From contig NZ_CP134696.1 of assembly GCF_031851795.1 (NCBI RefSeq), positions 2,217,001 to 2,281,000 on the forward strand: DNA of 64,000 nt. The letters run 5' to 3'. Each line of letters begins with the position of its first letter. Within the stretch, counting starts at the first letter, position 1. The notes under the pieces are model-generated. The model was not told the origin of the DNA. It did not search any database and saw only the letters and a list, made by a program, of their open reading frames with translations. The translations under genes and the position numbers were made by a program. Shown here in pieces: positions 1 through 64,000 of this stretch. This DNA comes from Pontibacter sp. G13. Lineage in GTDB: Bacteria > Bacteroidota > Bacteroidia > J057.

Positions 1-521
1 ATTGGGGCAATAAGGTTGGACTTCAAGGTGGTATCAAATATGTCTCCGCGCTTGGAATCGACGGATTGGATCTCCAGATTGAGTACAATCAGGTTCGTCC
101 CTACACCTATCAGCATTTTGCGATTTCATCCAATTACACCCATTACGGCCAATCCCTAGGCCATGCTTCAGGTGCCAATCTTCGCGATTTCCACTTCATC
201 GGGTACTACCAACCCAATCCACGATGGCATCTATTCGGTTCCTACTCCTACCTCATCAAAGGACTCGATCAAGACGGCATCAATTATGGGGGAGATGCAG
301 GCATTTCTTCCTTGGCAGATCGACTGGGCGACTTCGACCACTTCGTGGCGCAGGGAGAATCGTACGTGGTCCATCAAGCCTTCGGACGCATCAGTCGCCA
401 ACTATTCAAGGGCGACATGTACCTAGAAATGGAGTCTCGATATCGCCGCATGAACGACGATCAGTCTCTCACATTTATGGCGGGCCTCAGACTGAACATG
501 GTGGGTAGGACGGTGAAGTAG
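1..521 (+). CDS. C-terminal part of a RemB/Wzi-like outer-membrane beta-barrel protein (5' truncated)
   Basis: The reading frame is open from base 3, so the gene starts before the window and only about 172 C-terminal residues are present. The visible part alternates hydrophobic and polar residues with many Tyr, Trp and Gly, as in an outer-membrane barrel. The stretch LQIEYNQVRPYTYQHF, followed by YTHYGQSLGHASGANLRDF, resembles the C-terminal region of Bacteroidota proteins annotated as gliding-motility RemB or capsule-assembly Wzi family. A Tyr/Gly-rich strand containing NYGGD follows, and the barrel ends in a short strand near the C-terminus. The family assignment comes from remembered motifs, not from a search. 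A role in surface polysaccharide or gliding is inferred from the family only. Confidence 0.55.
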   Translation, partial: WGNKVGLQGGIKYVSALGIDGLDLQIEYNQVRPYTYQHFAISSNYTHYGQSLGHASGANLRDFHFIGYYQPNPRWHLFGSYSYLIKGLDQDGINYGGDAGISSLADRLGDFDHFVAQGESYVVHQAFGRISRQLFKGDMYLEMESRYRRMNDDQSLTFMAGLRLNMVGRTVK

Positions 522-592
522 CGGAATTGCCAGACGATAAACCTCATCTCTTCATAAGAGATCATTTGAAATGATAATACCGAAGTGTTTTT

Positions 593-1432
593 TTGCGATT
601 GGCACCCATATTCGGTACTTTATGCAAAAAATTACTTGAGTTGGATCTTCACACATATATTCAAGCACTTCTGGCTCAGGAGGAGTACTCCTTCTCCCTT
701 GAAGAAATCAGGGAGCAGATCAACAATAGTGATATTGCCATAAAGCGACAATTGGATAGATTAGTTGAGAAGAAAAAAGTATTCAATCTAAGAAAAGGAT
801 TTTACCTCATCCTCCCACCCTTGTATGCGAAAATGGGGAAATTGCCCCTTTCCCTCTATGCAGATAAAATGTTCTCTTCTCTAGACAAAATCTACTATGT
901 GGGTTTATTCTCAGCTGCGAGATTACATGGAGCCGGCCATCAGCAGGTGCAACAAGATTACATCATAACTCCTACTCCGAAACTGCGAGACATCCAAAAA
1001 GGGCCTTACCAGATTAGATTCTTCACAGCCCAATATTGGCCAACGAGCCATATAATCAGAACCACCTCGGAGTCAAGAGCATATTGTATTTCTAGCCCTG
1101 CTTTGACCTTCGCTGACCTCATTCATCATCAATCAAAAATTGGCGGTCTCAGCCGAAGTATCGCCACCTTGGAAGAGTTATCAGAAGCAATTACGGATAC
1201 AGATTTGGAAAGCCTTGTGCTTTGGTATCCGTATCGGAGTACACTTCAAAGAATGGGACTGATCCTCGATACCATCATTGGTGTTCCCAGTCTTGCGGAG
1301 ATCGTCTACAAGGAATTGATTAAGGGTCCATTTTTCCCGACAACTCTAAGCCCTCTCGCAGAGAGAAAGCCTCGATATGTGCAAAACCGTTGGAAAATCA
1401 ATATTAACATCCAACTTGAAAATGATCTATGA
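593..1432 (+). CDS. AbiEi-type antitoxin / transcriptional regulator of a type IV toxin-antitoxin pair
   Basis: The protein is about 279 residues. Residues 30-70 look like a winged helix-turn-helix (FSLEEIREQINNSDIAIKRQ, then a basic KKKVFNLRKGFY wing). The AbiEi-like middle part follows, containing YYVGLFSAARLHGAGHQQ and ending with a DLIHHQSKIGGLSR segment. Known AbiEi antitoxins repress their own operon and counteract the AbiEii nucleotidyltransferase. The stop codon overlaps the start of the next gene by 4 bp (ATGA), which implies translational coupling. The start is uncertain: no in-frame ATG lies near the 5' end, and TTG codons at 593, 599 and 641 are all possible; I kept the longest. 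The DNA looks more AT-rich than the flanking genes, consistent with transfer. Confidence 0.72.
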   Translation: MRLAPIFGTLCKKLLELDLHTYIQALLAQEEYSFSLEEIREQINNSDIAIKRQLDRLVEKKKVFNLRKGFYLILPPLYAKMGKLPLSLYADKMFSSLDKIYYVGLFSAARLHGAGHQQVQQDYIITPTPKLRDIQKGPYQIRFFTAQYWPTSHIIRTTSESRAYCISSPALTFADLIHHQSKIGGLSRSIATLEELSEAITDTDLESLVLWYPYRSTLQRMGLILDTIIGVPSLAEIVYKELIKGPFFPTTLSPLAERKPRYVQNRWKININIQLENDL

Positions 1433-2220
1433 TCCCAAAATCTCATATTGTCCAGTGGCAGCAATATGCCCCATGGCAAGATTTTGCACAGGTTGAACAG
1501 GACCTCATCATTAGCAGAACACTAGTCGCTATCTTTTCGGATGACATATTGCGTTCGCAATTGGCTTTTAGAGGCGGTACTGCCTTGCATAAGCTATTTT
1601 GTAACCCCGCACCCAGATATTCCGAGGATATAGATCTTGTCCAAATACACCCAGGCCCCATCAAGCCTATCATTCATCGACTTGGAGAAGTAATTGACTT
1701 TTTCGACGAGCCACGATCTACCAAAAACAGAGGTCATGGGGTAAAAGCTATACATCGATTTACCTCATCTTTTGAATCGATTCCCCTGCGCCTCAAAATC
1801 GAAATCAATTGCCGTGAGCATTTTCAGGTATTGGACTGGGCAGAAATCCCCTTCAAAATCGAGAATGATTGGTTTTCAGGGGAAACCACGTTACGTACCT
1901 ATCAATTAAGTGAGTTGTTAGGAACTAAACTCCGGGCACTTTTCCAGAGAAAGAAAGGGAGGGATTTGTTCGACTTAGACTACAGTAGACGGCTAAATCC
2001 CATAAATGAGCAGGAAGTCTTATCCTGTTTTAAAAAATACATTGAGTATTCAACCGAAAAATCCGCGCCTACGCAAAAACAGTTCATTCAGAATATGGAA
2101 TCCAAATTCAATGACCCAATGTTTCATGGGGATATGGAGGGAATTCTCAGAACCGGGATTTCGTATGATCCTCATGAAGCATTTGAGTGGTTGATTCATT
2201 CTCTCATTTCTCAGTTGTAA
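1429..2220 (+). CDS. AbiEii/AbiGii-family nucleotidyltransferase toxin
   Basis: This 263-residue protein has the DNA polymerase beta-type nucleotidyltransferase signature of AbiEii toxins: RGGTALHKLF (about residues 47-56), then the metal-binding RYSEDIDLV at 63-71. A third acidic position lies in LKIEINCREHF. Near residue 170 is LLGTKLRALFQRKKGRDLFD, the conserved motif IV of the family. AbiE toxins are GTP-binding nucleotidyltransferases that modify RNA or tRNA and cause reversible growth arrest, for example in phage defence; the exact target here is unknown. It overlaps the antitoxin gene by 4 bp, so the two form one operon. A bidirectional terminator follows. All visible motifs are intact, so the toxin should be functional. 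Confidence 0.82.
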   Translation: MIPKSHIVQWQQYAPWQDFAQVEQDLIISRTLVAIFSDDILRSQLAFRGGTALHKLFCNPAPRYSEDIDLVQIHPGPIKPIIHRLGEVIDFFDEPRSTKNRGHGVKAIHRFTSSFESIPLRLKIEINCREHFQVLDWAEIPFKIENDWFSGETTLRTYQLSELLGTKLRALFQRKKGRDLFDLDYSRRLNPINEQEVLSCFKKYIEYSTEKSAPTQKQFIQNMESKFNDPMFHGDMEGILRTGISYDPHEAFEWLIHSLISQL

Positions 2221-2263
2221 AAAGAGCTTGCTTGGAGAAGTCTCAATAGATGGCCCAAAAGCC

Positions 2264-2295
2264 AAAGGCCATCCTCGTGTGTGAGGATGGCCTTT
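2264..2295. terminator. Bidirectional hairpin between convergent genes
   Basis: A 13-bp perfect stem (AAAGGCCATCCTC / GAGGATGGCCTTT) with a 6-nt loop lies between the end of the toxin gene (+) and the end of the TPR gene (-). Neither side has a long T tract, so termination efficiency is uncertain. The position and perfect stem fit a shared terminator. Confidence 0.6.
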
Positions 2296-2317
2296 CAGCT
2301 GTTTTATGAAAAGGAGA

Positions 2318-3550
2318 CTAGTTGTTCAGTTCGCGGAGCTTGCCAGCGTACTCAACCATTTCCTCATCCAATTCGAGGTATCCTGTGATTTCCACCAATT
2401 TCTGGAGCCACTGTACTTCGGTAGGATCTTCCTCGTGCAACCACTTACAGTATGGGTAAGAAGTTTCGAGCAACTTGAGGATCTCAGCATTCATCGCGTC
2501 GATTTCTTCTTCATCGTCCAAATCAGCCTTTTTGGCACTCATTTCAGCCGCCTTGTTGTTGTAGTATGCGAACATACCGTAGTTGGCCAATTTGTTGTTT
2601 GGATCATTTTTGTAAGCTTCTTGGTAGTATTTGAAAGCTTGTTCTCCCTCGCCATTCCGCTCTAGCAAGCTAGCGAATGCCAACTTCACGTTGTAGTCAT
2701 CCGGGTTGGCATCTACAGCAGCCTGGAACTTCGCACGAGCCTGCTCGAAGAGTTCAGGGTTTTGGTTGTAGATGGACAGCTCTTGACGCTTGATATCCTC
2801 ATCGTCAGGAACGATCTCCAGACCACGGCCCAAAGTTTCAATTGCCTTGGAAGGCTTTCCTTGAGCGTTGTAGATCACCGCCAATTGCTGGGACACATAG
2901 CTGATCTGTCCTTTGGCAGCTTGGTACTCTTGGTTTGCTTCCAATTGCTCAGGCGTAAACCCAGCGTCCACGTAGTTCGCGTTGAATACGTCCAAGCTTT
3001 TTTCCAAAGAAGCGATAGCAGCAGGCGTATCAGTCAAGGAAAGGTATGTGGTTGCCAACAGACGATGCGTCATGAAATAATCAGGATTCAAGTCGATGGT
3101 GGCTTCCAAGTTCTTCTTGGCAGTTTCGTAATCCTCTGCCATGAAAGCTACATATCCATCATTGAACATGACGTTAGGCAAGAAGGGTTCGATGAACAAA
3201 GTTGCATCTCTCAACTGCTTTTCGTTGTACTCAGTATCCTTCAAGAGGTCGTAGTACTTTTTGGAGCGAAATGCAGCATCTGGATATTGGGCACGGAGTT
3301 CTGTCATAGAAGTATCCTGAGCCACTTGCAGATAAGCGTAGGAAAGCTTGTAGTATGCTTTAGGGATTTTCTTGGCCTTTCCACCTGTAAACAGGCTCAG
3401 GTCAGAGATACCCTGCTCGAGCTTTTCGATACCAGGACCGTAATCTCCTCCGTCAATGGAGATGATCCCGCCGGTCACCTTCGACGGCTGGGCAATGACG
3501 GCCGCAATACCCAGCAGCATGCTCGCGGCAAAGAAAGTGAGTTTCTTCAT
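2318..3550 (-). CDS. Exported TPR-repeat protein
   Basis: About 410 residues. The start was set at the ATG giving MKKLTFFAASMLLGIAAVIAQ, a typical Sec signal peptide ending in AQ; the 14 codons upstream in frame are not needed. After cleavage the chain is a series of 34-residue helical repeats. TPR-type consensus is clearest in YETAKKNLEATIDLNPDYFM, PSKAIETLGRGLEIVPDDED and EQAFKYYQEAYKNDPNNKLA. An acidic linker (DLDDEEEID) lies near residue 340. It is probably periplasmic and acts as a protein-interaction scaffold; no enzymatic motif is visible. It is transcribed towards the AbiE operon and lies just downstream of gyrA on the same strand (about 85 bp gap), so it may be co-transcribed with gyrA. 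Confidence 0.75.
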   Translation of the reverse strand: MKKLTFFAASMLLGIAAVIAQPSKVTGGIISIDGGDYGPGIEKLEQGISDLSLFTGGKAKKIPKAYYKLSYAYLQVAQDTSMTELRAQYPDAAFRSKKYYDLLKDTEYNEKQLRDATLFIEPFLPNVMFNDGYVAFMAEDYETAKKNLEATIDLNPDYFMTHRLLATTYLSLTDTPAAIASLEKSLDVFNANYVDAGFTPEQLEANQEYQAAKGQISYVSQQLAVIYNAQGKPSKAIETLGRGLEIVPDDEDIKRQELSIYNQNPELFEQARAKFQAAVDANPDDYNVKLAFASLLERNGEGEQAFKYYQEAYKNDPNNKLANYGMFAYYNNKAAEMSAKKADLDDEEEIDAMNAEILKLLETSYPYCKWLHEEDPTEVQWLQKLVEITGYLELDEEMVEYAGKLRELNN

Positions 3551-3635
3551 AGTACTGAGGTTAAGGTAGTAGCAAAATCTAATACCTATCAAAAATGTTC
3601 AAATCAATCAGGAAAATAGTGTTCCCACGTAGGTT

Positions 3636-6173
3636 TTATTCGTCAGTGTCAGGTGTATCGTCCTGAGTATCCGTTTCCGGAGTATCAGGCGTTTCTTCAT
3701 CACCTTCCACGGCTGTCTTTTCTTCTTCGGTTTCCACCACGATGGTTGCAGAAGCGATTTCGTCCCCGCCTTTCAACTTGATGAGGCGCACCCCTTGGGT
3801 GTTTCGTCCCAACACGTTGATTCCAGAGACTTCCATTCGGATGGTAATGCCCATTTTGGTGATGATCATGAGATCCTCCTCCTCTGGGTTTTCGACCTTC
3901 TTAACGGCCACCAGCTTACCGATCTTATCCGAGACGTTGATGGTTTTTACCCCTTTTCCGCCACGGTTTGTGACCCGATATTCTTCTACGCTGGTCTGCT
4001 TGCCATATCCCTGTTCGGACACCACCAGAATATTGGCCTGATCGTCAGACACTACCAACATTCCGACCACTGCATCTTCGTCATTCTGCAAGGTGATTCC
4101 GCGAACCCCCATCGCAGTACGGCCCATTTCACGAACTTTTTCTTCTTCGAAACGGACAGCATATCCCTCACGGGTACCAATGACGATGTGGCTATTGCCA
4201 TCTGTCAGTTTAGCTTCCAAGAGTTCATCTCCTTCGTTGATGGTAATTGCGAGAATACCATTGGCACGAGGACGGCTATAATCGCGCAGCAAGGTCTTTT
4301 TGACCTGTCCTTTGCGGGTAGCCATGATGATGTAATGGGAATTCAGGAAGTCCTGATCGTCCAGACTCTCCACCGTGATGAAGGCCTTCACTCGGTCTTC
4401 GCGGTCGATATTGATCATGTTCTGGATCGGACGTCCTCGGTTGGTTCTCTCACCTTGAGGGATCTGGTAGACGCGCAACCAGAAACATTTACCCATTTCA
4501 GTGAAGAACAACATGTAGTTGTGGGTCCGAGTGGATATCAAGTGCTCCACAAAATCGGAGTCCTTGGTACCTGTTCCACGGAATCCAGTACCTCCACGCC
4601 CTTGCGCTTGATAGGCAGTTGCGAGGGTACGTTTGATATATCCTTGGTTGGTGATGGTGACGATCATATCCTCATTGGCAATGAGGTCTTCGATCCGGAT
4701 TTCTCCATCAGAGTATGTGATATTGGTACGGCGTTCATCTCCGAACTTCTCGATCATCTCGTCGAGTTCGTCCTTGATGATGCCCATTCTCATGTTCACA
4801 TCAGCCAATACCGCACGGTAGTAATCGATTTTCTCCATGAGGTCCTTGAACTGGTTCTCGATTTTTTCGCGCTCGAGTCCAGTCAGGCGTTGGAGTCTCA
4901 TATCGAGGATCGCTTTGGCCTGCATTTCGGACAGTTCAAATCGCTCGATCAATCCTGCACGGGCAAGATCAGCCGTTTGGGAAGCACGGATCAATGCGAT
5001 CACCTCATCGAGGTTATCCAATGCAATCAGCAATCCTTTGAGGATGTGGGCTCTTTTCTCGGCCTCTTCCAGTTCATACTGGGTACGGCGAGTCACCACT
5101 TCATGACGATGATCCACAAAATGGCGGATCATGTCTTTGAGATTGAGCGTTTGAGGACGCCCGTTGACCAAAGCGACGTTGTTGATGCTGAATGAAGATT
5201 GCAGCGGCGTCAGTTGGTACAGTTTATTCAATACGACCTGGGCATTGGCATCGCGTTTGAGATCCACGACAATTCGCATCCCTTGACGGTCGGATTCATC
5301 ATTTACGTAAGAGATTCCTTCGAGGCGCTTTTCGTTCACCAAGTGGGAGATCTTCTCGATGGTGGTAGCCTTATTGACCTGGTAAGGAATCTCAGTGATG
5401 ATGATTCGCTCACGGTCATTGCTATCAATCTCGATATCCGCTTTTGCACGCATCACCACTCGGCCTTTACCAGTGGCATAAGCTTGCTGAATTCCTTCTA
5501 CTCCATAGATGGTAGCTCCGGTCGGGAAGTCAGGGCCTTTGACGTACTCCATGAGTCCCACGATGTCGATATCGGTATTGTCGATGTATGCCTTGGTGGC
5601 ATTCACGACTTCCACGAGGTTGTGGGGAGGCATATTGGTGGCCATCCCCACGGCGATACCACTCGCTCCATTGATGAGGAGGTTGGGAACCTTGGCAGGA
5701 AGTACGGTAGGCTCCTGAAGGGAGTCGTCAAAGTTGAGACGGAAATCGACGGTATTTTTTTCGAGGTCAGCGAGCAACTCTTCCGCGATCTTTCTCAATC
5801 GGGCCTCTGTGTAACGCATGGCCGCAGGGTTGTCCCCATCGATGGAACCAAAGTTTCCTTGACCGTCCACCAGTGGATATCTGAGGGACCAAGGCTGAGC
5901 CATCCGGACCATGGTATCATACACGGCGCTATCGCCGTGAGGGTGAAACTTACCAAGCACCTCACCTACAATCCTTGCAGACTTCTTGTAAGGGCGGTTG
6001 CTGGCCAGTCCCAATTCGGACATTCCGTACAGTACCCGGCGGTGAACCGGTTTGAGACCATCTCGGACATCAGGCAAAGCCCTTGAGACGATTACCGACA
6101 TCGAGTAGTCAATGTAGGCATTCTTCATCTCGTCCTCGATGATCCTCGTGACGATCTTTTCTCCTTCTGCCAT
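3636..6173 (-). CDS. gyrA: DNA gyrase subunit A
   Basis: An 845-residue type IIA topoisomerase subunit that, with GyrB, introduces negative supercoils. The winged-helix and tower region contains the catalytic tyrosine at residue 121 in [10 protein letters not shown]. The quinolone-resistance region [19 protein letters not shown] has Ser82 and Asp86, the unmutated (sensitive) state by comparison with E. coli S83/D87. The C-terminal beta-pinwheel begins near residue 500 and carries a degenerate GyrA box (QGRGGTG where E. coli has QRRGGKG). The tail is very acidic (last ~35 residues, rich in E, D and T), common in this phylum. Start: the ATG giving MAEGEKIV matches other GyrA proteins and has AAGGAAG about 12 nt upstream; the in-frame GTG eight codons earlier is unlikely. 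Confidence 0.97.
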
Positions 6174-6412
6174 ATATGCTGAATTCTTCCTTTTCACTGA
6201 TCTCGGAACACCGATTTCGGTCCCCGAAATAGATGGTGCAAATTAGCTAAATCTTTCCGGCTTTGAAAGCCATCTCCCCCTGTAAGAACCGCCTCAATCT
6301 ATCCCCAAAACGCGATTCGGAACGTTGTTGAATTCCGACGCAATCCGTTTTTCCCGAGGTGTCCCGAGACGGTAACTTCATACAACAGCTAGACTCATCC
6401 AACGGGGACTTT

Positions 6413-6841
6413 ATGCGACTTCACGAACTCAGTGATCAGCAGAAACGCGACCTCGATGTCTTTCATCTCCTCCTTGAATTTCACGGTTGGGATGATCCGG
6501 AGAATACCGAGCATCGTCTTTCTACTGGTCAGGATGTAACCCCCGAAGGTTACCGCAGCCTGCTCTTGACTTCCACTCGCCTTGAAGCACGATTCCATGC
6601 GCCTGTGAACATGATCAGCATTTCGCTGACGGACCTCAAATCCGAGGACCGCATCAAGATCCATTTCCTATTCGATAAGCAGCCAGAAAGAGTACTGGAA
6701 TGGATCGCAGAAATGACCGTGCACATGAATCTCAACAATTACCAAGATCAACTGAAAGGAGCCAATGGGACCTGCGAAATGATCCTATTGGAAGTTTCCG
6801 ACACGGAGATCTATGAGGTAAAACCCGCCAAGAAAGCCTAA
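6413..6841 (+). CDS. Hypothetical protein, 142 residues
   Basis: I do not recognise this gene. From the chosen ATG (MRLHELSDQQKRDLDVF, preceded by a G-rich GGGGAC) it encodes a soluble, acidic protein with no signal peptide or membrane segment. An upstream in-frame GTG at 6359 would add 18 residues. The N-terminus looks helical (DQQKRDLDVFHLLLEFHGW). The centre has alternating strands (VNMISISL, IKIHFLFD), then a helix (RVLEWIAEMTVHMNL), suggesting a small alpha/beta fold. It is divergent from gyrA and convergent with trmB, with a strong hairpin just after its stop. Codon use resembles the neighbouring housekeeping genes, which supports it being real. Confidence 0.6.
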   Translation: MRLHELSDQQKRDLDVFHLLLEFHGWDDPENTEHRLSTGQDVTPEGYRSLLLTSTRLEARFHAPVNMISISLTDLKSEDRIKIHFLFDKQPERVLEWIAEMTVHMNLNNYQDQLKGANGTCEMILLEVSDTEIYEVKPAKKA

Positions 6842-6862
6842 CATCTAGTTACGAAGACATGC

Positions 6863-6895
6863 TTGCGGCCCGATCTCGGGCCGCACTTGTTTTAT
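6863..6895 (+). terminator. Rho-independent terminator
   Basis: A perfect 9-bp GC-rich stem (TGCGGCCCG / CGGGCCGCA) with a 4-nt loop is followed by CTTGTTTTATT. It lies immediately after the 142-residue hypothetical gene and reaches the stop codon of the convergent trmB gene. Confidence 0.8.
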
Positions 6896-7560
6896 TCAAA
6901 GCGTTTCTCCCATCCCTCCGGGAATGAAAGCACGACATAATTGATCGGAATTCCCATCTCCATGAACTTGCGCTCGTAGGCAGTCTTCACTTTGGGGTCA
7001 GGGCCGATCTCCTCATTGGCGTGGAGATCGAAGGTGAGCGTATGGAAATTCAAGCCTGCTTTCACGAATACTTCCAAGCCGAAGAGAAATAATTCCCGAT
7101 TGTCAGATTTGAAGTGAAGGCGTCCCCCAGACTTGAGTGCCTGATGATATACCCGGAGAAAGTTTTCATTGACCATCCGGTGCTTGGCCTGACGCTTTTT
7201 GGGAAATGGATCTGGAAATGTGATCCAGATTTCGTCAATTTCATGCTGATCAGCCTGATCTCCCAATTGCAGGAGGTGGGTACAAACAAATGCCAAGTTT
7301 CGGATACCCGCTTCCTCGGCACGACGAGCAGGATACCACATCCGGTCCATCTTCAAATCGACGCCGACAAAGTTTCGCTCTGGATATTTCTCAGCCAATC
7401 CATAGCTGAAATCAGCCTTTCCACATCCCAGTTCCATGGTGATGGGATGATCATTGCCAAACACTTCTGACCATTTGCCGGCCATCTTGTGATCTTGGAC
7501 AAAGCAGCGATCCGTCTCCTGGTAGGCTGCTTTTTTGAACAATTTTTTCCTTTTCGACAT
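6892..7560 (-). CDS. trmB: tRNA (guanine-N7-)-methyltransferase
   Basis: This 222-residue SAM-dependent enzyme makes m7G46 in the variable loop of tRNAs. The Rossmann SAM-binding motif is MELGCGKADFSYGLAEKYP (about residues 40-58), with the acidic strand-end residue in NFVGVDLK. The family hallmark DEIWITFPDPFPKKRQAKHR spans about 113-132, and the conserved FKSDNRELF follows. Its length matches the family. The start at MSKRKKLFKKAAYQE gives the basic N-terminal extension common in Bacteroidota. It is a single gene, convergent with the hypothetical gene downstream. Confidence 0.95.
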   Translation of the reverse strand: MSKRKKLFKKAAYQETDRCFVQDHKMAGKWSEVFGNDHPITMELGCGKADFSYGLAEKYPERNFVGVDLKMDRMWYPARRAEEAGIRNLAFVCTHLLQLGDQADQHEIDEIWITFPDPFPKKRQAKHRMVNENFLRVYHQALKSGGRLHFKSDNRELFLFGLEVFVKAGLNFHTLTFDLHANEEIGPDPKVKTAYERKFMEMGIPINYVVLSFPEGWEKRFE

Positions 7561-7619
7561 GTAATCCCGCTAGTTGTCCGTTGAAGGGGGCACAAATTTC
7601 GTAGGAATCCCCCAGAAAT

Positions 7620-7650
7620 GAAAAACTCCTCCCAAAAATTGAGAGGAGCA
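7620..7650 (-). terminator. Terminator of the small exported-protein gene (minus strand)
   Basis: Read on the minus strand, a stem (CTCCTC / GAGGAG, extendable by a base pair) is followed by TTTTTC. It lies about 40 bp after the stop of the gene at 7690-8073. Confidence 0.6.
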
Positions 7651-7689
7651 AAAATCCAGTTCAGTACGTGGATTACCTATCTACCAAGA

Positions 7690-8073
7690 TTACTTATCAA
7701 CCAATATCATTTCTTTGTACGTCTCCCAATCCGACTGGATTGTGACAAAATAAACCCCCTGCCGAAACTGCCCGATATCTACCATCACCTCTCTCTTTCC
7801 GGCTGGGTATGGAGTGGAAATCGAAAAAAACTGATTGCCAAAGGCATCTCGAATTGTGATTTCCACCTTGGATTCCAAATACATGAACATCCCCACATTC
7901 AGCATCGAACCCTGAACTTCGACATGTCGAAATTCGAAGGTTTTGGGCGGCAATTCTTCTCCATAGCAGATGGTTGGAGCGTGATTGACGGGAATGGAAG
8001 GAACCATATTTGCTCCCCTGACTTGGGGAAGAAAGAGCCCTAAGGCCAGAATCCATGAACAGATTTTCAACAT
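7690..8073 (-). CDS. Small exported protein with a T9SS-tail-like beta domain
   Basis: A 127-residue protein starting MLKICSWILALGLFLPQVRG, a clear signal peptide. The mature part is one beta-sandwich-like domain. Its second half (VEITIRDAFGNQFFSISTP, then GQFRQGVYFVTIQSDWETY and the terminal KEMILVDK) has the strand order and the G-x-Y-x-V/L pattern of T9SS type A sorting domains. It lacks the YPNP opening motif. It could be a free-standing CTD-like domain or a small secreted protein. No partner is evident; it is flanked by trmB on the same strand and metK divergently. Confidence 0.6.
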   Translation of the reverse strand: MLKICSWILALGLFLPQVRGANMVPSIPVNHAPTICYGEELPPKTFEFRHVEVQGSMLNVGMFMYLESKVEITIRDAFGNQFFSISTPYPAGKREVMVDIGQFRQGVYFVTIQSDWETYKEMILVDK

Positions 8074-8326
8074 AATTGCTTGATTTGCTTTCGAATCGAC
8101 GATCTGTACAGAAGCCAGCGGACGTACGTTGTTAGTTATACAATAACGTGTTCATTCACCCTACTTTTTGCGAGGAATGATTCCAGCTAAGGGCGGTTTT
8201 GTGGGGATATTGCTCGTTTTTTTTCATTTCACGCAGGGTTATTACAGAGAAGAAGTGCCAAAGTGGGTTGGTTTTTCAGTCGTTTCCTTGCAATTTTGTA
8301 TAATACCGTTCAAACAAAAACTGACC

Positions 8327-9667
8327 ATGCCATATCTCTTCACATCGGAATCTGTCTCTGAAGGACATCCAGACAAGGTAGCGGATCAAATCTCTGACGC
8401 GGTGCTTGATGCCATGTTGCAGCAGGATCCTGACTCGAGGGTTGCCTGCGAGACATTGGTTACGACTGGACAGGTTGTACTTGCAGGTGAAGTAAGCACG
8501 AAGGCTTATGTAGACTTGCAGCAAGTCGTTCGCGATACGATCGAGCGTATTGGGTATACTTCTGACGAATACCAATTCAGCTCGGCATCTTGTTCCATCC
8601 TTTCTGCCTTGCATGAGCAATCTGCAGACATTGCCCGAGGCGTGGACAGCGACGAATCAGCTGAGAAAGACCAAGGAGCCGGCGACCAGGGGATGATGTT
8701 TGGCTATGCCAACAACGAGACCGAGGAGTACATGCCGATGGCCCTTGCCTATTCCCATAAATTGGTGATGGAACTGGCCAATATCCGCAAAAACGAGCCG
8801 GAATTGATGCCTTACCTTCGCCCGGATTCCAAATCTCAGGTAACCATCGAATACGGTGATGACGGAAAGGCCATTCGCGTCCACACCATTGTCATCTCCA
8901 CCCAGCATGACGACTTCATTCAGCCTGCAGACGATTCTGCTGCTGCCGAAGAAGAAGCCGATCGCCAAATGCTGGAGCGTATTCGCGAGGACATCATCAC
9001 CCATTTGATTCCTCGTGTCATCAAGCCCGAGCACATTCAAGACACCATTTATCATATCAACCCAACTGGGAAGTTTGTGATTGGTGGTCCTCATGGAGAT
9101 GCGGGTTTGACTGGCCGTAAGATTATCGTGGATACCTACGGCGGCAAAGGCGCTCACGGTGGTGGCGCTTTCTCCGGAAAAGATGCCTCCAAGGTAGACC
9201 GCTCTGCTGCTTATGCTGCACGCCACATCGCCAAAAACATCGTCGCTAGCGGCATCGCTGATGAAGCTTTGGTGCAGCTTGCCTACGCGATCGGAGTTGC
9301 CGAGCCCGTTTCCATTTTCGTGGATACCTACGGAACCAGCAAAGTGAATATCTCCGATTCGGAAATCGCAGAAAAAATCAAATCCAATCTTTCCTTCACT
9401 CCTACAGCAATTGTAGAAAGACTCGGCCTCAACAAGCCTGTATTCTCTCCTTCTGCTGCTTACGGACACATGGGAAGAACTTCTTACGAAAAAGAAGTGG
9501 ATCTGAAATACGTGGAAATCAATCGCGAAAATGGCAATGAGACCATTACGCGCAATTTGGTAAAAGAGAGCGTGACCTTCTTTGCATGGGAGCGTCTGGA
9601 CCTCGTTGACCAACTGAAATCCATCTTTGCGGAGAACTTCAATGAGGAGACCCTTTCCGTTTCCTAA
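8327..9667 (+). CDS. metK: S-adenosylmethionine synthetase (methionine adenosyltransferase)
   Basis: A 446-residue cytoplasmic enzyme that makes SAM from methionine and ATP. All family motifs are visible: [20 protein letters not shown] at the N-terminus (ATP-binding His), [14 protein letters not shown] in the centre (family GAGDQG hexapeptide), and [20 protein letters not shown] followed by [14 protein letters not shown] (P-loop-like GGGAFSGKD). It is longer than the E. coli protein, mainly through an acidic helical insert ([20 protein letters not shown]). The ATG at 8327 gives the canonical N-terminus; the 53 upstream in-frame codons are not conserved-looking. I looked at the 250-bp leader and saw no SAM riboswitch fold I recognise. 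Confidence 0.97.
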
Positions 9668-9690
9668 TTACTTCTCCCTTCAAAAGTATC

Positions 9691-9729
9691 AAGCGACAAC
9701 TGGCCAAGTTGTCGCTTTTTCTTTTTTTT
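9691..9729 (+). terminator. metK terminator
   Basis: A perfect stem AAGCGACAAC / GTTGTCGCTT with a short loop, followed by TTTTTCTTTTTTTT, 24 bp after the metK stop. This is a classic intrinsic terminator. Confidence 0.93.
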
Positions 9730-9795
9730 GCATTAAGGAACCTGATGGCTCCGCGATTCAATATTTACAGCCGAATCCACTTCAATTCATTTCCC

Positions 9796-10467
9796 ATGCG
9801 TGTCTTTCGTAAGATTTCCTTTGCCACTACCCTCTTCCTTATTTTTATCGGAATGGCCTGTTCCGACCAAGCCGATCAGCAGAACCAGACAGAAGAACCC
9901 GCTGTCATGGAAGGCAATGAGATGGATGCGGCCCTTGAAGCAGAAATAGCCTGTCGCCAAGAGCCCTATCAACTCTGTGAAGCAGGAATCAATACCATCC
10001 AGCTTGCAGATATCATCGCCGATATGACGATACCTGAATGGGAAATTGTAGAAATGACCGATTCCCTCGAATCAAGAAACGGTTATGACTGGCTGATCAG
10101 AACGGTGCATCTGAAGGATGGGAATGTGTTTCTAGAAGGAAACTTCATTGACTCTCATGCCGCAACCGATAGCATGATCAATGCCAGCATCCTGAATCGG
10201 ATCAGAATCGAAAGTCCTAGCATTCATTCCCATCACAACCTCAAGGTAGGAGATCCTGTAAGCAAGCTCGCGGAGAGCCATCCGGTGGAATCACTCGTCG
10301 CAGTGCCCATTCCTGATTTCGGGGTGATTCAAGTACAGATTGCGGAAAGCCATGTGTTTTACTTGGTCCCCGATGGCGGACAGACATTTGAAACGCAGGA
10401 AGATGGCAGCATCTCTTGGGATCAAATGCCCGCCGGTGCCCAGATCCAGTCCATGGTTCTGATGTAA
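9796..10467 (+). CDS. Hypothetical lipoprotein
   Basis: About 223 residues. The start giving MRVFRKISFATTLFLIFIGM places a lipobox (IGMAC) at the end of a signal peptide, so the mature protein is predicted to be lipid-anchored at Cys21. The next ~40 residues are acidic and Gln/Glu-rich, probably a flexible spacer. The rest looks like a beta-rich domain (EWEIVEMTDSLESRNGYDW, LKVGDPVSKLAESHPVESLV). I do not recognise a family. The upstream in-frame ATG at 9730 is in the metK terminator region and is unlikely. It is a single gene, convergent with the WG-repeat lipoprotein. Confidence 0.65.
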   Translation: MRVFRKISFATTLFLIFIGMACSDQADQQNQTEEPAVMEGNEMDAALEAEIACRQEPYQLCEAGINTIQLADIIADMTIPEWEIVEMTDSLESRNGYDWLIRTVHLKDGNVFLEGNFIDSHAATDSMINASILNRIRIESPSIHSHHNLKVGDPVSKLAESHPVESLVAVPIPDFGVIQVQIAESHVFYLVPDGGQTFETQEDGSISWDQMPAGAQIQSMVLM

Positions 10468-10477
10468 TTCCTCGCTA

Positions 10478-10528
10478 CAAAAAAGTGTCCCCGACTGATC
10501 CTGCATTTCGGCTCAAGCGGGGACATTT
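10478..10528 (-). terminator. Terminator between convergent lipoprotein genes
   Basis: Read on the minus strand, GTCCCCG pairs with CGGGGAC across a 23-nt loop and is followed by ACTTTTTTG. It best fits the WG-repeat gene, but may also act on the plus strand. Confidence 0.6.
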
Positions 10529-10546
10529 CCATTTATCAGGTAGGTT

Positions 10547-11827
10547 TTAATTGCTGGGGCCTTCTATCCAAACGACATCTCCATCGCGATTGAGATAGGC
10601 GTATCGCCCTAAATAATCGCTATGGGTTGGACCCAATCTCACCGCTGCCAACCCTCCGTAGAAGTAATCGGCCCACAAGAATTCGTAGCCCGTAATCATG
10701 CTTCCGTCTGGAGCCATGTATCCCCACAACCCTCCTTTTTGGACCGGGGCAAATCCTTCCCGAAATCCTTTGGCACCTTGAAAAGTAGGATTGAACACCA
10801 GAAATCCAGTATTCACATCTGCATAGCCCCATTTTCCGCCCGGATTGTCCGTAAGACCTAGAGGCTTGGGGTGATTCTTCAGATCTCCAATTTTTGACCC
10901 CACCAATACAGGAACCAATCCGTGGCCATATCGCCCCATTTTATCGAAGGCATTGGGGCAATTATTGGTGACGATGGAATCGCATCCTAATTGAAAAATT
11001 CCACGCATATCCACAAGTGCCAGTTGCCGCTTTTGAAGCGCAGTCTCAGGCTCTCGTTTAAGCTTGGGCTTTGCAAGCGCAAATCCGTGATGAAAGCTGG
11101 ATAGAAGTTGATGGACAGGCAATACTCGTTGGCACCGGAAAGTACCTGGTCCTGTTTCGATCTTGTCGAAGGCGACCCATTCTTGAGACTTGTGATAAGC
11201 GACAATTCTATTGGTCGAGGTATCTAAGTCCAATGGATGAAGGAATTCAAAGGCGATGGTAGGCTCATCTCCAGCAGTCTGGTAGGTCGTATCAATATAG
11301 CCCCAATAGCCGTCCCGATAGACATTAGCCATTCCGCCCTTAAACTTGCGCGCCGATCTGATTTTGGGGTCATTGATGTAAATATTGCATTGCACATCAA
11401 TGTAGATCCAATACTGCCCGTTGTAGACAGCGGCTAGTCCTTCAGAGAATTGGTATCCTTCATGGAGCGCAATCGCCATTCCTGCGAGGTCCCAAGGATA
11501 GGCTTCAGAGGGGGGAGAATAATAGGCTGGATTGATGATAAATCGCCCTTGCTCGTCGATGAATCCCCATTTTCCATCCTGAGGGATATTCCCATCTTTT
11601 CGGGTCCCCCCAATATTGACAGCACCTAGTCCCTCGGAAAAAGGCAGGGCATAGGCAAATTGGGGATTGATGACAACTTCCCCATCCATATTGATATATC
11701 CAAACTGGCCATTCTTTCCGCGGAAAGGCATCAGCTCGGTTGTGTAGGAGATTCCTCCGCCACCACAGGCTTCAAGCAAAACCCAAAGGCCAGCGAGGGC
11801 CATCCATTTCCAACTAGAAAATCCCAT
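10547..11827 (-). CDS. WG-repeat lipoprotein
   Basis: A 426-residue protein with the signal peptide MGFSSWKWMALAGLWVLLEAC; Cys21 is the likely lipidation site. The mature part contains WG repeats, each with a W/F-G-[FY]-[IM] core followed by G-x-[FVM]-[VI]-I-x-[PYG]: QFGYINMDGEVVINPQF, KWGFIDEQGRFIINPAYY, YWGYIDTTYQT, KWGYADVNTGFLVFNP, LWGYMAPDGSMITGYEF and, degenerate, RYAYLNRDGDVVWIEG. WG-repeat proteins are widespread and mostly without known function; the repeats form beta folds thought to bind ligands. It is cell-envelope located by signal. It lies just upstream of the convergent terminator and about 60 bp downstream of the kinase gene on the same strand, so the two could be co-transcribed. 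Confidence 0.8.
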   Translation of the reverse strand: MGFSSWKWMALAGLWVLLEACGGGGISYTTELMPFRGKNGQFGYINMDGEVVINPQFAYALPFSEGLGAVNIGGTRKDGNIPQDGKWGFIDEQGRFIINPAYYSPPSEAYPWDLAGMAIALHEGYQFSEGLAAVYNGQYWIYIDVQCNIYINDPKIRSARKFKGGMANVYRDGYWGYIDTTYQTAGDEPTIAFEFLHPLDLDTSTNRIVAYHKSQEWVAFDKIETGPGTFRCQRVLPVHQLLSSFHHGFALAKPKLKREPETALQKRQLALVDMRGIFQLGCDSIVTNNCPNAFDKMGRYGHGLVPVLVGSKIGDLKNHPKPLGLTDNPGGKWGYADVNTGFLVFNPTFQGAKGFREGFAPVQKGGLWGYMAPDGSMITGYEFLWADYFYGGLAAVRLGPTHSDYLGRYAYLNRDGDVVWIEGPSN

Positions 11828-11890
11828 ATCGATCTACATCCAGTTGCTCAAAAAAGCAATATCCGAAAAATAAACAGGAATCCTGTCTTA

Positions 11891-13966
11891 TCAGTCGGGA
11901 AAGACCTTTCCAGCATCCGCAAGTTTAAGTTTCTCTATCGGAAATATCACCTGAAACTCGGTTTTGCCCCATTGATGGGAAACAAGCTGGATTTTTCCTT
12001 CCAGATAATCTGCCGCTTTTTTGGCCGCATACAGCCCAAGTCCAAGGCCTTCAGAGTTGGTCGACCCTCTCACAAACATATCGAATACCCGATCTGCAAT
12101 CTGGGCCTTGATTCCAATGCCATTGTCCCAAAAGGAGATTCTGACCTCCTCCTTATCAAAATTCGCTGTAATCCTCAGACGGGAACGGACACTTTCATGC
12201 ATATCCATAAACACCAAGGCATTCTCCACCAAATTATGGAACAGGACTTTCAGAACGGTCGGCTGGGCATTGAGTCGCCAGCCCCTTGGGATGTTGACGG
12301 TCACCGAAAGCTCATCGCGATGTGGATGTCGATCAAAATCCTTGAGCATATCCAGCATGAAATTATCCAACTGGATCCATGAGAAATCCCGAGGATGGTC
12401 CTTGACATGCTGTATTTCCAGAAAACGATGCAACATGGCATCCATTCTTTTGGCTTCTCCTTCAATGAGGGCCAAATACCGAGTAGAATGATCTGAATCA
12501 ATATGCTGGGCCACCTCGCACAATCCTTCGATCCGGGCGACTGGTCCTCTGATATCATGTGCTGCGCGGTAGGCGAATACATCCAATTCCTCATTCACCT
12601 CGCGAAGGCTATCATTGGCACTGACCAGCTCTTTGGTTCGCTGTTCTACCAACGCTTCCAACCTCCTGTGAGCCAAACGCTTTTGATCATATAAGTAGAC
12701 CAAGGCAAAGGCAAGCAATAGCCCCAATCCGCCCAGATAACCTGCCATTTTCCGCTCCATAGCGGCATGGGCAAGCTCATCATTGGCATGTGCGAGTTCT
12801 CGGGTCATCAGTTCGTTTTGACTTTCGATCCGGTCCCGCTCGTATACAGCATTCATTTTCATGAGCAACTCGGACTGCCTCCGGTTTTCCACCAAAGGTG
12901 CCAGTTCTTCCTTGAGTTCATGATAAGTGGCCAAATCCTGCACATTTCCCTGCTTCAATGCATATTCAAAGCGGCATTTGTAGACATCCAATAGTTGTTG
13001 TTGTAGGAGAATGGGCTCCCTTTCGCAGATCTCTTGGGCATGAACTATCAGAAGGTTGGCATTCTTCCATTGCTTCGAACCCAATGCGACTTTTGCCTGT
13101 CCAAGAATGGCGACCACTGCCTCGAGTCGATTTCCTTGATCAATGGCCATTTGTTCTGCTTCTTCGAAGGTCGGATCGGCAGCCGAGATAGCTCCGGTTT
13201 TAAGGAAGGCAAACCCCAATTGATTGAGGACTCTGAGGAGGATGGAATAAAGATTTTCAGTCCGAGAAATTCTCTCCGCAGTTTGAAGATGCTTCAACGC
13301 CAATTCCCAATTGCCCTTTTCCACGTGGTATCCGCCAACCAGCGTGTGGATTTGAGCCAATTTTTCATAGTCTTCCTTGCGCTCGGCAATATCCATTACC
13401 TTTTCAGCATAGACTGGAATAGCATCATGAAGACTGTTGGCATAGTAAATTTCGACCATTTTCAGGTAGCAATCCATCATCGCCACTGAGTCCTTCGACT
13501 GCTCGAATATAAGCGCTGCCTGAAAAAAGTCTCCCAAAGCGAGGCTATGATCCCCGAAGATTAGCCGGATCTCTCCAGCGTGTACATGAGAAGCTGCTTC
13601 GAGCGAATCCTGTCCTGACATCTTGAAGTACCGAACAGCTTGCAGGTAAGAATTGCAGGCGTGCCTACGAGCATTGGGATCACGCCCAAAAAACTCTTTT
13701 ATCTTTCCATGAAGTAAGGCTGAGGCCCCCAACATGTAAGGCTCCCCAACTTGCTCGGCAGTCACCATGATTCGGGTGAGTGCTAATTCAATCTCCCGCT
13801 TGTTTCGAAAGGACATATTCTCTTCGACTCCGCGGACTACGGCATGGAATTCGGCCAAGGAAGGAATAAGCTCCACCGATTCTGGAGGAGGAGTGACCCG
13901 ATCAAGGGTTTGAGCGATAGTGGTTTGTGCGGAAACCAATATCAGCAACAGAGGAAGGGCGCGCAT
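11891..13966 (-). CDS. TPR-containing sensor histidine kinase
   Basis: A 691-residue membrane kinase. It has a signal peptide (residues 1-19, ending TTIAQ) and a periplasmic TPR-like solenoid over about residues 50-360 (for example NWELALKHLQTAERISRTEN). A helical linker leads to one membrane span (YLGGLGLLLAFALVYLY, near 415) and a coiled coil. The dimerisation helix carries an unusual H-box, RAAHDIRGPVARIEG, where HisKA usually has H-E-[FL]-R. The HATPase domain is intact: N-box FHNLVENALVF, G1 FWDNGIGI, G2 GLGLGLYAAKKA. No receiver or output domain is attached and no response regulator is adjacent, so it is an orphan kinase here. The ligand is unknown. Confidence 0.85.
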   Translation of the reverse strand: MRALPLLLILVSAQTTIAQTLDRVTPPPESVELIPSLAEFHAVVRGVEENMSFRNKREIELALTRIMVTAEQVGEPYMLGASALLHGKIKEFFGRDPNARRHACNSYLQAVRYFKMSGQDSLEAASHVHAGEIRLIFGDHSLALGDFFQAALIFEQSKDSVAMMDCYLKMVEIYYANSLHDAIPVYAEKVMDIAERKEDYEKLAQIHTLVGGYHVEKGNWELALKHLQTAERISRTENLYSILLRVLNQLGFAFLKTGAISAADPTFEEAEQMAIDQGNRLEAVVAILGQAKVALGSKQWKNANLLIVHAQEICEREPILLQQQLLDVYKCRFEYALKQGNVQDLATYHELKEELAPLVENRRQSELLMKMNAVYERDRIESQNELMTRELAHANDELAHAAMERKMAGYLGGLGLLLAFALVYLYDQKRLAHRRLEALVEQRTKELVSANDSLREVNEELDVFAYRAAHDIRGPVARIEGLCEVAQHIDSDHSTRYLALIEGEAKRMDAMLHRFLEIQHVKDHPRDFSWIQLDNFMLDMLKDFDRHPHRDELSVTVNIPRGWRLNAQPTVLKVLFHNLVENALVFMDMHESVRSRLRITANFDKEEVRISFWDNGIGIKAQIADRVFDMFVRGSTNSEGLGLGLYAAKKAADYLEGKIQLVSHQWGKTEFQVIFPIEKLKLADAGKVFPD

Positions 13967-14157
13967 AGTGCTTCGGTATTTCCGGGTATGGAATAGCCCC
14001 GGCTTTCCAGCTCCTTAAATGACTGGAGCGGAATGAATAAGGAAACAAGATTTAGATAGGAAAGCGTCGGAAAAGCAGCACTATAAACGTAGCGAATTTC
14101 CGTTTATATGACAAATTCCGACCCTTCAATCATTCCGCTATCTGCTTGATTTCCGTA

Positions 14158-15540
14158 CTATTCTCCCCCAAACACCCTTCGAAAGACTTCCTCCAACTTA
14201 CCGACACCCACCACTTCAATATCGGCAGAAACTTTTCCGAGGCTTGCAACCTGAGATTTGGCCACAAAAATGGTCTTGAAACCGAGTTTGGCAGCTTCTG
14301 CAATTCTAGGTTCCAATCGGGAAATCGAGCGAATTTCCCCCGAAAGGCCCACTTCGGCTGCGAAAGCTGTGGCTGGATCAACAGGAAGGTCGTGTAGCGA
14401 TGAGATGACGGCACAAATCAAAGCGAGGTCCACAGCAGGATCTTCCACCTTGAGTCCGCCTGTGATATTGATAAACACATCTTGTACGCCCAGCTTGAAT
14501 CCGCAACGCTTCTCCAAGACAGCAAGCAGCATGTTGAGGCGTCTCAAATCAAATCCGGTGGCGGATCGCTGCGCATTGCCGTAAGCCATCGGACTGACAA
14601 GGGCCTGAATTTCCACCAAAAGCGGGCGCATTCCCTCCATCGTGGCTGAGATACATACGCCACTGAATTGCTCATCAGATGCCGACAGGAAGATTTCTGA
14701 CGGATTACTGACTTCTCGAAGCCCCTGAGCCATCATCTCATAGATCCCGATCTCCATGGTACTACCAAATCGGTTTTTGTTGGTGCGGACAATCCGGTAG
14801 CTATTGTGCTGATCCCCTTCGAAGGTCAAAACCGTATCCACCATGTGTTCGAGGACTTTGGGTCCTGCGATACTCCCTTCTTTATTGATATGTCCTACCA
14901 GAAACATGGGAATTCCTCGATCTTTGGCTTGCCGGATGAGTCTTGCGGTAGATTCACGCACCTGCGAAACGGAGCCCGGAGCAGATTCGATTTGCTCAGT
15001 GTACATGGTCTGGATGGAATCGATAACGACTACTTGCGGGGCCAATTCATCCATAAAATCCAAGATCCGTTCGATCAAGGTTTCTGTCGCTACCAATAAG
15101 TTGTCATTTTGGTAGGCAATTCTGCCTGCGCGCATCTTGATTTGAGACTCAGATTCCTCTCCACTCACATACAGGATATTGAGGGGTGCCAATTGCAGGG
15201 CCAGTTGCAGGAGGAGGGTACTTTTGCCGATGCCCGGCTCACCACCAATCAAGGTTACCGAGCCTGGGACGATACCTCCTCCCAGCACGCGATTCATTTC
15301 TGCGTCAGGAGTGAGATGGCGAATTTCCTGAGAAGTCTCAATCTCAGAAAGCGGTTTGGGAGCAGATTTCATGGTCCAGCTTTTGCCTGGCTTCGCAGAA
15401 CTTTTGGAACCTGACATGCGGGGATCGAGTTTTTCCTCGACAAGGCTTCCCCAAGCCTGACATCCACTACATTGCCCCTGCCATTTGATGTGCTGGGTGC
15501 CGCATTCTTGACAAATGAAAGCTGTTTTGATCTTCGCCAT
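14158..15540 (-). CDS. radA: DNA repair protein RadA
   Basis: A 460-residue RecA-like branch-migration ATPase acting in recombinational repair. In order: an N-terminal C4 zinc finger (CQECGTQHIKWQGQCSGC, from about residue 11), a linker, Walker A GGEPGIGKSTLLLQLA (~95), Walker B-like QVVVIDSIQTMY, the RadA signature KNRFG in RTNKNRFGSTMEIG, and a C-terminal Lon-like domain (DPAVDLALICAVISS, then GEIRSISRLEPRIAEAAKLG). The start is the ATG giving MAKIKTAFICQECG; the longer in-frame version adds 18 unconserved residues. CAAATATA at 15545-15552 (TATATTTG on the minus strand) resembles a -7 box almost at the start codon, which would leave very little leader. Confidence 0.96.
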   Translation of the reverse strand: MAKIKTAFICQECGTQHIKWQGQCSGCQAWGSLVEEKLDPRMSGSKSSAKPGKSWTMKSAPKPLSEIETSQEIRHLTPDAEMNRVLGGGIVPGSVTLIGGEPGIGKSTLLLQLALQLAPLNILYVSGEESESQIKMRAGRIAYQNDNLLVATETLIERILDFMDELAPQVVVIDSIQTMYTEQIESAPGSVSQVRESTARLIRQAKDRGIPMFLVGHINKEGSIAGPKVLEHMVDTVLTFEGDQHNSYRIVRTNKNRFGSTMEIGIYEMMAQGLREVSNPSEIFLSASDEQFSGVCISATMEGMRPLLVEIQALVSPMAYGNAQRSATGFDLRRLNMLLAVLEKRCGFKLGVQDVFINITGGLKVEDPAVDLALICAVISSLHDLPVDPATAFAAEVGLSGEIRSISRLEPRIAEAAKLGFKTIFVAKSQVASLGKVSADIEVVGVGKLEEVFRRVFGGE

Positions 15541-16180
15541 GCCACAAATATACGGGAGATTCCGAATTCGGAAATGAAAGGGGCTGCGGATCATTTTACA
15601 TTAAATTGACCTTCAAATAATCTTATTGACTTTCTATTTGCAGAACACAATAGTTTACGTTTCAAAAAAATCAGAAAATTTAATTATCACTTTCAGTCCG
15701 AGATGATTATCTGCATGAAAGGCCATTAATCAGCGTTTTTCGAAGTAGAGTGGAACCGAAATGCCAAATTTTTCTCGATAACGCGCATATTGTCACTTGC
15801 AGGTTACCTGAAAATAATTACCTTTGTTGGGAACAGTGGTGAGATAGTCCACACTATTTCAAGCTGTTTTTGGGGTATTTTCATTAGAAACATAGCGACA
15901 ACTAGGGTTCTAGCACACAGCGAATGATCGCTTCGGTGCACCTTTCCTTATATTTTCATCCATTCATGGAGCCGAACATAGCGAATGAACTTTGCCGTAT
16001 GGGATAGTTTATTCACTTTGGAAGAATTTGGTCCCGTGCAATTGTGTTGTCAGGATATTACCTATATTTGTTGCATCCTGCCTATTGTTTCTCAACTCAA
16101 CTGCTAAGATTCTTTCGTGCTTCAGTTTATTTCTTCGTTCCTAGACGAAGCTTAATTGGTGTATTTTTAACATACCCATC
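15541..16180. other. 640-bp gene-free stretch with repeated AGCGAATGA
   Basis: No convincing ORF. AGCGAATGA occurs at 15919-15927 and 15980-15988, each preceded by ACA(C/T), and a related CATAGCGACA at 15891-15900. The first copy continues into a small inverted repeat (GCGAATGATCGC). The 3' part holds the putative promoter of the next gene. The length is unusual for this otherwise compact region. A small RNA or regulatory region is possible but not shown. Confidence 0.4.
16041..16070 (+). promoter_or_regulatory. Putative Bacteroidota-type promoter upstream of the 703-residue protein gene
   Basis: TTG at 16042-16044, an 18-bp spacer and TATATTTG at 16063-16070 match the TTTG / TAnnTTTG consensus of the primary sigma factor of this phylum. 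Transcription would start near 16077, leaving a leader of about 100 nt before the ATG at 16181. Confidence 0.5.
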
Positions 16181-18292
16181 ATGATTTTTGACGCTTTTCC
16201 CTATCAATTTTTGCATGCAGTAGAAAAGCTGGGACAGCAGCCCGGAATTCATTTACCGCATTATCTCAAGGAACTGGTCCGCGCAGGTGAGATTAGTCAG
16301 TACCAGAAACTTGAGGAATTTCTTCAGAACGAAGTCCAGCAGGCCTCCTTGCAAGATCAGGCTACTGCCGAGTACTTCTTCTTCATTTCCCGCCAATCAC
16401 TGGATTACTTCTTCCACACTCGAAACCGGGAGATTTTCCAGCATGTTGGAGACCTGATCAGACATCGGATCGGTGCCCTTCGCCAAGCGGGAGTCGCAGA
16501 GTTTCCCTTCCAAGCATGGGAATCCTACCTCGATCTATATGCCGTTGCCTTCCAGCGCGTCATCAGGCATGTATCCATCGAAACCTTCGAACAGCACATC
16601 AACAATCTCGATTGGGAGGTATTCGGCCCGACATTCATTCCGGCTGTATCCCGCCTCATTGGGATGACCTATACCCGCGAGGAATCTGCTGAGCAAGGGT
16701 CCAAATCCCGTCTATGGCTCCAAAAAGCCATGATGGAAGACCAACAATCTGATTCCTTGTTTGATCAGTTGGCGCTTGCTTCTTTCTATCTGAGCAATCC
16801 GTCTGCTGACCACATCGCACAAATCCAGACACTGATCCAGAAGATCCAAGGGCAAGCCTCCACCGTGAGTGGTGGTATTCAAAACTTGGCCATTTTGGAG
16901 CTGGATGCACTCAAGCAATTGCACGACGAAAAGCATTTCGATGATGCCATGACCAAGCTTGAGCATGCACAGATCCAGTTGCGCCAGTTGGAGTCCAGCA
17001 TTCAGGATCTGGGCGAAATTTCCGCACAGGCTCGTGCTGCCCTGTCATCTATCGTTGCAAGGCTTTATGCCAACCTATACGAAATGACAGAAGACGACCT
17101 TGAAAAGGCCAGCTTCACCAAGCACGCGCTTCAGCAAATCGATCAATCCATCTCCCTCGCTCAAGAAATTGAGCATGCGCATCTCGCGATGGAATACCGC
17201 ATGATCCGTTCGGACATCGCTATCCAGACGAAGGTGAGCCTGACCGAGAAGGAAATGAAGGAGATCGCGCAATTCTTCAAGAAGAGACAAGACTACCCTT
17301 CATACAGCCGTGCCAACTGGCAATTCCTCCAGTTGTTGGAACTCAATCAGGTTCCGCACAAAGGCTATGATGTAATTCTGGACGGATTCAAATACGCCAA
17401 CAAACGGCTTGAGCAGGGCGGAGTATACCTCCAGACTCGATTCCTCCAATTTGCCACTTCTTTGTTTGGCCATGCAGCCGAGCAACCGGGCGTATCTTGG
17501 ATGGTCGAACTGCTGGACGGCTTCTTCGATCGGGTTCAGTTTGCCATTGACAAATTGGCCGAGCACAGAGCTACAACTGGCAAAACTCAGGTATACGATT
17601 TCATCAATACCTATGATGGATTCGAGCCAGTCTCCCACTTCAACGTCAAGGTATACTACCGATATCAGTGGTACCAAATCAAAGCCCTGAAAATCGGCAG
17701 CCTACTCTCTGGAGATGAAACTTCTACCCGGATCGCTGATCGCCTACTCGGGTCCTTGGAGGATGAGAACAACCCATTGAGCTTCATGAGTGCTGACTGG
17801 GATGATTTCAAGAAGGTACCAAACTCCGTTCGGAACAAGACCCTCAACAAGTGTATCAATATCTCCAAAGGGGATCTTCCTTTGGCGGCAGAGCACTTGG
17901 ACTTCTCCTACCGAAACCTCAGAAGTTATATTACTTTCAAGGAAGTCAATCGTCTCGGATTCTTCCTCGATATGCAGGAAACTTCCAATCGCCAGCTTGA
18001 GCAGGGCATACGATACATGTTCTATGACTTGTACAAGCGCGGAACGATCTTCGAAGTAGTGTTTGACATGCCTAAATTCCTCGTTGAATTTGCCAAGTCA
18101 GGCTTCTACTCCCAAGATTTGGAAGAGCAATTGAACATCAAGGGCACCACAGCCAAGAAGTACATCAAGATCATGATGGAAATTGGCCTCATTCGCCAAG
18201 ACAAGACCACTGGAAGAAAGCACTTCTACCGATTGGTCCGTGAAAATATCATGAATCGACTCGGAAAGGACCAGACAACCCTGATCCAATAA
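16181..18292 (+). CDS. Unrecognised 703-residue protein with a C-terminal winged-helix-like segment
   Basis: I do not recognise this protein. It has no signal peptide or membrane segment, so it is cytoplasmic. It is almost entirely helical: the first ~500 residues look like a helical-repeat array (for example DQLALASFYLSNPSADHIAQ, DDAMTKLEHAQIQLRQLESS, FTKHALQQIDQSISLAQEIE). The last ~70 residues (EFAKSGFYSQDLEEQLNIKG, then TTAKKYIKIMMEIGLIRQDK and TTGRKHFYRLV) have the helix-turn-helix plus wing pattern of a MarR/ArsR-type DNA-binding fold. A similar 'Fic-like/DUF' C-terminal winged helix cannot be excluded. It is transcribed alone, with a long upstream region and its own promoter. It could be a regulator with a large sensory solenoid; this is inference. 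Confidence 0.7.
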   Translation: MIFDAFPYQFLHAVEKLGQQPGIHLPHYLKELVRAGEISQYQKLEEFLQNEVQQASLQDQATAEYFFFISRQSLDYFFHTRNREIFQHVGDLIRHRIGALRQAGVAEFPFQAWESYLDLYAVAFQRVIRHVSIETFEQHINNLDWEVFGPTFIPAVSRLIGMTYTREESAEQGSKSRLWLQKAMMEDQQSDSLFDQLALASFYLSNPSADHIAQIQTLIQKIQGQASTVSGGIQNLAILELDALKQLHDEKHFDDAMTKLEHAQIQLRQLESSIQDLGEISAQARAALSSIVARLYANLYEMTEDDLEKASFTKHALQQIDQSISLAQEIEHAHLAMEYRMIRSDIAIQTKVSLTEKEMKEIAQFFKKRQDYPSYSRANWQFLQLLELNQVPHKGYDVILDGFKYANKRLEQGGVYLQTRFLQFATSLFGHAAEQPGVSWMVELLDGFFDRVQFAIDKLAEHRATTGKTQVYDFINTYDGFEPVSHFNVKVYYRYQWYQIKALKIGSLLSGDETSTRIADRLLGSLEDENNPLSFMSADWDDFKKVPNSVRNKTLNKCINISKGDLPLAAEHLDFSYRNLRSYITFKEVNRLGFFLDMQETSNRQLEQGIRYMFYDLYKRGTIFEVVFDMPKFLVEFAKSGFYSQDLEEQLNIKGTTAKKYIKIMMEIGLIRQDKTTGRKHFYRLVRENIMNRLGKDQTTLIQ

Positions 18293-18487
18293 TCCAGTTC
18301 GAATCCAAAAGATCGGCGGACATTCCGAATGGGATGATCCGCCGATTTGTCATTTAATACATTCGATGATAAATGGACAGAAGCTATCCACAGATTTTTC
18401 GCCGAAATTGTTATTTTTGTCCATACGGCCTGCTACTTAACATCTGGAAATTGGCCGTATCCATCAATAACGAAAAATTACATTCGC

Positions 18488-19225
18488 ATGGCTGGACACA
18501 GTAAATGGGCCAACATCAAACACCGAAAGGGTGCCCAGGACGCTAAAAGGGCAAAGCTATTCACCAAACTGATCAAGGAGGTTGCAGTTGCAACCAAAGA
18601 GGGGGGTCCAGACCCAGATGCCAACCCTCGCCTGCGAATGGCCATTAAAAACGCACGAAAAGCCTCTGTACCCAAGGATAGAATCGAAGGAGCGATCTCC
18701 AAAGGCTCCGGAAATGACGGAACTACCTGGGATGATGTAACCTTTGAAGGCTATGCGCCCAACGGAATTGCGGTATTCGTAGAAGCCCTGACGGACAACA
18801 ACAACCGGACCGTAGCCAACGTGCGTTCCTACTTCAACAAGTACAACGGATCCATGGGCAAATCTGGATCTGTAGATTATATGTTCGAGCGAAAAGGAAT
18901 CTTTATTTTCCCAATGGGAAGCCACGATGAGGAGGAATTGACCATGGAATTGCTCGACGGTGGCCTTGAGGACATCGAAAATGATGGAGAAAACTTCATC
19001 GCTACTTGCGCATTCGAAGACTACGGAAACCTCAACGCCAAGATCGAGGAATTGGGAATTGACGCAGAATCTTCTCTCAACAGAATCCCAAGTACCACGC
19101 TATCCCTCGATGTAGAGGCCGCCAAGTCTGTCCTCAAGTTGATCGACATAATCGAGGATGACGACGACGTACAACAAGTCTTCCACAATATGGAAATGAC
19201 CGACGAGATTCTCGAGAGCATGTAG
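18488..19225 (+). CDS. YebC/PmpR-family translation or transcription factor
   Basis: A 245-residue protein of the YebC family. The diagnostic N-terminus MAGHSKWANIKHRKGAQDAK, continuing RAKLFTKLIKEV, is perfect. It is followed by NPRLRMAIKNARKASVPKDR and the family core FEGYAPNGIAVFVEALTDNN, then NRTVANVRSYFNKYNG. Family members have been reported as DNA-binding regulators and, more recently, as factors easing ribosome stalling at proline stretches. The start is the ATG at 18488; the 47 upstream in-frame codons are non-conserved. TATTTTTG at 18412-18419 fits a -7 box. An intrinsic terminator follows. Confidence 0.94.
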   Translation: MAGHSKWANIKHRKGAQDAKRAKLFTKLIKEVAVATKEGGPDPDANPRLRMAIKNARKASVPKDRIEGAISKGSGNDGTTWDDVTFEGYAPNGIAVFVEALTDNNNRTVANVRSYFNKYNGSMGKSGSVDYMFERKGIFIFPMGSHDEEELTMELLDGGLEDIENDGENFIATCAFEDYGNLNAKIEELGIDAESSLNRIPSTTLSLDVEAAKSVLKLIDIIEDDDDVQQVFHNMEMTDEILESM

Positions 19226-19243
19226 ATCTCATCAAGAATTTTC

Positions 19244-19285
19244 AAAGGGCAAGCTTCTTTATCAGGGGCTTGCCCTTTTTCTTTT
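19244..19285 (+). terminator. Terminator of the YebC-family gene
   Basis: AAAGGGCAAGC pairs perfectly with GCTTGCCCTTT over a 13-nt loop and is followed by TTCTTTT. The stretch from here to 19527 holds no gene; a -7-like TACATTTG at 19473-19480 probably belongs to the carboxylase promoter. Confidence 0.9.
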
Positions 19286-19527
19286 GGGGAACCGTGCGCA
19301 TGCTTTGAGCAAAAGCGTGTGTAGAAGATTCCCTTCCTTCTGCAATACCCCATCTTTGGCCCCCTCGATTCCCAAAGAAGAACCAAAACCTTTTTGACCC
19401 ATAAAATACCTCCTCGGACAAGATCATCACCGAAAATCAGGGTTGGGGTTACCAAAAGCAATCCCTTTGGTGTACATTTGAATATTCATTGTTGCACATC
19501 TCGTGCTCAACCAACAAGATCAAGCTT

Positions 19528-21072
19528 ATGCCCAACCCCCTTGAGATACTCAAGCAAAAACAAGCAGAGGCCTTGCTGGGAGGCGGTCAAAAGAGAATTG
19601 ACGCCCAACACAAGAAAGGAAAATTGACCGCTAGAGAGCGGTTGGAGCTTCTACTCGACGAAGGATCATTCGAAGAAATCGGAAAATTTGTCACGCATAG
19701 ATCTACAGAATTTGGCTTGGACAAGCAGCAAATTCTGGGAGATGGTGTCGTAACAGGTTATGGAAAGATACACGGAAGGCTGGTATACGTTTTCAGTCAG
19801 GATTTCACAGTCATGGGTGGCTCTCTTTCAGAGACCTATGCTGAGAAGATCTGCAAGGTGATGGATCTCGCGATGGAGAATGGAGCGCCATTGATCGGCC
19901 TCAATGACTCCGGTGGGGCGCGTATTCAAGAAGGGGTAGTATCCCTTGCCGGATATGCGGACATCTTTTATCGCAATGTCCAGGCGTCTGGCGTAATCCC
20001 CCAAATCTCAGCGATCATGGGGCCCTGTGCAGGTGGTGCCGTTTACAGCCCTGCTATGACGGACTTCATCATGATGGTGGAGAATTCTTCCTACATGTTC
20101 GTAACTGGTCCCAACGTAGTGAAGACCGTTACACATGAAGAAGTGACTGCAGAGGAGCTTGGCGGTGCCCAGACCCATGCCTCCAAAAGTGGCGTGACGC
20201 ATTTTGCCTGCGCCAATGAGATTGAATGCATCGAGCAGCTCAAACAGTTATTGAGCTACATGCCCCAAAACTGTGAAGAGGACCCTATCCGGCTTCCATC
20301 GGAGGAACCAGCAGAGGTGGCCGTACCCGCTCTCAATGACATCATCCCTTCCAATCCGAACCAACCTTACGACATCAAAGAAGTGATCGAGTTGGTGGTG
20401 GATCGCGAAAGCTTCTTCGAAGTCCACAAGGATTTCGCCGAGAATATTGTCGTTGGCTTTGGACGGCTAGACGGACGTAGCATCGGAATAGTTGCCAATC
20501 AACCTGCTGTTATGGCAGGTGTATTGGACATCAACTCCTCCACCAAGGGAGCTCGATTCGTGCGTTTCTGTGATGCATTCAACATTCCACTCCTCGTATT
20601 CGAGGATGTACCGGGCTTCTTGCCAGGTACCGATCAGGAATGGAATGCCATCATCACCAATGGTGCAAAGCTCCTGTATGCTTTCTCCGAGGCAACCGTA
20701 CCTCGCGTGACGGTCATTACCCGAAAGGCGTATGGCGGTGCTTACGACGTAATGAACTCCAAGCACATTGGGGCGGACATGAATTATGCATGGCCATCCG
20801 CAGAGATTGCCGTTATGGGCCCCAAGGGAGCTGCAGAGATCATATTCCGCAGAGAGATTGCCGCAGCACCAGATCCAGAAGCCAAGCTTCAGGAAAAGGT
20901 AGATGAATACACCGAGAAGTTCGCCAATCCTTATCGGGCGGCTGCACGTGGATTCATCGATGAAGTGATCGTTCCAGAAGAAACACGTATCAAGTTGATC
21001 CGGGCATTTGAAATGCTCGAAAATAAGGTTGCCAACCTGCCTTCCAAAAAGCACGGCAACATCCCACTTTAA
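19528..21072 (+). CDS. pccB: Acyl-CoA (propionyl-CoA type) carboxylase, carboxyltransferase beta subunit
   Basis: A 514-residue carboxyltransferase that moves the carboxyl group from carboxybiotin to an acyl-CoA, most likely propionyl-CoA giving methylmalonyl-CoA. It has both halves of the crotonase-like fold: the N-terminal acyl-CoA half ([20 protein letters not shown], oxyanion [16 protein letters not shown]) and the C-terminal biotin half ([34 protein letters not shown]). The family start [20 protein letters not shown] is present near residue 34. The ATG at 19528 was chosen over the TTG at 19489. Biotin carboxylase and biotin carrier genes are not adjacent. The symbol reflects the closest family, not a proven substrate. 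Confidence 0.93.
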
Positions 21073-21093
21073 TGTCAAACCGACATTTCATCA

Positions 21094-21136
21094 TGGCATT
21101 TCACGGAGTATCCCACTTCATGAAATGCCATTTTTA
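21094..21136 (+). terminator. Carboxylase-gene terminator
   Basis: TGGCATTTCA pairs perfectly with TGAAATGCCA across a 17-nt loop and is followed by TTTTTATT. It touches the stop of the convergent M23 peptidase gene. Confidence 0.85.
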
Positions 21137-21856
21137 TTCCTGATCATGCATAGCTATCAAAAAGCCGCGATCACCGGATTGTAGGGCAAAATATTGCTGA
21201 GGGTTGACGGCTTTTCCATTCACGCGAACCTCGTAATGAAGGTGCGGGTTGGTGCTTCGGCCTGTGTTGCCGACATATCCGATGAGCTGACCTTTCTCGA
21301 CCCGTTGCCCGGGTTTGACGGCAAGCTTTGATAGGTGTGCATAGAGGGTTTCGTAGGTTCCTTCAAACACAGGGTTTTCGCCGTGATTGATGGACACATA
21401 ACGGCCATACCCTACTCCACGGTCCATATTGGCCTTGTTGACAATACCATCTGCAGTAGCATAAACGGGAGTACCACGAGGAGCTCCAAAGTCTTGGCCA
21501 GCATGCATCATCCATTTTTTCAGGATTGGGTGCTTACGCATCCCAAACATACTTCCAGCAGCCACCTGATGGGGCAAAGGGCGGATATCCGGGACGTGAG
21601 AGAATTCGAGTCGAGTGAGCTTCTTGACACCTGCAAATGCGAAACGCATATCAGAGCTAGATGACGCAGGGTTTTTGAGTTCCTCCAACCTTTGGTTAAG
21701 GGATTCCATACCTAGGCTTAGGACCTCCTGATAATTGGGACGCACGATAGCCCGTGAAGCGGGCGCCCAATGAGCAGAGCCTGAACCTATCAAGTTGGAA
21801 TTAAGGGGAACAAGAATGAACAAGAAGAGCGCCGACCTAATCATGACATTTCTCAT
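21134..21856 (-). CDS. Exported M23-family metallopeptidase (first of a pair)
   Basis: A 240-residue LytM-type peptidase, predicted to cut peptidoglycan cross-links in the periplasm. The signal peptide is at 1-20 (SALFLFILVPLNSNLIGSG). A short helical segment (LSLGMESLNQRLEELKN) precedes the catalytic domain. Zinc ligands are visible: His and Asp in MMHAGQDFGAPRGTPVY and the final HxH in TNPHLHYEVRVNG. SMFGMRKHPILKKW and GENPVFEGTYETLYAHLSKL are typical of the family. An ATG four codons in (MIRSAL) is an alternative start. A second, shorter paralogue follows at once upstream on the same strand. Confidence 0.9.
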   Translation of the reverse strand: MRNVMIRSALFLFILVPLNSNLIGSGSAHWAPASRAIVRPNYQEVLSLGMESLNQRLEELKNPASSSSDMRFAFAGVKKLTRLEFSHVPDIRPLPHQVAAGSMFGMRKHPILKKWMMHAGQDFGAPRGTPVYATADGIVNKANMDRGVGYGRYVSINHGENPVFEGTYETLYAHLSKLAVKPGQRVEKGQLIGYVGNTGRSTNPHLHYEVRVNGKAVNPQQYFALQSGDRGFLIAMHDQE

Positions 21857-21972
21857 ACAAACTGAATTGTTTGGAAATCTTCAAACGGGGGATTGCGCTA
21901 AAAAAGACACTTCTATCTAACAGAGTCGCTTGGCTTTTGTTTTCCAAAAAGTTGATTTTTCGAAAAATAAAG

Positions 21973-22009
21973 TAAAAAGACTGACCTTATATATAAAGCC
22001 AGCCTTTTA
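21973..22009 (-). terminator. Hairpin after the second M23 gene (minus strand)
   Basis: On the minus strand AAAAGGCTGGC pairs with GTCAGTCTTTT, using two G-T wobbles, and is followed by TACTTTATTTTT. This fits a weak intrinsic terminator. Confidence 0.55.
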
Positions 22010-22034
22010 GTTCAGTTTTCGCTTGCTTCAATGC

Positions 22035-22622
22035 CTAGAAATAATCCCGGGGGTTTACCCGCTCCCCGTCTTTGATTACTTCATAGTGCAAATGGGGATT
22101 GGTACTACGGCCTGTACTTCCGACAAAGCCTATGGTATCCCCTTCTTGGACGATCTGGCCAGGCTTTACGGCAAATCCAGACATGTGTGCGTAGAGGGTG
22201 CAATAGATTTCATCATGCTCCAAAACGACACAACGTCCAAAGGAACTACTATCAGTCAAGGAATAAATCTTTCGAACTTTCCCAGTAGCGGTTGCTAGAA
22301 TTGGGGTTCCAGAGGGTGCCGGGAAATCTACTCCCAAGTGCATTTTATCCACGTTCAGGATCGGATGTTTTCTCATCCCGAAAACGCTCCCAAGTGGAAA
22401 GCCTTCTGGAACGGGCTTACTCGCAGGGATGATATCGATGTCGAAAGGATCAATCGTTCTCAAATGAGCCTGCTGGCTGAACATATCAGCCTGAGTCAAG
22501 GGTTCGATCGCTTCTGTTTGATTCGAAAAATCAGAGAGTGAAGCAAGATCTGAGATTTTTTCATTGAGCAGGAAAAAGATTCCGACGGCAAGTACCGAGA
22601 TACTCAATAAATAGTTTCTCAT
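22035..22622 (-). CDS. Exported M23-family metallopeptidase (second of a pair)
   Basis: A 195-residue paralogue of the neighbouring gene. It starts MRNYLLSISVLAVGIFFLL, giving an N-terminal signal or anchor segment. The catalytic domain is complete: SVFGMRKHPILNVDKMHLGV, D in HLGVDFPAPSGTP, YAHMSGFAVKPGQIVQEGD, HxH in TNPHLHYEVIKDG. It ends right after the domain (RVNPRDYF), whereas its neighbour has 15 more residues. Tandem M23 genes suggest duplication with separate cell-wall roles. The longer TTG-initiated form adds only two residues. A terminator lies between the two genes, so they are probably separate units. Confidence 0.9.
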   Translation of the reverse strand: MRNYLLSISVLAVGIFFLLNEKISDLASLSDFSNQTEAIEPLTQADMFSQQAHLRTIDPFDIDIIPASKPVPEGFPLGSVFGMRKHPILNVDKMHLGVDFPAPSGTPILATATGKVRKIYSLTDSSSFGRCVVLEHDEIYCTLYAHMSGFAVKPGQIVQEGDTIGFVGSTGRSTNPHLHYEVIKDGERVNPRDYF

Positions 22623-23125
22623 ACACAAATATTAATGCTTTCACTGTTGAAAGATGATTTGAAAGAGCTTGACAACCTGAGTCGTCATTCGCGGACCATG
22701 ATATTCCGCTATTTCAACTCGCATCATGAGCGAGTGGAAAGTCTGTGCAAGGTAGTAGATATTTCACTCGACGCAACGACATTTTGGGTGAATGGCAGCA
22801 ATTGCTTGATGAATTACGCAACCAATTGAACTTGCCGGAAAACTCATCCCAAAGATAGTCCGATATGTCGCAAGAAAGATCTATACCGTTCATTCAGCCC
22901 CTAACGCTATTCATACCTTCAATTAAAGACATTTACGCAGGGTTCGAATAAAACTAGACTGTTAACGAAAATCCAATCTGAAGGTTTCGGGCCCCAAACT
23001 GGGCAAGAACTCCCCCCACTAATCTTCTTTTCCAGATGAAAGATTTTCCCTAAAGTTGTCCAAAATCAAAAGAACGTCCCGAAGGATGATTAACCCTGTT
23101 GGACAATCTCCATGCCAAAATTTGA
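22623..23125. other. 500-bp gene-free stretch
   Basis: Short ORFs exist on both strands, but none has a plausible start, codon use or domain. I see no strong hairpin, repeat or RNA gene. It should contain the promoter of the second M23 gene (minus strand). Confidence 0.4.
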
Positions 23126-23512
23126 TCATTTGACAAACGGATAGCTCATCGGGTACTCAAATCTTTCGCCTTTCCTCAATTTCAGCGCCGCAACCACGGG
23201 AAGCAGGATCTGCATCAGGTAGAACATGATCAGGAAAGGTATTCCCAATAATATCACACTGAATATCCCTGCAGCGATGGTTCCTACCAACATGGACAAT
23301 TGAAAGTTCAATACCTCACGGCCAGTTCGGTCTATCTCCCACCCTGCCTTCCGAAATAGCAACCACATCACCAGGGGCCCCAAAACAAACCCCACAGCTG
23401 GCACGACCAGACCTATCAATGAAGACAGGTGAATCAACATCATTTTATCTGCAAGCATTTCAGCGAGCAGCGCACGAGGTCTTGACAGTTTGGGCAATTT
23501 GTTCATCTTCAT
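23126..23512 (-). CDS. DUF4870 (Tic20-like) small membrane protein
   Basis: A 128-residue integral membrane protein. Three hydrophobic segments are visible: LIHLSSLIGLVVPAVGFVLG followed by PLVMWLLF, then MLVGTIAAGIFSVILLGIPF and LIMFYLMQILLPVVAAL. The loop DRTGREVLNFQLSM between the first and second matches the conserved motif of DUF4870 proteins (a Tic20-like fold). The C-terminus GERFEYPMSYPFVK is also typical. The function of the family is unknown. The start at MKMNKLPKLSRPR is the only good one. It is a single gene between the M23 pair and the acyl-CoA dehydrogenase. Confidence 0.8.
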   Translation of the reverse strand: MKMNKLPKLSRPRALLAEMLADKMMLIHLSSLIGLVVPAVGFVLGPLVMWLLFRKAGWEIDRTGREVLNFQLSMLVGTIAAGIFSVILLGIPFLIMFYLMQILLPVVAALKLRKGERFEYPMSYPFVK

Positions 23513-23629
23513 ACTGGAGATCTGGATTCACGTTGAATCCATAGATCAGGCGGCTATCTTCGAGTTGGAAAGCACATCGAATTAGCAGCTTACACAGTCG
23601 AACTTGTCAATCTGAACGGATTTGAAGCT

Positions 23630-23663
23630 CAAAAAAATAGGGCTGTCCGGATAGACAGCCCTT
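23630..23663 (-). terminator. Acyl-CoA dehydrogenase terminator (minus strand)
   Basis: On the minus strand AGGGCTGTC pairs with GACAGCCCT over a 6-nt loop and is followed by ATTTTTTTG. It lies about 85 bp beyond the stop. Confidence 0.85.
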
Positions 23664-23746
23664 TCATACCCAACAAAATGGGTTTTTACTAAAAAGGATA
23701 TTCGAGATTAAGTGATGGAGCGCGTCATAGGCACCTACTCCACAAC

Positions 23747-25540
23747 CTAAAATGCATACTTGCCAGCTTCGATCATGGTATCGGCGATCTCGCGACGAAG
23801 CGCCTTGGTGTTCACCAATTTCGCTTTCGTGAATCTACGGAGTCCCATGACGAGGACATTTTGGTCATCGTTCTGAGCAAAGTTGGCAATTGCCTCCTTC
23901 CCGGCACGGTGCACGTTGTCAACCGCTTCGTAGAGGTAAACCTTGGCCATATTAACGCGTTGCTTGGCAGCTTCTTCTCCATTGAGTTGCTCATACTTTT
24001 CAGCACGCAACAGGATAGATTCAGCACCATACACCTGAACGACCATATCAGCCAAGTTCATCAACAATTCTTGCTCATCGTTGATTTTAGGACCGAGGTC
24101 CTGAGCAGCTTTACCAGCCACCATCAAGATCGCTTTCTTGAGGTTTGCGATGACTTTCTTTTCTTCTCCGAAACGCCCCAATTCTTCTTCTCCGAAGGAA
24201 GGCAAAGAGGTCAATTCCTTGGCAACCGCCATTGCAGGTCCCAAGATATCCAATTGGCCTTTCATGGCACGCTTCAAAATCATCCCTACGAGCAACATGC
24301 GGTTGATCTCGTTGGTACCTTCATAGATTCTGGAGATACGGGAGTCTCGGTACGCGCGCTCCATCGGTGCATCGGCAGAGAAGCCCATACCACCATAGAT
24401 TTGCACCCCTTCATCGACTACGTAGTCCAATGCTTCAGAACCGAGGATTTTCAGGATCGCACACTCGATGGCAAACTGCTCCACGCCTTTGAGGATCGCC
24501 TGCTCCTTGGTCAGTCCCTGAGTTTTGAGATCTTCGATTTTGTCCTCTACGTTTTGTCCTGCACGATATGCAGCAGATTCAACCGCAAAGGTCTGGATAG
24601 CCATTTCAGCCAGCTTGTGCTTGATAGCTCCAAAATTGGCAATAGAGGTACCAAATTGCTTACGCTCGATGCCATAGTTGACAGCTTCGTCGATTACACG
24701 CTTACAGCCACCAACAACCCCAACGCCGAGTTTGATACGGCCAATGTTGAGGATATTAACCGCAATCTTGAAACCGTTTTGGCGCTCGGAAAGCATATTT
24801 TCTACCGGTACAGGCGTATTCTCAAAGAATACCTGACGGGTGGAAGAACCTTTGATACCGAGTTTTTTCTCCTCGTCTCCCAGGGTGATGTTGCCAAAGT
24901 CCTTCTCTACGATGAAGGCAGTCAAGTTCTTGTCATCTTCGATTTTGGCAAATACAATGAAGACATCTGCGAACCCAGCGTTGGAGATCCACATTTTCTG
25001 ACCGGAGATCAGGTAGTGAGTTCCAGCTTCATTCAGAACAGCTTTCGTTTTTCCTGAATTTGCATCAGAACCAGCATCTGGTTCGGTCAAGCAGTAGGCA
25101 GCCTTCCATTCGCCAGTCCCCAATTTGGAGAGGTATTTGGCTTTCTGCTCATCATTGCCATAGTATTGGATCGGCAGGGTACCGATACCGGTATGGGCAC
25201 CAAACGTGGTAGAGAAGGAACCAGCTGCTCCAATGATGTCGGCCATCAACATGGAAGTGTTGAACGACATCCCCAAGCCGCCATATTCTTCAGGAATGGT
25301 TACCCCCAGCAATCCGAGCTCACCAGCTTTTTCCAAGATGCTTGGGACAAGTCCCTCTTCCATCTTTTCGATGCGCTCGATAACAGGATCAATCTCGGTG
25401 GAGATGAAGTCCTCGCAAGCTTGGGCCATCATCTTTTGCTCCTCGGAGAATTCTTCCGGGATAAAAATGTCTTTTGCTTCAGTCTCGCGGATCAGAAACT
25501 CTCCGCCTTTGATTGCTGTCTTTTTTTCTAGCGTATCCAT
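23747..25540 (-). CDS. Acyl-CoA dehydrogenase, long form with C-terminal extension
   Basis: A 597-residue FAD enzyme that introduces the alpha-beta double bond into acyl-CoA in beta-oxidation. In order: N-terminal helical domain (EEQKMMAQACEDFISTEIDP), central beta domain with the FAD/substrate signature AAYCLTEPDAGSDANSGKTK and KMWISNAGFADVFIVFAKIE, and the C-terminal helical domain with the second signature (DYVVDEGVQIYGGMGFS and YRDSRISRIYEGTNEINRML, with the presumed catalytic Glu in YEGTNEI). About 170 residues follow beyond the usual ~380-400; this extra helical part also occurs in larger family members such as those of Bacillus. Upstream lie three palindromic operators, so the gene is probably under a fatty-acid or acyl-CoA responsive repressor. 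Confidence 0.93.
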   Translation of the reverse strand: MDTLEKKTAIKGGEFLIRETEAKDIFIPEEFSEEQKMMAQACEDFISTEIDPVIERIEKMEEGLVPSILEKAGELGLLGVTIPEEYGGLGMSFNTSMLMADIIGAAGSFSTTFGAHTGIGTLPIQYYGNDEQKAKYLSKLGTGEWKAAYCLTEPDAGSDANSGKTKAVLNEAGTHYLISGQKMWISNAGFADVFIVFAKIEDDKNLTAFIVEKDFGNITLGDEEKKLGIKGSSTRQVFFENTPVPVENMLSERQNGFKIAVNILNIGRIKLGVGVVGGCKRVIDEAVNYGIERKQFGTSIANFGAIKHKLAEMAIQTFAVESAAYRAGQNVEDKIEDLKTQGLTKEQAILKGVEQFAIECAILKILGSEALDYVVDEGVQIYGGMGFSADAPMERAYRDSRISRIYEGTNEINRMLLVGMILKRAMKGQLDILGPAMAVAKELTSLPSFGEEELGRFGEEKKVIANLKKAILMVAGKAAQDLGPKINDEQELLMNLADMVVQVYGAESILLRAEKYEQLNGEEAAKQRVNMAKVYLYEAVDNVHRAGKEAIANFAQNDDQNVLVMGLRRFTKAKLVNTKALRREIADTMIEAGKYAF

Positions 25541-25601
25541 TTTGTCCTCTTTAGTTTTATCGGGTACGAATCACTCAGATGCTGTGTAGTATTTCTATGA
25601 T

Positions 25602-25705
25602 GTATGCCTGCATACCTTATCAACTAGAAATAATCCAGTCATCCATTTAGTATGCATACATACATTCATGACTCTAAGATACAAGAATTATGTATGCATG
25701 CATAA
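25602..25705. promoter_or_regulatory. Three palindromic operators in the divergent acyl-CoA dehydrogenase / glycosyltransferase region
   Basis: Three copies of an inverted repeat with 6-bp arms and a 2-bp spacer: GTATGC-CT-GCATAC at 25602-25615 (perfect), GTATGC-AT-ACATAC at 25650-25663 (one mismatch), and GTATGC-AT-GCATAA at 25692-25705 (one mismatch). Their starts are 48 and 42 bp apart. They lie between the start codons of the acyl-CoA dehydrogenase (-) and the glycosyltransferase (+). The form fits a dimeric TetR-, GntR- or MarR-type repressor; no such gene is adjacent. Confidence 0.7.
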
Positions 25706-25840
25706 TATTTTTACTGCTTTTTCAACCTAAAGGATTCAAGGCGATTTCGAAAAGAATATGTTCACAGAATTGCACATACGTAGTATTTTGGCAAATTCCG
25801 AAATCCCGAAAATGCCAATCCATTCAACCTCAATCCAGAT

Positions 25841-26983
25841 ATGCCTAGCCAAGACTCCTACCATATCGCCCTGCTGGAACCTTTCTTCGGAGGCTCGCAT
25901 CAGCGATGGGCGCAATCGTTTTCGGCGCATAGCCAACATCAGGTGGATATTTTTCCACTTTCCGGAAAACATTGGAAATGGAGAATGCACGGAGGAGCCA
26001 TTTCTCTATCAAGGGCTTACTTGGAACAAGCAAGATCGTATGACCTGATCCTCGCCACCGACATGTTGGATCTCACCACTTTCTTGGCACTCACGAGGCA
26101 GGATACCCATGCATTGCCGGTCGTGCTATATTTCCACGAGAACCAGATCACTTATCCTTGGTCGCAAGACGATCCAGACGTGGACCTTGCACGAGACTAC
26201 CACTACGGATTCATCAATTTCACCAGTGCAATTGCAGCCGATGAGCTTTGGTTCAATTCACAATATCACCTGAACTCCTTTTTCGAAGCGCTCCCACGAT
26301 TCCTCAAGGCATTTCCGGACAAACGCGAAGGTCAGCGTGTTTTTGCCCTGCGAAAAAAAGCCCGAGTCATGCCACTTGGCTTAGAGCTTCCAGAACCACA
26401 CACCGTCAACCTTTCTGAGAAATCCCCCCAAGGCCAACCTCCCCTGATCGTTTGGAACCACCGCTGGGAATACGACAAGGCTCCCACCCTATTTTTCGAG
26501 GCGCTATTTGAAATGACTGCAGCAGGCATCGACTTCCGTCTGGCTGTTCTGGGAGAACAATACCAGAATCAGCCTGAGATATTCGAGAAAGCTCGCCACA
26601 TCCTAGACAAACAGATTGTCCATTGGGGATATGTAGAGACAGTTGAAGAATATCGCCACTGGCTACAAACATCCGATCTACTCTTAGTCACCTCTATACA
26701 TGATTTTTTTGGGGCGTCGGTCGTGGAAGCCATGGCTCATGGAGTCATTCCGATTCTTCCACATCGATTGGCTTACCCAGAGCATATACCCAACAAGCTT
26801 CACGAACTCTATCTTTACCAGTCCCAAACCCACATGATGGAGCTGCTTAAACGGCAGTGCACTTCTCCCGACCGCTCGGATCTTCCCCAAATCATCCAAC
26901 ATCTTCAATCCTATCATTGGCCGAATCTAATCCAGACATACGACCGGAGATTGTCCCAGCTGGTAGTCAATCGATTATCCTGA
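25841..26983 (+). CDS. DUF3524 / tRNA-queuosine mannosyltransferase-like glycosyltransferase (GT4-type fold)
   Basis: A 380-residue cytoplasmic glycosyltransferase. The N-terminal half matches the DUF3524 domain found in the animal enzyme that mannosylates queuosine in tRNA-Asp (QTMAN/GTDC1): LLEPFFGGSHQRWA at residues 10-23, HWKWRMHGGAI, DLILATDMLDLTTFLALTR, and VVLYFHENQITYPW. The C-terminal half is GT-B like: IVWNHRWEYDKAPTLFFEAL (nucleotide-side motif) and DFFGASVVEAMAHGVIPILP (the E-x7-E-like sugar-nucleotide loop). The real acceptor in bacteria is uncertain. It stands alone, divergent from the acyl-CoA dehydrogenase, with shared operators in between. Confidence 0.8.
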   Translation: MPSQDSYHIALLEPFFGGSHQRWAQSFSAHSQHQVDIFPLSGKHWKWRMHGGAISLSRAYLEQARSYDLILATDMLDLTTFLALTRQDTHALPVVLYFHENQITYPWSQDDPDVDLARDYHYGFINFTSAIAADELWFNSQYHLNSFFEALPRFLKAFPDKREGQRVFALRKKARVMPLGLELPEPHTVNLSEKSPQGQPPLIVWNHRWEYDKAPTLFFEALFEMTAAGIDFRLAVLGEQYQNQPEIFEKARHILDKQIVHWGYVETVEEYRHWLQTSDLLLVTSIHDFFGASVVEAMAHGVIPILPHRLAYPEHIPNKLHELYLYQSQTHMMELLKRQCTSPDRSDLPQIIQHLQSYHWPNLIQTYDRRLSQLVVNRLS

Positions 26984-27079
26984 ATGGTATTTTTTATGCA
27001 ACCTAGGTCACAAACCCTTGCCTGAAATCTGCGTTCTAGGCTGAAAACGCGTAAATTCGCGGTCCTAAGGATTACGCTC

Positions 27080-27454
27080 ATGGCAAAGAAATCTTCCTCC
27101 AAAGTAGGTTCCATGGTGAACCTCACCTGCCCCAAATGCCGAGAAGGCAAGTTGTTTGTCGACCCAAATCCATACAGATTCAAGACCATGACCAAGATGC
27201 GGGAATCCTGCCCAAACTGTGGACAGGACTTCACCATCGAACCCGGATTCTATTTTGGTGCAACCTACATTAGCTACGCGCTCAATGTGGCATGGCTGGT
27301 CCCGACCTTTGTAGCGGGCGTGTTCTTGTTTGATGCCAGCTTCTGGGGGTATGTGGTGTTCATGCTTGCCATGCTGCCAATCCTGACACCTCCCATCTAT
27401 CGGCTGTCTCGCTCTATTTGGCTACACATGTTTGTAGGAAAGGCTTCCTCATGA
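27080..27454 (+). CDS. DUF983 zinc-ribbon membrane protein
   Basis: A 124-residue protein with a cytoplasmic zinc ribbon (CPKCREGKLF at about residues 15-24 and SCPNCGQDFTIEPGFYFGA at about 45-63) followed by two membrane segments (YALNVAWLVPTFVAGVFLF and YVVFMLAMLPILTPPIYRLS). The phrase EPGFYFGATYISYAL is typical of DUF983. The function of the family is unknown. It precedes truB and ribF on the same strand with short gaps; the three may share transcription, although truB has its own possible -7 box. Confidence 0.8.
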   Translation: MAKKSSSKVGSMVNLTCPKCREGKLFVDPNPYRFKTMTKMRESCPNCGQDFTIEPGFYFGATYISYALNVAWLVPTFVAGVFLFDASFWGYVVFMLAMLPILTPPIYRLSRSIWLHMFVGKASS

Positions 27455-27521
27455 TCTGGCGATCTGTGCTGGATGAATGGCGGGATATTGTATATTTGCC
27501 CGTTCATTTTTGAGACAACAG

Positions 27522-28199
27522 ATGGATTTTCAGGCAGGACAAACCCTTTTATTCAACAAGCCCAAAACGTGGTCTTCCTTTGACGTGGTCAAGAAGATCC
27601 GCAGGGTCGTGCGCGTCAAGAAAGTAGGCCATGCGGGAACGCTAGACCCATTGGCGACCGGATTGCTCATCATTTGCACAGGCAAATCCACCAAGACCAT
27701 TCCGGGGATTCAGGATGCGGAGAAGGAATATGTGGTCGATTTTCAGCTGGGAGCCACCACTGCTTCCTACGATCTCGAATCCGAACCAGAGCATTTCATC
27801 GATGCTTCTCACCTGACTGAGGACGCCATCAAGGATGCGATGAAAGCCTTTGTAGGGGCCGTACAGCAGACTCCACCCATTTTCTCGGCCATCAAGGTGA
27901 ATGGCAAACGAGCCTACGAATCCGCCAGAGCTGGCAAGAAGATCGAGCTCAAGAGCCGAACCATCTTCATCGAGCGCTTCGAATTGCTGGATTATGATGC
28001 AGAAAAGAAGGTCGGAAAAGCGGTCGTGGTCTGTAGCAAGGGCACCTATATCCGCAGCTTGGTCCACGATCTGGGGCAGGCATTGAATGTCGGCGCATAC
28101 ATGGCTGAGCTGGTCCGCACCCGAATCGGTCCCCATAAGCTGGAAAATGCTTGGGAGATCGCGGATTTTGCAGAAGAATTTTCCCCCAAAAACCCGTAA
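27522..28199 (+). CDS. truB: tRNA pseudouridine(55) synthase
   Basis: A 225-residue enzyme that makes pseudouridine 55 in the T-loop of tRNAs. The catalytic aspartate lies in VGHAGTLDPLATGLLIICTG (motif II). Other family motifs: FNKPKTWSSFDVVKKIRR at the N-terminus, EKEYVVDFQLGATTASYDLE, QQTPPIFSAIKVNGKRAYES, and CSKGTYIRSLVHDLGQALN. The short form without a C-terminal PUA domain is usual in Bacteroidota. The ATG giving MDFQAGQTLLF was chosen. TATATTTG at 27491-27498 may be its -7 element, though I see no matching -33 box. It is followed after 24 bp by ribF. Confidence 0.95.
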   Translation: MDFQAGQTLLFNKPKTWSSFDVVKKIRRVVRVKKVGHAGTLDPLATGLLIICTGKSTKTIPGIQDAEKEYVVDFQLGATTASYDLESEPEHFIDASHLTEDAIKDAMKAFVGAVQQTPPIFSAIKVNGKRAYESARAGKKIELKSRTIFIERFELLDYDAEKKVGKAVVVCSKGTYIRSLVHDLGQALNVGAYMAELVRTRIGPHKLENAWEIADFAEEFSPKNP

Positions 28200-28223
28200 T
28201 TTGATCTCGAACCCAATTTCTTC

Positions 28224-29168
28224 ATGGAAGTATATCGATCACTGGAATCCTACCGTCCAGGCGCACATTCTGTAGCCACCATTGGCACCTTTGATGGTCT
28301 ACATATCGGCCATCGCACGATTTTGGAACGCATCTGCCAAACTGCGAAGGAAATCGACGGAGAGAGTGTGCTGATCAGTTTTCATCCACATCCTCGGTTG
28401 GTATTGTTTCCAGAAAACAATCCACTCAGGTTACTCCACACACTGGATGAAAAAATCCAGATGCTCGATGAAATCGGGATCGACAAGCTGCTGCTCATTC
28501 CTTTTACCCGCGAATTCTCCCGTATTCCCTCCAAGGTTTTCATCCGTGAGATCTTGGTCGAAACCGTCAAGATCGACAAGATCATCATCGGCTATGATCA
28601 CCGTTTCGGAAAAAATCGCACTGGGGGAATCGAGGAATTGAATCGCTACAAGGATGCCTATCAATATGAAGTAGAGGAAATATCTGCTCAGGCAATCGAC
28701 GATGCCAATGTATCCAGCACCAAGATTCGTAAGGCACTGGAGTCGGGGGATGTCGCCACGGCCAATTCCTATCTGGGCTACACCTACAGTTTCGGTGGTA
28801 CAGTCATTCACGGAGAAAAGATGGGCCGCAAACTCGGCTATCCAACGGCGAACATCCAGCCGCATGATCCCTTGAAGTTGATCCCTGCCAACGGCGTGTA
28901 TCTCGTTCAGGTGGAAGTAGACGGCGGGATGCATTATGGAATGCTCAACATCGGGAATAAGCCGACTGTGGGCGAATTTGAGCGCGGATACGAGGTAAAC
29001 ATCCTGGACTTCGATCAGGACATCTACGACCAACCCATTCGGGTGAAGTTTCTGGAGTATCTCCGTCCGGAGGCGAAATTCGACAATCTGGATCAACTCA
29101 TCGCAGCTATGCATGATGACAAGGCCAAAAGTCTCGCCAAGATCGCGGAATTGGAGAATCAGCAGTAA
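28224..29168 (+). CDS. ribF: Bifunctional riboflavin kinase / FAD synthetase
   Basis: A 314-residue enzyme making FMN from riboflavin and FAD from FMN. The N-terminal FAD synthetase half has the nucleotidyltransferase motif GTFDGLHIGHRTILERI (about residues 22-38) and GYDHRFGKNRTGG. The C-terminal riboflavin kinase half has YTYSFGGTVIHGEKMGRKLG followed by YPTANI (about 192-217) and YGMLNIGNKPTVG, then EVNILDFDQDIYDQPIRV. Its length is normal. It follows truB by 24 bp and is presumably co-transcribed with it. Confidence 0.95.
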   Translation: MEVYRSLESYRPGAHSVATIGTFDGLHIGHRTILERICQTAKEIDGESVLISFHPHPRLVLFPENNPLRLLHTLDEKIQMLDEIGIDKLLLIPFTREFSRIPSKVFIREILVETVKIDKIIIGYDHRFGKNRTGGIEELNRYKDAYQYEVEEISAQAIDDANVSSTKIRKALESGDVATANSYLGYTYSFGGTVIHGEKMGRKLGYPTANIQPHDPLKLIPANGVYLVQVEVDGGMHYGMLNIGNKPTVGEFERGYEVNILDFDQDIYDQPIRVKFLEYLRPEAKFDNLDQLIAAMHDDKAKSLAKIAELENQQ

Positions 29169-29239
29169 AATTCATTCTTGCTGTGAATCAACCAATTACA
29201 CGATTTTCGGAAATTTCACCAGAAAAAATCCAGAATCCA

Positions 29240-29272
29240 TTTGGAGGATACGAATTCATTCTGCTATATTTG
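29240..29272 (+). promoter_or_regulatory. tRNA promoter
   Basis: TTTG at 29240-29243, a 21-bp spacer and TATATTTG at 29265-29272, a full match to the Bacteroidota consensus. Transcription would begin near 29279, about 24 nt before the mature tRNA 5' end. Confidence 0.75.
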
Positions 29273-29302
29273 CATCGCTTTTGAGAGAAAGCAATCATCC
29301 AA

Positions 29303-29376
29303 GGCGCGGTAGCTCAGATGGTTAGAGCGCAGGATTCATAACCCTGAGGTCGGGGGTTCGACTCCCCCCTGCGCCA
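29303..29376 (+). tRNA. tRNA with CAT anticodon (probably elongator tRNA-Met)
   Basis: A full cloverleaf can be drawn: acceptor GGCGCGG / CTGCGCC with one G-T pair, D arm GCTC...GAGC, anticodon loop TTCATAA, T arm GGGGG-TTCGACT-CCCCC, discriminator A. The CCA end is not encoded. The pair 1-72 is G-C and the D arm is ordinary, which argues against the initiator tRNA. A tRNA-Ile with a lysidine-modified CAT anticodon is not excluded. The lowest anticodon-stem pair (31-39) is an A-C mismatch. Confidence 0.93.
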
Positions 29377-29388
29377 CTTTGGTAACTA

Positions 29389-29416
29389 AGCCCACTCTTC
29401 CGAGTGGGCTTTTTTT
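29389..29416 (+). terminator. tRNA terminator
   Basis: AGCCCACTC pairs perfectly with GAGTGGGCT over a 4-nt loop and is followed by TTTTTT, 13 bp after the tRNA. Confidence 0.95.
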
Positions 29417-29577
29417 GTGGCCAATCATACATGCCTAGCTTCCCTATCTCTTCCCTCCGGAGACAAGTCCCATTCCCTCCATCGGAAAAAACTAGGTCCA
29501 AGCCCTCCACCTATTAGGTGCATGCCCCAATCTCCCCTTTCGACTAGTTCCCATCATTCCTAGGGTTGTAGGCCAAA

Positions 29578-29694
29578 ATGGTTAAGTGGACAGTCTACCA
29601 ATTGGGGTTTGGCTATCCACAGTATTTCTCCAAGCTATTCAAGAAAAAGACAGGCATGAGTCCCAAAGCCTATATCGCTTCGAATATGAATTAG
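29578..29694 (+). pseudogene. Remnant of an AraC-family regulator (last part of the DNA-binding domain)
   Basis: Only 38 codons remain. The peptide YQLGFGYPQYFSKLFKKKTG and the following MSPKAYIASNMN, then TAG, is the second helix-turn-helix and end of an AraC/XylS DNA-binding domain, with the classic GF-x-YFS-x-FKK-x-G-x-SP-x-Y pattern. In-frame stops occur just upstream (29569-29571), and no sensor or first helix is recognisable before it. It is therefore a decayed gene end, not a functional regulator. It sits at the border between housekeeping genes and the polysaccharide locus, which fits past insertion or deletion there. The rest of 29417-30229 holds no gene. Confidence 0.65.
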
Positions 29695-29980
29695 GCTGAA
29701 ATTTCCTATTGAATCATTCTATGTGCAGGTGAGGTAGAGGTCTTGGTTCATCTGCCCCCTTATTACAGGTCCCTTCTTTCATTTCCTAGCCTCAAAAGGG
29801 GCCCATATTCCACAAAACGCCAAGGGATGAATCTCCTTTCGGCAGCCCAAAACCCACCCCTAATCACCTGATTAACAATTACATTTATCAAATTTTTTCT
29901 CAAAAAGTCCAAGTTCAGATAGGCTGAACTGCCCCAATCATATTCTTTAAAATTTGAAGTCATTTTATTCTACGTAAATC

Positions 29981-30011
29981 CGTCCACAATTCATGCACAT
30001 TCGTCCACATT
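29981..30011 (+). promoter_or_regulatory. 21-bp-period direct repeat upstream of the first secreted-enzyme operon
   Basis: CGTCCACA occurs at 29981-29988 and again at 30002-30009, exactly 21 bp apart, about 220 bp before the first gene. The spacing equals that of the ACAAATG repeats in front of the GH86 genes, and the core CCACA(A/T)T partly resembles them. It may be a divergent site for the same or a related regulator. Confidence 0.45.
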
Positions 30012-30229
30012 GAACGATAGAGAAAACAAACCGAATACATGAATGAATCACATGAAAAAATAATCCACAGCTTCAATCACCCCATGACTGACACCATCCC
30101 GTTGTAGAAGTTCTTTTTACAAGAAAACCGCACTCAGGAGCCATTACGCACAACCACCTAGTCTACAACGAACTACCCCCCGTTCCAGCTCCCACCTTCC
30201 GCTCATTCTATCCTAATTCTTTCGGTGAA

Positions 30230-31900
30230 ATGACGTATTCCATTTTTTACAAAAAGGTTCATGTATACGTGAGCCTATGTTTCCTGATGGGTTTCCTGTC
30301 GGTAGCAAACACCTCTTACCTTCATGCCCAATGCTCGGCGATCAATTTTCCAGGCGGACGCATTGCCATGAGTTTTGACGGGAACGACAACGACGCTGAC
30401 GACATCGTAGCCATGCCTATGTGTTGCGCCATTCTTCAAGCGGCAGGATTGACCGGTCAGGTCGTCCATCTCGAGTATAGCAATCATATCGCTTCCAATG
30501 ATGCAGGCCAGGCAGCCGATATGGAAACAAGCATTACGGGCTGTATCAATCGATTTGGGATTCCGAGTGGGATCGTGTATAACGGATTCAACTCGACCAA
30601 TGCAGCTCGAAACAACCTTGCTGATGAAATTTCCGCCTCGACCGCCAACGACCCTTTATGGATCATTGCCGCAGGTCCGATGGAAACAATTTGGCGGGCA
30701 TTCGACCGGGCAGTTTCGCAAAATGGCACCAGCGCGCTCCAACATGTAACGGTCATTTCTCATTCTCCCTGGAATGAAAATTACACCTCTGGAAGCTCTA
30801 TGCCTCATGATTGGAGCGATCTCAAAAGCGATTTCGGCAATGCAACATTCGTAGAATCCAACAGGAATTGTCAAGGAAATGACGATGTGTGTACGAATGC
30901 CGATATCAATGACAATGGCACTCTCTGCAACCAGAATTGTAGTGCTGGGGAGAATGACTTCAATACGGCCATCAGCAAATGGAATTGGCTGACCAGCTTG
31001 GGTGCGGACTATACCTGGCTCTTCAACCAAAATCCCTTTGGCAACAAGTTTGATCCCTCCGATGCAGGCATGGTCTACTACTTAGTCACAGGTGGGCCAG
31101 ACAATGGCGGTTGCAAGGACTGCGGATGGCCTGAAGTGAAGGACCTATTCGAAAACCCCTGTACGAGTGGTGGAGGGAGTACTTATTTCTTTCTGGAGAA
31201 TAAAGCCCATACGAAATACCTCCAATGTATGGATGGTGCCGACGGAACAGGATCGGGCAACAACACTCGTGGCATCAACACCAACAAGACAGGCACCTGG
31301 ACCCAATGGACGTTGGTAGATGTTGGAGGAGGGGAATTCCGCATTGAAAACAATGAGTTTGGCCTATGGCTACAGTGCACCAATCAAACCGATGCAACGG
31401 ACGGGCAACCCAATGCCACCAACGATAGTCCGACTTGGGCGGTCAGAGCGGTAGGGACCAACAACACCGGTAATCAAACCAAATGGCGGAAAGTCGATGC
31501 CGGAAATGGCTACTTCCGATTGGAAAATGTACAGTTCGGACGGTGGTTGCAAATGACCGATCTCGTCGACACAGACAATTCCAGTGGGGCAGATCCCGTA
31601 CAGGTCCGCGCCGTCCCGAACACCAAAACAGGTGACTGGACTCGATGGAGAGAAGTCAGCGCATCGGCGAGAATGGCGGCCCCAAGCTTACAGGACCTTA
31701 GCCTTTATCCCAATCCAGCTACGAGTTCCATCCTAATTGACGGCCTGCCTCAATCCCAGACGGTAGAGATTTTCAACATGGTAGGAGCATTGGTCCTTCG
31801 CGCGGAGACTCAAGACAAGGTCGACGTGCGTGCATTGGCACCCGGTGTCTACTTCCTGAAAACGGAAGGCTTCAAGCCTACTCGATTCCTCAAAAAATAA
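30230..31900 (+). CDS. Secreted nucleoside-hydrolase-like protein with beta-trefoil and T9SS tail
   Basis: A 556-residue secreted protein. The signal peptide ends near residue 35 (SYLHAQ). Residues ~38-310 form an alpha/beta domain beginning GRIAMSFDGNDNDADDIVAM, which recalls the Asp-rich calcium site of nucleoside hydrolases (D-x-D-x-x-x-DD). It continues with WIIAAGPMETIWRAF, HVTVISHSPWNENY and SLGADYTWLFNQNPF. Similar uncharacterised proteins occur in polysaccharide-degrading marine bacteria. Residues ~318-482 are a three-fold repeat (FLENKAHTKYLQC, FGLWLQCTNQTD, FGRWLQMTDLVD), a ricin-like beta-trefoil. Residues ~490-556 are a type A T9SS domain (LSLYPNPATSS...GVYFLKTE). It is the first gene of a likely three-gene operon. 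Substrate unknown; a glycoside-active role is inferred from context. Confidence 0.7.
   Translation: MTYSIFYKKVHVYVSLCFLMGFLSVANTSYLHAQCSAINFPGGRIAMSFDGNDNDADDIVAMPMCCAILQAAGLTGQVVHLEYSNHIASNDAGQAADMETSITGCINRFGIPSGIVYNGFNSTNAARNNLADEISASTANDPLWIIAAGPMETIWRAFDRAVSQNGTSALQHVTVISHSPWNENYTSGSSMPHDWSDLKSDFGNATFVESNRNCQGNDDVCTNADINDNGTLCNQNCSAGENDFNTAISKWNWLTSLGADYTWLFNQNPFGNKFDPSDAGMVYYLVTGGPDNGGCKDCGWPEVKDLFENPCTSGGGSTYFFLENKAHTKYLQCMDGADGTGSGNNTRGINTNKTGTWTQWTLVDVGGGEFRIENNEFGLWLQCTNQTDATDGQPNATNDSPTWAVRAVGTNNTGNQTKWRKVDAGNGYFRLENVQFGRWLQMTDLVDTDNSSGADPVQVRAVPNTKTGDWTRWREVSASARMAAPSLQDLSLYPNPATSSILIDGLPQSQTVEIFNMVGALVLRAETQDKVDVRALAPGVYFLKTEGFKPTRFLKK
31180..31665 (+). repeat. Shared beta-trefoil module, copy 1 of 3
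   Basis: Encodes the ~160-residue trefoil that recurs, almost unchanged in protein and strongly similar in DNA, at 33585-34065 and 35799-36275 inside genes whose catalytic domains are unrelated. Confidence 0.85.
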
Positions 31901-31927
31901 TGCATCCAACCTTCAGATGACAGACCA

Positions 31928-31958
31928 CAAGGGGTGAAAAATTCACCCGTTAGGTCTC
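31928..31958 (+). other. Hairpin inside the operon spacer
   Basis: GGGTGAA pairs with TTCACCC around an AA-rich loop, and the flanking ACC / GGT may extend it. No T tract follows, so it looks more like an mRNA processing or stability element than a terminator. Confidence 0.35.
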
Positions 31959-32004
31959 CTTGCTTCACTCGCGATTTACTGTTTTAACCTTAACTCACTA
32001 TGCA

Positions 32005-34302
32005 ATGAAAAAGCGACTAACATCTCCTTGGTATTGGTTTTTCAAACATCTTATGGTCATAGGATTCATGGCCGTATTCACTCAAGCTCAAGCCCAAATT
32101 TGGACCTACAGCTATCCCAATAACATTGTTAACGCCAATGAGTCTCTGGTAAAAAAATCGGACATCTATGACGTCAAGGTGGTTCAGGGAAACACCACCC
32201 AGACTTGTTATGTGATGTACGATCGCAACCAGCAGACCAATACTGGCAACAACAACGTCAAGCTCAATCCCGATAACCATTGGACCAATTTTTCCAAGTC
32301 GGGAGCTGTAACGATTGAGATCACTCGGATCGATGGAGGAAATCTCAATTCAGCTACGGTGTACCCACTGAAAAAGGGTTACAACGCGACGGTAAACAAC
32401 AACAAAGCGACCATCAGCATTCCGGCAAACGTCGACAAACTCCAGATTTGGGTGGAAATCAATGGCTTGACGGACGAGCCCCTATTCATCTTTGTAGATC
32501 CGGTAGAGACAGATGTTCCCAATATCAATGGATCTAACGTCACAGTCATCAATACCACCGATGGCATCAATACGGTCATCAGCAAATTAAATGATAACAA
32601 CACCTACGCCTATTTTGAACCGGGAATCCATAAATGGGGAAGTCAAACTGGGGCCAATTACAGCGGCTACCAGATGCCCATCAAATCTGGCAAAAGGATC
32701 TACCTCCCAGGCGGTGCCTACGTGATCGGCTCTTTCAATGCCAACAGCGGTGCCAATGGATGGAAAGTCTACGGTCGGGGCGTGATTTCAGGGGCAGGGC
32801 TAGACATTCTTCCTACCGCTACCTACATCCCTTGGTCCGCCGTTCATGCAGGTTCCTTTACAGGCGCTCGCGCAACCATCGAGGGAATCGTCTCCATGTG
32901 TCCTCCACATTTTGCGTTGACAGTCCGTGGGCCGGTAGACATCGACAACGCCAAGATGATCAGCTGGTGGCAATCTACAGACGGAACCATCACAGGCGAC
33001 AATTCCACTGTCGACAACTGCTTCTTCAAAGTCATGGATGACGCCATCAAAGTGTATGGCAACAATTGCACCCATGACAATAACACCATCTTTCACCAAG
33101 TCAATGGCGCAGTCCTCCAATTCTCTTGGGGAGGCCAGCATGGGGACAATAATTTGGTCACCAATACCTATGTCATCAACAGTGTCTATAAGGGATTGGG
33201 AGCAACCAGCAACACGGCCGTTATCAACGTAGTCAAACACAACAACGGAGAGACGACCGAGAACAACACCATCAGAAATGTCTACATAGACAACGGTTGT
33301 CACAGACTTTTGGGCATGGATTCTCCTACAGGCACCTACCGAAATTTCACGATCGAGCATGTAGAGTTAAACCAAGGAAGTAATGCGCAACCACAAGCTG
33401 CCAATAGCTACCTAAGTGGAAATGCCAGCTTCTCCAACTTCGACATCATCGATCTGCAAATCAACGGAAGCCCAATCACGGGAACCAATGCCAACAGCGA
33501 CCAACCCAATAATGGGAACTGGTGGTTTTCGGGACAATCGGGGGCACTTGACATCAGCACCGGCACAAGCGGAGGCGGTGGAGCACTCGTCCATTTGGAA
33601 AATAAGGCCCATTCCAAATTCCTACAATGTACGGACGGCACCGATGGCACAGGATCGGGGAACAATGTACGCGGGATTGACAATAGCAAAACCGGAACTT
33701 GGACCCAATGGACCTTGGTGGACGCAGGAGGCGGAAACTATCGAATCGAAAATAGCGAGTTTGGCCTATGGCTACAGTGTACCAATCAAACCGATGCTAC
33801 AGATGGGCAACCCAATGCCACCAACGATAGTCCGACATGGGCCATCAGAGCGGTTGGGACCAATAATGACGGCAATCAAACCAAATGGAGAAAAGTAGAT
33901 GCCGGAAATGGGTATTTCCGACTGGAAAACGTCCAATTCGGACGGTGGCTACAGATGACGGATTTGGTGGATGTTGACAATACCAACGGTGCCGGGCCGG
34001 TGCAAGTACGTGCCGTCCCGAACACCAAAACGGGAGACTGGACTCGCTGGAGAGAGGTAGCGGTATCGGCAAGAAAGGCAGCTCCAACCCTAAAGGTATT
34101 GAGCGTTTATCCCAATCCTACTCAAAACCACCTGATTGTCGAAGGTCTGTCAGACATGCAGCTCATGGAAGTGATCGACCTCAAGGGGGCTACCGTTCTT
34201 CTTTCTGAAGCGAAAAGCAAGCTCGACGTGAGTACCCTAGCGCCCGGAATCTACCTCCTGAGGGTAGAAGGGTTTCTCCCCATACGATTCACCAAGCAAT
34301 AA
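32005..34302 (+). CDS. Secreted parallel beta-helix glycosidase-like protein with beta-trefoil and T9SS tail
   Basis: A 765-residue secreted protein. It has a signal peptide (1-31, ending TQAQAQ), an N-terminal beta-sandwich (~32-175), and then a right-handed beta-helix (~190-510). The helix shows short coils ending in Asn/Asp ladders: GKRIYLPGGAYVIGSFN, YGRGVISGAGLDIL, VDNCFFKVMDDAIKVYGNNC, NTIFHQVNGAVLQFSWGGQH. A beta-sandwich plus beta-helix with a paired-Asp D-D-A-I-K motif is the layout of GH49, and resembles GH28 and GH82 (iota-carrageenase); I cannot decide the family. Residues ~528-690 are the shared trefoil and ~699-765 the T9SS domain (LSVYPNPTQN). It lies 104 bp after the previous gene and is probably in the same operon. 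Confidence 0.72.
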   Translation: MKKRLTSPWYWFFKHLMVIGFMAVFTQAQAQIWTYSYPNNIVNANESLVKKSDIYDVKVVQGNTTQTCYVMYDRNQQTNTGNNNVKLNPDNHWTNFSKSGAVTIEITRIDGGNLNSATVYPLKKGYNATVNNNKATISIPANVDKLQIWVEINGLTDEPLFIFVDPVETDVPNINGSNVTVINTTDGINTVISKLNDNNTYAYFEPGIHKWGSQTGANYSGYQMPIKSGKRIYLPGGAYVIGSFNANSGANGWKVYGRGVISGAGLDILPTATYIPWSAVHAGSFTGARATIEGIVSMCPPHFALTVRGPVDIDNAKMISWWQSTDGTITGDNSTVDNCFFKVMDDAIKVYGNNCTHDNNTIFHQVNGAVLQFSWGGQHGDNNLVTNTYVINSVYKGLGATSNTAVINVVKHNNGETTENNTIRNVYIDNGCHRLLGMDSPTGTYRNFTIEHVELNQGSNAQPQAANSYLSGNASFSNFDIIDLQINGSPITGTNANSDQPNNGNWWFSGQSGALDISTGTSGGGGALVHLENKAHSKFLQCTDGTDGTGSGNNVRGIDNSKTGTWTQWTLVDAGGGNYRIENSEFGLWLQCTNQTDATDGQPNATNDSPTWAIRAVGTNNDGNQTKWRKVDAGNGYFRLENVQFGRWLQMTDLVDVDNTNGAGPVQVRAVPNTKTGDWTRWREVAVSARKAAPTLKVLSVYPNPTQNHLIVEGLSDMQLMEVIDLKGATVLLSEAKSKLDVSTLAPGIYLLRVEGFLPIRFTKQ
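33585..34065 (+). repeat. Shared beta-trefoil module, copy 2 of 3
   Basis: Second copy of the trefoil module; long stretches are identical in DNA to copy 1, for example the segment coding for FGLWLQCTNQTDATDGQPNA. Confidence 0.85.
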
Positions 34303-34383
34303 TTTCCAGCTCATTTTAGCTAATAGGCAAACACGAGAAGTTCAACGCAATTTCTGGTGTTTGCCCACTCAAACGCTCTCACA

Positions 34384-36513
34384 ATGAAATCATCCCTCTT
34401 CGTAAAATCGATACAGGTTCTCGCGTTGACCTTTGCTTTGAGCCTCCCTTCCATGGGGCAAGCTCAGCAGAAGAACGTCCTATTCATCATGGCCGATGAC
34501 TTTAACCATTGGCTCAACCGACTCGGGTACTACCCAGACGCACAGACGCCCAACCTGGACAATCTCGCCAGCAAAGGGGTGTTGTTTGCAGATGCGCACT
34601 GTTCTTCTCCGGTCTGCAATCCTTCCAGAAACGCCATTTGGTCGGGATTGAGACCTTCTACCACTGGCATCACTGCGAATGGTGATGGGTATGTGAGAGA
34701 CAAAGCTGGCTTTGAAAACGTAGTAACCATGAATCAGTATTTCAAGCAGCAAGGTTACTATGTGTATGGGGGCGGCAAACTTTATCACCCCGGCAGTATG
34801 GGCAACAATGAGACCGACCCCAATAACTGGAGTGATCTCTACAATGGTCCATCAGGAAGTCCCGGTGGTTCTCTCTACAGTTGGTCTTCTCCCAGTGGGG
34901 ATGGACTGTGGAAATGGAGTGCTGGTACATTCAACATCGCCGACGCCAACGATACCAAGTTGGCGCAACATATGGCCGATCAAATTTCCACCTACAATCG
35001 AAGTGAACCATTCTTCATTGCTGCGGGGCTGTTTCGTCCCCATCTACCTTGGAATACCCACAAGGACTTTTTTGACATGTTTGACCCCAATACGCTGCCT
35101 GTTCCTGATGGCTATCTGGTGAATGACGGGAATGATATCAACTACAACGGCAACACCCGATATCATGATGCAGTAGCGGATGGAGTCTACAAAGATGCGA
35201 TTCGGGCCTACCTAGCCAACATGGCCTATGCGGACTACAACGTCGGAATCATATTGGATGCGCTAGACAATAGTCCTGCATCGATCAAGAACAACACCAT
35301 TGTGGTATTCATGGGAGACCACGGTTGGCATCTTGGGGAAAAAGATCGAATGGGAAAGAGCGCAGACTTTGAGATTGCCCACCATACCACTTTGATCATC
35401 TATGATCCAGCTGCCAACGGTAACGGGGGAATCAGTCAAAAGGTCGTAAGCCTCCAAGACGTTTATCCGACCTTGATCGACCTTTGCGGTTTGCCCGCCC
35501 GGGGTGATGTGGAAGGAAACAGTCTCCAACCTTTGTTGCAGAATCCCAACAGTGGGAGTTGGAACAAACCTATCCTGATGACTTATCGAAACAATGATAT
35601 CATCAAAACAGATCAATGGCGCTTGATTGATAATGGAGCCAGCAGTCAATTGTATGACATGGTCAATGATCCCTACGAATGGACCAACCTCTATGGCCAG
35701 TCCCAATACAACAGCATCGTAACCGATCTAAGAGCCAAAATTGACAGCATCAAGCTCATTGGAACGAATCTCGTCATCGGGAGCAATCCGAGCGGCTTCG
35801 TGCACTTAGAGAATAAAGCCCACACCAAATTCCTGCAATGCACCGATGGGGCCGATGGAACAGGATCTGGCAATAATGTCCGGGGTATCGACAACAATAA
35901 AACCGGTACTTGGACTCAGTGGAGTTTAGTGGATGCAGGTGGAGGAAATTTCCGGGTGGAGAATAATGAATTTGGACTCTGGCTACAGTGCACCAATCAG
36001 ACTGACCCTACTGACGGTCAGCCCAATTCCGCTACCGACAGCCCAACTTGGTCAGTCAGGGCTGTAGGAACCAATAACAACGGCAATCAAACCAAATGGA
36101 AGAAAGTAGATGCTGGCAATGGGTATTTCCGTCTGGAAAACGTGCAGTTCGGAAGGTGGCTACAGATGACCGATCTCATCGATGTAGATAATGCCAATGG
36201 TGCCGGACCGGTGCAGGTACGTGCCGTACCAAACACCAAGACAGGGGATTGGACTCGGTGGAGAGAGGTAACCGTTTCAGCCAGAAAAGCGGCCCCAGCA
36301 CTGCAAGACTTGAAAGTTTACCCCAATCCGACACAGGATCATCTCATCATTCAAGGACTTCCTAAAATCCAGTCTATCGAAGTCCTCGATCTGAAAGGGG
36401 CGGTAGTCCTGACTGTTGAAGCCAAAAGCAAAATAGATGTGAGTCCTCTTTCGGCTGGTGTATACATTCTGAGGACAGAGGGCTTCGAATCTGTGAGATT
36501 CACCAAGCAATAG
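34384..36513 (+). CDS. Secreted type I (formylglycine) sulfatase with beta-trefoil and T9SS tail
   Basis: A 709-residue sulfatase. The signal peptide is at 1-28 (SLPSMGQAQ). The calcium-binding aspartates are in VLFIMADDFNHW (Asp38, Asp39). The active-site motif C-x-P-S-R is present as CNPSR in SSPVCNPSRNAIWSGLRPST; Cys78 would be converted to formylglycine by a maturase not seen here. Metal-site partners lie in VVFMGDHGWHLGEKDRMGKS. The iduronate-2-sulfatase-like pattern (HCSSPVCNPSR, AAGLFRPHLPWNTHKDFFDM) suggests subfamily S1_7 or a close one; this is from memory. Residues ~472-636 are the shared trefoil and ~643-709 the T9SS domain (LKVYPNPTQD). It ends the operon before a strong terminator. 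A sulfatase points to a sulfated polysaccharide such as porphyran or carrageenan. Confidence 0.88.
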   Translation: MKSSLFVKSIQVLALTFALSLPSMGQAQQKNVLFIMADDFNHWLNRLGYYPDAQTPNLDNLASKGVLFADAHCSSPVCNPSRNAIWSGLRPSTTGITANGDGYVRDKAGFENVVTMNQYFKQQGYYVYGGGKLYHPGSMGNNETDPNNWSDLYNGPSGSPGGSLYSWSSPSGDGLWKWSAGTFNIADANDTKLAQHMADQISTYNRSEPFFIAAGLFRPHLPWNTHKDFFDMFDPNTLPVPDGYLVNDGNDINYNGNTRYHDAVADGVYKDAIRAYLANMAYADYNVGIILDALDNSPASIKNNTIVVFMGDHGWHLGEKDRMGKSADFEIAHHTTLIIYDPAANGNGGISQKVVSLQDVYPTLIDLCGLPARGDVEGNSLQPLLQNPNSGSWNKPILMTYRNNDIIKTDQWRLIDNGASSQLYDMVNDPYEWTNLYGQSQYNSIVTDLRAKIDSIKLIGTNLVIGSNPSGFVHLENKAHTKFLQCTDGADGTGSGNNVRGIDNNKTGTWTQWSLVDAGGGNFRVENNEFGLWLQCTNQTDPTDGQPNSATDSPTWSVRAVGTNNNGNQTKWKKVDAGNGYFRLENVQFGRWLQMTDLIDVDNANGAGPVQVRAVPNTKTGDWTRWREVTVSARKAAPALQDLKVYPNPTQDHLIIQGLPKIQSIEVLDLKGAVVLTVEAKSKIDVSPLSAGVYILRTEGFESVRFTKQ
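35799..36275 (+). repeat. Shared beta-trefoil module, copy 3 of 3
   Basis: Third copy of the trefoil; protein almost identical to copies 1 and 2 with small changes (NQTDPTDGQPNSATDSPTWS). Confidence 0.85.
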
Positions 36514-36542
36514 CCTAAACTGAAGCACCTCAAAAACGATTA

Positions 36543-36577
36543 CCCCAGACATTCTCTCGTGTCTGGGGCTTTTTTCT
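36543..36577 (+). terminator. Terminator of the three-enzyme operon
   Basis: CCCCAGAC pairs perfectly with GTCTGGGG over a 10-nt loop, followed by CTTTTTTC, 30 bp after the sulfatase stop. Confidence 0.92.
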
Positions 36578-36789
36578 AAGCGGTTTGGGAAGACTACGCT
36601 TTGAAAATATCCACGAACCATTAAGCTCACCTATCATTCACCAAAAATCATAATCCATTGATTTACAAACACATCCCCTAACACAATTTGGCCACAAATC
36701 CATTTCAGGCATGATTTGACACGAGGCTTTCATGGGTTGCAGCGTCTTTTCTCTATTTTTCTTCACTACTCGCTTCCAATTCCCAAGAA

Positions 36790-39700
36790 ATGACTCGGCT
36801 GTATCTCTGTATATGCCTTTGGCTGTTCTCCCAAGGACTCCATGCACAATGGAATGAACTCAGTGTGAAACAGGCCACAACCATGGAGGGCCTCTCCCAC
36901 AATAGCGTCCAATGCGTGTTTGAGGATAGTCGCGGTTTCATCTGGCTGGGAACTACAGATGGGCTGAATCGCTACGATGGGCACTCCTTCAAAACCTACC
37001 AGATCCGCTCCGACATCCCGGGCGCCCTCCAAAGCAATAGCATCTACCACATCTCGGAGGACGAAAACCAAATCCTCTGGATCAGTTCCCGCACCCATGA
37101 AGTTTGCTTCTTTGACTTAAAGAAAGACCGGTTCGTTCCTGCCGACGAGCTTCCAGTCCAATACCGGCTTCCAGCGGGATTTGTCTATTGGGAAGTGGTG
37201 CATGTGGGAAAGGAGGAACACTGGATTTGTGGGAAAGGCGATATCCTCATCTCCACCCCTACGGGAGTCAAATCCCTCAAGCAGGAAGGCCTTTTGCCTT
37301 TGGAAATGGAAATCGATATCCCCAAAATGGTGTCGAAAACTGCCGATTCTGTTTGGGTAGTGGTCCGATCTGGGCAGATATTCTGCATGAGTAGAGATGA
37401 TAGCGACCCTACAGGAATCCGGATTGATTTCCTCAAAAACAACATCAAGGTCAATGACCTCATTCTCTACAAAAATGGCATGCTACTCGGTACCAATGAG
37501 GGCATTTTGGCGAAATTTCCTTGGCATGAGCGACCAGTGAAGATCAATCTAGTTCCAGCCATCACGATCTACGCACAAGACGAAACGCTTTGGGTAGGAA
37601 CCCGCGAGGGAATTTGGGGCTACCAATTGGATTCTCTACTGGCTCCCTTCGAGGATCGGACAGCGGGCCAATTGCCCACTCCACATCCTCTGGAAGCATT
37701 CGGCAGGAAGGTCCCACACCTATCGAGCCATGTCTACAATATCACGGAAGATCGAAACGGGATCATCTGGATCGGAACCAAAGGAGATGGGCTCCTCCAA
37801 TTCAACCCGCGCGCGGATAAGTTTCGATTCTATTCCCTCGGCGGGGAACAGCGGATCAGGCGTAGGGTCCGGGCTATTCTTGAAGACCATCAAGGCCGGA
37901 TTTGGATCGGAAGCGATGGAAAGGGCATGTTTCGGCTCGCAACGGCCCCAGATGGAAATCGCCAACTGAAGGAAGTGCATCCAACCGTCAACCCCAATCA
38001 GTTCATTCATCGGCTGTACGAGTTGGATCTATTGGGAACGCCCCACCTGTTTCAAGGCACACACTTTCCTTCCAGGCCCAAAATCCTCGATATTTCCGGC
38101 GATCAGCCCAAGGAGGCAAACGCTTTCGAGAAACTCCTCCTGAAAAGGGGGTCGATCACGGATATCATCCAAGATTCGCAATGGATCTGGATTTCGACTT
38201 TCAATCAGGGGGTATTCCGCTACAACCTTGAGACAGATGAAATCACTGAAATCAAGATTTCCGAGGACACGGGGGAATGGCCCGCACACAAGCCGAGGAG
38301 TTTCCTTCTGGACCGCTCTGGAAGGCTATGGCTCGGGACCAGTAAGGGATTGTTTATGATTCCTGCGAATGAAAAGACCCGGCCTGTTCCGAGGATGCTG
38401 ACCTTCAACCATGATCCCAAAGATTCTACAAGTCTCAGTCATGACTATGTGTTGCCGCTCCTCCAATCCTCCTCTGGCGAAATCTGGATCGGCACAATGG
38501 GAGGCGGACTCAATCGATGGGTGGAAAAAAAGCAACGATTCGAACACTGGACTACCGCAGATGGCCTTTCCAGCAATACCCTCAAAGGCATTTTGGAGGA
38601 CGATGACGGCAATCTATGGATCTCATCGAATCGAGGTATTTCCCAATTCGATCCTTCCACCGAGCGATTTATCAATTACGATCCATCCGATGGGCTTCAA
38701 GACTATGAATTCACCGACTTGTCCTGCTACAAGACCCAAGCTGGGGAAATGCTCTTTGGGGGAGTCCGTGGCATGAATGCATTTTTCCCGGGGCAAATCC
38801 ATCAAGATGCCTCCGTATCGCCGGTGATATTTACGGATCTGCAAGTCATGAATGAGCAGATTTCCCCGCAGCAGAAACTCAATGGACGTGTCCTGATTGA
38901 CACCTATCTCCATGATGCCGCCGAATTGAATCTGCGGTATGACGAGCACACCTTTACCATCTCATTTGTCGGACTCAATTACCGCTCGCCCAAGAAGATC
39001 CAGTACCAGTATCGTCTAGCGGGATTTGAGGAAACGTGGGTACACACCGATGCCTCCGCTCGATTTGCCAAATACACCAAGGTTCCCCCGGGTACCTACC
39101 GATTCGAGGTCCGCGCCTCCAATACCGACGGCGTATGGAATGGTCCTACACGATCATTGATCATCACGATTCGTCCTCCATTTTGGCAAAGCAATGCAGC
39201 TATTGCGGGATATCTCGTCCTCGGATTGCTACTAATCTTCTTTTTCAGACGCTACTCGCTCATTCGCATCCAGCGAAAGAATGAGTGGATTATGCAGGCT
39301 TTCGAACAGGAAAAGGTGCAGGAATTGGCCCAGATGAAGCTGCAATTCTTCACCAATGTCTCCCACGAATTCCGCACACCGCTCACATTGATCCAAGGCT
39401 ATCTCGACAAGGTGATTTCCACCGTCAATCGAGAGGTTCGGCAAGATCTCCAGATCGTACAGCGGAACACGCGCATTTTGCTCAAACTCGCTTCCGAGCT
39501 GATGGACCTCCAAAAGATGGAGCAGGAGTATGAACACGACGTTCATTCGCTTGAAGACTTGACCATTCTGGCACGAGAAAGCTTCGATTCCTTCCGATGG
39601 TGGGCAGCGCAAAAGGATGTCCAGCTTGATTTTCAAGGCCCTGGCATCCCGCAAATGGTCTGGATGGATACGCATGGCATCGAGCGGGTGTGTTACAACC

Positions 39701-40935
39701 TACTGTCCAATGCGCTCAAGCATACCTCACCGGGAGGGAGTATCAAGATCAAGATCGTCGAATTTCAAAAGGAGGTCTGCTTGTCTGTTCAAGACACTGG
39801 CCAAGGGATCCCGAAGGAAGATCAGGCCTATGTGTTCAAGCGATTTTACCAAGCCACCAAATTCCGGGAGATTCACCGCATGGGAACGGGTATTGGGCTC
39901 GCGTACTCCAAGGCGATTGTGGAGCGACATCAGGGCAAACTATATTTTGAAAGTGAGGAGGGTGTGGGTACGACCTTCTTTTTGAGATTGCCCAAGGGTT
40001 CGTCTTATTTGTCAGAATCGCAAAAAGATCAGGAAGGTCAGGCCGAAACCTCCACGCACGCCAAGGTCGATGCTGCCTTGCTCAGCAAGCTCCGACAGCG
40101 CCCTGAGGTCATCGAGCCTTCTGAATTGTCCCCAAAAGCGCCATGTGTCTTGCTGGTAGAGGATAATCACTCGATCCGTTCGATGCTCAAGGAAATTCTG
40201 TCCACTCGATATCGGATCGTTGAAGCGGGAGAGGGGGAACAAGCACTGGAAATGTGCATCGCCCATCAACCGGATCTGGTGGTCAGTGATGTCATGATGC
40301 CCGGCATGGACGGACTGGCCTTTTGCGAGGCCCTTAAGCAACATGAGGAAATCAGCCATATTCCGGTGATTCTCCTGACTGCGAAGGATGGTGCAGAAAT
40401 GAAGCAAAAAGGCTATGAACATGGTGCGGATGCCTATGTGACCAAGCCGTTTGAAATGTCGGTCTTGCAAGCGCAAATTCAGTCGATCATCGAATCCCGA
40501 CAAAAGCTGATCGACAGGATCAAGACCTCTGGATATGAGATCAATCTCAAGGACGTCGAATTGACCAAGTCAGACAGTCAGTTCATGGAGCAGGTCTTGA
40601 GCGTGATGGAGCAGCATGTAGAGCAGATGGATTTTTCGGTGATACAATTTGCCCAGAGCCTCAATATGTCGCGAGCCACCTTCAACCGCAAACTGAAGGC
40701 TATGACCGGACATACCGCGTTGAGATTTATGCGAGATTATCGGATCAAACGAGCAGCCAGCTTGCTGTCCCAAAGCGACCTCTCCATCAAGGAGGTTTTC
40801 TTCCAATCGGGCATTGCCAACATGAAATCCTTCCGCCAATACTTCCGAGAAGAATATGGCCAGTCCCCTCGGGAGTACCGGAAAAATGCCCTGACTAAAA
40901 CATATGGATCAAGGGATGGCACAAATGGTATATAA
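36790..40935 (+). CDS. Hybrid two-component system regulator (HTCS) of the locus
   Basis: A 1381-residue one-protein signalling system. In order: signal peptide (1-20); two seven-bladed beta-propeller halves of ligand-binding repeats (~25-700; for example FIWLGTTDGLNRYDGHSFKT, IIWIGTKGDGLLQFNP, GNLWISSNRGISQFDP); Y_Y_Y domain (~715-790); membrane span (AAIAGYLVLGLLLIFFF, ~800-818); HisKA with NVSHEFRTPLTLIQG (phospho-acceptor His859); HATPase (NLLSNALKHT, DTGQGIPKEDQ, GTGIGLAYSKAI); receiver domain (VLLVEDNHSIRSM, phospho-acceptor Asp1167 in VVSDVMMPGMDG); and an AraC-type DNA-binding domain (MDFSVIQFAQSLNMSRATFN, then SIKEVFFQSGIANMKSFRQY). HTCS proteins bind periplasmic oligosaccharide and activate their PUL. 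It sits between the two enzyme blocks, and an operator-like repeat overlaps its own 3' end. Confidence 0.95.
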   Translation: MTRLYLCICLWLFSQGLHAQWNELSVKQATTMEGLSHNSVQCVFEDSRGFIWLGTTDGLNRYDGHSFKTYQIRSDIPGALQSNSIYHISEDENQILWISSRTHEVCFFDLKKDRFVPADELPVQYRLPAGFVYWEVVHVGKEEHWICGKGDILISTPTGVKSLKQEGLLPLEMEIDIPKMVSKTADSVWVVVRSGQIFCMSRDDSDPTGIRIDFLKNNIKVNDLILYKNGMLLGTNEGILAKFPWHERPVKINLVPAITIYAQDETLWVGTREGIWGYQLDSLLAPFEDRTAGQLPTPHPLEAFGRKVPHLSSHVYNITEDRNGIIWIGTKGDGLLQFNPRADKFRFYSLGGEQRIRRRVRAILEDHQGRIWIGSDGKGMFRLATAPDGNRQLKEVHPTVNPNQFIHRLYELDLLGTPHLFQGTHFPSRPKILDISGDQPKEANAFEKLLLKRGSITDIIQDSQWIWISTFNQGVFRYNLETDEITEIKISEDTGEWPAHKPRSFLLDRSGRLWLGTSKGLFMIPANEKTRPVPRMLTFNHDPKDSTSLSHDYVLPLLQSSSGEIWIGTMGGGLNRWVEKKQRFEHWTTADGLSSNTLKGILEDDDGNLWISSNRGISQFDPSTERFINYDPSDGLQDYEFTDLSCYKTQAGEMLFGGVRGMNAFFPGQIHQDASVSPVIFTDLQVMNEQISPQQKLNGRVLIDTYLHDAAELNLRYDEHTFTISFVGLNYRSPKKIQYQYRLAGFEETWVHTDASARFAKYTKVPPGTYRFEVRASNTDGVWNGPTRSLIITIRPPFWQSNAAIAGYLVLGLLLIFFFRRYSLIRIQRKNEWIMQAFEQEKVQELAQMKLQFFTNVSHEFRTPLTLIQGYLDKVISTVNREVRQDLQIVQRNTRILLKLASELMDLQKMEQEYEHDVHSLEDLTILARESFDSFRWWAAQKDVQLDFQGPGIPQMVWMDTHGIERVCYNLLSNALKHTSPGGSIKIKIVEFQKEVCLSVQDTGQGIPKEDQAYVFKRFYQATKFREIHRMGTGIGLAYSKAIVERHQGKLYFESEEGVGTTFFLRLPKGSSYLSESQKDQEGQAETSTHAKVDAALLSKLRQRPEVIEPSELSPKAPCVLLVEDNHSIRSMLKEILSTRYRIVEAGEGEQALEMCIAHQPDLVVSDVMMPGMDGLAFCEALKQHEEISHIPVILLTAKDGAEMKQKGYEHGADAYVTKPFEMSVLQAQIQSIIESRQKLIDRIKTSGYEINLKDVELTKSDSQFMEQVLSVMEQHVEQMDFSVIQFAQSLNMSRATFNRKLKAMTGHTALRFMRDYRIKRAASLLSQSDLSIKEVFFQSGIANMKSFRQYFREEYGQSPREYRKNALTKTYGSRDGTNGI
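40900..40927 (+). promoter_or_regulatory. Direct-repeat operator of GH86 gene 1, overlapping the HTCS coding end
   Basis: ACATATG at 40900-40906 and ACAAATG at 40921-40927, 14 bp apart (21-bp period). The pair lies within the last 12 codons of the HTCS gene, 114 bp before GH86 gene 1. It matches the four ACAAATG-N14-ACAAATG sites further along, with one mismatch in the first heptamer. Confidence 0.65.
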
Positions 40936-41041
40936 CCACTCCGACCATTGATAGGGAGCCACAATCCGGACTATCTTCATCCGAAACATGCGCCGCCTTT
41001 TGCAGGCGAATGACCCATTTTCGAATCATTCACCCGAAGAT

Positions 41042-43555
41042 ATGAAGAGACTCCCTCATCTGATGCTCATCCTGATCATGGCCGTTGGAGCCGTGTCATT
41101 GCCAAAGACCACCTCGGCCCAAGGGACGGTTACGATTGCGCCAAAGACCCAGCGTTTCATCGGTGGAGTCTCTCGTCTGGACCGGAGTAAATACATCACC
41201 TTCCACGGGTATTTCGGAGCCAATTCCACCGACCCAGAATTGGTTTCTTTCAGAAACACCTACAATCTCGCCGCTGGATATGACGGAGGCCGAAGAGCCT
41301 GGAGTCCTCTGAACAAGACAGATGACGATCTCGCGGGGACTATCCCCAATGTGCAAGACAAATATGAGGGAATCCGCTCTGTGGATGGAACGGTAGCCAC
41401 CGGACGCGCCGACCTGTTGATGCACAACCCGAACATCGATTATTCCACAACGGACATTACTCAACGAATCGCGGTTGTAACGGACTATGTGGCAAGGAGC
41501 TTCAAGGACGAATGGGATGATTGCCCAACGTTTTACGAGCCATTCAACGAGCCCATGATCAAAGCGCCGGACTTCTATCCGGGAGGATTCAATACCGCCA
41601 AGAATGATATCATCATCACCAGAATCTGCGAATTTCACCGAGAAATGGGCGCAGCCATCCATGCGTATCCGGAACTTCAGAATATTCAGATGATTGGATA
41701 CGCCTCGGCCTATCCTGAATTCGAGAAGGATGACTTCACCCTCTGGCAGAAACGCTACAAGAAATTCATCGACATCGCAGGTCCGGAGATGGATGGTTTT
41801 TCCATTCACCTCTATGACGGCGTGGGAGTCAACAATTCAGGAGGGAGAAGATCAGGCTCCAACATGGAAGCACTCTTGGATATGATCGAGGCCTATAGCT
41901 TCGAAAAACTCGGAGTCGTAAAACCGATTGCCGTGACGGAATTTGGGCGACTCGTGGAAAGTCAGCCCGGGTGGGTAGAAGGCGGAACTGTGGGCAACTA
42001 CGAACCGGTGGAAAACTCGCAGGCCGTTCGCTCTCAAAATCACATGGTCATGAGCTTCATGGAGCGAGCAGGCAATATGTCTGTGGCCATCCCCTTTTCA
42101 GTTGGAAAAACCAATCCTTTCAATGACAAATTCTCCCGTGCGTCACTCTGGGTGGAGCAGCCTGATGGTTCTTACCTACTGACCCAGCGGAGATTCTACT
42201 ACGAGATCTGGAAGGATGTAGCAGGCGACCGAGTCGAAGTTCAATCTAGCAATATCGACGTCCAGACGCAGGCATTTGTGAGTGGAGAAAAGCTCTACCT
42301 CGTGCTGAACAATCTCAACGATTCCACCCAAACCGTCAATCTGAATCTCCTGACCTCATCTGGCCTCCAAGAAGTGCATACCAAGCGCCTCAAAATTTTC
42401 GTGGACCAGATCCCGCAATTGACCGAATCCACAGACTCGATTGCTCCCAGCAACCTGACCATCAACTATGGAGAGACCGTGGTATTGACCTACACCTACG
42501 ATAGCCCGATCGAATTTGACCGAAGCATTCAAGGTCAGAAATACTACGCCAATTTGACCCTGAAACCCATTTCCGCCAATACCAATGTGGCTTTTACCAT
42601 CGAGGATGTGGAAACAGATACGGCGGGATACGCATTTCTTCGTGTGGGAGTAGGCCGGGCACATGGGTTGAGCCTGAATCCGACGGTTACCATCAATGGC
42701 CAATCGGTCTCATACACAGGAGACATCATCAAAGGGTATGATCAAAACACCCGAACCGCCTTTTTCGGGATCTTGGAGATTCCAGTGGATCTCGGCGTCC
42801 TTCAAACAGGTGCCAATGCGGTCAACATTCAGTTCCCAGATGGTGGAGGTCATATCAGCTCTGTAAGTTTGCAGGTGCGAACTTATGGCGAGCCCGTGAT
42901 TCCGGAGCCGGGTCCCATTGTCACTTTCCAAAACTTGGGGAGCTTCAGATACATGAGCGCCGGAAATTCCAGCCAGATGAATACGGTTGATACTGCCGGA
43001 GTCACCGAGGAATTTGAACTGGTGGATTTCGATGGTGGAATGCTCCTTGATGGGCAAGTTGCTCTAAAAGGAAATAATGGCCTTTATGTCAGTTCAGAGG
43101 ATGGAGCCCAAGAACTCACCTGCGAAAGCACCACCATTGGCCAATTGGAACTATTCGAGTTGGTAGATCAAGGAGATGGTTCCTATGCAATCAAAGGAAG
43201 CAATGGCCTATATCTCCGAGAAAATATGCTGTGTAATTCTGCCAATGTCAGTACATGGCAAAAGTGGACCATCACGGGTCTGCCCACTCCGACCAGTCTT
43301 GACGAGCGTCCGACCCCATTCAAGCTATTCCCCAATCCATGGAATCACGGAACGGCCACGATGGAATGGCACACCGCCCAGGGCCCCTACTCCCTGCGCA
43401 TCTTGGACCTTCAAGGCAAGGAGGTGTTCCGCGCTTCCGACATCGTGGGTTCTATCCAGATTCCCCAGAGTGCCGTCAAAAACCAAGGGGTATACATCGT
43501 CACTGTCTCGGATGGCAAGCATACGCATCACTCCAAGTGGGTCGTAAAAAGATAG
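41042..43555 (+). CDS. GH86-type beta-agarase/porphyranase 1: catalytic domain, one trefoil, T9SS tail
   Basis: An 837-residue secreted hydrolase of clan GH-A. The signal peptide ends in TTSAQG. The catalytic TIM-barrel (~30-400) has the acid/base Glu170 in FYEPFNEPMIKA and the nucleophile Glu300 in IAVTEFGRLVES, and the family-like FSIHLYDGVGVNNSGGRRSG followed by SNMEALLDMIEAYSF. Accessory beta-sandwiches follow (~410-620), then one fascin-like beta-trefoil (~626-750; repeats FRYMSAG, GLYVSSEDG, GLYLRENM) and a T9SS domain (~759-837, FKLFPNPW). I assign GH86 from motif similarity to known agarases and porphyranases. It probably endo-cleaves agar or porphyran outside the cell. It groups with gene 2 (Cys in DDCPT, LLMHNPNIDYS). 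Start: ATG at 41042. Confidence 0.82.
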   Translation: MKRLPHLMLILIMAVGAVSLPKTTSAQGTVTIAPKTQRFIGGVSRLDRSKYITFHGYFGANSTDPELVSFRNTYNLAAGYDGGRRAWSPLNKTDDDLAGTIPNVQDKYEGIRSVDGTVATGRADLLMHNPNIDYSTTDITQRIAVVTDYVARSFKDEWDDCPTFYEPFNEPMIKAPDFYPGGFNTAKNDIIITRICEFHREMGAAIHAYPELQNIQMIGYASAYPEFEKDDFTLWQKRYKKFIDIAGPEMDGFSIHLYDGVGVNNSGGRRSGSNMEALLDMIEAYSFEKLGVVKPIAVTEFGRLVESQPGWVEGGTVGNYEPVENSQAVRSQNHMVMSFMERAGNMSVAIPFSVGKTNPFNDKFSRASLWVEQPDGSYLLTQRRFYYEIWKDVAGDRVEVQSSNIDVQTQAFVSGEKLYLVLNNLNDSTQTVNLNLLTSSGLQEVHTKRLKIFVDQIPQLTESTDSIAPSNLTINYGETVVLTYTYDSPIEFDRSIQGQKYYANLTLKPISANTNVAFTIEDVETDTAGYAFLRVGVGRAHGLSLNPTVTINGQSVSYTGDIIKGYDQNTRTAFFGILEIPVDLGVLQTGANAVNIQFPDGGGHISSVSLQVRTYGEPVIPEPGPIVTFQNLGSFRYMSAGNSSQMNTVDTAGVTEEFELVDFDGGMLLDGQVALKGNNGLYVSSEDGAQELTCESTTIGQLELFELVDQGDGSYAIKGSNGLYLRENMLCNSANVSTWQKWTITGLPTPTSLDERPTPFKLFPNPWNHGTATMEWHTAQGPYSLRILDLQGKEVFRASDIVGSIQIPQSAVKNQGVYIVTVSDGKHTHHSKWVVKR

Positions 43556-43587
43556 CGTCAAATTTCCTCATCATATCAGACATGTGT

Positions 43588-43617
43588 GAAGGGCTGCTCT
43601 TTTGGGCAGCCCTTTTG
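43588..43617 (+). terminator. Terminator of GH86 gene 1
   Basis: GGGCTGC pairs with GCAGCCC over an 8-nt loop, followed by TTTTGG, 35 bp after the stop. Confidence 0.8.
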
Positions 43618-43779
43618 GTTTCTAGATCCTTGTCGGAAGAAACAGTGGAATGAAAGCCTGCAACATGGGGAATATTCACATTCCATTGAGCCGACATTTG
43701 GGCAAATGAGGCTGAGAAAATGGCCCCATTACTTCATCTGAAAAAAAATTTATCCCCACCACTCATTTTAGTCATTGAC

Positions 43780-43807
43780 ACAAATGTATGGCGCAATACC
43801 ACAAATG
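43780..43807 (+). promoter_or_regulatory. Direct-repeat operator of GH86 gene 2
   Basis: ACAAATG at 43780-43786 and 43801-43807, perfect heptamers with N14 between. TTGA begins 33 nt after the start of the second heptamer, a possible -33 element. The start codon is 313 bp downstream, so the leader is long. The 43618-44120 stretch otherwise has no gene. Confidence 0.75.
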
Positions 43808-44120
43808 TTGCAGACGTGTATTAGGGCCTGATATTGAGCAAAATATACCCTTACAATGAGCCAAAACGCCTTTTTCTTCGGCCATTTCCCCCGCAATTTA
43901 GTTCAAGCTCAGCCCCGAAAACATGCGGTCGCCTCTCGTTTGAAAGCCTTTTCTTCGCTTGATTTTTCACCGATTTCCTGCTGGAATGGCGAAATCCGGT
44001 TCGATCTCTTCAACCCGTTTTCCCCCGCTATCCCCATCGGTCATGGTCCGGTTGAGAATGAGGAATTCACAAGGCTGATGCGACCGATTTGAGTTCTATT
44101 ACGCTACATTTTCGTTTATC

Positions 44121-47003
44121 ATGACAAGGATTACCTCTTTGTTTACTTGGCTCCTACTCTGCGTAGGAATCGCATTCGCCCCAAGTAACGCACAAGCCCA
44201 AGGGACCATCACGATCGACCACAAGACCCAGCGGTTCATCGATGGCATCTCCCAACTGGATCGCAGCAAGTACATTACCTTCCACGGCTATTTTGGCAAA
44301 GGGTCCACCGATGCGGATTTGGCAAGCTTCCGGAATACCTACAATCTCGCATCCGACTATGTGGGTGGCCGTAGAGCTTGGAGTCCCCTGAACAAGGTCG
44401 ATGACGATCTGGCCGGAACCATTCCCAACGTGCAGGAGAAATACAACGGCATTCGCACCGTGGACGGAACGGTCGCGACAGGGCGTGCGGATCTCCTGAT
44501 GCACAATCCCAATATTGACTATTCCACCACGGACATCACACAGCGTATCGCGGATGTCACCGCTTACATTGCACAGAGCTATAAGGACGAATGGGACGAT
44601 TGTCCGACCTATTATGAGCCGTTCAATGAACCGATGATCAAGGCTTCAGACTTTTACCCCCAAGCCTCCAACACGGCACAGAACGATATCATCATCACGA
44701 AGATCTGTGAATTTCACCGTGAGATGGGCGCTGCCCTCAAGGTGTATCCAGAGCTCCAGAATATCCAGATGATTGGCTATGCATCGGCTTTCCCCGAATT
44801 TGAGAAAAACGACTTCACCCTTTGGCAGAAGCGCTACAAGAAATTCATCGACATTGCAGGTGCTGAAATGGACGGATTTTCCATTCACTTGTATGATGGA
44901 GTCGGTGTCAATAACTCCGGCGGTCGTCGATCTGGTTCCAACATGGAGGCCCTGCTGGACATGATCGAGGCATACAGCTTCGAAAAGCTCGGGGTGGTGA
45001 AGCCTATCGCGGTAACAGAATTTGGCCGTTTGGTAGAAAGTCAGCCCGGTTGGGTGGCTGGCGGAAGCGTCTCCAACTATGAGCCTGTAGAAAACTCACA
45101 AGCTGTCCGCTCCCAGAACCACATGGTCATGAGCTTCATGGATCGCGCCGAAAATCTGTTGGTGGCCATTCCCTTCTCCGTCGGAAAGACCAATCCCTTT
45201 GACGACAAATTCTCCCGCGCCTCTTTGTGGGTGGAACAGGCCGATGGTTCCTATTTGCTCACCCAGCGTCGATTCTTCTATGAAATCTGGAAGGATGTCC
45301 AAGGAGAACGCGTATACATCAATTCCTCCAACATCGACGTCCAGTCTCAGGCATTTGTAGATGGCAACAAGCTCTATGTCGTCCTCAACAACTTGAATGA
45401 CGCCACCCAGACGGTGAACATGAACCTCTTGGATCAGGCGGGCTTGCAGAGTGTCCAGACCAAGCGTCTCAAGATTTTCACCAACCAAGTTCCGCAACTG
45501 ACTACTTCCAGCTCTTCCTCCGCTCCATCGAGTGTCAGTGTGGCCTATGGCGAAACTGTAGTATTGACCTATACATTTGGTTCGAATGTCAATTTCACCA
45601 ATGACATCACGAGCAAGAAATTCTACGCGACCAGCACCCTGAAGCCTATCACGGCCAATACCGATGTCACCTTTACCATCAATGGAGTGAACAAGGGCTC
45701 TGGATCTGGAGAAGGCAAGTTGAGAATCGGCGTAGGTCGTGCCCTCACCCTCAATCGTCAGCCCATCGTGAAGATCAATGGTCAGACTGTCAGCTACAGC
45801 GGTGACATCATCAAAGGATATGACCAAAGTACCCGAGAGCAATTCTTTGGGATCTTGGAAATCCCTGTAGACCTCAGTTTGGTGAATGCAGGTACCAATA
45901 CCGTCAAGGTTCAATTCCCGGATGGAGGGGGACACGTGAGTTCCGTGATTCTTCAAGTGTCAGCCTACACCACACCCGTCAATCCAAGCCCGGGAGGGGG
46001 ATCGACCGCGACCTTCCGAAATCTCGGCAGCAACAAGTACATGAGTGCTGCGACCCCTACCTTGATGAACACGGTCACCACGGCCGGCGCTACGGAGGAA
46101 TTTGAAATCATCGACTTGGATGGAGGCGCTTTGGCCAATGGTCTGGTAGCCCTCAAGGGAAGCAACGGACTGTATGTCAGTTCTGAAAACGGCACCAAAG
46201 AAATGACCTGTACCCGCCCCAATGTCGGTGCTTGGGAGGAATTCACCTTGGAAGAAATCAGCAGTGGCGTATATGCGCTGAAAGCCAACAATGCACAATA
46301 CCTGCGGGAAAACATGCTCTGTACGAGCACTAGCGCAGGAACATGGCAACAATGGACTGTGGACCTGAGCACCATTGCATCCTTCCAGAATCTCGGAAGC
46401 GGCAACTACATGAGCTCGGCCAATGCCAATCAGATGTCCACTGTCGGGAGCGTGGGGGCTACCGAGAAATTCGAAATCATCGATGCAGGAAGTGGACTGG
46501 TCGCGCTGAAAGGCAGCAATGGCAATTACGTCAGCTCCGAAAATGGCACGCAGGAAATGACCTGTAACACCGCTACCATTGGCGCTTGGGAAAAATTCAC
46601 CTTGGAAGATCAGGGGGATGGCTCATTTGCACTCTTGGCAAACAACAACCAGTATCTTCGCGAAAACATGCTCTGCACATCGCCTAGTGTGAGCAATTGG
46701 CAGAAGTGGACCGTGACGACTGGATTGAGTGCGCGCCGTGGAATTGAGGCTGTGGAGGAACCATTCGAAGTGTATCCCAACCCGATGACTGGAACTGCGG
46801 TGATGGTCAATTGGGAACAAGCTGCTGCTCCCTACACCATCCAAATCATGGACTTGCGAGGAGCTGTGGTATTCCGGACTACCGATGTGGAGGGCAGATT
46901 CAAAGTATCCCGCGAGGCACTTGGGGAGAATGGCATCTATATCGTATCGGTCAATGATGGGACCACCACGCAATTCTCCAAACTTGTGGTAAGCGGGAAA
47001 TAG
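44121..47003 (+). CDS. GH86-type beta-agarase/porphyranase 2: catalytic domain, two trefoils, T9SS tail
   Basis: A 960-residue secreted hydrolase. The signal peptide (1-28) ends in NAQAQG. The catalytic domain parallels gene 1 residue by residue, with acid/base Glu170 (YYEPFNEPMIKA) and nucleophile Glu300 (IAVTEFGRLVES). After the beta-sandwich region there are two tandem fascin-like trefoils (~630-750 and ~752-875), each with a final QYLRENMLCTS strand, then the T9SS domain (~881-960, FEVYPNPMTG). Two binding modules could increase affinity for insoluble polysaccharide. The trefoils resemble those of gene 3 closely, while the catalytic part is nearer gene 1, suggesting module exchange between neighbours. 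It is its own transcription unit with operator and terminator. Confidence 0.82.
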   Translation: MTRITSLFTWLLLCVGIAFAPSNAQAQGTITIDHKTQRFIDGISQLDRSKYITFHGYFGKGSTDADLASFRNTYNLASDYVGGRRAWSPLNKVDDDLAGTIPNVQEKYNGIRTVDGTVATGRADLLMHNPNIDYSTTDITQRIADVTAYIAQSYKDEWDDCPTYYEPFNEPMIKASDFYPQASNTAQNDIIITKICEFHREMGAALKVYPELQNIQMIGYASAFPEFEKNDFTLWQKRYKKFIDIAGAEMDGFSIHLYDGVGVNNSGGRRSGSNMEALLDMIEAYSFEKLGVVKPIAVTEFGRLVESQPGWVAGGSVSNYEPVENSQAVRSQNHMVMSFMDRAENLLVAIPFSVGKTNPFDDKFSRASLWVEQADGSYLLTQRRFFYEIWKDVQGERVYINSSNIDVQSQAFVDGNKLYVVLNNLNDATQTVNMNLLDQAGLQSVQTKRLKIFTNQVPQLTTSSSSSAPSSVSVAYGETVVLTYTFGSNVNFTNDITSKKFYATSTLKPITANTDVTFTINGVNKGSGSGEGKLRIGVGRALTLNRQPIVKINGQTVSYSGDIIKGYDQSTREQFFGILEIPVDLSLVNAGTNTVKVQFPDGGGHVSSVILQVSAYTTPVNPSPGGGSTATFRNLGSNKYMSAATPTLMNTVTTAGATEEFEIIDLDGGALANGLVALKGSNGLYVSSENGTKEMTCTRPNVGAWEEFTLEEISSGVYALKANNAQYLRENMLCTSTSAGTWQQWTVDLSTIASFQNLGSGNYMSSANANQMSTVGSVGATEKFEIIDAGSGLVALKGSNGNYVSSENGTQEMTCNTATIGAWEKFTLEDQGDGSFALLANNNQYLRENMLCTSPSVSNWQKWTVTTGLSARRGIEAVEEPFEVYPNPMTGTAVMVNWEQAAAPYTIQIMDLRGAVVFRTTDVEGRFKVSREALGENGIYIVSVNDGTTTQFSKLVVSGK

Positions 47004-47070
47004 GCATTCAACCGTTTAGTAGCATTTGAAAAATTCGAGTCAAAGGGACTGAGTTCCCTAATTTTCCGAC

Positions 47071-47107
47071 GAGGGTTGCTTCCTGTAAGCAGCCCTCTTT
47101 GTTTTTG
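47071..47107 (+). terminator. Terminator of GH86 gene 2
   Basis: GAGGG-TTGCT pairs with AGCAG-CCCTC (one G-T wobble) over a 7-nt loop, followed by TTTGTTTTT. Confidence 0.85.
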
Positions 47108-47296
47108 GCTGAATCCTTGGGGGTTCCCAAAATCTCCATTCGGGGGTTCATGTGAGCGGGGGAATTCCAATCACTTCCATCACTCCCAAATCTGGGCTTT
47201 CCTCCTTGTGATTTTTTCTATTGGTGGAATAGACAGCATTCGGTCATTCCAACACCTTTCCTTCCAGTCCCAACATTCCCCCAAACGGGTGTTAAA

Positions 47297-47324
47297 ACAA
47301 ATGGGTAGGCAGTTGCTACAAATG
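47297..47324 (+). promoter_or_regulatory. Direct-repeat operator of GH86 gene 3
   Basis: ACAAATG at 47297-47303 and 47318-47324, N14 between, 327 bp before the start codon. ATGA lies 33 nt after the start of the second heptamer. The leader shares GAGCCAAAA and, 37-38 nt later, AATTTAG with gene 2. No gene lies in 47108-47651. Confidence 0.75.
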
Positions 47325-47651
47325 ATCCGGAATATTGAGGCTATGGAATCATGAGCTAAAAGTGCCCCTTCTTTGAGCCAAAATGACTTTCTCGGCACCC
47401 CAATCCCCTTCAATTTAGGTCCACCAACCTGGAAACACTGCTCCATTTCGAAACTGTTTTCCACATCTGAGCAGTCCCTTTATCTCGCTTTTTTCGACAG
47501 GGCGATTGTCTAAGGTAACCACATGATGTCAGTTGGATGAAGGATGTGCACCCCCTTCCCCATTTGGCGCTCCCCTACTTTTTGCTGCTGTCATTCATAA
47601 GGGACTTCTCTAGATGTGTGTGTTCCTCACTACTACAATTATATATCTCAC

Positions 47652-50534
47652 ATGAGAAGGATTACCTTTTTGTTCGCTTGTGCGCTATTATGCGTAGGGA
47701 TCTTCGTGCATCCCAGAACGGCCCAAGCCCAAGGGACCGTCACCATCGACCACAAGACCCAGCGATATATCGATGGCGTCTCCCAGTTGGATCGTGGCAA
47801 ATACATCAACTTTCATGGCTTCTTCGGAAATGGGTCTACGGATTCAGATCTTGTAAGCTTCCGGAATACCTACAATGTCGCTAGCACCAATGTAGGTTCA
47901 CGGAGATTCTGGAGCCCATTGAACAAGGTCGACGATGACGCCGCGGGAACCATTCCTAGCGTGACCGACAAGTACAATGGCACCAGAACGGTGGACGGGA
48001 CTGTCGCTACCGGAAAGTTGAACTCGCTCATGCATGATCCCAATGTGGATTATTCGGTAACGGACATTTCTCAACGCTCCTTAGATGTGGCGGCTTATAT
48101 CGCGCAAAGCTTCAAGGACGAATGGGACGATGTACCCACTTTCTACGAGCCCCTGAATGAGCCGATGGTTCACGCCAACGAGTTCTACCCGCAGAATGCC
48201 AATTCGACCCAGACCGATATCATCATCACCAAAATCTGCGAATTCTACCGCGACATGGGTTCTGCCCTTCACGCTGTGCCAGAATTGAGCAATATGCAGA
48301 TGATCGGATATGCTTCTGCCTATCCTCAGTTCGAAAACAATGATTTCGACCTGTTCACTCGCCGTTACAAAAAGTACATCGACATCGCTGGTGCAGACAT
48401 GGACGGATTCTCCCTCCACCTGTATGACGGCGTAGGACTCAACAACTCTGGCGGTCGTCGCTCAGGTTCCAATGCGGAAGCCATCATGGACTTGGTGGAG
48501 GCATACAGCTTTGAGGAATTGGGCGTGGTGAAGCCATTGGCCATCACAGAATATGGTCGCCTAGTGGAAAGTCAGCCCGGATGGGTAGCAGGAGGAAGCG
48601 TCTCCAACTACGAAGCTGTAGAAAACTCTCAAGCCCTCCGCTCGCAGAATCACATGGTCATGAGCTTCATGGAGCGCGCCGGCAACATGATGATCTCCAT
48701 TCCTTTCTCTGTAGGAAAATCCAACCCATACAACGACAAGTTCTCTCGTGCAGCACTTTGGATCGAGCAAACCAACGGGTCCTACGCACTGACAGAGCGC
48801 CGCTATTTCTTCGAAATGTGGAAGGACGTACAAGGAGATCGCGTGAGCATCAATTCCTCCAACATCGATGTCCAGACACAGGCTTTCGTGAACGGAAACA
48901 AATTGTACGTGGTCCTCAACAACCTGAATGACGCTACCCAAACTGTCAGCCTCAACATGGTGGATCAGACAGGCCTACAAACTGTGCAAACCAAGCGCCT
49001 GAAGGTCTTCACCAACGCAGTACCTCAGTTTACGACCTCCAGCTCTTCCTCAGCTCCATCCAGCTTGAGCATTGCCTACGGAGAGACTGTGGTATTGACC
49101 TACACCTTTGGTTCCAATGTCAGCTTCACCAATGACATCAACAGCCAGAAGTACTACGCGACGTCCACATTGAAACCCATCACCGCCAATACCGATGTGA
49201 CTTTCACCATCAATGGAGTAAGCAAAGGCTCTGGATCTGGTACTGCAACCTTGCGCGTAGGGGTAGGCCGGAATCTTGGCGCCAATCTCGCTCCGACCGT
49301 GAAAGTGAACGGACAGACCGTCACCTACAGTGGAGACGTAATCCGTGGATACGACCAAAGCAACCGCTCCAGATTCTTCGGCATCTTGGAGATCCCAGTA
49401 GATATGAGCCTCCTCAATTCTGGCACCAACACCGTGAAAGTGCAGTTTCCCGATGGCGGTGGACACGTGAGCTCTGTGATCCTGCAAGTGGAAGCCTATA
49501 CCACACCCGTTTCCGGTCCAGCAAGTGGGACGATGGCCACGTTCCAGAATTTGGGGAGCAACAAATTCATGAGTTCCGCGACTCCAACCTTGATGAACAC
49601 AGTCACTACCGCAGGTACTACCGAGGAATTCGAGATCATCGACTTGGATGGTGGTTCTCTTGCAGGAGGACTGGTAGCGCTGAAAGGGAGCAACGGACTG
49701 TACGTAAGCTCCGAAAACGGCACCAAGGAAATGACCTGTAACCGCGCCACAATCGGTGCTTGGGAGCAGTTCACCTTTGAGGAAATCAGCAGTGGCGTGT
49801 ACGCACTCAAAGCCAACAATGCCCAATACCTGCGGGAAAATATGCTCTGCACCAGCCCGACAGCCGGATCTTGGCAGCAGTGGACGGTGGATATGACCAC
49901 CATCGCATCCTTCCAAAACCTCGGAAGTGCTAAGTACATGAGTTCGACCAACCCGAGCCAAATGTCTACGGTAACCACCCTTGGGACTACCGAAAAATTC
50001 GAGATCATCGATGCTGGAGGAGGATTGGTTGCGCTCAAGGGAAGCAATGGCAATTACGTCAGCTCCGAAAATGGGACAACTGAGATGACCTGTAACACAG
50101 CGACTATCGGTGCTTGGGAGAAATTCACCCTAGAAGATCAAGGGGATGGTTCATTTGCCCTGCTTGCGAATAATGGCCAATACCTCCGCGAAAACATGCT
50201 GTGTACTTCCGCGACCGTTTCTTCCTGGCAGAAATGGACCGTCACCACTGGACTCAGCGCAAGACGAGGCGTCGAGCCTCCCGTGGAACAATCATTCGAA
50301 GTGTATCCGAATCCATTGAATGGGACCGCAGTCGTCGTGAACTGGGAACAGGCCCAGGCACCTTACCAGATCCAAATCATGGACCTGCGTGGTGTGGTCG
50401 TTTTCCGGACTTCAGATGTAGCGGGTTCCGTCAAAATCGCCCGAGATGATCTGGGAGGAAATGGTGTGTACATCGTAACTGTGAATGATGGCAAGACCAC
50501 TCAATTTTCGAAATTGGTGGTGAATGGAAGATAG
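47652..50534 (+). CDS. GH86-type beta-agarase/porphyranase 3: catalytic domain, two trefoils, T9SS tail
   Basis: A 960-residue secreted hydrolase. The signal peptide ends in TAQAQG. Catalytic Glu170 is in FYEPLNEPMVHA and Glu300 in LAITEYGRLVES. With genes 4 and 5 it forms a second subtype: Val-Pro before the acid/base strand (DDVPTFYEP), LMHDPNVDYS-type loop, VHA instead of IKA, Tyr instead of Phe in TEYG. Accessory beta-sandwiches are followed by two fascin-like trefoils (~629-750 and ~752-875) and the T9SS domain (~882-960, FEVYPNPLNG). The start is the ATG giving MRRITFLFACALLCVG; the longer GTG version lacks a signal peptide at its N-terminus. Confidence 0.82.
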   Translation: MRRITFLFACALLCVGIFVHPRTAQAQGTVTIDHKTQRYIDGVSQLDRGKYINFHGFFGNGSTDSDLVSFRNTYNVASTNVGSRRFWSPLNKVDDDAAGTIPSVTDKYNGTRTVDGTVATGKLNSLMHDPNVDYSVTDISQRSLDVAAYIAQSFKDEWDDVPTFYEPLNEPMVHANEFYPQNANSTQTDIIITKICEFYRDMGSALHAVPELSNMQMIGYASAYPQFENNDFDLFTRRYKKYIDIAGADMDGFSLHLYDGVGLNNSGGRRSGSNAEAIMDLVEAYSFEELGVVKPLAITEYGRLVESQPGWVAGGSVSNYEAVENSQALRSQNHMVMSFMERAGNMMISIPFSVGKSNPYNDKFSRAALWIEQTNGSYALTERRYFFEMWKDVQGDRVSINSSNIDVQTQAFVNGNKLYVVLNNLNDATQTVSLNMVDQTGLQTVQTKRLKVFTNAVPQFTTSSSSSAPSSLSIAYGETVVLTYTFGSNVSFTNDINSQKYYATSTLKPITANTDVTFTINGVSKGSGSGTATLRVGVGRNLGANLAPTVKVNGQTVTYSGDVIRGYDQSNRSRFFGILEIPVDMSLLNSGTNTVKVQFPDGGGHVSSVILQVEAYTTPVSGPASGTMATFQNLGSNKFMSSATPTLMNTVTTAGTTEEFEIIDLDGGSLAGGLVALKGSNGLYVSSENGTKEMTCNRATIGAWEQFTFEEISSGVYALKANNAQYLRENMLCTSPTAGSWQQWTVDMTTIASFQNLGSAKYMSSTNPSQMSTVTTLGTTEKFEIIDAGGGLVALKGSNGNYVSSENGTTEMTCNTATIGAWEKFTLEDQGDGSFALLANNGQYLRENMLCTSATVSSWQKWTVTTGLSARRGVEPPVEQSFEVYPNPLNGTAVVVNWEQAQAPYQIQIMDLRGVVVFRTSDVAGSVKIARDDLGGNGVYIVTVNDGKTTQFSKLVVNGR

Positions 50535-50561
50535 GAACTGATATTAGGATAAGAATTTTCA

Positions 50562-50596
50562 CGGGGCTGCCTTCACGGGTAGCCCTGATTTTTTGA
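50562..50596 (+). terminator. Terminator of GH86 gene 3
   Basis: GGGCTGC pairs with GTAGCCC (one G-T wobble) over a short loop, followed by TGATTTTTTG. Confidence 0.75.
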
Positions 50597-50641
50597 TCGA
50601 CGCTCGCCAAAGCTATTCCTCGAAATGCGAGCTGCCTTAAA

Positions 50642-50669
50642 ACAAATGAGTCAGTAGGTACTACAAATG
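50642..50669 (+). promoter_or_regulatory. Direct-repeat operator of GH86 gene 4
   Basis: ACAAATG at 50642-50648 and 50663-50669, N14 between, 220 bp before the start codon. TTGA begins 33 nt after the start of the second heptamer. Both heptamers and the bases just after them (AGTC; TTAT) are the same as in the gene 5 operator. Confidence 0.78.
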
Positions 50670-50889
50670 TTATGACGTACATCCCTCCTCGGGAATTGAC
50701 TCAAAATTGCCTTTAATTAGGCCTAATCGCATTTTTCGGCGATCAACTCACCGCTACTATCCTGTTACTGCTTAGATGAAATCATCGTCTTTCGCAGTCA
50801 TTTTCTATCCGTTCCGCTTGTCGCAACAAGCCATTTCTGCGGATGGACAATTGCCTTTCATCCTCCCATTTCCTAACCAAGACATCCCC

Positions 50890-52752
50890 ATGAAAAGGAT
50901 TTCCCGATTGCTTTCCTGTAGCATTCTTGCCATTTGGCTTGGCCTGTATTCGCCAGTAGTTCAAGCGCAGGATGTGATTACCATAGACTACAAAACTCAG
51001 CGATTCATTGGAGACGTTTCCCAATTGGATCGAGGCAAATATTTCACCTTCCACGGATTCTTCGGTGCCAATTCCACCGACCCAGATCTCATCCATTTTC
51101 GAAGCACTTACAATCTCTCTACTGATTACAGCGGTTCTCGGAGATTCTGGAGTCCCATGCACAAAGTGGATAACGACCTTTCTGGAAAACTGCCCAAAAT
51201 CAAGGACCAATATGATGGCGTTCGTGCCGTAGACGGAACCATCGCCACCGGCAAGCTGAACTCCCTGATGCACGATCCAGATCTGGATTATGCGGAGGTG
51301 GACATTTCGAAGCGTTCCAAGCAGGTAGCAACCTACGTCGCCCAAAATTTCAAGGACGAATGGGATGATGTGCCCACCTTCTACGAGCCGCTGAACGAAC
51401 CCATGGTCCACGCCAACGATTTTTACCCCGGCAAGTGGAACAAAGCCAAAACGGATCAGGTCATCGCCAAGATCTGCGCATTCCACCGAGACATGGGCGC
51501 GGCGATTCATGCCCTCCCGGAGCTGAGCAATATGAAGATCATCGGCTATGCTTCTGCCTATCCTTCCTTCGAAAAAAACAACTTTGACCTCTGGAAAAAA
51601 CGCTACAAGAAATTCATTGAAGTTGCGGGTCCAGAAATGGACGGATTTTCGGTACACCTGTACGATGGGGTGGGACTCAACAATTCCGGCGGTCGTCGTT
51701 CCGGCTCCAACGCCGAAGCCATCATGGACTTGATCGAAGCATACAGCTTTGAAGAACTGGGCGTTGTAAAGCCATTGGCCATCACCGAATATGGTCGTCT
51801 CGTGAAAAGTCAGCCGGGATGGAAACCGGGAGGCAAGGTGTCCAACTATGAGCCTGTGGAAAATTCTCAGGCCGTCCGTTCGCAGATCCACATGGTCATG
51901 AACTTCATGGAACGTGCCGACAACATGATGATTGCGGTCCCATTTTCCGTGGCCAAATCAGATCCCTACAAGCAGAAATTTTCCCGAGCAGCGCTATGGG
52001 TCAAGGAGCGGGACGGTTCCTATAAATTGACAGAGCGTCGCTTTTTCTTCGAAATGTGGAAGGACGTGCAAGGAAAGCGCGTCCAGATCCATTCCAGCAA
52101 TATCGATATCCAGACGCAAGCATTTGTCAATGGAAACAAGCTTCATGTAGTCCTGAACAATTTGAACGATGCCACCCAGACGATGGACCTGAAGTTGGTG
52201 GATGTCGAAGGATTGCAGCAGGTGGATATCAAACGCCTCAAGATCTTCGTGGACAAAGTTCCCTCATTCACCACCAGCAGCTCGGCGACTGCACCGAGCA
52301 ACATCAGCCTTGAATATGGGGAAACGGCCGTACTGACCTATACATTCGGTACGGATGTAGCGTTCGACAAAAGCATTCGCAGTCAGAAGTACTATGCGAC
52401 CTCCACCTTGAAGCCGATTGCTGCCGACACCGAAATTTCCTTCACGATCAAAGGAGTCAGAAAGGGAGCAGGAACTGCAACTCTTCGCGTAGGAGTTGGG
52501 CGCAAGCTGGAAGCCAATCTCCAACCGACCATCACCGTCAATGGCCAACCAGTCAACTACAGCGGAGATGTGATCCGTGGATACGATCAGAACAACAGAT
52601 CAAGCTTCTTTGGCACGATGGAGATCCCCGTGGACATGAGTCTGCTGAAGAAAGGAGCCAATACTATCACCGTGAAATTCCCCGATGACGGCGGGCATGT
52701 TACCTCCATGATTTTGCAGGTGAATACCTATGGCGAGGCAGTCGTCCGATAG
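50890..52752 (+). CDS. GH86-type beta-agarase/porphyranase 4: no trefoil, no T9SS tail
   Basis: A 620-residue exported hydrolase. The signal peptide ends in PVVQAQ. Catalytic Glu170 (FYEPLNEPMVHA) and Glu300 (LAITEYGRLVKS) are both present, so it should be active. The chain stops after the beta-sandwich region (VTSMILQVNTYGEAVVR). It lacks both the trefoil and the T9SS sorting domain of its four neighbours; a clean stop and good terminator argue against a frameshift. Without a T9SS signal it should be exported by Sec only and stay in the periplasm, where it could trim oligosaccharides imported by SusC. It is rich in Lys compared with its neighbours. The start at 50890 was chosen for its signal peptide. 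Confidence 0.82.
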   Translation: MKRISRLLSCSILAIWLGLYSPVVQAQDVITIDYKTQRFIGDVSQLDRGKYFTFHGFFGANSTDPDLIHFRSTYNLSTDYSGSRRFWSPMHKVDNDLSGKLPKIKDQYDGVRAVDGTIATGKLNSLMHDPDLDYAEVDISKRSKQVATYVAQNFKDEWDDVPTFYEPLNEPMVHANDFYPGKWNKAKTDQVIAKICAFHRDMGAAIHALPELSNMKIIGYASAYPSFEKNNFDLWKKRYKKFIEVAGPEMDGFSVHLYDGVGLNNSGGRRSGSNAEAIMDLIEAYSFEELGVVKPLAITEYGRLVKSQPGWKPGGKVSNYEPVENSQAVRSQIHMVMNFMERADNMMIAVPFSVAKSDPYKQKFSRAALWVKERDGSYKLTERRFFFEMWKDVQGKRVQIHSSNIDIQTQAFVNGNKLHVVLNNLNDATQTMDLKLVDVEGLQQVDIKRLKIFVDKVPSFTTSSSATAPSNISLEYGETAVLTYTFGTDVAFDKSIRSQKYYATSTLKPIAADTEISFTIKGVRKGAGTATLRVGVGRKLEANLQPTITVNGQPVNYSGDVIRGYDQNNRSSFFGTMEIPVDMSLLKKGANTITVKFPDDGGHVTSMILQVNTYGEAVVR

Positions 52753-52796
52753 CAAATGAATGCCGCCTGTGAACCGACAGGCTATCCAAGCGTGCC

Positions 52797-52836
52797 TGAC
52801 AGCCCATACCTTCATCGGTGTGGGCTGTTTCTGTTT
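52797..52836 (+). terminator. Terminator of GH86 gene 4
   Basis: CAGCCCATAC pairs with GTGTGGGCTG (with wobble) over an 8-nt loop, followed by TTTCTGTTTG, 45 bp after the stop. Confidence 0.8.
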
Positions 52837-52861
52837 GTGCTGCCTCGATCCTCCGATTAAT

Positions 52862-52889
52862 ACAAATGAGTCGCCCCCTAGGACAAATG
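52862..52889 (+). promoter_or_regulatory. Direct-repeat operator of GH86 gene 5
   Basis: ACAAATG at 52862-52868 and 52883-52889, N14 between, 201 bp before the start codon. A third, looser copy (GCAAATG, 52912-52918) lies further on. ATGA starts 33 nt after the start of the second heptamer. Confidence 0.78.
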
Positions 52890-53090
52890 TTATCGTGGAT
52901 ATTCCTCCAAGGCAAATGATTGAAAAAGTGCCCTTGATTGATCCAAATCCCCTTTTCAGGATCATCTGTCCCTACTAATTTCCCCTTACCACACCAATCA
53001 AAACCGCTCTACTCAAGCTGCTGGTTTTGCGCATACATGTGGAATCTTCCTTGCCCTTTTATCCATCCATTTCTTAACCCAGACATTCGC

Positions 53091-55595
53091 ATGAAAAGGA
53101 TTCCCCTATTACTTCCCTGTGCCCTCTTTGGCTTCTGGCTGAGTTTTCTTGCTCCAGCCGTCCAAGCTCAGGATGTGATTAGCATCGATCACAAAACCCA
53201 ACGATTCATTGGAGACGTTTCCCAACTGGATCGCAGCAAATATTTCACCTTTCACGGGTTTTTCGGTGCCAATTCCACCGATCCAGATCTTGTCAACTTT
53301 CGCAACACCTACAATCTCCCCTCCAATTACAGCGGCAGTCGGAGATTCTGGGGGCCCTTACACAAAGTGGACGACGATCCCGCTGGTACGATTCCCAATG
53401 TCATCAACAAATATGATGGGGTTCGAAGCGTGGATGGCGCGATCGCGACTGGCACGCTAGGTTCCTTGATGAATGATCCGAATGAGGATTATTCCGTCTT
53501 AGATCTGTCTACTCGGTCCCAACATGTAGCTACCTACATCGCCCAGAGTTTCAAGGACGAATGGGATGACGTACCGACCTTCTATGAGCCCCTCAACGAG
53601 CCGATGGTTCATGCCCATGAATTCTATCCCGGAGGTTGGAACACGGCCAAAAATGACATCATCGTCACCAAGATCTGCGAATTTCACCGTGACTTGGGCG
53701 TAGCCATGCATGCGCTCCCAGAATTGACCAATATGAAGTTGATCGGCTATGCCTCGGCCTACCCATCATTCGAAAACAACAACTTTGACCTTTGGCAAAA
53801 ACGCTACAAAAAATTCATCGACATCGCGGGACAAGACATGGACGGGTTCTCGGTGCATTTGTACGACGGGGTGGGAATCAACAACTCTGGCGGGCGTCGC
53901 TCGGGTTCCAATGCCGAAGCCATCATGGACATGATCGAGGCGTATAGCTTTGAGAAATTGGGGGAGGTGAAGCCGCTGGCTGTGACCGAATATGGCCGCC
54001 TCGTAGAAAGCCAACCGGGATGGACCTCCGGTGGAAACATCTCCAACTATGAACCTGTGGAAAATTCACAGGCAGTGCGATCCCAGATTCACATGGTCAT
54101 GAGTTTCATGGAGCGCGCAGGGAATATGATGATTACAGTTCCATTCTCTATCGGAAAATCCAATCCCTACACGGACATGTTTTCCAGAGCTTCTCTCTGG
54201 GTGAAGCAGCCGGACGGTTCGTATCACGTGACCGAGCGCCGCTATTTCTTCGAAATGTGGAAGGACGTAAAAGGCAAACGGGTCCAAATCCATTCCTCCA
54301 ATATCGATATCCAGACACAGGCATTTGTCGATGGTAACAAACTCCATGTGGTGCTCAACAACATGAACGATGCCACCCAAACTGCCAACCTCAATCTGGC
54401 AGACGTGACGGGCTTACAAAGCGTGGACATCAAAAGACTCAAGGTCTATGTGAATCAAGTCCCTCAATTCACGACTTCCAGTAGCAGCACGGCTCCCAGC
54501 AGCCTAAGTCTTGAATACGGAGAAACTGCGGTATTGACCTATACCTTTGATTCGGGGATAGAATTCGATGCGAGCCTCAGCAGCGAGAAGTATTATGCAA
54601 ACGCTACCTTGAAGCCGATTGCTGCGAATAGTCCTGTGGCCTTTACCATTGATAACGTGGAAAAAGGTACTGGAACCGCGATCCTGCGGGTAGGTGTAGG
54701 GCGCGACTTGGGAGCGAGCTTGCAACCGACCATCACCCTCAATGGACAAACGGTGAGCTATAGCGGCGATGTAATTCGTGGCTACGACCAGGCCAATCGT
54801 TCTCGCTTCTTCGGCATCTTGGAGATCCCAGTGGACATGAGCTATCTGAACAACGGGACCAATGCCATCACCGTGAAATTTCCCGACAATGGTGGCCATG
54901 TGACCTCTGTGATCCTACAGGTGGAAACGTTGGGCGACCCGGTCGTTCCAGTCCCCGGTCCGATCGTAACGTTCCAGAATGTAGGCAGCGGCAAATTCAT
55001 GAGCGCACAGAACCCCAATCAATTGGTCACCGTCTTGGCCGCTGGAGCCACCGAACAATTCGAAGTCATCAACTTGGATGGAGGCGCCCTCACAGAAGGG
55101 TTCGTCGCATTGAAGGGAAGTAATGGTCAATATGTCAGTTCGCAAGATGGAGCCACCGAGATGACCTGTACCTCCACGACGGTTGGATCTTTGGAAGAAT
55201 TCTCGCTGGTGGATCAAGGAGATGGCACCTACGCTATCCAAGGCAACAATGGCCTCTACCTCCGCGAAAACATGCTCTGCACCTCCCCGAGTGTGAGCAC
55301 TTGGCAGAAATGGACCGTAGCAGGCCTAAATAGCACAAGTGTGGAGGCAATCGATGCTTCCTTCGAAGTCTACCCCAATCCTTCGAGCGATGAGGATGTA
55401 CGGGTGAATTGGCCGAATGCCAAAGGCCCATATTCGATCCGCATCACAGATCTCAAAGGCGCTCTGGTCTTCCGGGCTTCTGGAGTGGTGGGGTCCTACC
55501 AAATCGCTCGGTCCTCCCTGGGAGCGAAAGGCATTTATCTGCTATCGGTGCATGACCAAGCTTCTGCTCATTCCGTCAAGCTGTTGGTGAAATAA
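53091..55595 (+). CDS. GH86-type beta-agarase/porphyranase 5: catalytic domain, one trefoil, T9SS tail
   Basis: An 834-residue secreted hydrolase. The signal peptide ends in PAVQAQ. Catalytic Glu170 (FYEPLNEPMVHA) and Glu300 (LAVTEYGRLVES) are intact. Its catalytic part is closest to gene 4 (shared signal-peptide style MKRI, DVISIDHKTQRFIGDVSQLD). Beta-sandwiches are followed by a single fascin-like trefoil (~625-745) of the gene 1 type and a T9SS domain (~757-834, FEVYPNPSSD). Thus gene 4 looks like a gene 5-type enzyme that lost its C-terminal modules, or gene 5 gained them. Start: the ATG at 53091; upstream in-frame codons would bury the signal peptide. Confidence 0.82.
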   Translation: MKRIPLLLPCALFGFWLSFLAPAVQAQDVISIDHKTQRFIGDVSQLDRSKYFTFHGFFGANSTDPDLVNFRNTYNLPSNYSGSRRFWGPLHKVDDDPAGTIPNVINKYDGVRSVDGAIATGTLGSLMNDPNEDYSVLDLSTRSQHVATYIAQSFKDEWDDVPTFYEPLNEPMVHAHEFYPGGWNTAKNDIIVTKICEFHRDLGVAMHALPELTNMKLIGYASAYPSFENNNFDLWQKRYKKFIDIAGQDMDGFSVHLYDGVGINNSGGRRSGSNAEAIMDMIEAYSFEKLGEVKPLAVTEYGRLVESQPGWTSGGNISNYEPVENSQAVRSQIHMVMSFMERAGNMMITVPFSIGKSNPYTDMFSRASLWVKQPDGSYHVTERRYFFEMWKDVKGKRVQIHSSNIDIQTQAFVDGNKLHVVLNNMNDATQTANLNLADVTGLQSVDIKRLKVYVNQVPQFTTSSSSTAPSSLSLEYGETAVLTYTFDSGIEFDASLSSEKYYANATLKPIAANSPVAFTIDNVEKGTGTAILRVGVGRDLGASLQPTITLNGQTVSYSGDVIRGYDQANRSRFFGILEIPVDMSYLNNGTNAITVKFPDNGGHVTSVILQVETLGDPVVPVPGPIVTFQNVGSGKFMSAQNPNQLVTVLAAGATEQFEVINLDGGALTEGFVALKGSNGQYVSSQDGATEMTCTSTTVGSLEEFSLVDQGDGTYAIQGNNGLYLRENMLCTSPSVSTWQKWTVAGLNSTSVEAIDASFEVYPNPSSDEDVRVNWPNAKGPYSIRITDLKGALVFRASGVVGSYQIARSSLGAKGIYLLSVHDQASAHSVKLLVK

Positions 55596-55617
55596 TTCTC
55601 CCCCCTCATTCAAAGCA

Positions 55618-55658
55618 ATCAGCCCATGCCTCCAACGGTATGGGCTGATCCTTTTTAT
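55618..55658 (+). terminator. Terminator of GH86 gene 5
   Basis: ATCAGCCCAT pairs perfectly with ATGGGCTGAT over a 12-nt loop, followed by CCTTTTTAT. The rest of the spacer to 55896 has no gene and no ACAAATG pair. Confidence 0.9.
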
Positions 55659-55896
55659 CCCCTTCAAAATAGATATTCCTCACAGATTCTCTGGCTATCC
55701 TCGAAGGTAGCGCATCGCCAAATCCTCGGGTCAGGGCGGATTCACCCATCTGTCCTAAGGAATGAGCGATTTGTGCAGCTACATCTATTTCCAAGTGACG
55801 AAATTTATTTATCCCCGAGACGCTTTGTCATGGACCATGCTCACCCAAGCATTCAGGTTCACTGACACCCTACTACCTATCCATAAAATCATTTTT

Positions 55897-56907
55897 ATGA
55901 ACATTTTTCACTACACACTACTATTGGGCTTTGCCATGCTTTTAGCTTTTGGCATCCTTTCCGAACATCCAGCTCAGCAAGTATTCGCTCGTACGCCGAG
56001 TCCAGAGATGCAGATTGCTTTTCGTCCCATGAGTGCCAATGATTCATGCGTGTATCTCATGTCCAACGATCTGCTGGTCATCGAAATGGAATCTGGCACC
56101 ACCGTCGAGAAATGGGAGAAGCAAACCACTGCCACGGAATACACCGGGGATGGCTACATCATCTGGACGGGGGGACAATTCTTCAATCAGCGCGGCAATG
56201 GCGAGATCAACTATCAGATCTATGTGCCGACTACGGGCGAATATCGATTCATCTGGCGATCTCGGATCATGAAAGGCACCCAGGCCAGCGAACACAACGA
56301 CACCTGGTTGAAAATCAATGGTTCGGACTTCTTTGGACGCAAAAACGATGGCAATATCGTCCATCCTAGACCTACCTGCACTTCGAATAACGACTGCCCC
56401 GCGGGAAGCAGTGGAGACGGATTCTTCAAGGTCTATGGCTCCTCCCCGACTGAATGGATCTGGAATGCGTTCACCAGCGATCACGATTCCCACAAAATTT
56501 ACGTAAAGTTTGACAGCCCGGGATTCTACCAGATCACCCTCAATGCCCGATCCAGTTTTCATGCCATCGACCGGATGGTCCTGTACAAGGAAGGTACCAT
56601 TTCCTACAACGGTGCACGCGATACCAGCTTGGTCGCTTCCGCCATTGATTGCTCAGGCGCGGTAAGCATTTCGCATTCGGAGCTTCCTGCGGCCAACATC
56701 TATCCAGTGGGAGAACGCCTCCAGATCGAATTGTCCAAGGCCCATGAAGCCTCTTTCGAACTTCTGGATCTCCAGGGCAAGATGTTGCAGCAAGGGGAAT
56801 TCCAAGGCAGGGAGCATTCTGTGCCAATGCCCCAGACAGCGGGTGTCTATTTGATCAGGCTCCGGATTGGAGATCAATTCATCTCCCGAAAATTCGTCAG
56901 GAGATAA
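55897..56907 (+). CDS. Secreted carbohydrate-binding-like protein with T9SS tail
   Basis: A 336-residue secreted protein with no catalytic motif that I can see. The signal peptide is at 1-~28 (LLLGFAMLLAFGILSEHPAQ). The central domain (~45-255) is a beta-sandwich beginning LLVIEMESGTTVEKWEKQTT, with YIIWTGGQFFNQRGNGEINY, YQIYVPTTGEYRFIWRSRIM, DTWLKINGSDFFGRK and HKIYVKFDSPGFYQITLNAR followed by SSFHAIDRMVLYK. This pattern, E-x-E start, ligand loop and a closing IDR-[ML]-VLYK, is that of the CBM6/CBM35-like domains (also found at the C-terminus of GH115 and some agarases). Four cysteines suggest disulfides. Residues ~267-336 resemble a T9SS domain. It may tether polysaccharide at the surface. 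It is convergent with susD. Confidence 0.65.
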   Translation: MNIFHYTLLLGFAMLLAFGILSEHPAQQVFARTPSPEMQIAFRPMSANDSCVYLMSNDLLVIEMESGTTVEKWEKQTTATEYTGDGYIIWTGGQFFNQRGNGEINYQIYVPTTGEYRFIWRSRIMKGTQASEHNDTWLKINGSDFFGRKNDGNIVHPRPTCTSNNDCPAGSSGDGFFKVYGSSPTEWIWNAFTSDHDSHKIYVKFDSPGFYQITLNARSSFHAIDRMVLYKEGTISYNGARDTSLVASAIDCSGAVSISHSELPAANIYPVGERLQIELSKAHEASFELLDLQGKMLQQGEFQGREHSVPMPQTAGVYLIRLRIGDQFISRKFVRR

Positions 56908-56944
56908 GGCATGACCATCAAGCCTCTTGGATCTATCCGTTTGT

Positions 56945-56980
56945 AAAACAAAAGCGGGAAGCCAACTGGCCTCCCGCTTA
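56945..56980 (-). terminator. susD terminator (minus strand)
   Basis: On the minus strand AGCGGGAGGCC pairs with GGCTTCCCGCT (one wobble) over AGTT and is followed by TTTGTTTTAC. It may also stop the convergent binding-protein gene. Confidence 0.8.
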
Positions 56981-57009
56981 CCTTACCAAAACCTCAGTAC
57001 GAACTATTG

Positions 57010-58539
57010 CTACTGAATGACAAATCCTTCGGGGTTTTGCTTGAGCTCACTGGTTGAAATCGCCTGAAAAGGAATCGGCGCAATGTAGTTGTCCTTGGTC
57101 GGTTGACGGGCCAACTCCACTTGCTCATCCAAGGAGCGCTTGGCAGCCATTTCCTCCACACGTTCAGTTCTGATCAAGTCAAACCAGCGCTTGTACTCAC
57201 CGGCCAACTCCCAGCCTTTCTCGTCGACGACCTCATTCGGAGTAGCCGACACGACATCCACTTGTGCATCTGGCGACAAATAGTCGATCCCAGCCGCACG
57301 TCTTCTGACTTGGTTCAAGGCCTCGATAGATTCACCTGTAGATCCAGCGTGTGCTTGCGCCTCTGCGTAGATCAGCAAGACCTCGGCATATCGATACACC
57401 TCAACACTCCGGTAGCCATCGGTACGGCCTCCCAAGGTGAGATCTTCGGCAATGGTGAATTTCTTGTACATGGGATGACCGCGCTGCGAATCTTGCCAAG
57501 GAAGGGTCGCGGGGTCTTTGGTCACAATCTGACCACCTGATACACCTCGTTGTGGAATCTCGGTATGGAAAGTCGCATCCTTACGTGGACCTTCTGGGAA
57601 ATCCATGAAAAACTGAAGTTCCGGATAGGCATCAGACCAGCCTCTTGCCTCGTGGAAACTGAAGGCCGCGGGATATCCATTGCGAATGTCCTCCGCCATA
57701 GAGAACTGAATCGAGAAGACCGACTCTCGGCTATTTTGGCCTTCCATGAGCCATAGATCCTCGATGGGCAGCAATTCGAAGTATCCCATGTCGATGACTT
57801 CCTTGGCCTTGGAAGCTGCCATCGCATATTTGGAATTGTCCTTTACAGGCCAACCTGCCCATGTCAGGTAGAGATCCGCCAAGAGCGTTTTCGCAGCAGC
57901 AGCGGAAATCCGCCCTACGCTGGACACTTCACCCGGTCCGGGCAACTGAGCCTCGGCAGCCAATAGATCCGCCTCGATGTGCTCATAGTTTTGCAAGACG
58001 GTTGCGCGGGTTTCCTCTCCGGTCGGAGTATATCCATCGAGGATGATCGGCATGTTTCCATGCGTTCTCACCAAGTGAAAATAGGCCAATGCGCGCAAGA
58101 AGCGAGCCTCTCCATCTGCAGCAATCACGATGTCCTCGGCTGCTGTGGAGGTTTTCAACCCGTCGATCACGGTATTGGCACGATAGATCACCTGCCAGTA
58201 TCCATTCCATCCGGTCGGTAGCCAGTTGATATCTGAGTTCTCGCCATTTCCATAGTCGAAGCGATCAAACACACGGATGGGGGCCTTGTTTCCAGCCCAC
58301 CAGGTGGTGAGATCATCTGCTCCGTAGGTCGGTACACGCTGGAAATGCGGAGTGGCGTAAACGGTGGCCATTTGACGGTAGACCGGGGCCAGTGCGGAGA
58401 CTACATCTCCTTCGCTTTTGAGATTTTCGATCGAGAGGACGCTACTGGTGTCCTCCATCAAGTCCACGCAAGACTGGACCGATACGAGCAACGCGACCGC
58501 CAAGGTCATGCGCAGCATATATGCTTTGTATTTTTTCAT
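57010..58539 (-). CDS. SusD/RagB-family surface glycan-binding lipoprotein
   Basis: A 509-residue SusD homologue. The start giving MKKYKAYMLRMTLAVALLVS places a lipobox at VQSC, with lipidation at Cys24. Signatures: an all-helical TPR-like scaffold, LRALAYFHLVRTHGNMPIIL (family core), AAAAKTLLADLYLTWAGWPV, RSVEVYRYAEVLLIYAEAQA, and the C-terminal ELAGEYKRWFDLIRT followed by KDNYIAPIPFQAISTSELKQ and NPG-like NPEGF. SusD proteins sit on the cell surface over a SusC barrel and deliver glycan. It follows susC by 28 bp and both are minus-strand, so they are one operon. The substrate is inferred from the locus, not from this sequence. Confidence 0.95.
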   Translation of the reverse strand: MKKYKAYMLRMTLAVALLVSVQSCVDLMEDTSSVLSIENLKSEGDVVSALAPVYRQMATVYATPHFQRVPTYGADDLTTWWAGNKAPIRVFDRFDYGNGENSDINWLPTGWNGYWQVIYRANTVIDGLKTSTAAEDIVIAADGEARFLRALAYFHLVRTHGNMPIILDGYTPTGEETRATVLQNYEHIEADLLAAEAQLPGPGEVSSVGRISAAAAKTLLADLYLTWAGWPVKDNSKYAMAASKAKEVIDMGYFELLPIEDLWLMEGQNSRESVFSIQFSMAEDIRNGYPAAFSFHEARGWSDAYPELQFFMDFPEGPRKDATFHTEIPQRGVSGGQIVTKDPATLPWQDSQRGHPMYKKFTIAEDLTLGGRTDGYRSVEVYRYAEVLLIYAEAQAHAGSTGESIEALNQVRRRAAGIDYLSPDAQVDVVSATPNEVVDEKGWELAGEYKRWFDLIRTERVEEMAAKRSLDEQVELARQPTKDNYIAPIPFQAISTSELKQNPEGFVIQ

Positions 58540-58567
58540 GAGATCAATGTTGTTGGTGAATACCTGC

Positions 58568-61500
58568 CTAGAAGGTGGCGCGCAATCCAAAGGAGAAGGA
58601 ACGGCTGATCGGGTATGCATTGTAGTCGATGCCCAAATCCACATCTGAACCGCCAGAAGCAGTTGACTCTGGGTCGAATCCAGTGTATTTCGTCAGGATG
58701 AAGAGGTTCTCTCCACTGGCGAATAGGCGAAGCTGATCCAATCCGATTTTGGGGAATCCGTCTGCAAAAGTGTAGCCCAAAGCCACGTTCTTGAGGGAAA
58801 CGAATGATCCGTCCTCCAAGAATTGCGAAGACAGGAATTCCGTTCCATCACGTCCAGAAGGAATGTCGGAAGGATTGTCAGGGGTCCAACGATCATTGTA
58901 GTCGGCATGAACGGCATGGAACTGACCTGCACCGAGTCCCATCATCCGCATGCGCTGGAAGTTGTAGATTTCATTGCCTTGAGAACCGACCAAGAGGAAG
59001 TTCAATTCCAAATTCTTCCAGCTGGCTGTCCAGTTCCATCCCCAGGTGAAATCAGGGTTTCCATCGCCGATGGTCACGATATCATCGGTGGAGATAATTC
59101 CATCCCCATTGACATCTTGGTACTTGGCATCCCCGGGAACTCTCCCAAATGCTTCAGCTTCCTCTTCTTCTCCCAATTGGTACACGCCTTCGAAGACATA
59201 TCCCCGGAATGAACTGATGGGCAGCCCCACTTCCACACGGGTAGGATTGACCGGGAAGGTATTGGTGTAGTAGATGCCTCCCAATTCGAGCGGCTCATCT
59301 CCATCCACCAGTGCGAGTACTTGGTTGCGGTTGCGGGAAAGGTTGAAATTGGAGCTTACGTGCCAATCACCTTCATCCACCAAGACCAATCCCAGCATGA
59401 TATCAAATCCTTGGTTTTCCACTTCACCGACATTTTGAGTCACGAAGGAAGGACCGACATAGGAAGGAAGGATACGTTGGAGCAACAAATCGGTGGTATG
59501 CTTCCGGTAGGCATCGAAGGACAGGGTGAATTTGGAATTCCACAATCCCAAGTCAAATCCTCCATTGACCTGCGTAGTCGTCTCCCAAGTCAGATCTGGA
59601 TTGGCCAGCTGATTGGAAGGAGCCACTCCGATGGAAGCTGCACCTCCGCTGAATGGATAGTTCACACTTGGATCAATGATCGGAATGGCGCGCGTGGCCA
59701 GCGGATTGATCGCCTGACTGCCCGTCACCCCAAAGCTGGCTCTCAGTTTCAAGTTGTTGATCACGCTCACATCTTGAAGAAATGCCTCCTCCGAAACTCG
59801 CCACGCAGCCGATCCAGATGGGAACACGCCCCAACGATTGCCTTCCTGAAACTTGCTGGAACCATCGGCACGCACCGAAGCGGTAAACAGGTATTTTTCC
59901 TTAAAAGCGTAGTTGGCCCGCCCCAAGAAGGATTGCAGACTTTCACTGTTGGAATTGTTCGCGATTCGCTGAACAGCTCCGAGAGAGAGATCCTTGTAGG
60001 TGGTATTGTCGGAGAAGAAGCCTGAAGCAGTTGCTTCGGTCCATACACGCGTCACGTACTGTTGCTCGTGAACCGCATCGATCTGGAATCGGTGATTGGC
60101 ACCCTCGTCGTAGGTATAGGTCAGGCGATTGGTGTTCTGGTAGCGATTGACATCGCGATTCAGGACGGTCGCATTTCCGGTATTGTTGACCAAGAGCGAG
60201 GTATAACCATTTTGGGCAATATTCAATTGTTCTACCCCGGCGGATACATTCAGGACAAGATTGTCCAAGAGCTTCACGTCCACATATCCATTGGCTACAA
60301 TTTGGTGGTCGATATTGTGGCGGACATTGTTTTCAGGCGCAACGAGAGGATTGATCGTACCATTTCCGACGCCGGGTTTGAGTGGGGTGAAATTATAGTC
60401 TCCCTCCTCGGTGAATGCAGGCGTAGTGGGGTCCCAAGACAGTCCCGTAGCCAAGTTGGCGCGCACCCCAGTATTCTCATCACGGCTCAGGAAGGTATTG
60501 AGGCCGACTTTGACTCGATCCGACAATTTGGAATTGATATTGGCACGGAGGGTGTATCGCACATAATCCTGATCGATAATCGTACCTGCCGCTTGGTAGT
60601 AGTTTCCGGAGAAGTAATAATCGGTCTTCTCGCTTCCGCCGCTCAGGGCAAGCTGGGCATTGTAGAAACTACCGGGCTGGAAAAATCGGTCCTGCCAATT
60701 CTCTCCTCCACCTGCGCGCAATGCTTCGATCTCTTCTGCGGTGAACAATTCTGTTCCCTCTGCAAAGTTGACCCCTTCAGCAAACTCGGCAGGCGTCATC
60801 AGGTCCAAGGTCTGAGCGACTTGGGAAACCCCCATAAAGGTTTCGAATTCCACTTTCGGCGTTCCTGCTTGACCGCTTTTGGTGGTAATCAACACTACCC
60901 CATTGGCACCACGAGAACCATAGATGGCGGTAGCGGAAGCATCCTTCAATACCTCCATCGAAGCGATGTCATTTACGTTGAGGGAATTGATGTCCCCCAC
61001 GACCAATCCGTCCACGACATAGAGCGGCGTGTTGTTGCCACTGATGGAGTTGGCGCCACGGATACGGATCTTGAATCCTGCGCCCGGTGCTCCACTGGTC
61101 TGGGTGACGTTGACTCCTGCGGCGCGTCCTTGCAAAGCCTGATCCATCCGGGTCAAAGGCTGTTGCTCGAAATCGGCAGAGGAGACCTTGGCAAGCGAGC
61201 CCGTCAAGTCGGACTTTTTGCTGGTTCCGTACCCGACTACCACAATTTCTTCCAAACTGCTGGATTCGGCCAGCATGACGATATTGATGGTCGAACGTCC
61301 AGCGATTTCCACAGTCTGCGGTTCATAGCCATAGTAGGAAACGATCAGGGAGGTCACGTCATCTGGGATGGACAAGCTAAAGCGTCCTTGATCGTCGGAG
61401 AGTGCGCCTATGGTGGTTCCTTCGGCTCTTACCGTAGCGTTGGCTAGCGGTTCTCCGTCTTCATTGGTAATCGTACCGTTGATGGTTTGGTCTAGAACCT

Positions 61501-61651
61501 GAATCGGTTCCCATGGGGAGATTTTGTAGGCTGATTGTCCGATCTCATGGGGACAATGCTCACAAGTTTTTGCTTGGGTTGGCACACACCAAACCCCAAA
61601 CGTGATCGCAAGGCATGCGACCACCCTTTTGGCTAGTTGGAGTAGTTTCAT
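58568..61651 (-). CDS. SusC/RagA-family TonB-dependent glycan importer
   Basis: A 1027-residue outer-membrane transporter. The signal peptide is at 1-27 (ending PTQAKT). A carboxypeptidase-regulatory-like domain follows (~58-135: TINGTITNEDGEPLANATVR, GALSDDQGRFSLSIPD). Next is the TonB box and plug (SLEEIVVVGYGTSKKSDLTG, then IRIRGANSISGNNTPLYVVD and ASATAIYGSRGANGVVLITT) and the 22-strand barrel, ending in the aromatic YPISRSFSFGLRATF. It imports oligosaccharides with TonB energy. A short Cys-containing segment (CEHCPHEIG) lies just after the signal peptide. The upstream region (61652-62430) separates it from a divergent kinase gene. Confidence 0.96.
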   Translation of the reverse strand: MKLLQLAKRVVACLAITFGVWCVPTQAKTCEHCPHEIGQSAYKISPWEPIQVLDQTINGTITNEDGEPLANATVRAEGTTIGALSDDQGRFSLSIPDDVTSLIVSYYGYEPQTVEIAGRSTINIVMLAESSSLEEIVVVGYGTSKKSDLTGSLAKVSSADFEQQPLTRMDQALQGRAAGVNVTQTSGAPGAGFKIRIRGANSISGNNTPLYVVDGLVVGDINSLNVNDIASMEVLKDASATAIYGSRGANGVVLITTKSGQAGTPKVEFETFMGVSQVAQTLDLMTPAEFAEGVNFAEGTELFTAEEIEALRAGGGENWQDRFFQPGSFYNAQLALSGGSEKTDYYFSGNYYQAAGTIIDQDYVRYTLRANINSKLSDRVKVGLNTFLSRDENTGVRANLATGLSWDPTTPAFTEEGDYNFTPLKPGVGNGTINPLVAPENNVRHNIDHQIVANGYVDVKLLDNLVLNVSAGVEQLNIAQNGYTSLLVNNTGNATVLNRDVNRYQNTNRLTYTYDEGANHRFQIDAVHEQQYVTRVWTEATASGFFSDNTTYKDLSLGAVQRIANNSNSESLQSFLGRANYAFKEKYLFTASVRADGSSKFQEGNRWGVFPSGSAAWRVSEEAFLQDVSVINNLKLRASFGVTGSQAINPLATRAIPIIDPSVNYPFSGGAASIGVAPSNQLANPDLTWETTTQVNGGFDLGLWNSKFTLSFDAYRKHTTDLLLQRILPSYVGPSFVTQNVGEVENQGFDIMLGLVLVDEGDWHVSSNFNLSRNRNQVLALVDGDEPLELGGIYYTNTFPVNPTRVEVGLPISSFRGYVFEGVYQLGEEEEAEAFGRVPGDAKYQDVNGDGIISTDDIVTIGDGNPDFTWGWNWTASWKNLELNFLLVGSQGNEIYNFQRMRMMGLGAGQFHAVHADYNDRWTPDNPSDIPSGRDGTEFLSSQFLEDGSFVSLKNVALGYTFADGFPKIGLDQLRLFASGENLFILTKYTGFDPESTASGGSDVDLGIDYNAYPISRSFSFGLRATF

Positions 61652-62430
61652 AGCGAAAAGTAGATTGTCTCATCTCAGTATTGTCACCAAGGTGAAATAC
61701 CGGTGAAGTCCTTTTTAGTAGCACTTCCCACATTCAGCCCCTGCTCCATTAGGCGAAAATGTGGGGTAGAAATTTCCGTCCAGCAACTTCCCCTTTGCTA
61801 AACATTGTGCACCCGTTTAGCCAAGAATCACATTGCCTTCACCGATCATCCTCAAAACTAAAAATCCGATATCCTTAAGCGAGAATCTGAGGATGAGTAA
61901 TAAGTAGAAGTATTCGAAAACAAGAATTACCAACAGACCATTAGAATATCAAGGAGGCCGGATAGAAAAACACATTTATGGTATGAATATGCCCCCACAA
62001 GGGGGTTCATTCATGCCCCTATAGACCCCAAGTGGATATTTTGACATTTTTACGTATCCGAAAGAGAAACCATTTGTTCTCCCAAAAACAGGTACATACT
62101 GCGCCCTCATAACCATTTCACCTAGCGAAAATACACCGATCCACAAGGTTAAATCTCTATAAAGTCATACCGCGGAGGTCAATTGTTTACCCCGAATTTT
62201 CGTATATTGATATCTTAAGAAAATCCTCCCCATATCAACAATTGGGGAAAGGTTAGTTTGCCGGTTTTGGCATACTGCCTTGAATCAAACCTAACTCAGG
62301 AATTGGACCTTTATTTTGGCGATCTCATCCAGAGAATCGTCCGTAGCCTTGATGTTTTTCTGCATAATCGAGGCTAGGAGATTTCAGGGCATGACATCGT
62401 TGCACACATTTTTCAAGCAGTGAAATACCT
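61652..62430. other. 780-bp divergent regulatory region between susC and a sensor kinase
   Basis: No ORF. On the minus strand, CAAAACTA at 61853-61860 reads TAGTTTTG, a possible -7 box for susC, without a clear -33 box. AACCATTT occurs at 62068-62075 and 62111-62118, 43 bp apart; its minus-strand form ACAAATGGTT / TGAAATGGTT resembles the GH86 half-site, at about twice the usual period. This is weak and could be chance. Confidence 0.35.
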
Positions 62431-64000
62431 ATGACTTTCCGCTACCTCGGATGTTTGGCCAGAAACATCTGGGAAATCTCGCTTATTGGGAGATTCACAC
62501 AATCTTTCCTCCCAATATTCATCATTCTACTCCTGATCTTCATCGGGAGCTCCTTCCATGCACATGCGCAATCATTGGACTCCGCCCAGATTCTGGTTCG
62601 GCAGATGATGGAAATGGACGAGGATTCTATCGACCGAGAGGTCATGAAGGGATTTTTGACCCATTACCCTGCACCAGAGCCCGCTACCGACTCCCTCATG
62701 TTGGAAGAATTGGTGGATTTGGTGGACCGTCTCAATGACACTGAAGGCTCTATGAAGCTCAGTGAATGGATCGAGAGAGTCAGCATCCAGCATTTGGAAT
62801 CAGGCAAAGACTCTGCACTTTTTGCCCCGACCCTGATCAGAAACTATCTGCAACGCGCCCGACTGGAAAGGCGATTGGGTCATGCTGAAGAAAGCCTTAC
62901 GCTCCAATTCAAAGCGCTGGGATTGGCAGAAGAATTCAACGATACCCTCAAGATCATTTCAGCCCTCCAGAATGTCTCTACAACCTACTTCAATCAGGGC
63001 GAAGCCGACAGAGCCAGCGAATACATCCTCAAGGCCTACGAGATAGAAAAACAGTTTCATCCAAATGACATCTCGCTGATCACCCTGTACACGCTGTTTG
63101 AGCATTACATTGGGCAAGAAATGTATCCGGAGGCTGAGGACCTAGGAACCCAAGCCCTACAAAAGGCTATCGCCGAAAATCATACTCCATTTGAAGCGAT
63201 CATCCTTCGTTCGTTGGCCTATCTGACCTTTGAGCAGCAACAGTGGAAAGCCTCTTATGACTATGCGGCCAGATCTCTAGCCAAGCAGCAGGAGATCAAC
63301 ATGCTTCATCAAATGGCATACACACAATATCGCCTGAGTATGGCCGCACTGGAAATGGGTAATACCTCCCTTTCGCTGTCTCATGCTCGGGAACTAGAAG
63401 CGCTCAACCGCCAATTCCCCAATCCACAGAATAAAAGCCTGACCTACGAGACCCTGTACCTGACCAACAAGGCTGCGGGGAAATCTCGTCAAGCGCTAAA
63501 AGCCTACGAGCAATACATCGAACTCCGCGACTCCCTCAATGATGAGGATGCCAAGCGCAAGCTGCTCGATCAGGAATACGAGTATGAATATCAGCAGAAA
63601 GCCTTGGCAGATAGCTTGGAAAACGCATCTGTCCTCGCCTTGCAAGTAGAAGAGACAAAGCGCAAGCAGACGACTTCCTATCTGCTCATGGCCGTTTTGG
63701 GAATCGTGCTGATCTTCGGCTGGATGCTTTGGAACCGTTTTCAGATTACGCGTCGGCAGAAAGGCATCATCGAATCCGAAAAGGAAAAGCTGGACCAAGC
63801 TATCACTGAACTAGATTCAGCCAATCGCCAGCTACAGGAATTGGATGATTTCAAATCCCGCTTTTTCACCAATATCTCCCACGAATTCCGGACCCCCCTC
63901 ACGGTCATTCAGGGGATCATGAAGCAGATTCAAGAGACTCCAGAATCTTGGCTTGAACGAGGCTCCGAAATCGTCAATCGGAATGTCGCCAACCTCTTGG
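62431..64000 (+). CDS. TPR-domain sensor histidine kinase (possibly hybrid), 3' truncated by the window end
   Basis: The frame is open from the ATG at 62431 to the window end (523 codons), so the protein is incomplete. A hydrophobic N-terminal segment (FLPIFIILLLIFIGSSFHAH) is a signal peptide or anchor. Residues ~50-370 are helical TPR-like repeats (TLQFKALGLAEEFNDTLKII, EADRASEYILKAYEIEKQ), then a coiled coil, a membrane span (SYLLMAVLGIVLIFGWMLW, ~residues 417-435) and a HisKA domain with NISHEFRTPLTVIQG, where the window stops. Such proteins often continue with HATPase, receiver and DNA-binding domains. It is divergent from susC and is the natural candidate regulator of susCD; that is inference. 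Confidence 0.8.
   Translation, partial: MTFRYLGCLARNIWEISLIGRFTQSFLPIFIILLLIFIGSSFHAHAQSLDSAQILVRQMMEMDEDSIDREVMKGFLTHYPAPEPATDSLMLEELVDLVDRLNDTEGSMKLSEWIERVSIQHLESGKDSALFAPTLIRNYLQRARLERRLGHAEESLTLQFKALGLAEEFNDTLKIISALQNVSTTYFNQGEADRASEYILKAYEIEKQFHPNDISLITLYTLFEHYIGQEMYPEAEDLGTQALQKAIAENHTPFEAIILRSLAYLTFEQQQWKASYDYAARSLAKQQEINMLHQMAYTQYRLSMAALEMGNTSLSLSHARELEALNRQFPNPQNKSLTYETLYLTNKAAGKSRQALKAYEQYIELRDSLNDEDAKRKLLDQEYEYEYQQKALADSLENASVLALQVEETKRKQTTSYLLMAVLGIVLIFGWMLWNRFQITRRQKGIIESEKEKLDQAITELDSANRQLQELDDFKSRFFTNISHEFRTPLTVIQGIMKQIQETPESWLERGSEIVNRNVANLL

Follow-up and report, generated by a model that had tools for sequence, protein, structure and literature searches.

Binding modules are usually studied one enzyme at a time. 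Judged from the part of its description available to us, the glucan degradation locus (GDL) of Caldicellulosiruptor is a partial precedent for neighbouring enzymes that have such modules in common. The GDL targets cellulose and is not known to involve a T9SS. The accessible text describes neighbouring multimodular enzymes with repeated CBM3 and catalytic domains, notes repeated nucleotide sequences, and proposes expansion by recombination after duplication (PMC7142884). At the level of single modules, CBM92 and bacterial fascin-like domains are presented, in the portion of the source that we could consult, as trivalent beta-trefoils on secreted glycan-active enzymes with one site per lobe, CBM92 being marked by a WExF motif that ends each lobe (PMC11039641). 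For operon-specific cassettes shared among T9SS enzymes, we found no description in the searchable literature, in which subscription journals are thinly covered and papers are in part available only as excerpts.

We analyzed a window of 64,000 nucleotides (the whole stretch of DNA under study) from Pontibacter sp. G13, in which three plus-strand genes end in the same unit. Gene A (30230..31900, 556 aa) encodes a nucleoside-hydrolase-fold protein, gene B (32005..34302, 765 aa; the reading frame is open from a TTG at 31960) a GH49-like beta-helix protein, and gene C (34384..36513, 709 aa; open from a GTG at 34357) an S1 sulfatase. Each catalytic part is followed by a trefoil of about 158 residues (31184..31654, 33586..34059, and 35797..36270, respectively) and then by a linker and T9SS sorting tail (31655..31900, 34060..34302, and 36271..36513). 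The preliminary description had reported one trefoil on three unrelated enzymes of a single operon, which our analysis confirms: the copies are 85-89% identical in protein and 76-80% identical in pairwise DNA comparisons, while BLAST finds no similarity among the parts upstream of the trefoil. A repeat search of 26000-42000 returned a single three-copy family of 300 nt, whose outer copies match the middle copy at 79% and 76% identity, and DNA similarity lies at background level just 5′ of the trefoil and just 3′ of the stop codon. A T9SS type A sorting domain scores above the cut-offs of PF18962 and TIGR04183 in all three proteins. This tail, which the preliminary description did not mention, belongs to the shared unit.

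The reading that we regard as probable is that the trio carries an operon-specific C-terminal cassette that was copied long ago, has been kept by purifying selection, and acts as a common targeting tag. The cassette consists of the linker, a predicted three-lobed, ricin-type-like beta-trefoil, and the T9SS sorting tail, placed on three unrelated secreted proteins. The comparisons below show that it spread among the three genes within the genome long ago, through duplication or a presumed recombination, and was conserved by purifying selection thereafter. By analogy with its family, the tail would export each enzyme. The trefoil would hold all three on one polysaccharide, probably a red-algal galactan in view of the GH86 array nearby.

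The N-terminal domain of gene A adopts a nucleoside-hydrolase fold by predicted structure (pTM 0.83). Its best structural match is Sde_0182 of Saccharophagus degradans (PDB 2yhg; Z 14.1, 3.6 Å over 221 residues, 14% sequence identity); E. coli RihA has a Z of 13.6, and the first match outside the fold family scores 8.7. The nucleoside hydrolase motif is DxDxxxDD. It is absent from the gene A domain, where DGN...DxDD stands instead in all eight aligned sequences. Sde_0182 is described, in the excerpt available, as a multidomain protein in which a nucleoside-hydrolase fold is combined with carbohydrate-binding domains and which is inactive on nucleosides (PMC8910321). According to the same excerpt, the carbohydrate-binding domains precede the fold in Sde_0182, whereas the trefoil of gene A comes after it. 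The beta-helix of gene B matches the GH49 dextranase 6nzs (E 8.5e-17), with an aligned TDG (Asp) and DD (Asp-Asp) kept at equal spacing, and these residues are presumably the catalytic Asp of GH49. Gene B thus resembles GH49 dextranase and isopullulanase in its beta-helix and Asp positions, although the GH49 N-terminal profile falls just below its cut-off (20.3 vs 21.3 bits), and we assign it as a GH49-homologous, putatively catalytic beta-helix with an Asp triad. Gene C matches the sulfatase family PF00884 (E 2.9e-38) and contains CNPSR; CxPSR is the formylglycine site of S1 sulfatases.

The assignment of the shared module to a beta-trefoil rests on profile comparisons, in which ThreeFoil (E 9.2e-9) and a chain of a ricin B lectin (E 4.2e-4) were matched, an AlphaFold2 model from four sequences having a mean pLDDT of only 34. 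The ricin-type trefoil family PF14200 scores 29.2, 24.4, and 24.9 bits on copies A, B, and C, so that one of the three exceeds the curated cut-off of 25.6. In ricin-type lectin trefoils, QxW closes each lobe. We found no QxW in the three copies; each has TxW at positions 39, 98, and 152 (0-based) instead, and each lobe has a similar aromatic-Leu-Gln stretch. The predicted beta-trefoil is like CBM92 in being attached to secreted glycan-active enzymes, as far as the accessible account of that family goes, but differs from it in having TxW and no WExF in any of the three copies, which leaves an identification as CBM92 unsupported. A carrageenan-binding CBM92 subgroup without WExF is nevertheless reported in the portion of the source at hand (PMC11039641), so a distant kinship is possible. 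Identification as a fascin-like domain is likewise unsupported, since hhalign gave a probability of 29 over 26 columns only; the GH86 enzymes thus do carry, as first proposed, fascin-like trefoils of another kind than that of the trio.

We next consider the age of the copies, which the preliminary description had taken for a recent spread. That claim is refuted. By the NG86 method, synonymous divergence of the trefoil pairs is at or near saturation (dS 1.84 and 3.19, the third pair being inestimable), compared with a dS of 0.04 at a recently copied locus of the same genome. Where two trefoils have an identical residue, they also have an identical codon 43-52% of the time, barely above the 37-38% expected from codon usage. 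Conservation of the protein would thus by itself produce nearly all of the DNA similarity (76-80% identity), an outcome that the preliminary description itself had named as refuting its proposal. Nonsynonymous divergence is far lower in the trefoil (dN 0.054-0.089) than in the tail (dN 0.23-0.44), while synonymous saturation is similar in both, a combination expected if trefoil and tail were copied together once, long ago, and the trefoil then came under strong constraint. These divergence patterns show trefoil copies that, on sequence grounds, are old and maintained by strong purifying selection. Continuing gene conversion, or concerted evolution, might instead keep the trefoils alike, and codon sharing does exceed expectation between A and B (67/128, z 3.6) and slightly between B and C (61/131, z 2.1); near-identical cassette copying also occurs elsewhere in this genome, at the GH16/GH81 locus described below. 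Conversion would homogenise synonymous sites too, however, and every pair is saturated there or close to it; nor, with the pair mean considered, is any 20-codon block prominent between A and B (P 0.14; B-C P 0.05). We therefore regard conversion as quite unlikely and retain a single old spread maintained by purifying selection.

Synonymous saturation would also allow long separate histories, as if the three genes had each gained a similar trefoil from elsewhere. Close homologues were, however, absent from the other 394 of 395 phylum genomes, from the other 21 of 22 order genomes, and from 72,556 plasmids, and a scan of GTDB r220 genomes returned only one, on a sulfatase of a Spirochaetales MAG. 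Since identity among copies A, B, and C is 85-89% and this nearest outsider is only 56% identical to copy B, independent acquisition appears highly improbable and a module common to the trio by descent is supported. Among viral contigs, 242 pattern matches included no trefoil relative, and no orthologous trefoil trio was found in the genomes searched. Relatives of the first domain of gene A in five other genomes have other neighbours or other architectures. Weak trefoil relatives (E <= 0.001) occur in three other genomes (loci L154, L155, and L156): the first belongs to a single T9SS protein in which no catalytic Pfam family is matched at 0.001, and the other two are on proteins that resemble each other.

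The proposal that each block has its own module holds, and further loci of the genome (L018, L021, and L043) show this arrangement as well. At L018, 1.9 Mb away, a paralogous trio repeats the three enzyme classes and their order (catalytic identities between the two trios 52%, 28%, and 44%), with FN3-FN3-CBM6 common to all three proteins instead of the trefoil. At a third site (L042, 7444-10200), a protein whose identity to the GH49-like catalytic part is 70% nevertheless carries FN3-FN3-CBM6, so the module was exchanged after that split. At L021, neighbouring GH39-like proteins and a sulfatase have a different trefoil in common, and another sulfatase (8951-10378) is without any cassette. Because paralogous operons make equivalent use of FN3-FN3-CBM6 or of a different trefoil, the putative tag follows the operon rather than the enzyme family at several loci of this one genome. 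In this respect the system departs from the GDL, in which, according to the available text, the repeats extend to catalytic domains and the whole locus relies on a single CBM family; here, several operons each have their own cassette, which is also found on a sulfatase and a nucleoside-hydrolase-fold protein.

Alternatively, the shared region could be a mere spacer or export-related unit, acquired together with the T9SS tail as a complete cassette for export and binding no sugar. The copied unit does include the tail and ends at the stop codon, the domain type ahead of the tail varies freely from one locus to the next (trefoil, FN3-CBM6, or CBM6x2), and a 159-residue block is 84% identical between a peptidase and a sortilin-like protein. 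The trefoil, however, is far better conserved than the tail (85-89% vs 47-67%), whereas an export unit should show the opposite pattern; in the paralogous cassettes, matches to CBM6 (PF03422) exceed the cut-off by a wide margin; and in the Spirochaetales sulfatase the trefoil precedes other domains and not, as far as its sequence was read, a tail of the trio type. An export unit is thus unlikely, and we continue to favor a targeting tag. If there is one tag per operon, the tag would predict co-acting enzymes and their polymer, including for proteins of no known activity such as the one with the nucleoside-hydrolase fold. The paralogous trios, alike in enzyme classes and different in their putative tags, amount to a natural swap experiment.

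Within the window, a terminator-like hairpin lies upstream of the trio (29388..29411, plus strand) and another 30 bases past gene C (36543..36568, plus strand), both being consensus matches only, and a consensus search of the plus strand found no such hairpin between the trio genes. The trio ends at the second hairpin, before a hybrid two-component regulator (36790..40935, plus strand), five GH86-type genes (40988..55595, plus strand), four of them with fascin-like modules distinct from the trefoil, and a SusD gene with a SusC-like one (TonB plug) in 57010-61651. A polysaccharide utilization locus is defined by a SusC/SusD pair and co-regulated enzymes, and the trio is at most a candidate member of one. 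With the Bacteroidota promoter pattern as query, the window has one match, at 29240 upstream of the trio, which is at chance level (mean 1.12).

To ask how general cassette sharing between neighbours is, we selected 146 T9SS proteins of the genome by their tail alone and defined neighbours as pairs within 6 kb. Sharing was found in 3 of 40 such pairs and in 86 of 10,545 other pairs (shuffle P 0.0054), and three of the six sharing pairs with at least 55% identity are neighbours, a number reached in none of 5,000 shuffles; only three independent clusters underlie the test, the trefoil trio itself among them. Within 3 kb, neighbour sharing was not significant (1/25, P 0.19). A larger set, biased because 20-kb stretches were taken around known module-sharing loci, gave 9/57 vs 103/12,189, and 3 of its 12 pairs with at least 55% identity share cassettes between distant loci. 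A second genome (G004) showed a trend only (2/33 neighbour pairs vs 38/2,178, Fisher P 0.12), and in its sole cluster adhesin-type domains were present while enzyme matches were absent. More broadly, and tentatively, linker-to-stop cassettes of binding domain and T9SS tail may in this lineage have been copied repeatedly onto the secreted members of a degradation operon, in one recombination process that would re-address a pathway to a new polymer. At L043, neighbouring GH16 and GH81 genes share CBM6x2 and the tail with 98.3% DNA identity over 1,039 bp, from the linker to the stop codon; judged from this identity, their cassette is a truly recent copy and would provide a young example of tag movement.

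Three genes in the window carry a common C-terminal cassette, a linker followed by a putative binding domain and a type IX secretion (T9SS) sorting tail, on otherwise unrelated enzymes. Gene A (30230-31900) encodes a nucleoside-hydrolase-fold domain, gene B (32005-34302) a GH49-like beta-helix and gene C (34384-36513) an S1 sulfatase; all are plus-strand ORFs, and in all three proteins a predicted beta-trefoil plus T9SS tail forms the C-terminal end. The genes lie end to end, with intergenic gaps of ~100 and ~80 bases. Since terminator-like hairpins flank the trio (29388-29411, upstream of A, and 36543-36568, 30 bases past C) and none was found on the plus strand between the genes, A, B and C look like one operon. 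The strong downstream hairpin, which has T runs on both strands and sits between the trio and a hybrid two-component regulator gene (36790-40935, 3' of the trio), is possibly a bidirectional terminator. Past the regulator come five GH86-type genes (matching PF18206/PF18040), followed by SusD and SusC-like genes on the opposite strand. The GH86 genes also have a common fascin-like module, which is expected because they are paralogues over their full length; in a Pfam scan, one of the five (50776-52752) matched no fascin-like module and no T9SS tail.

The N-terminal domain of A, like its relatives, has no Pfam match and is predicted to have a nucleoside hydrolase fold. Its model (pTM 0.83, built from 8 sequences) matched best 2yhg, a Saccharophagus degradans protein related to nucleoside hydrolases (Z 14.1, 3.6 A across 221 residues), and second E. 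coli RihA (Z 13.6), with the first match outside the family at Z 8.7; with Foldseek alone, E-values were weak (7.9e-3 at best). The canonical nucleoside hydrolase motif is DxDxxxDD. The A domain instead has DGN...DxDD in all eight sequences, so nucleosidase activity is not assumed. A GH106 rhamnosidase fused with a nucleoside-hydrolase-like domain in another genome (L038:8922-13628) hints at a role of such domains in glycan breakdown. The B beta-helix is related to GH49 dextranase (6nzs, E 8.5e-17), and C matches PF00884 (E 2.9e-38) and has the CNPSR site.

An aromatic-LQ stretch (Y/F/W-LQ-C/M) occurs in every trefoil lobe, and TxW stands at the end of each; neither QxW nor WExF motifs were found in the copies. 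Among PDB entries, the trefoil profile matches ThreeFoil and a ricin B lectin; AlphaFold2 gave no usable model. The closest outside trefoil found, with 56% identity, belongs to a sulfatase from a Spirochaetales MAG. Of the 395 genomes of the phylum that were examined, the other 394 gave no match at E <= 1e-15; none was detected in the other 21 of 22 genomes of the order at E <= 1e-6, or in plasmids. With the cut-off at E <= 0.001, a distant match appeared in each of three other genomes of the phylum.

The preliminary description was right to place one trefoil on three unrelated enzymes: pairwise, the copies share 85-89% protein identity. It had also taken their DNA likeness as a sign of recent spread, a reading that did not hold. 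DNA identity is 76-80%, and identical residues with a codon choice use the same codon at 67/128 (A-B, z 3.6), 54/125 (A-C, z 1.3) and 61/131 (B-C, z 2.1) positions, against 37-38% expected from codon usage. NG86 dS is 1.84 for A-B, not estimable for A-C and 3.19 for B-C (dN 0.068, 0.089 and 0.054), as against 0.04 for a gene pair elsewhere in the same genome (L043), in which 325/355 codons are alike over the whole aligned stretch. Codon sharing in the T9SS tails (19/38, 18/40 and 21/53) is similar to that in the trefoils, with protein identity of just 47-67%. By these coding-sequence measures, the trefoil spread among A, B and C long ago, probably together with the tail, and has been under much stronger constraint than the tail.

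Other cassettes recur in this genome. The L043 pair comprises adjacent GH16 and GH81 genes (L043:6487-12692) with a common CBM6x2 plus tail, 98.3% identical in DNA over 1,039 bases. Identity starts at a Ser-rich linker (13/60 bases alike before, 60/60 after) and stops at the stop codon (58/60 before, 18/60 after), marking this segment, at the DNA level, as a very recent copy. L018, at 352-372 kb on the window's contig, contains a paralogous trio in the same order: nucleoside-hydrolase-like (9703-11931), beta-helix (12128-15190) and sulfatase (15198-17840) genes, with catalytic identities to the window trio of 52%, 28% and 44%. All three of these proteins share FN3-FN3-CBM6 plus tail, 76% identical between the first two and 57-59% between each and the sulfatase. 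Upstream (L018:2341-9111) lie genes for a DUF5060 protein, a protein with Kelch and GH43 domains and another sulfatase; no T9SS-tail match was obtained for any of them. Near the contig's other end, a close paralogue of B (L042, 7444-10200; catalytic part 70% identical) ends in FN3-FN3-CBM6 rather than the trefoil, closest to the L018 sulfatase copy (70% vs 60-61% to the other two); two GH16 genes follow. In L021, another trefoil (56-57% identity to the first copy) is common to one sulfatase and two GH39-like proteins; only sharing with the sulfatase counts, because the GH39-like proteins are paralogues. A second sulfatase between them lacks it. At opposite contig ends, an M43-type peptidase (L049:192-2252) and a sortilin/MAM/SprB-repeat protein (L148:192-4202) have a common 159-residue C-terminal block, 84% identical.

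We located T9SS tails genome-wide (150 scored of 316 candidates), removed them and counted pairs with a common C-terminal block and N-terminal parts not alike. Among 146 tail-selected proteins, the block occurred in 3/40 pairs within 6 kb vs 86/10,545 others (shuffle P 0.0054), in three clusters, one being the window trio itself. At >=55% identity, three of six sharing pairs were neighbours, a count reached by 0/5,000 shuffles. With the distance limit set at 3 kb, the first comparison was not significant (1/25 pairs, P 0.19). A larger set (one of 158 proteins dropped, body <120 residues) gave 9/57 neighbour pairs vs 103/12,189 others in four clusters, a count biased because some proteins entered solely via wide flanks round known loci. 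For another genome of the family, represented by 67 proteins (1/68 dropped) encoded in hand-chosen stretches, the figures were 2/33 vs 38/2,178 (P 0.12), and its one cluster comprised CshA-type adhesin domains with no enzyme match. At the sequence level, the operon-specific cassette pattern is thus shown for Pontibacter sp. G13 and not yet in general.

A, B and C would be exported by T9SS, and the trefoil may bind a polysaccharide, holding all enzymes of the operon to a common target. This could be a red-algal galactan, given the adjoining GH86-type array and the presence of GH16 genes next to the paralogue of the GH49-like enzyme. Binding modules likewise recur in adjacent enzymes of the Caldicellulosiruptor glucan degradation locus, for which recombination after duplication has been proposed (PMC7142884). 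T9SS enzymes with several modules have been described, in accounts whose consulted sections do not mention shared cassettes (PMC5831590; PMC13235733). The apparent novelty lies in the use of a separate cassette by each of several operons within a single genome, in the set-wise difference in cassette between paralogous trios, and in the presence of sulfatases and a nucleoside-hydrolase-fold protein among the carriers.

What the first reader, a model, noticed from the sequence alone, without database searches (positions are those of the whole stretch)
40900..52889. One operator (ACAAATG-N14-ACAAATG) precedes each of five GH86 genes
Pairs of ACAAATG with an exact 21-bp period occur at 40900-40927 (first heptamer ACATATG), 43780-43807, 47297-47324, 50642-50669 and 52862-52889, one per GH86 gene and on the same strand. 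The intervening 14 bp vary, while the heptamers are fixed, which is the mark of a site read on one face of the helix over two turns. AraC-type output domains carry two helix-turn-helix units and bind such direct repeats; the HTCS next door has that domain. In genes 2-5 a TTGA or ATGA begins exactly 33 nt after the start of the second heptamer and may be a -33 element.
Basis: partly seen in the sequence, partly recalled or inferred. Interest (0 to 1): 0.82.

Follow-up and report, generated by a model that had tools for sequence, protein, structure and literature searches.

The report
Shared switch site for agar-digesting genes
In this Bacteroidota genome the same two-part DNA site, repeated exactly two helix turns apart, stands in front of five tandem genes and one distant gene for enzymes that digest red-algal cell walls; it is very probably the landing site of the sensor-regulator encoded next door, a strong new example of a kind of switch already known from gut Bacteroides.

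Summary
ACAAATG-N14-ACAAATG occurs exactly at 43780, 47297, 50642 and 52862, and with one mismatch at 40900, one site per GH86 gene and on the coding strand. In the whole 7.67-Mb genome there are only six exact copies (about 0.13 expected). Four are these. The sixth is inside an unrelated coding sequence. Outside the repeat, the GH86 upstream regions have diverged to near chance-level identity, so the repeat is held by selection. The half-site is slightly longer than reported: TRnnACAAATG. The adjacent gene encodes a hybrid two-component system (HTCS) with an AraC-type output domain. Predicted HTCS operators in Bacteroides are direct repeats with an average 21-bp period (PMC3878776), so this is a new member of a known kind. 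Two points are weaker. Site 1 is imperfect and lies inside the 3' end of the HTCS gene. The '-33 element' is part of a longer conserved block that does not fit the published Bacteroidota promoter consensus. That this HTCS, rather than a second HTCS nearby, binds the site is inferred from adjacency only.

The parts
36790..40935 (+). Hybrid two-component system (HTCS), 1381 aa: Reg_prop sensor propeller, Y_Y_Y, HisKA, HATPase, receiver, AraC-type HTH output; carries the SHIP motif (residues 1189-1192)
   Evidence: Pfam; residues; nearest solved relatives are HTCS sensors 4a2l/3v9f and an HTCS receiver-output fragment 12aw
40896..40927 (+). Operator 1 (TAAAACATATG-N10-TGGCACAAATG), one mismatch, inside the 3' end of the HTCS gene, upstream of GH86-1
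   Evidence: chance of <=1 mismatch at the fixed -21 position 0.0013
41042..43555 (+). GH86-1; signal-peptide start chosen at 41042 (MKRLPHLMLILIMAVGAVS)
43776..43807 (+). Operator 2 (TGACACAAATG-N10-TACCACAAATG), exact
43834..43865 (+). Conserved downstream block wTGA-N18-wTGAnCCAAA in fixed register with operator 2
44121..47003 (+). GH86-2
   Evidence: nearest solved structure 4aw7 GH86A beta-porphyranase E=3.7e-109
47293..47324 (+). Operator 3 (TAAAACAAATG-N10-TGCTACAAATG), exact
47351..47382 (+). Conserved downstream block in fixed register with operator 3
47652..50534 (+). GH86-3; start at 47652 from similarity of its signal peptide to that of GH86-2
50638..50669 (+). Operator 4 (TAAAACAAATG-N10-TACTACAAATG), exact
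50696..50727 (+). Downstream block, degenerate second half, in register with operator 4
50890..52752 (+). GH86-4; signal-peptide start at 50890 (MKRISRLLSCSILAIW)
52858..52889 (+). Operator 5 (TAATACAAATG-N10-TAGGACAAATG), exact
52916..52947 (+). Conserved downstream block in fixed register with operator 5
53091..55595 (+). GH86-5; signal-peptide start at 53091 (MKRIPLLLPCALFGFW)

Best explanation
TRnnACAAATG-N10-TRnnACAAATG is the operator of the adjacent HTCS. The periplasmic propeller senses an agar- or porphyran-derived oligosaccharide and the kinase phosphorylates the receiver. The SHIP-type inhibitory contact with the AraC-type domain is then released, and two output domains bind the two half-sites side by side on one face of the DNA, 21 bp apart. 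This activates a separate promoter in front of each of the five tandem GH86 genes, and in front of a GH16 beta-agarase gene 5.2 Mb away. Shown here: the sites, their period, selection on them, their genomic distribution, and the domains of the HTCS. Inferred: that this HTCS binds them, that the effect is activation, and what the inducer is.
For: Four exact sites and one 1-mismatch site, one per GH86 gene on the coding strand. Only 6 exact matches in 7.67 Mb against about 0.13 expected from the heptamer frequency. The fifth relevant one lies 102 nt before the signal-peptide start of a GH16 gene whose nearest solved structures are agarases; the chance of such a hit is about 4e-4. Among genes 2-5 the heptamers are 100% identical while the flank from -60 to -7 is 22%, the spacer 39% and the stretch after the second heptamer 30% identical, against 26% expected at random. 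The three other GH86 genes of the genome, at other loci, have no site in their 20-kb surroundings closer than 3 mismatches, so the site follows the locus and not the enzyme family. The HTCS has an intact HisKA (SHEFRTP), receiver and AraC HTH, and the SHIP motif. In Bacteroides all 16 reconstructed HTCS operators are direct repeats averaging 21 bp between sites, some with distant target genes (PMC3878776). An agar locus of B. uniformis holding GH86 and GH16 genes is induced together, which its authors attribute to its single HTCS (PMC5849685).
Against: A second HTCS (62431 onward, TPR type) lies about 7 kb beyond the last GH86 gene, and DNA-binding-domain similarity cannot say which of the two binds. 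No orthologue of the HTCS was found in the 85,462-species collection or in 59 relatives (best about 36-41% over parts), so there is no phylogenetic footprinting. No transcription start, expression or binding data exist. Site 1 is imperfect and lies in coding sequence. No site precedes the neighbouring SusC gene or the HTCS itself at <=2 mismatches.
Confidence: 0.78

Rival explanations
1. The sites are an operator of the same type, but are bound by another regulator, most plausibly the TPR-type HTCS that begins at 62431 or a paralogous HTCS elsewhere.
For: The second HTCS is close and also ends in an AraC-type domain (L073:431-3379). The locus of a paralogous HTCS (L075) carries weaker intergenic sites of the same form: ACAAAATTG-21-ACAAAAATG before a sulfatase gene, and the two best intergenic matches to the extended motif that were not used to build it. 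A distant genome (G209) has three intergenic 1-mismatch pairs in a GH86/GH16 locus without any HTCS on that contig.
Against: The first HTCS is immediately upstream of, and co-oriented with, the GH86 array. The second is divergent from SusC/SusD (61651-57010), its more natural target.
Confidence: 0.15
2. The repeats are relics of tandem duplication of the GH86 genes with their upstream regions, without regulatory function.
For: The five genes are paralogues at 63-79% protein identity, and genes 2, 3 and 5 share further similarity downstream of the sites.
Against: Flanks and spacer are at or near random identity while 14 of 14 heptamer positions are fixed. The same site occurs before a non-homologous GH16 gene 5.2 Mb away.
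Confidence: 0.03
3. The sequences are part of a general promoter or post-transcriptional element (for example a leader-RNA motif) rather than a protein-binding operator.
For: The distance from site to start codon is long (about 100-330 nt), and genes 2-5 share a block at fixed distance downstream.
Against: The motif and the block are rare genome-wide and confined to these genes. The GH16 site lacks the block in register. No Rfam family matches except one tRNA far away. The exact 21-bp period fits helical phasing.
Confidence: 0.04

Closest known systems
HTCS operators of Bacteroides thetaiotaomicron and relatives (Ravcheev et al. 2013, PMC3878776)
   Same: Direct repeat, average 21 bp between tandem sites, upstream of polysaccharide genes next to an HTCS with AraC-type output; regulons may include distant single genes.
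   Different: Heptamer and regulator are new, with no orthologue found; here each of five tandem paralogous enzyme genes has its own copy, and no copy precedes the SusC/SusD pair.
AraC/XylS-family operators (AraC I1-I2, XylS Pm), from my own knowledge
   Same: Two asymmetric half-sites in direct orientation, about 21 bp apart, read by paired helix-turn-helix units.
   Different: The regulator is a membrane-bound hybrid kinase-receiver protein, not a soluble sugar-binding factor.
Agar PUL of Bacteroides uniformis NP1 (PMC5849685)
   Same: GH86 and GH16 agarases/porphyranases induced together, attributed to one HTCS.
   Different: There the genes form one contiguous locus; here the GH16 is 5.2 Mb away, and the GH86 genes are a tandem paralogue array with individual sites. 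No operator was described in the passages I read there.

Membership tests
HTCS operator (Bacteroides type) | Direct repeat of two conserved sites with about 21-bp period | tested here: met
   reference value from PMC3878776
HTCS operator (Bacteroides type) | Located upstream of polysaccharide-utilization genes near the cognate HTCS gene | tested here: met
   five GH86 genes directly downstream of the HTCS, GH16 at a distance
HTCS operator (Bacteroides type) | Conserved upstream of orthologous genes in genomes with an orthologous HTCS | not testable with these tools
   no orthologous HTCS found; conservation among paralogues and the GH16 gene used instead
HTCS operator (Bacteroides type) | Bound by the cognate HTCS output domain | not testable with these tools
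   needs gel shift or footprint
HTCS regulator | Single protein with Reg_prop/Y_Y_Y sensor, HisKA, HATPase, receiver and AraC-type HTH | tested here: met
HTCS regulator | S/CHIP inhibitory motif (PMC11253607) | tested here: met
   SHIP at 1189-1192; the D-K partner residues were not located
sigma-ABfr-type promoter (TTTG at -33, TAnnTTTG at -7) | TAnnTTTG with an upstream TTG/TTTG at proper distance, downstream of the operator | tested here: not met
   no TAnnTTTG within 1 mismatch in the block; none of the near matches further downstream has TTG at 15-24 nt; consensus from PMC7366714
GH86 beta-porphyranase/agarase | GH86 accessory domains and similarity to solved GH86 enzymes | tested here: met
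   (gene 2 against 4aw7, E=3.7e-109)

The most novel reading that the evidence does not exclude
This HTCS runs an enzyme-only regulon: separately promoted tandem GH86 paralogues plus a remote GH16 agarase, with no transporter of its own. The fixed 22-bp-spaced block wTGAgCnAAAA...wTGAgCCAAAA downstream of the operator would be a second tandem operator or an unusual activator-dependent promoter type, rather than the usual -33/-7 pair.
Probability: 0.25. Interest if true: 0.5.

Novelty: new member of a known kind. Interest (0 to 1): 0.4.

Why it matters
It gives a sharply defined candidate operator for an HTCS from sequence alone, in a genome where no orthologues help. It predicts a testable regulon: five GH86 genes and one GH16 agarase, all red-algal galactanases. 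It extends the 21-bp direct-repeat rule, published for gut Bacteroides, to another family of Bacteroidota, and provides six natural variants for working out how AraC-type HTCS domains read DNA.

Tried and rejected
Footprinting with orthologues failed: the genome-contig scan found only distant kinases, the 59 relatives had no close homologue, and only 2 of 59 relatives and 3 of 396 phylum genomes (the window's own genome is counted in each) have any GH86. A general test for 21-bp repeats around other HTCS genes gave no overall enrichment at lag 21 outside this window; only the L075 locus gave a convincing-looking case. The exact copy in L005 was rejected as chance (inside a DUF4175 coding sequence, lacks T-4). 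The one-mismatch copies L008, L010, L011, L012 and L013 lie in coding sequence; L007 is intergenic, about 0.2-0.3 kb before a membrane-protein gene, and was not followed further. Two pattern searches for the downstream block used a wrong spacing and are superseded. Assigning the site to HTCS 1 or HTCS 2 by similarity of their output domains to the L075 paralogue did not discriminate.

Full report
Observation. The pairs of ACAAATG with a 21-bp period are present at the stated coordinates and strand: exact at 43780, 47297, 50642 and 52862, and with one mismatch at 40900. Allowing two mismatches, the window has 8 matches against 0.70 +/- 0.85 in shuffles. Nine of the eleven plus-strand heptamers of the window sit in these sites. 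A blind search over intergenic DNA of the window and 13 loci for recurring direct repeats at any lag from 10 to 44 found, in this window, 11 recurring pairs at lag 21 (all of them these sites) and 3 at lag 22, the downstream block.

Surroundings. The gene upstream (36790-40935) is a complete hybrid two-component system: Reg_prop propeller, Y_Y_Y, HisKA, HATPase, receiver and AraC-type HTH, with the SHIP motif that in Bacteroides correlates with autoinhibition of the output domain (PMC11253607). The five genes behind it are GH86 enzymes; for gene 2 the nearest solved structure is the GH86A beta-porphyranase 4aw7. Judged by signal peptides, their true starts are 41042, 44121, 47652, 50890 and 53091, so the sites lie about 114, 313, 327, 220 and 201 nt before the start codons. 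Site 1 lies within the last codons of the HTCS gene, beyond the conserved output domain.

Genome-wide distribution. The exact pattern occurs six times in the 7.67-Mb genome, where about 0.13 would be expected from the heptamer frequency. Four are the GH86 sites. One (C1:7476973) falls in a long ORF, but the likely true start with signal peptide (MRISLLLLAALIADVSWSQAQ...) is 102 nt downstream of it. The protein is GH16, closest to solved agarases (3wz1 E=6e-68, 1o4z, 4atf), and a second GH16 gene follows. The sixth is inside a DUF4175 coding sequence. The other three GH86 genes of the genome have no comparable site near them. Thus the site marks a set of red-algal galactanase genes defined by locus and function, not the GH86 family as such.

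Selection. Among genes 2-5 the heptamers are identical at all 14 positions, while the flank from -60 to -7 (22%), the spacer (39%) and the stretch after the second heptamer (30%) are near the random value of 26%. The genes themselves are 63-79% identical in protein. The sites are therefore kept by selection. Six sites give the half-site TRnnACAAATG: T at -4 in 11 of 12 half-sites, purine at -3 in all. In a genome scan with the extended form, the six training sites come first, by construction. The next two intergenic matches, which were not used to build it, lie 8 kb apart in the locus of a paralogous HTCS with a sulfatase, SusC, L-fucose dehydrogenase and tagaturonate reductase. That locus also has ACAAAATTG-21-ACAAAAATG in front of its sulfatase gene. 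These weaker sites may belong to that paralogue.

The '-33 element'. In genes 2-5 a wTGA begins exactly 33 nt after the start of the second heptamer. It opens a block wTGA-N18-wTGAnCC(AAA) at fixed register, clear in genes 2, 3 and 5 and degenerate in gene 4. Genome-wide the pattern with up to two mismatches occurs only at genes 2, 3 and 5. It is absent in register at gene 1 and at the GH16 gene. Published promoters of the phylum have TAnnTTTG at -7 and TTTG near -33, the latter not found in Flavobacterium (PMC7366714); no TAnnTTTG-like box within one mismatch lies in the block. I regard the block as probably part of the GH86 promoters, but its reading as a -33 box is not supported.

Mechanism. 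The most likely mechanism is binding of two HTCS output domains in tandem on one face of the helix, activating each GH86 promoter and the GH16 promoter in response to an agar or porphyran oligosaccharide. The type of operator is known: all 16 reconstructed HTCS operators of Bacteroides are direct repeats averaging 21 bp between sites, and some of these regulons have distant members (PMC3878776). What is inferred is the identity of the binder (a second HTCS lies nearby; cannot discriminate), the sign of regulation and the inducer.

Other genomes. No orthologous HTCS was found. In a distant genome (G209) three of 13 one-mismatch-or-better pairs lie in intergenic DNA of a 38-kb GH86/GH16/sulfatase contig (binomial P about 2e-4, post hoc), one of them about 90 nt before a GH16 gene, but no HTCS lies on that contig and none in that genome is a close relative. 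I treat this as a lead only.

Verdict. The finding is real and its main interpretation is probably right. It is a clear new member of a known kind of operator, with a confirmed genome-wide prediction.

Noticed in passing
G000:C1:7476973-7477000 (L006:1501-1528; L093:9973): Fifth relevant exact copy of the site, 102 nt before the signal-peptide start of a GH16 beta-agarase gene 5.2 Mb from the window; a second GH16 gene with a T9SS tail follows.
   Followed up: yes
L075 (G000:C1:1718001-1738000), sites at 2258(-), 8806(+) and 16642(-): Locus of a paralogous HTCS with sulfatase, SusC, L-fucose dehydrogenase and tagaturonate reductase carries weaker intergenic 21-bp direct repeats of ACAAA(T/A)TG type; possibly a fucose-polysaccharide locus with a related operator.
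   Followed up: partly
L095 and L122 (G209:C44), 9835, 11993 and 32970: Three intergenic ACAAATG-N14-ACAAATG pairs (one mismatch each) in a GH86/GH16/sulfatase locus of a distant Bacteroidota genome, without an HTCS on the contig.
   Followed up: partly
43834-43865, 47351-47382, 50696-50727, 52916-52947: Conserved block wTGAgCnAAAA-N11-wTGAgCCAAAA, itself a 22-bp direct repeat, at fixed distance from operators 2-5; found only at these genes in the genome.
   Followed up: partly
29976-30010: A different 21-bp direct repeat (CGTCCACA-N13-CGTCCACA), about 220 nt before a secreted lectin-domain gene (30230-31900) that heads a lectin/sulfatase gene run; may be chance.
   Followed up: no
57010-61651 (-) and 62431 onward (+): SusD/SusC pair divergent from a second, TPR-type HTCS; no ACAAATG repeat lies in their shared 780-bp intergenic region, so this transporter may belong to the second HTCS.
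   Followed up: partly
43807-44121 and 47324-47652: Unusually long stretches (over 300 nt) between operator and start codon for GH86-2 and GH86-3, with no Rfam match.
   Followed up: partly
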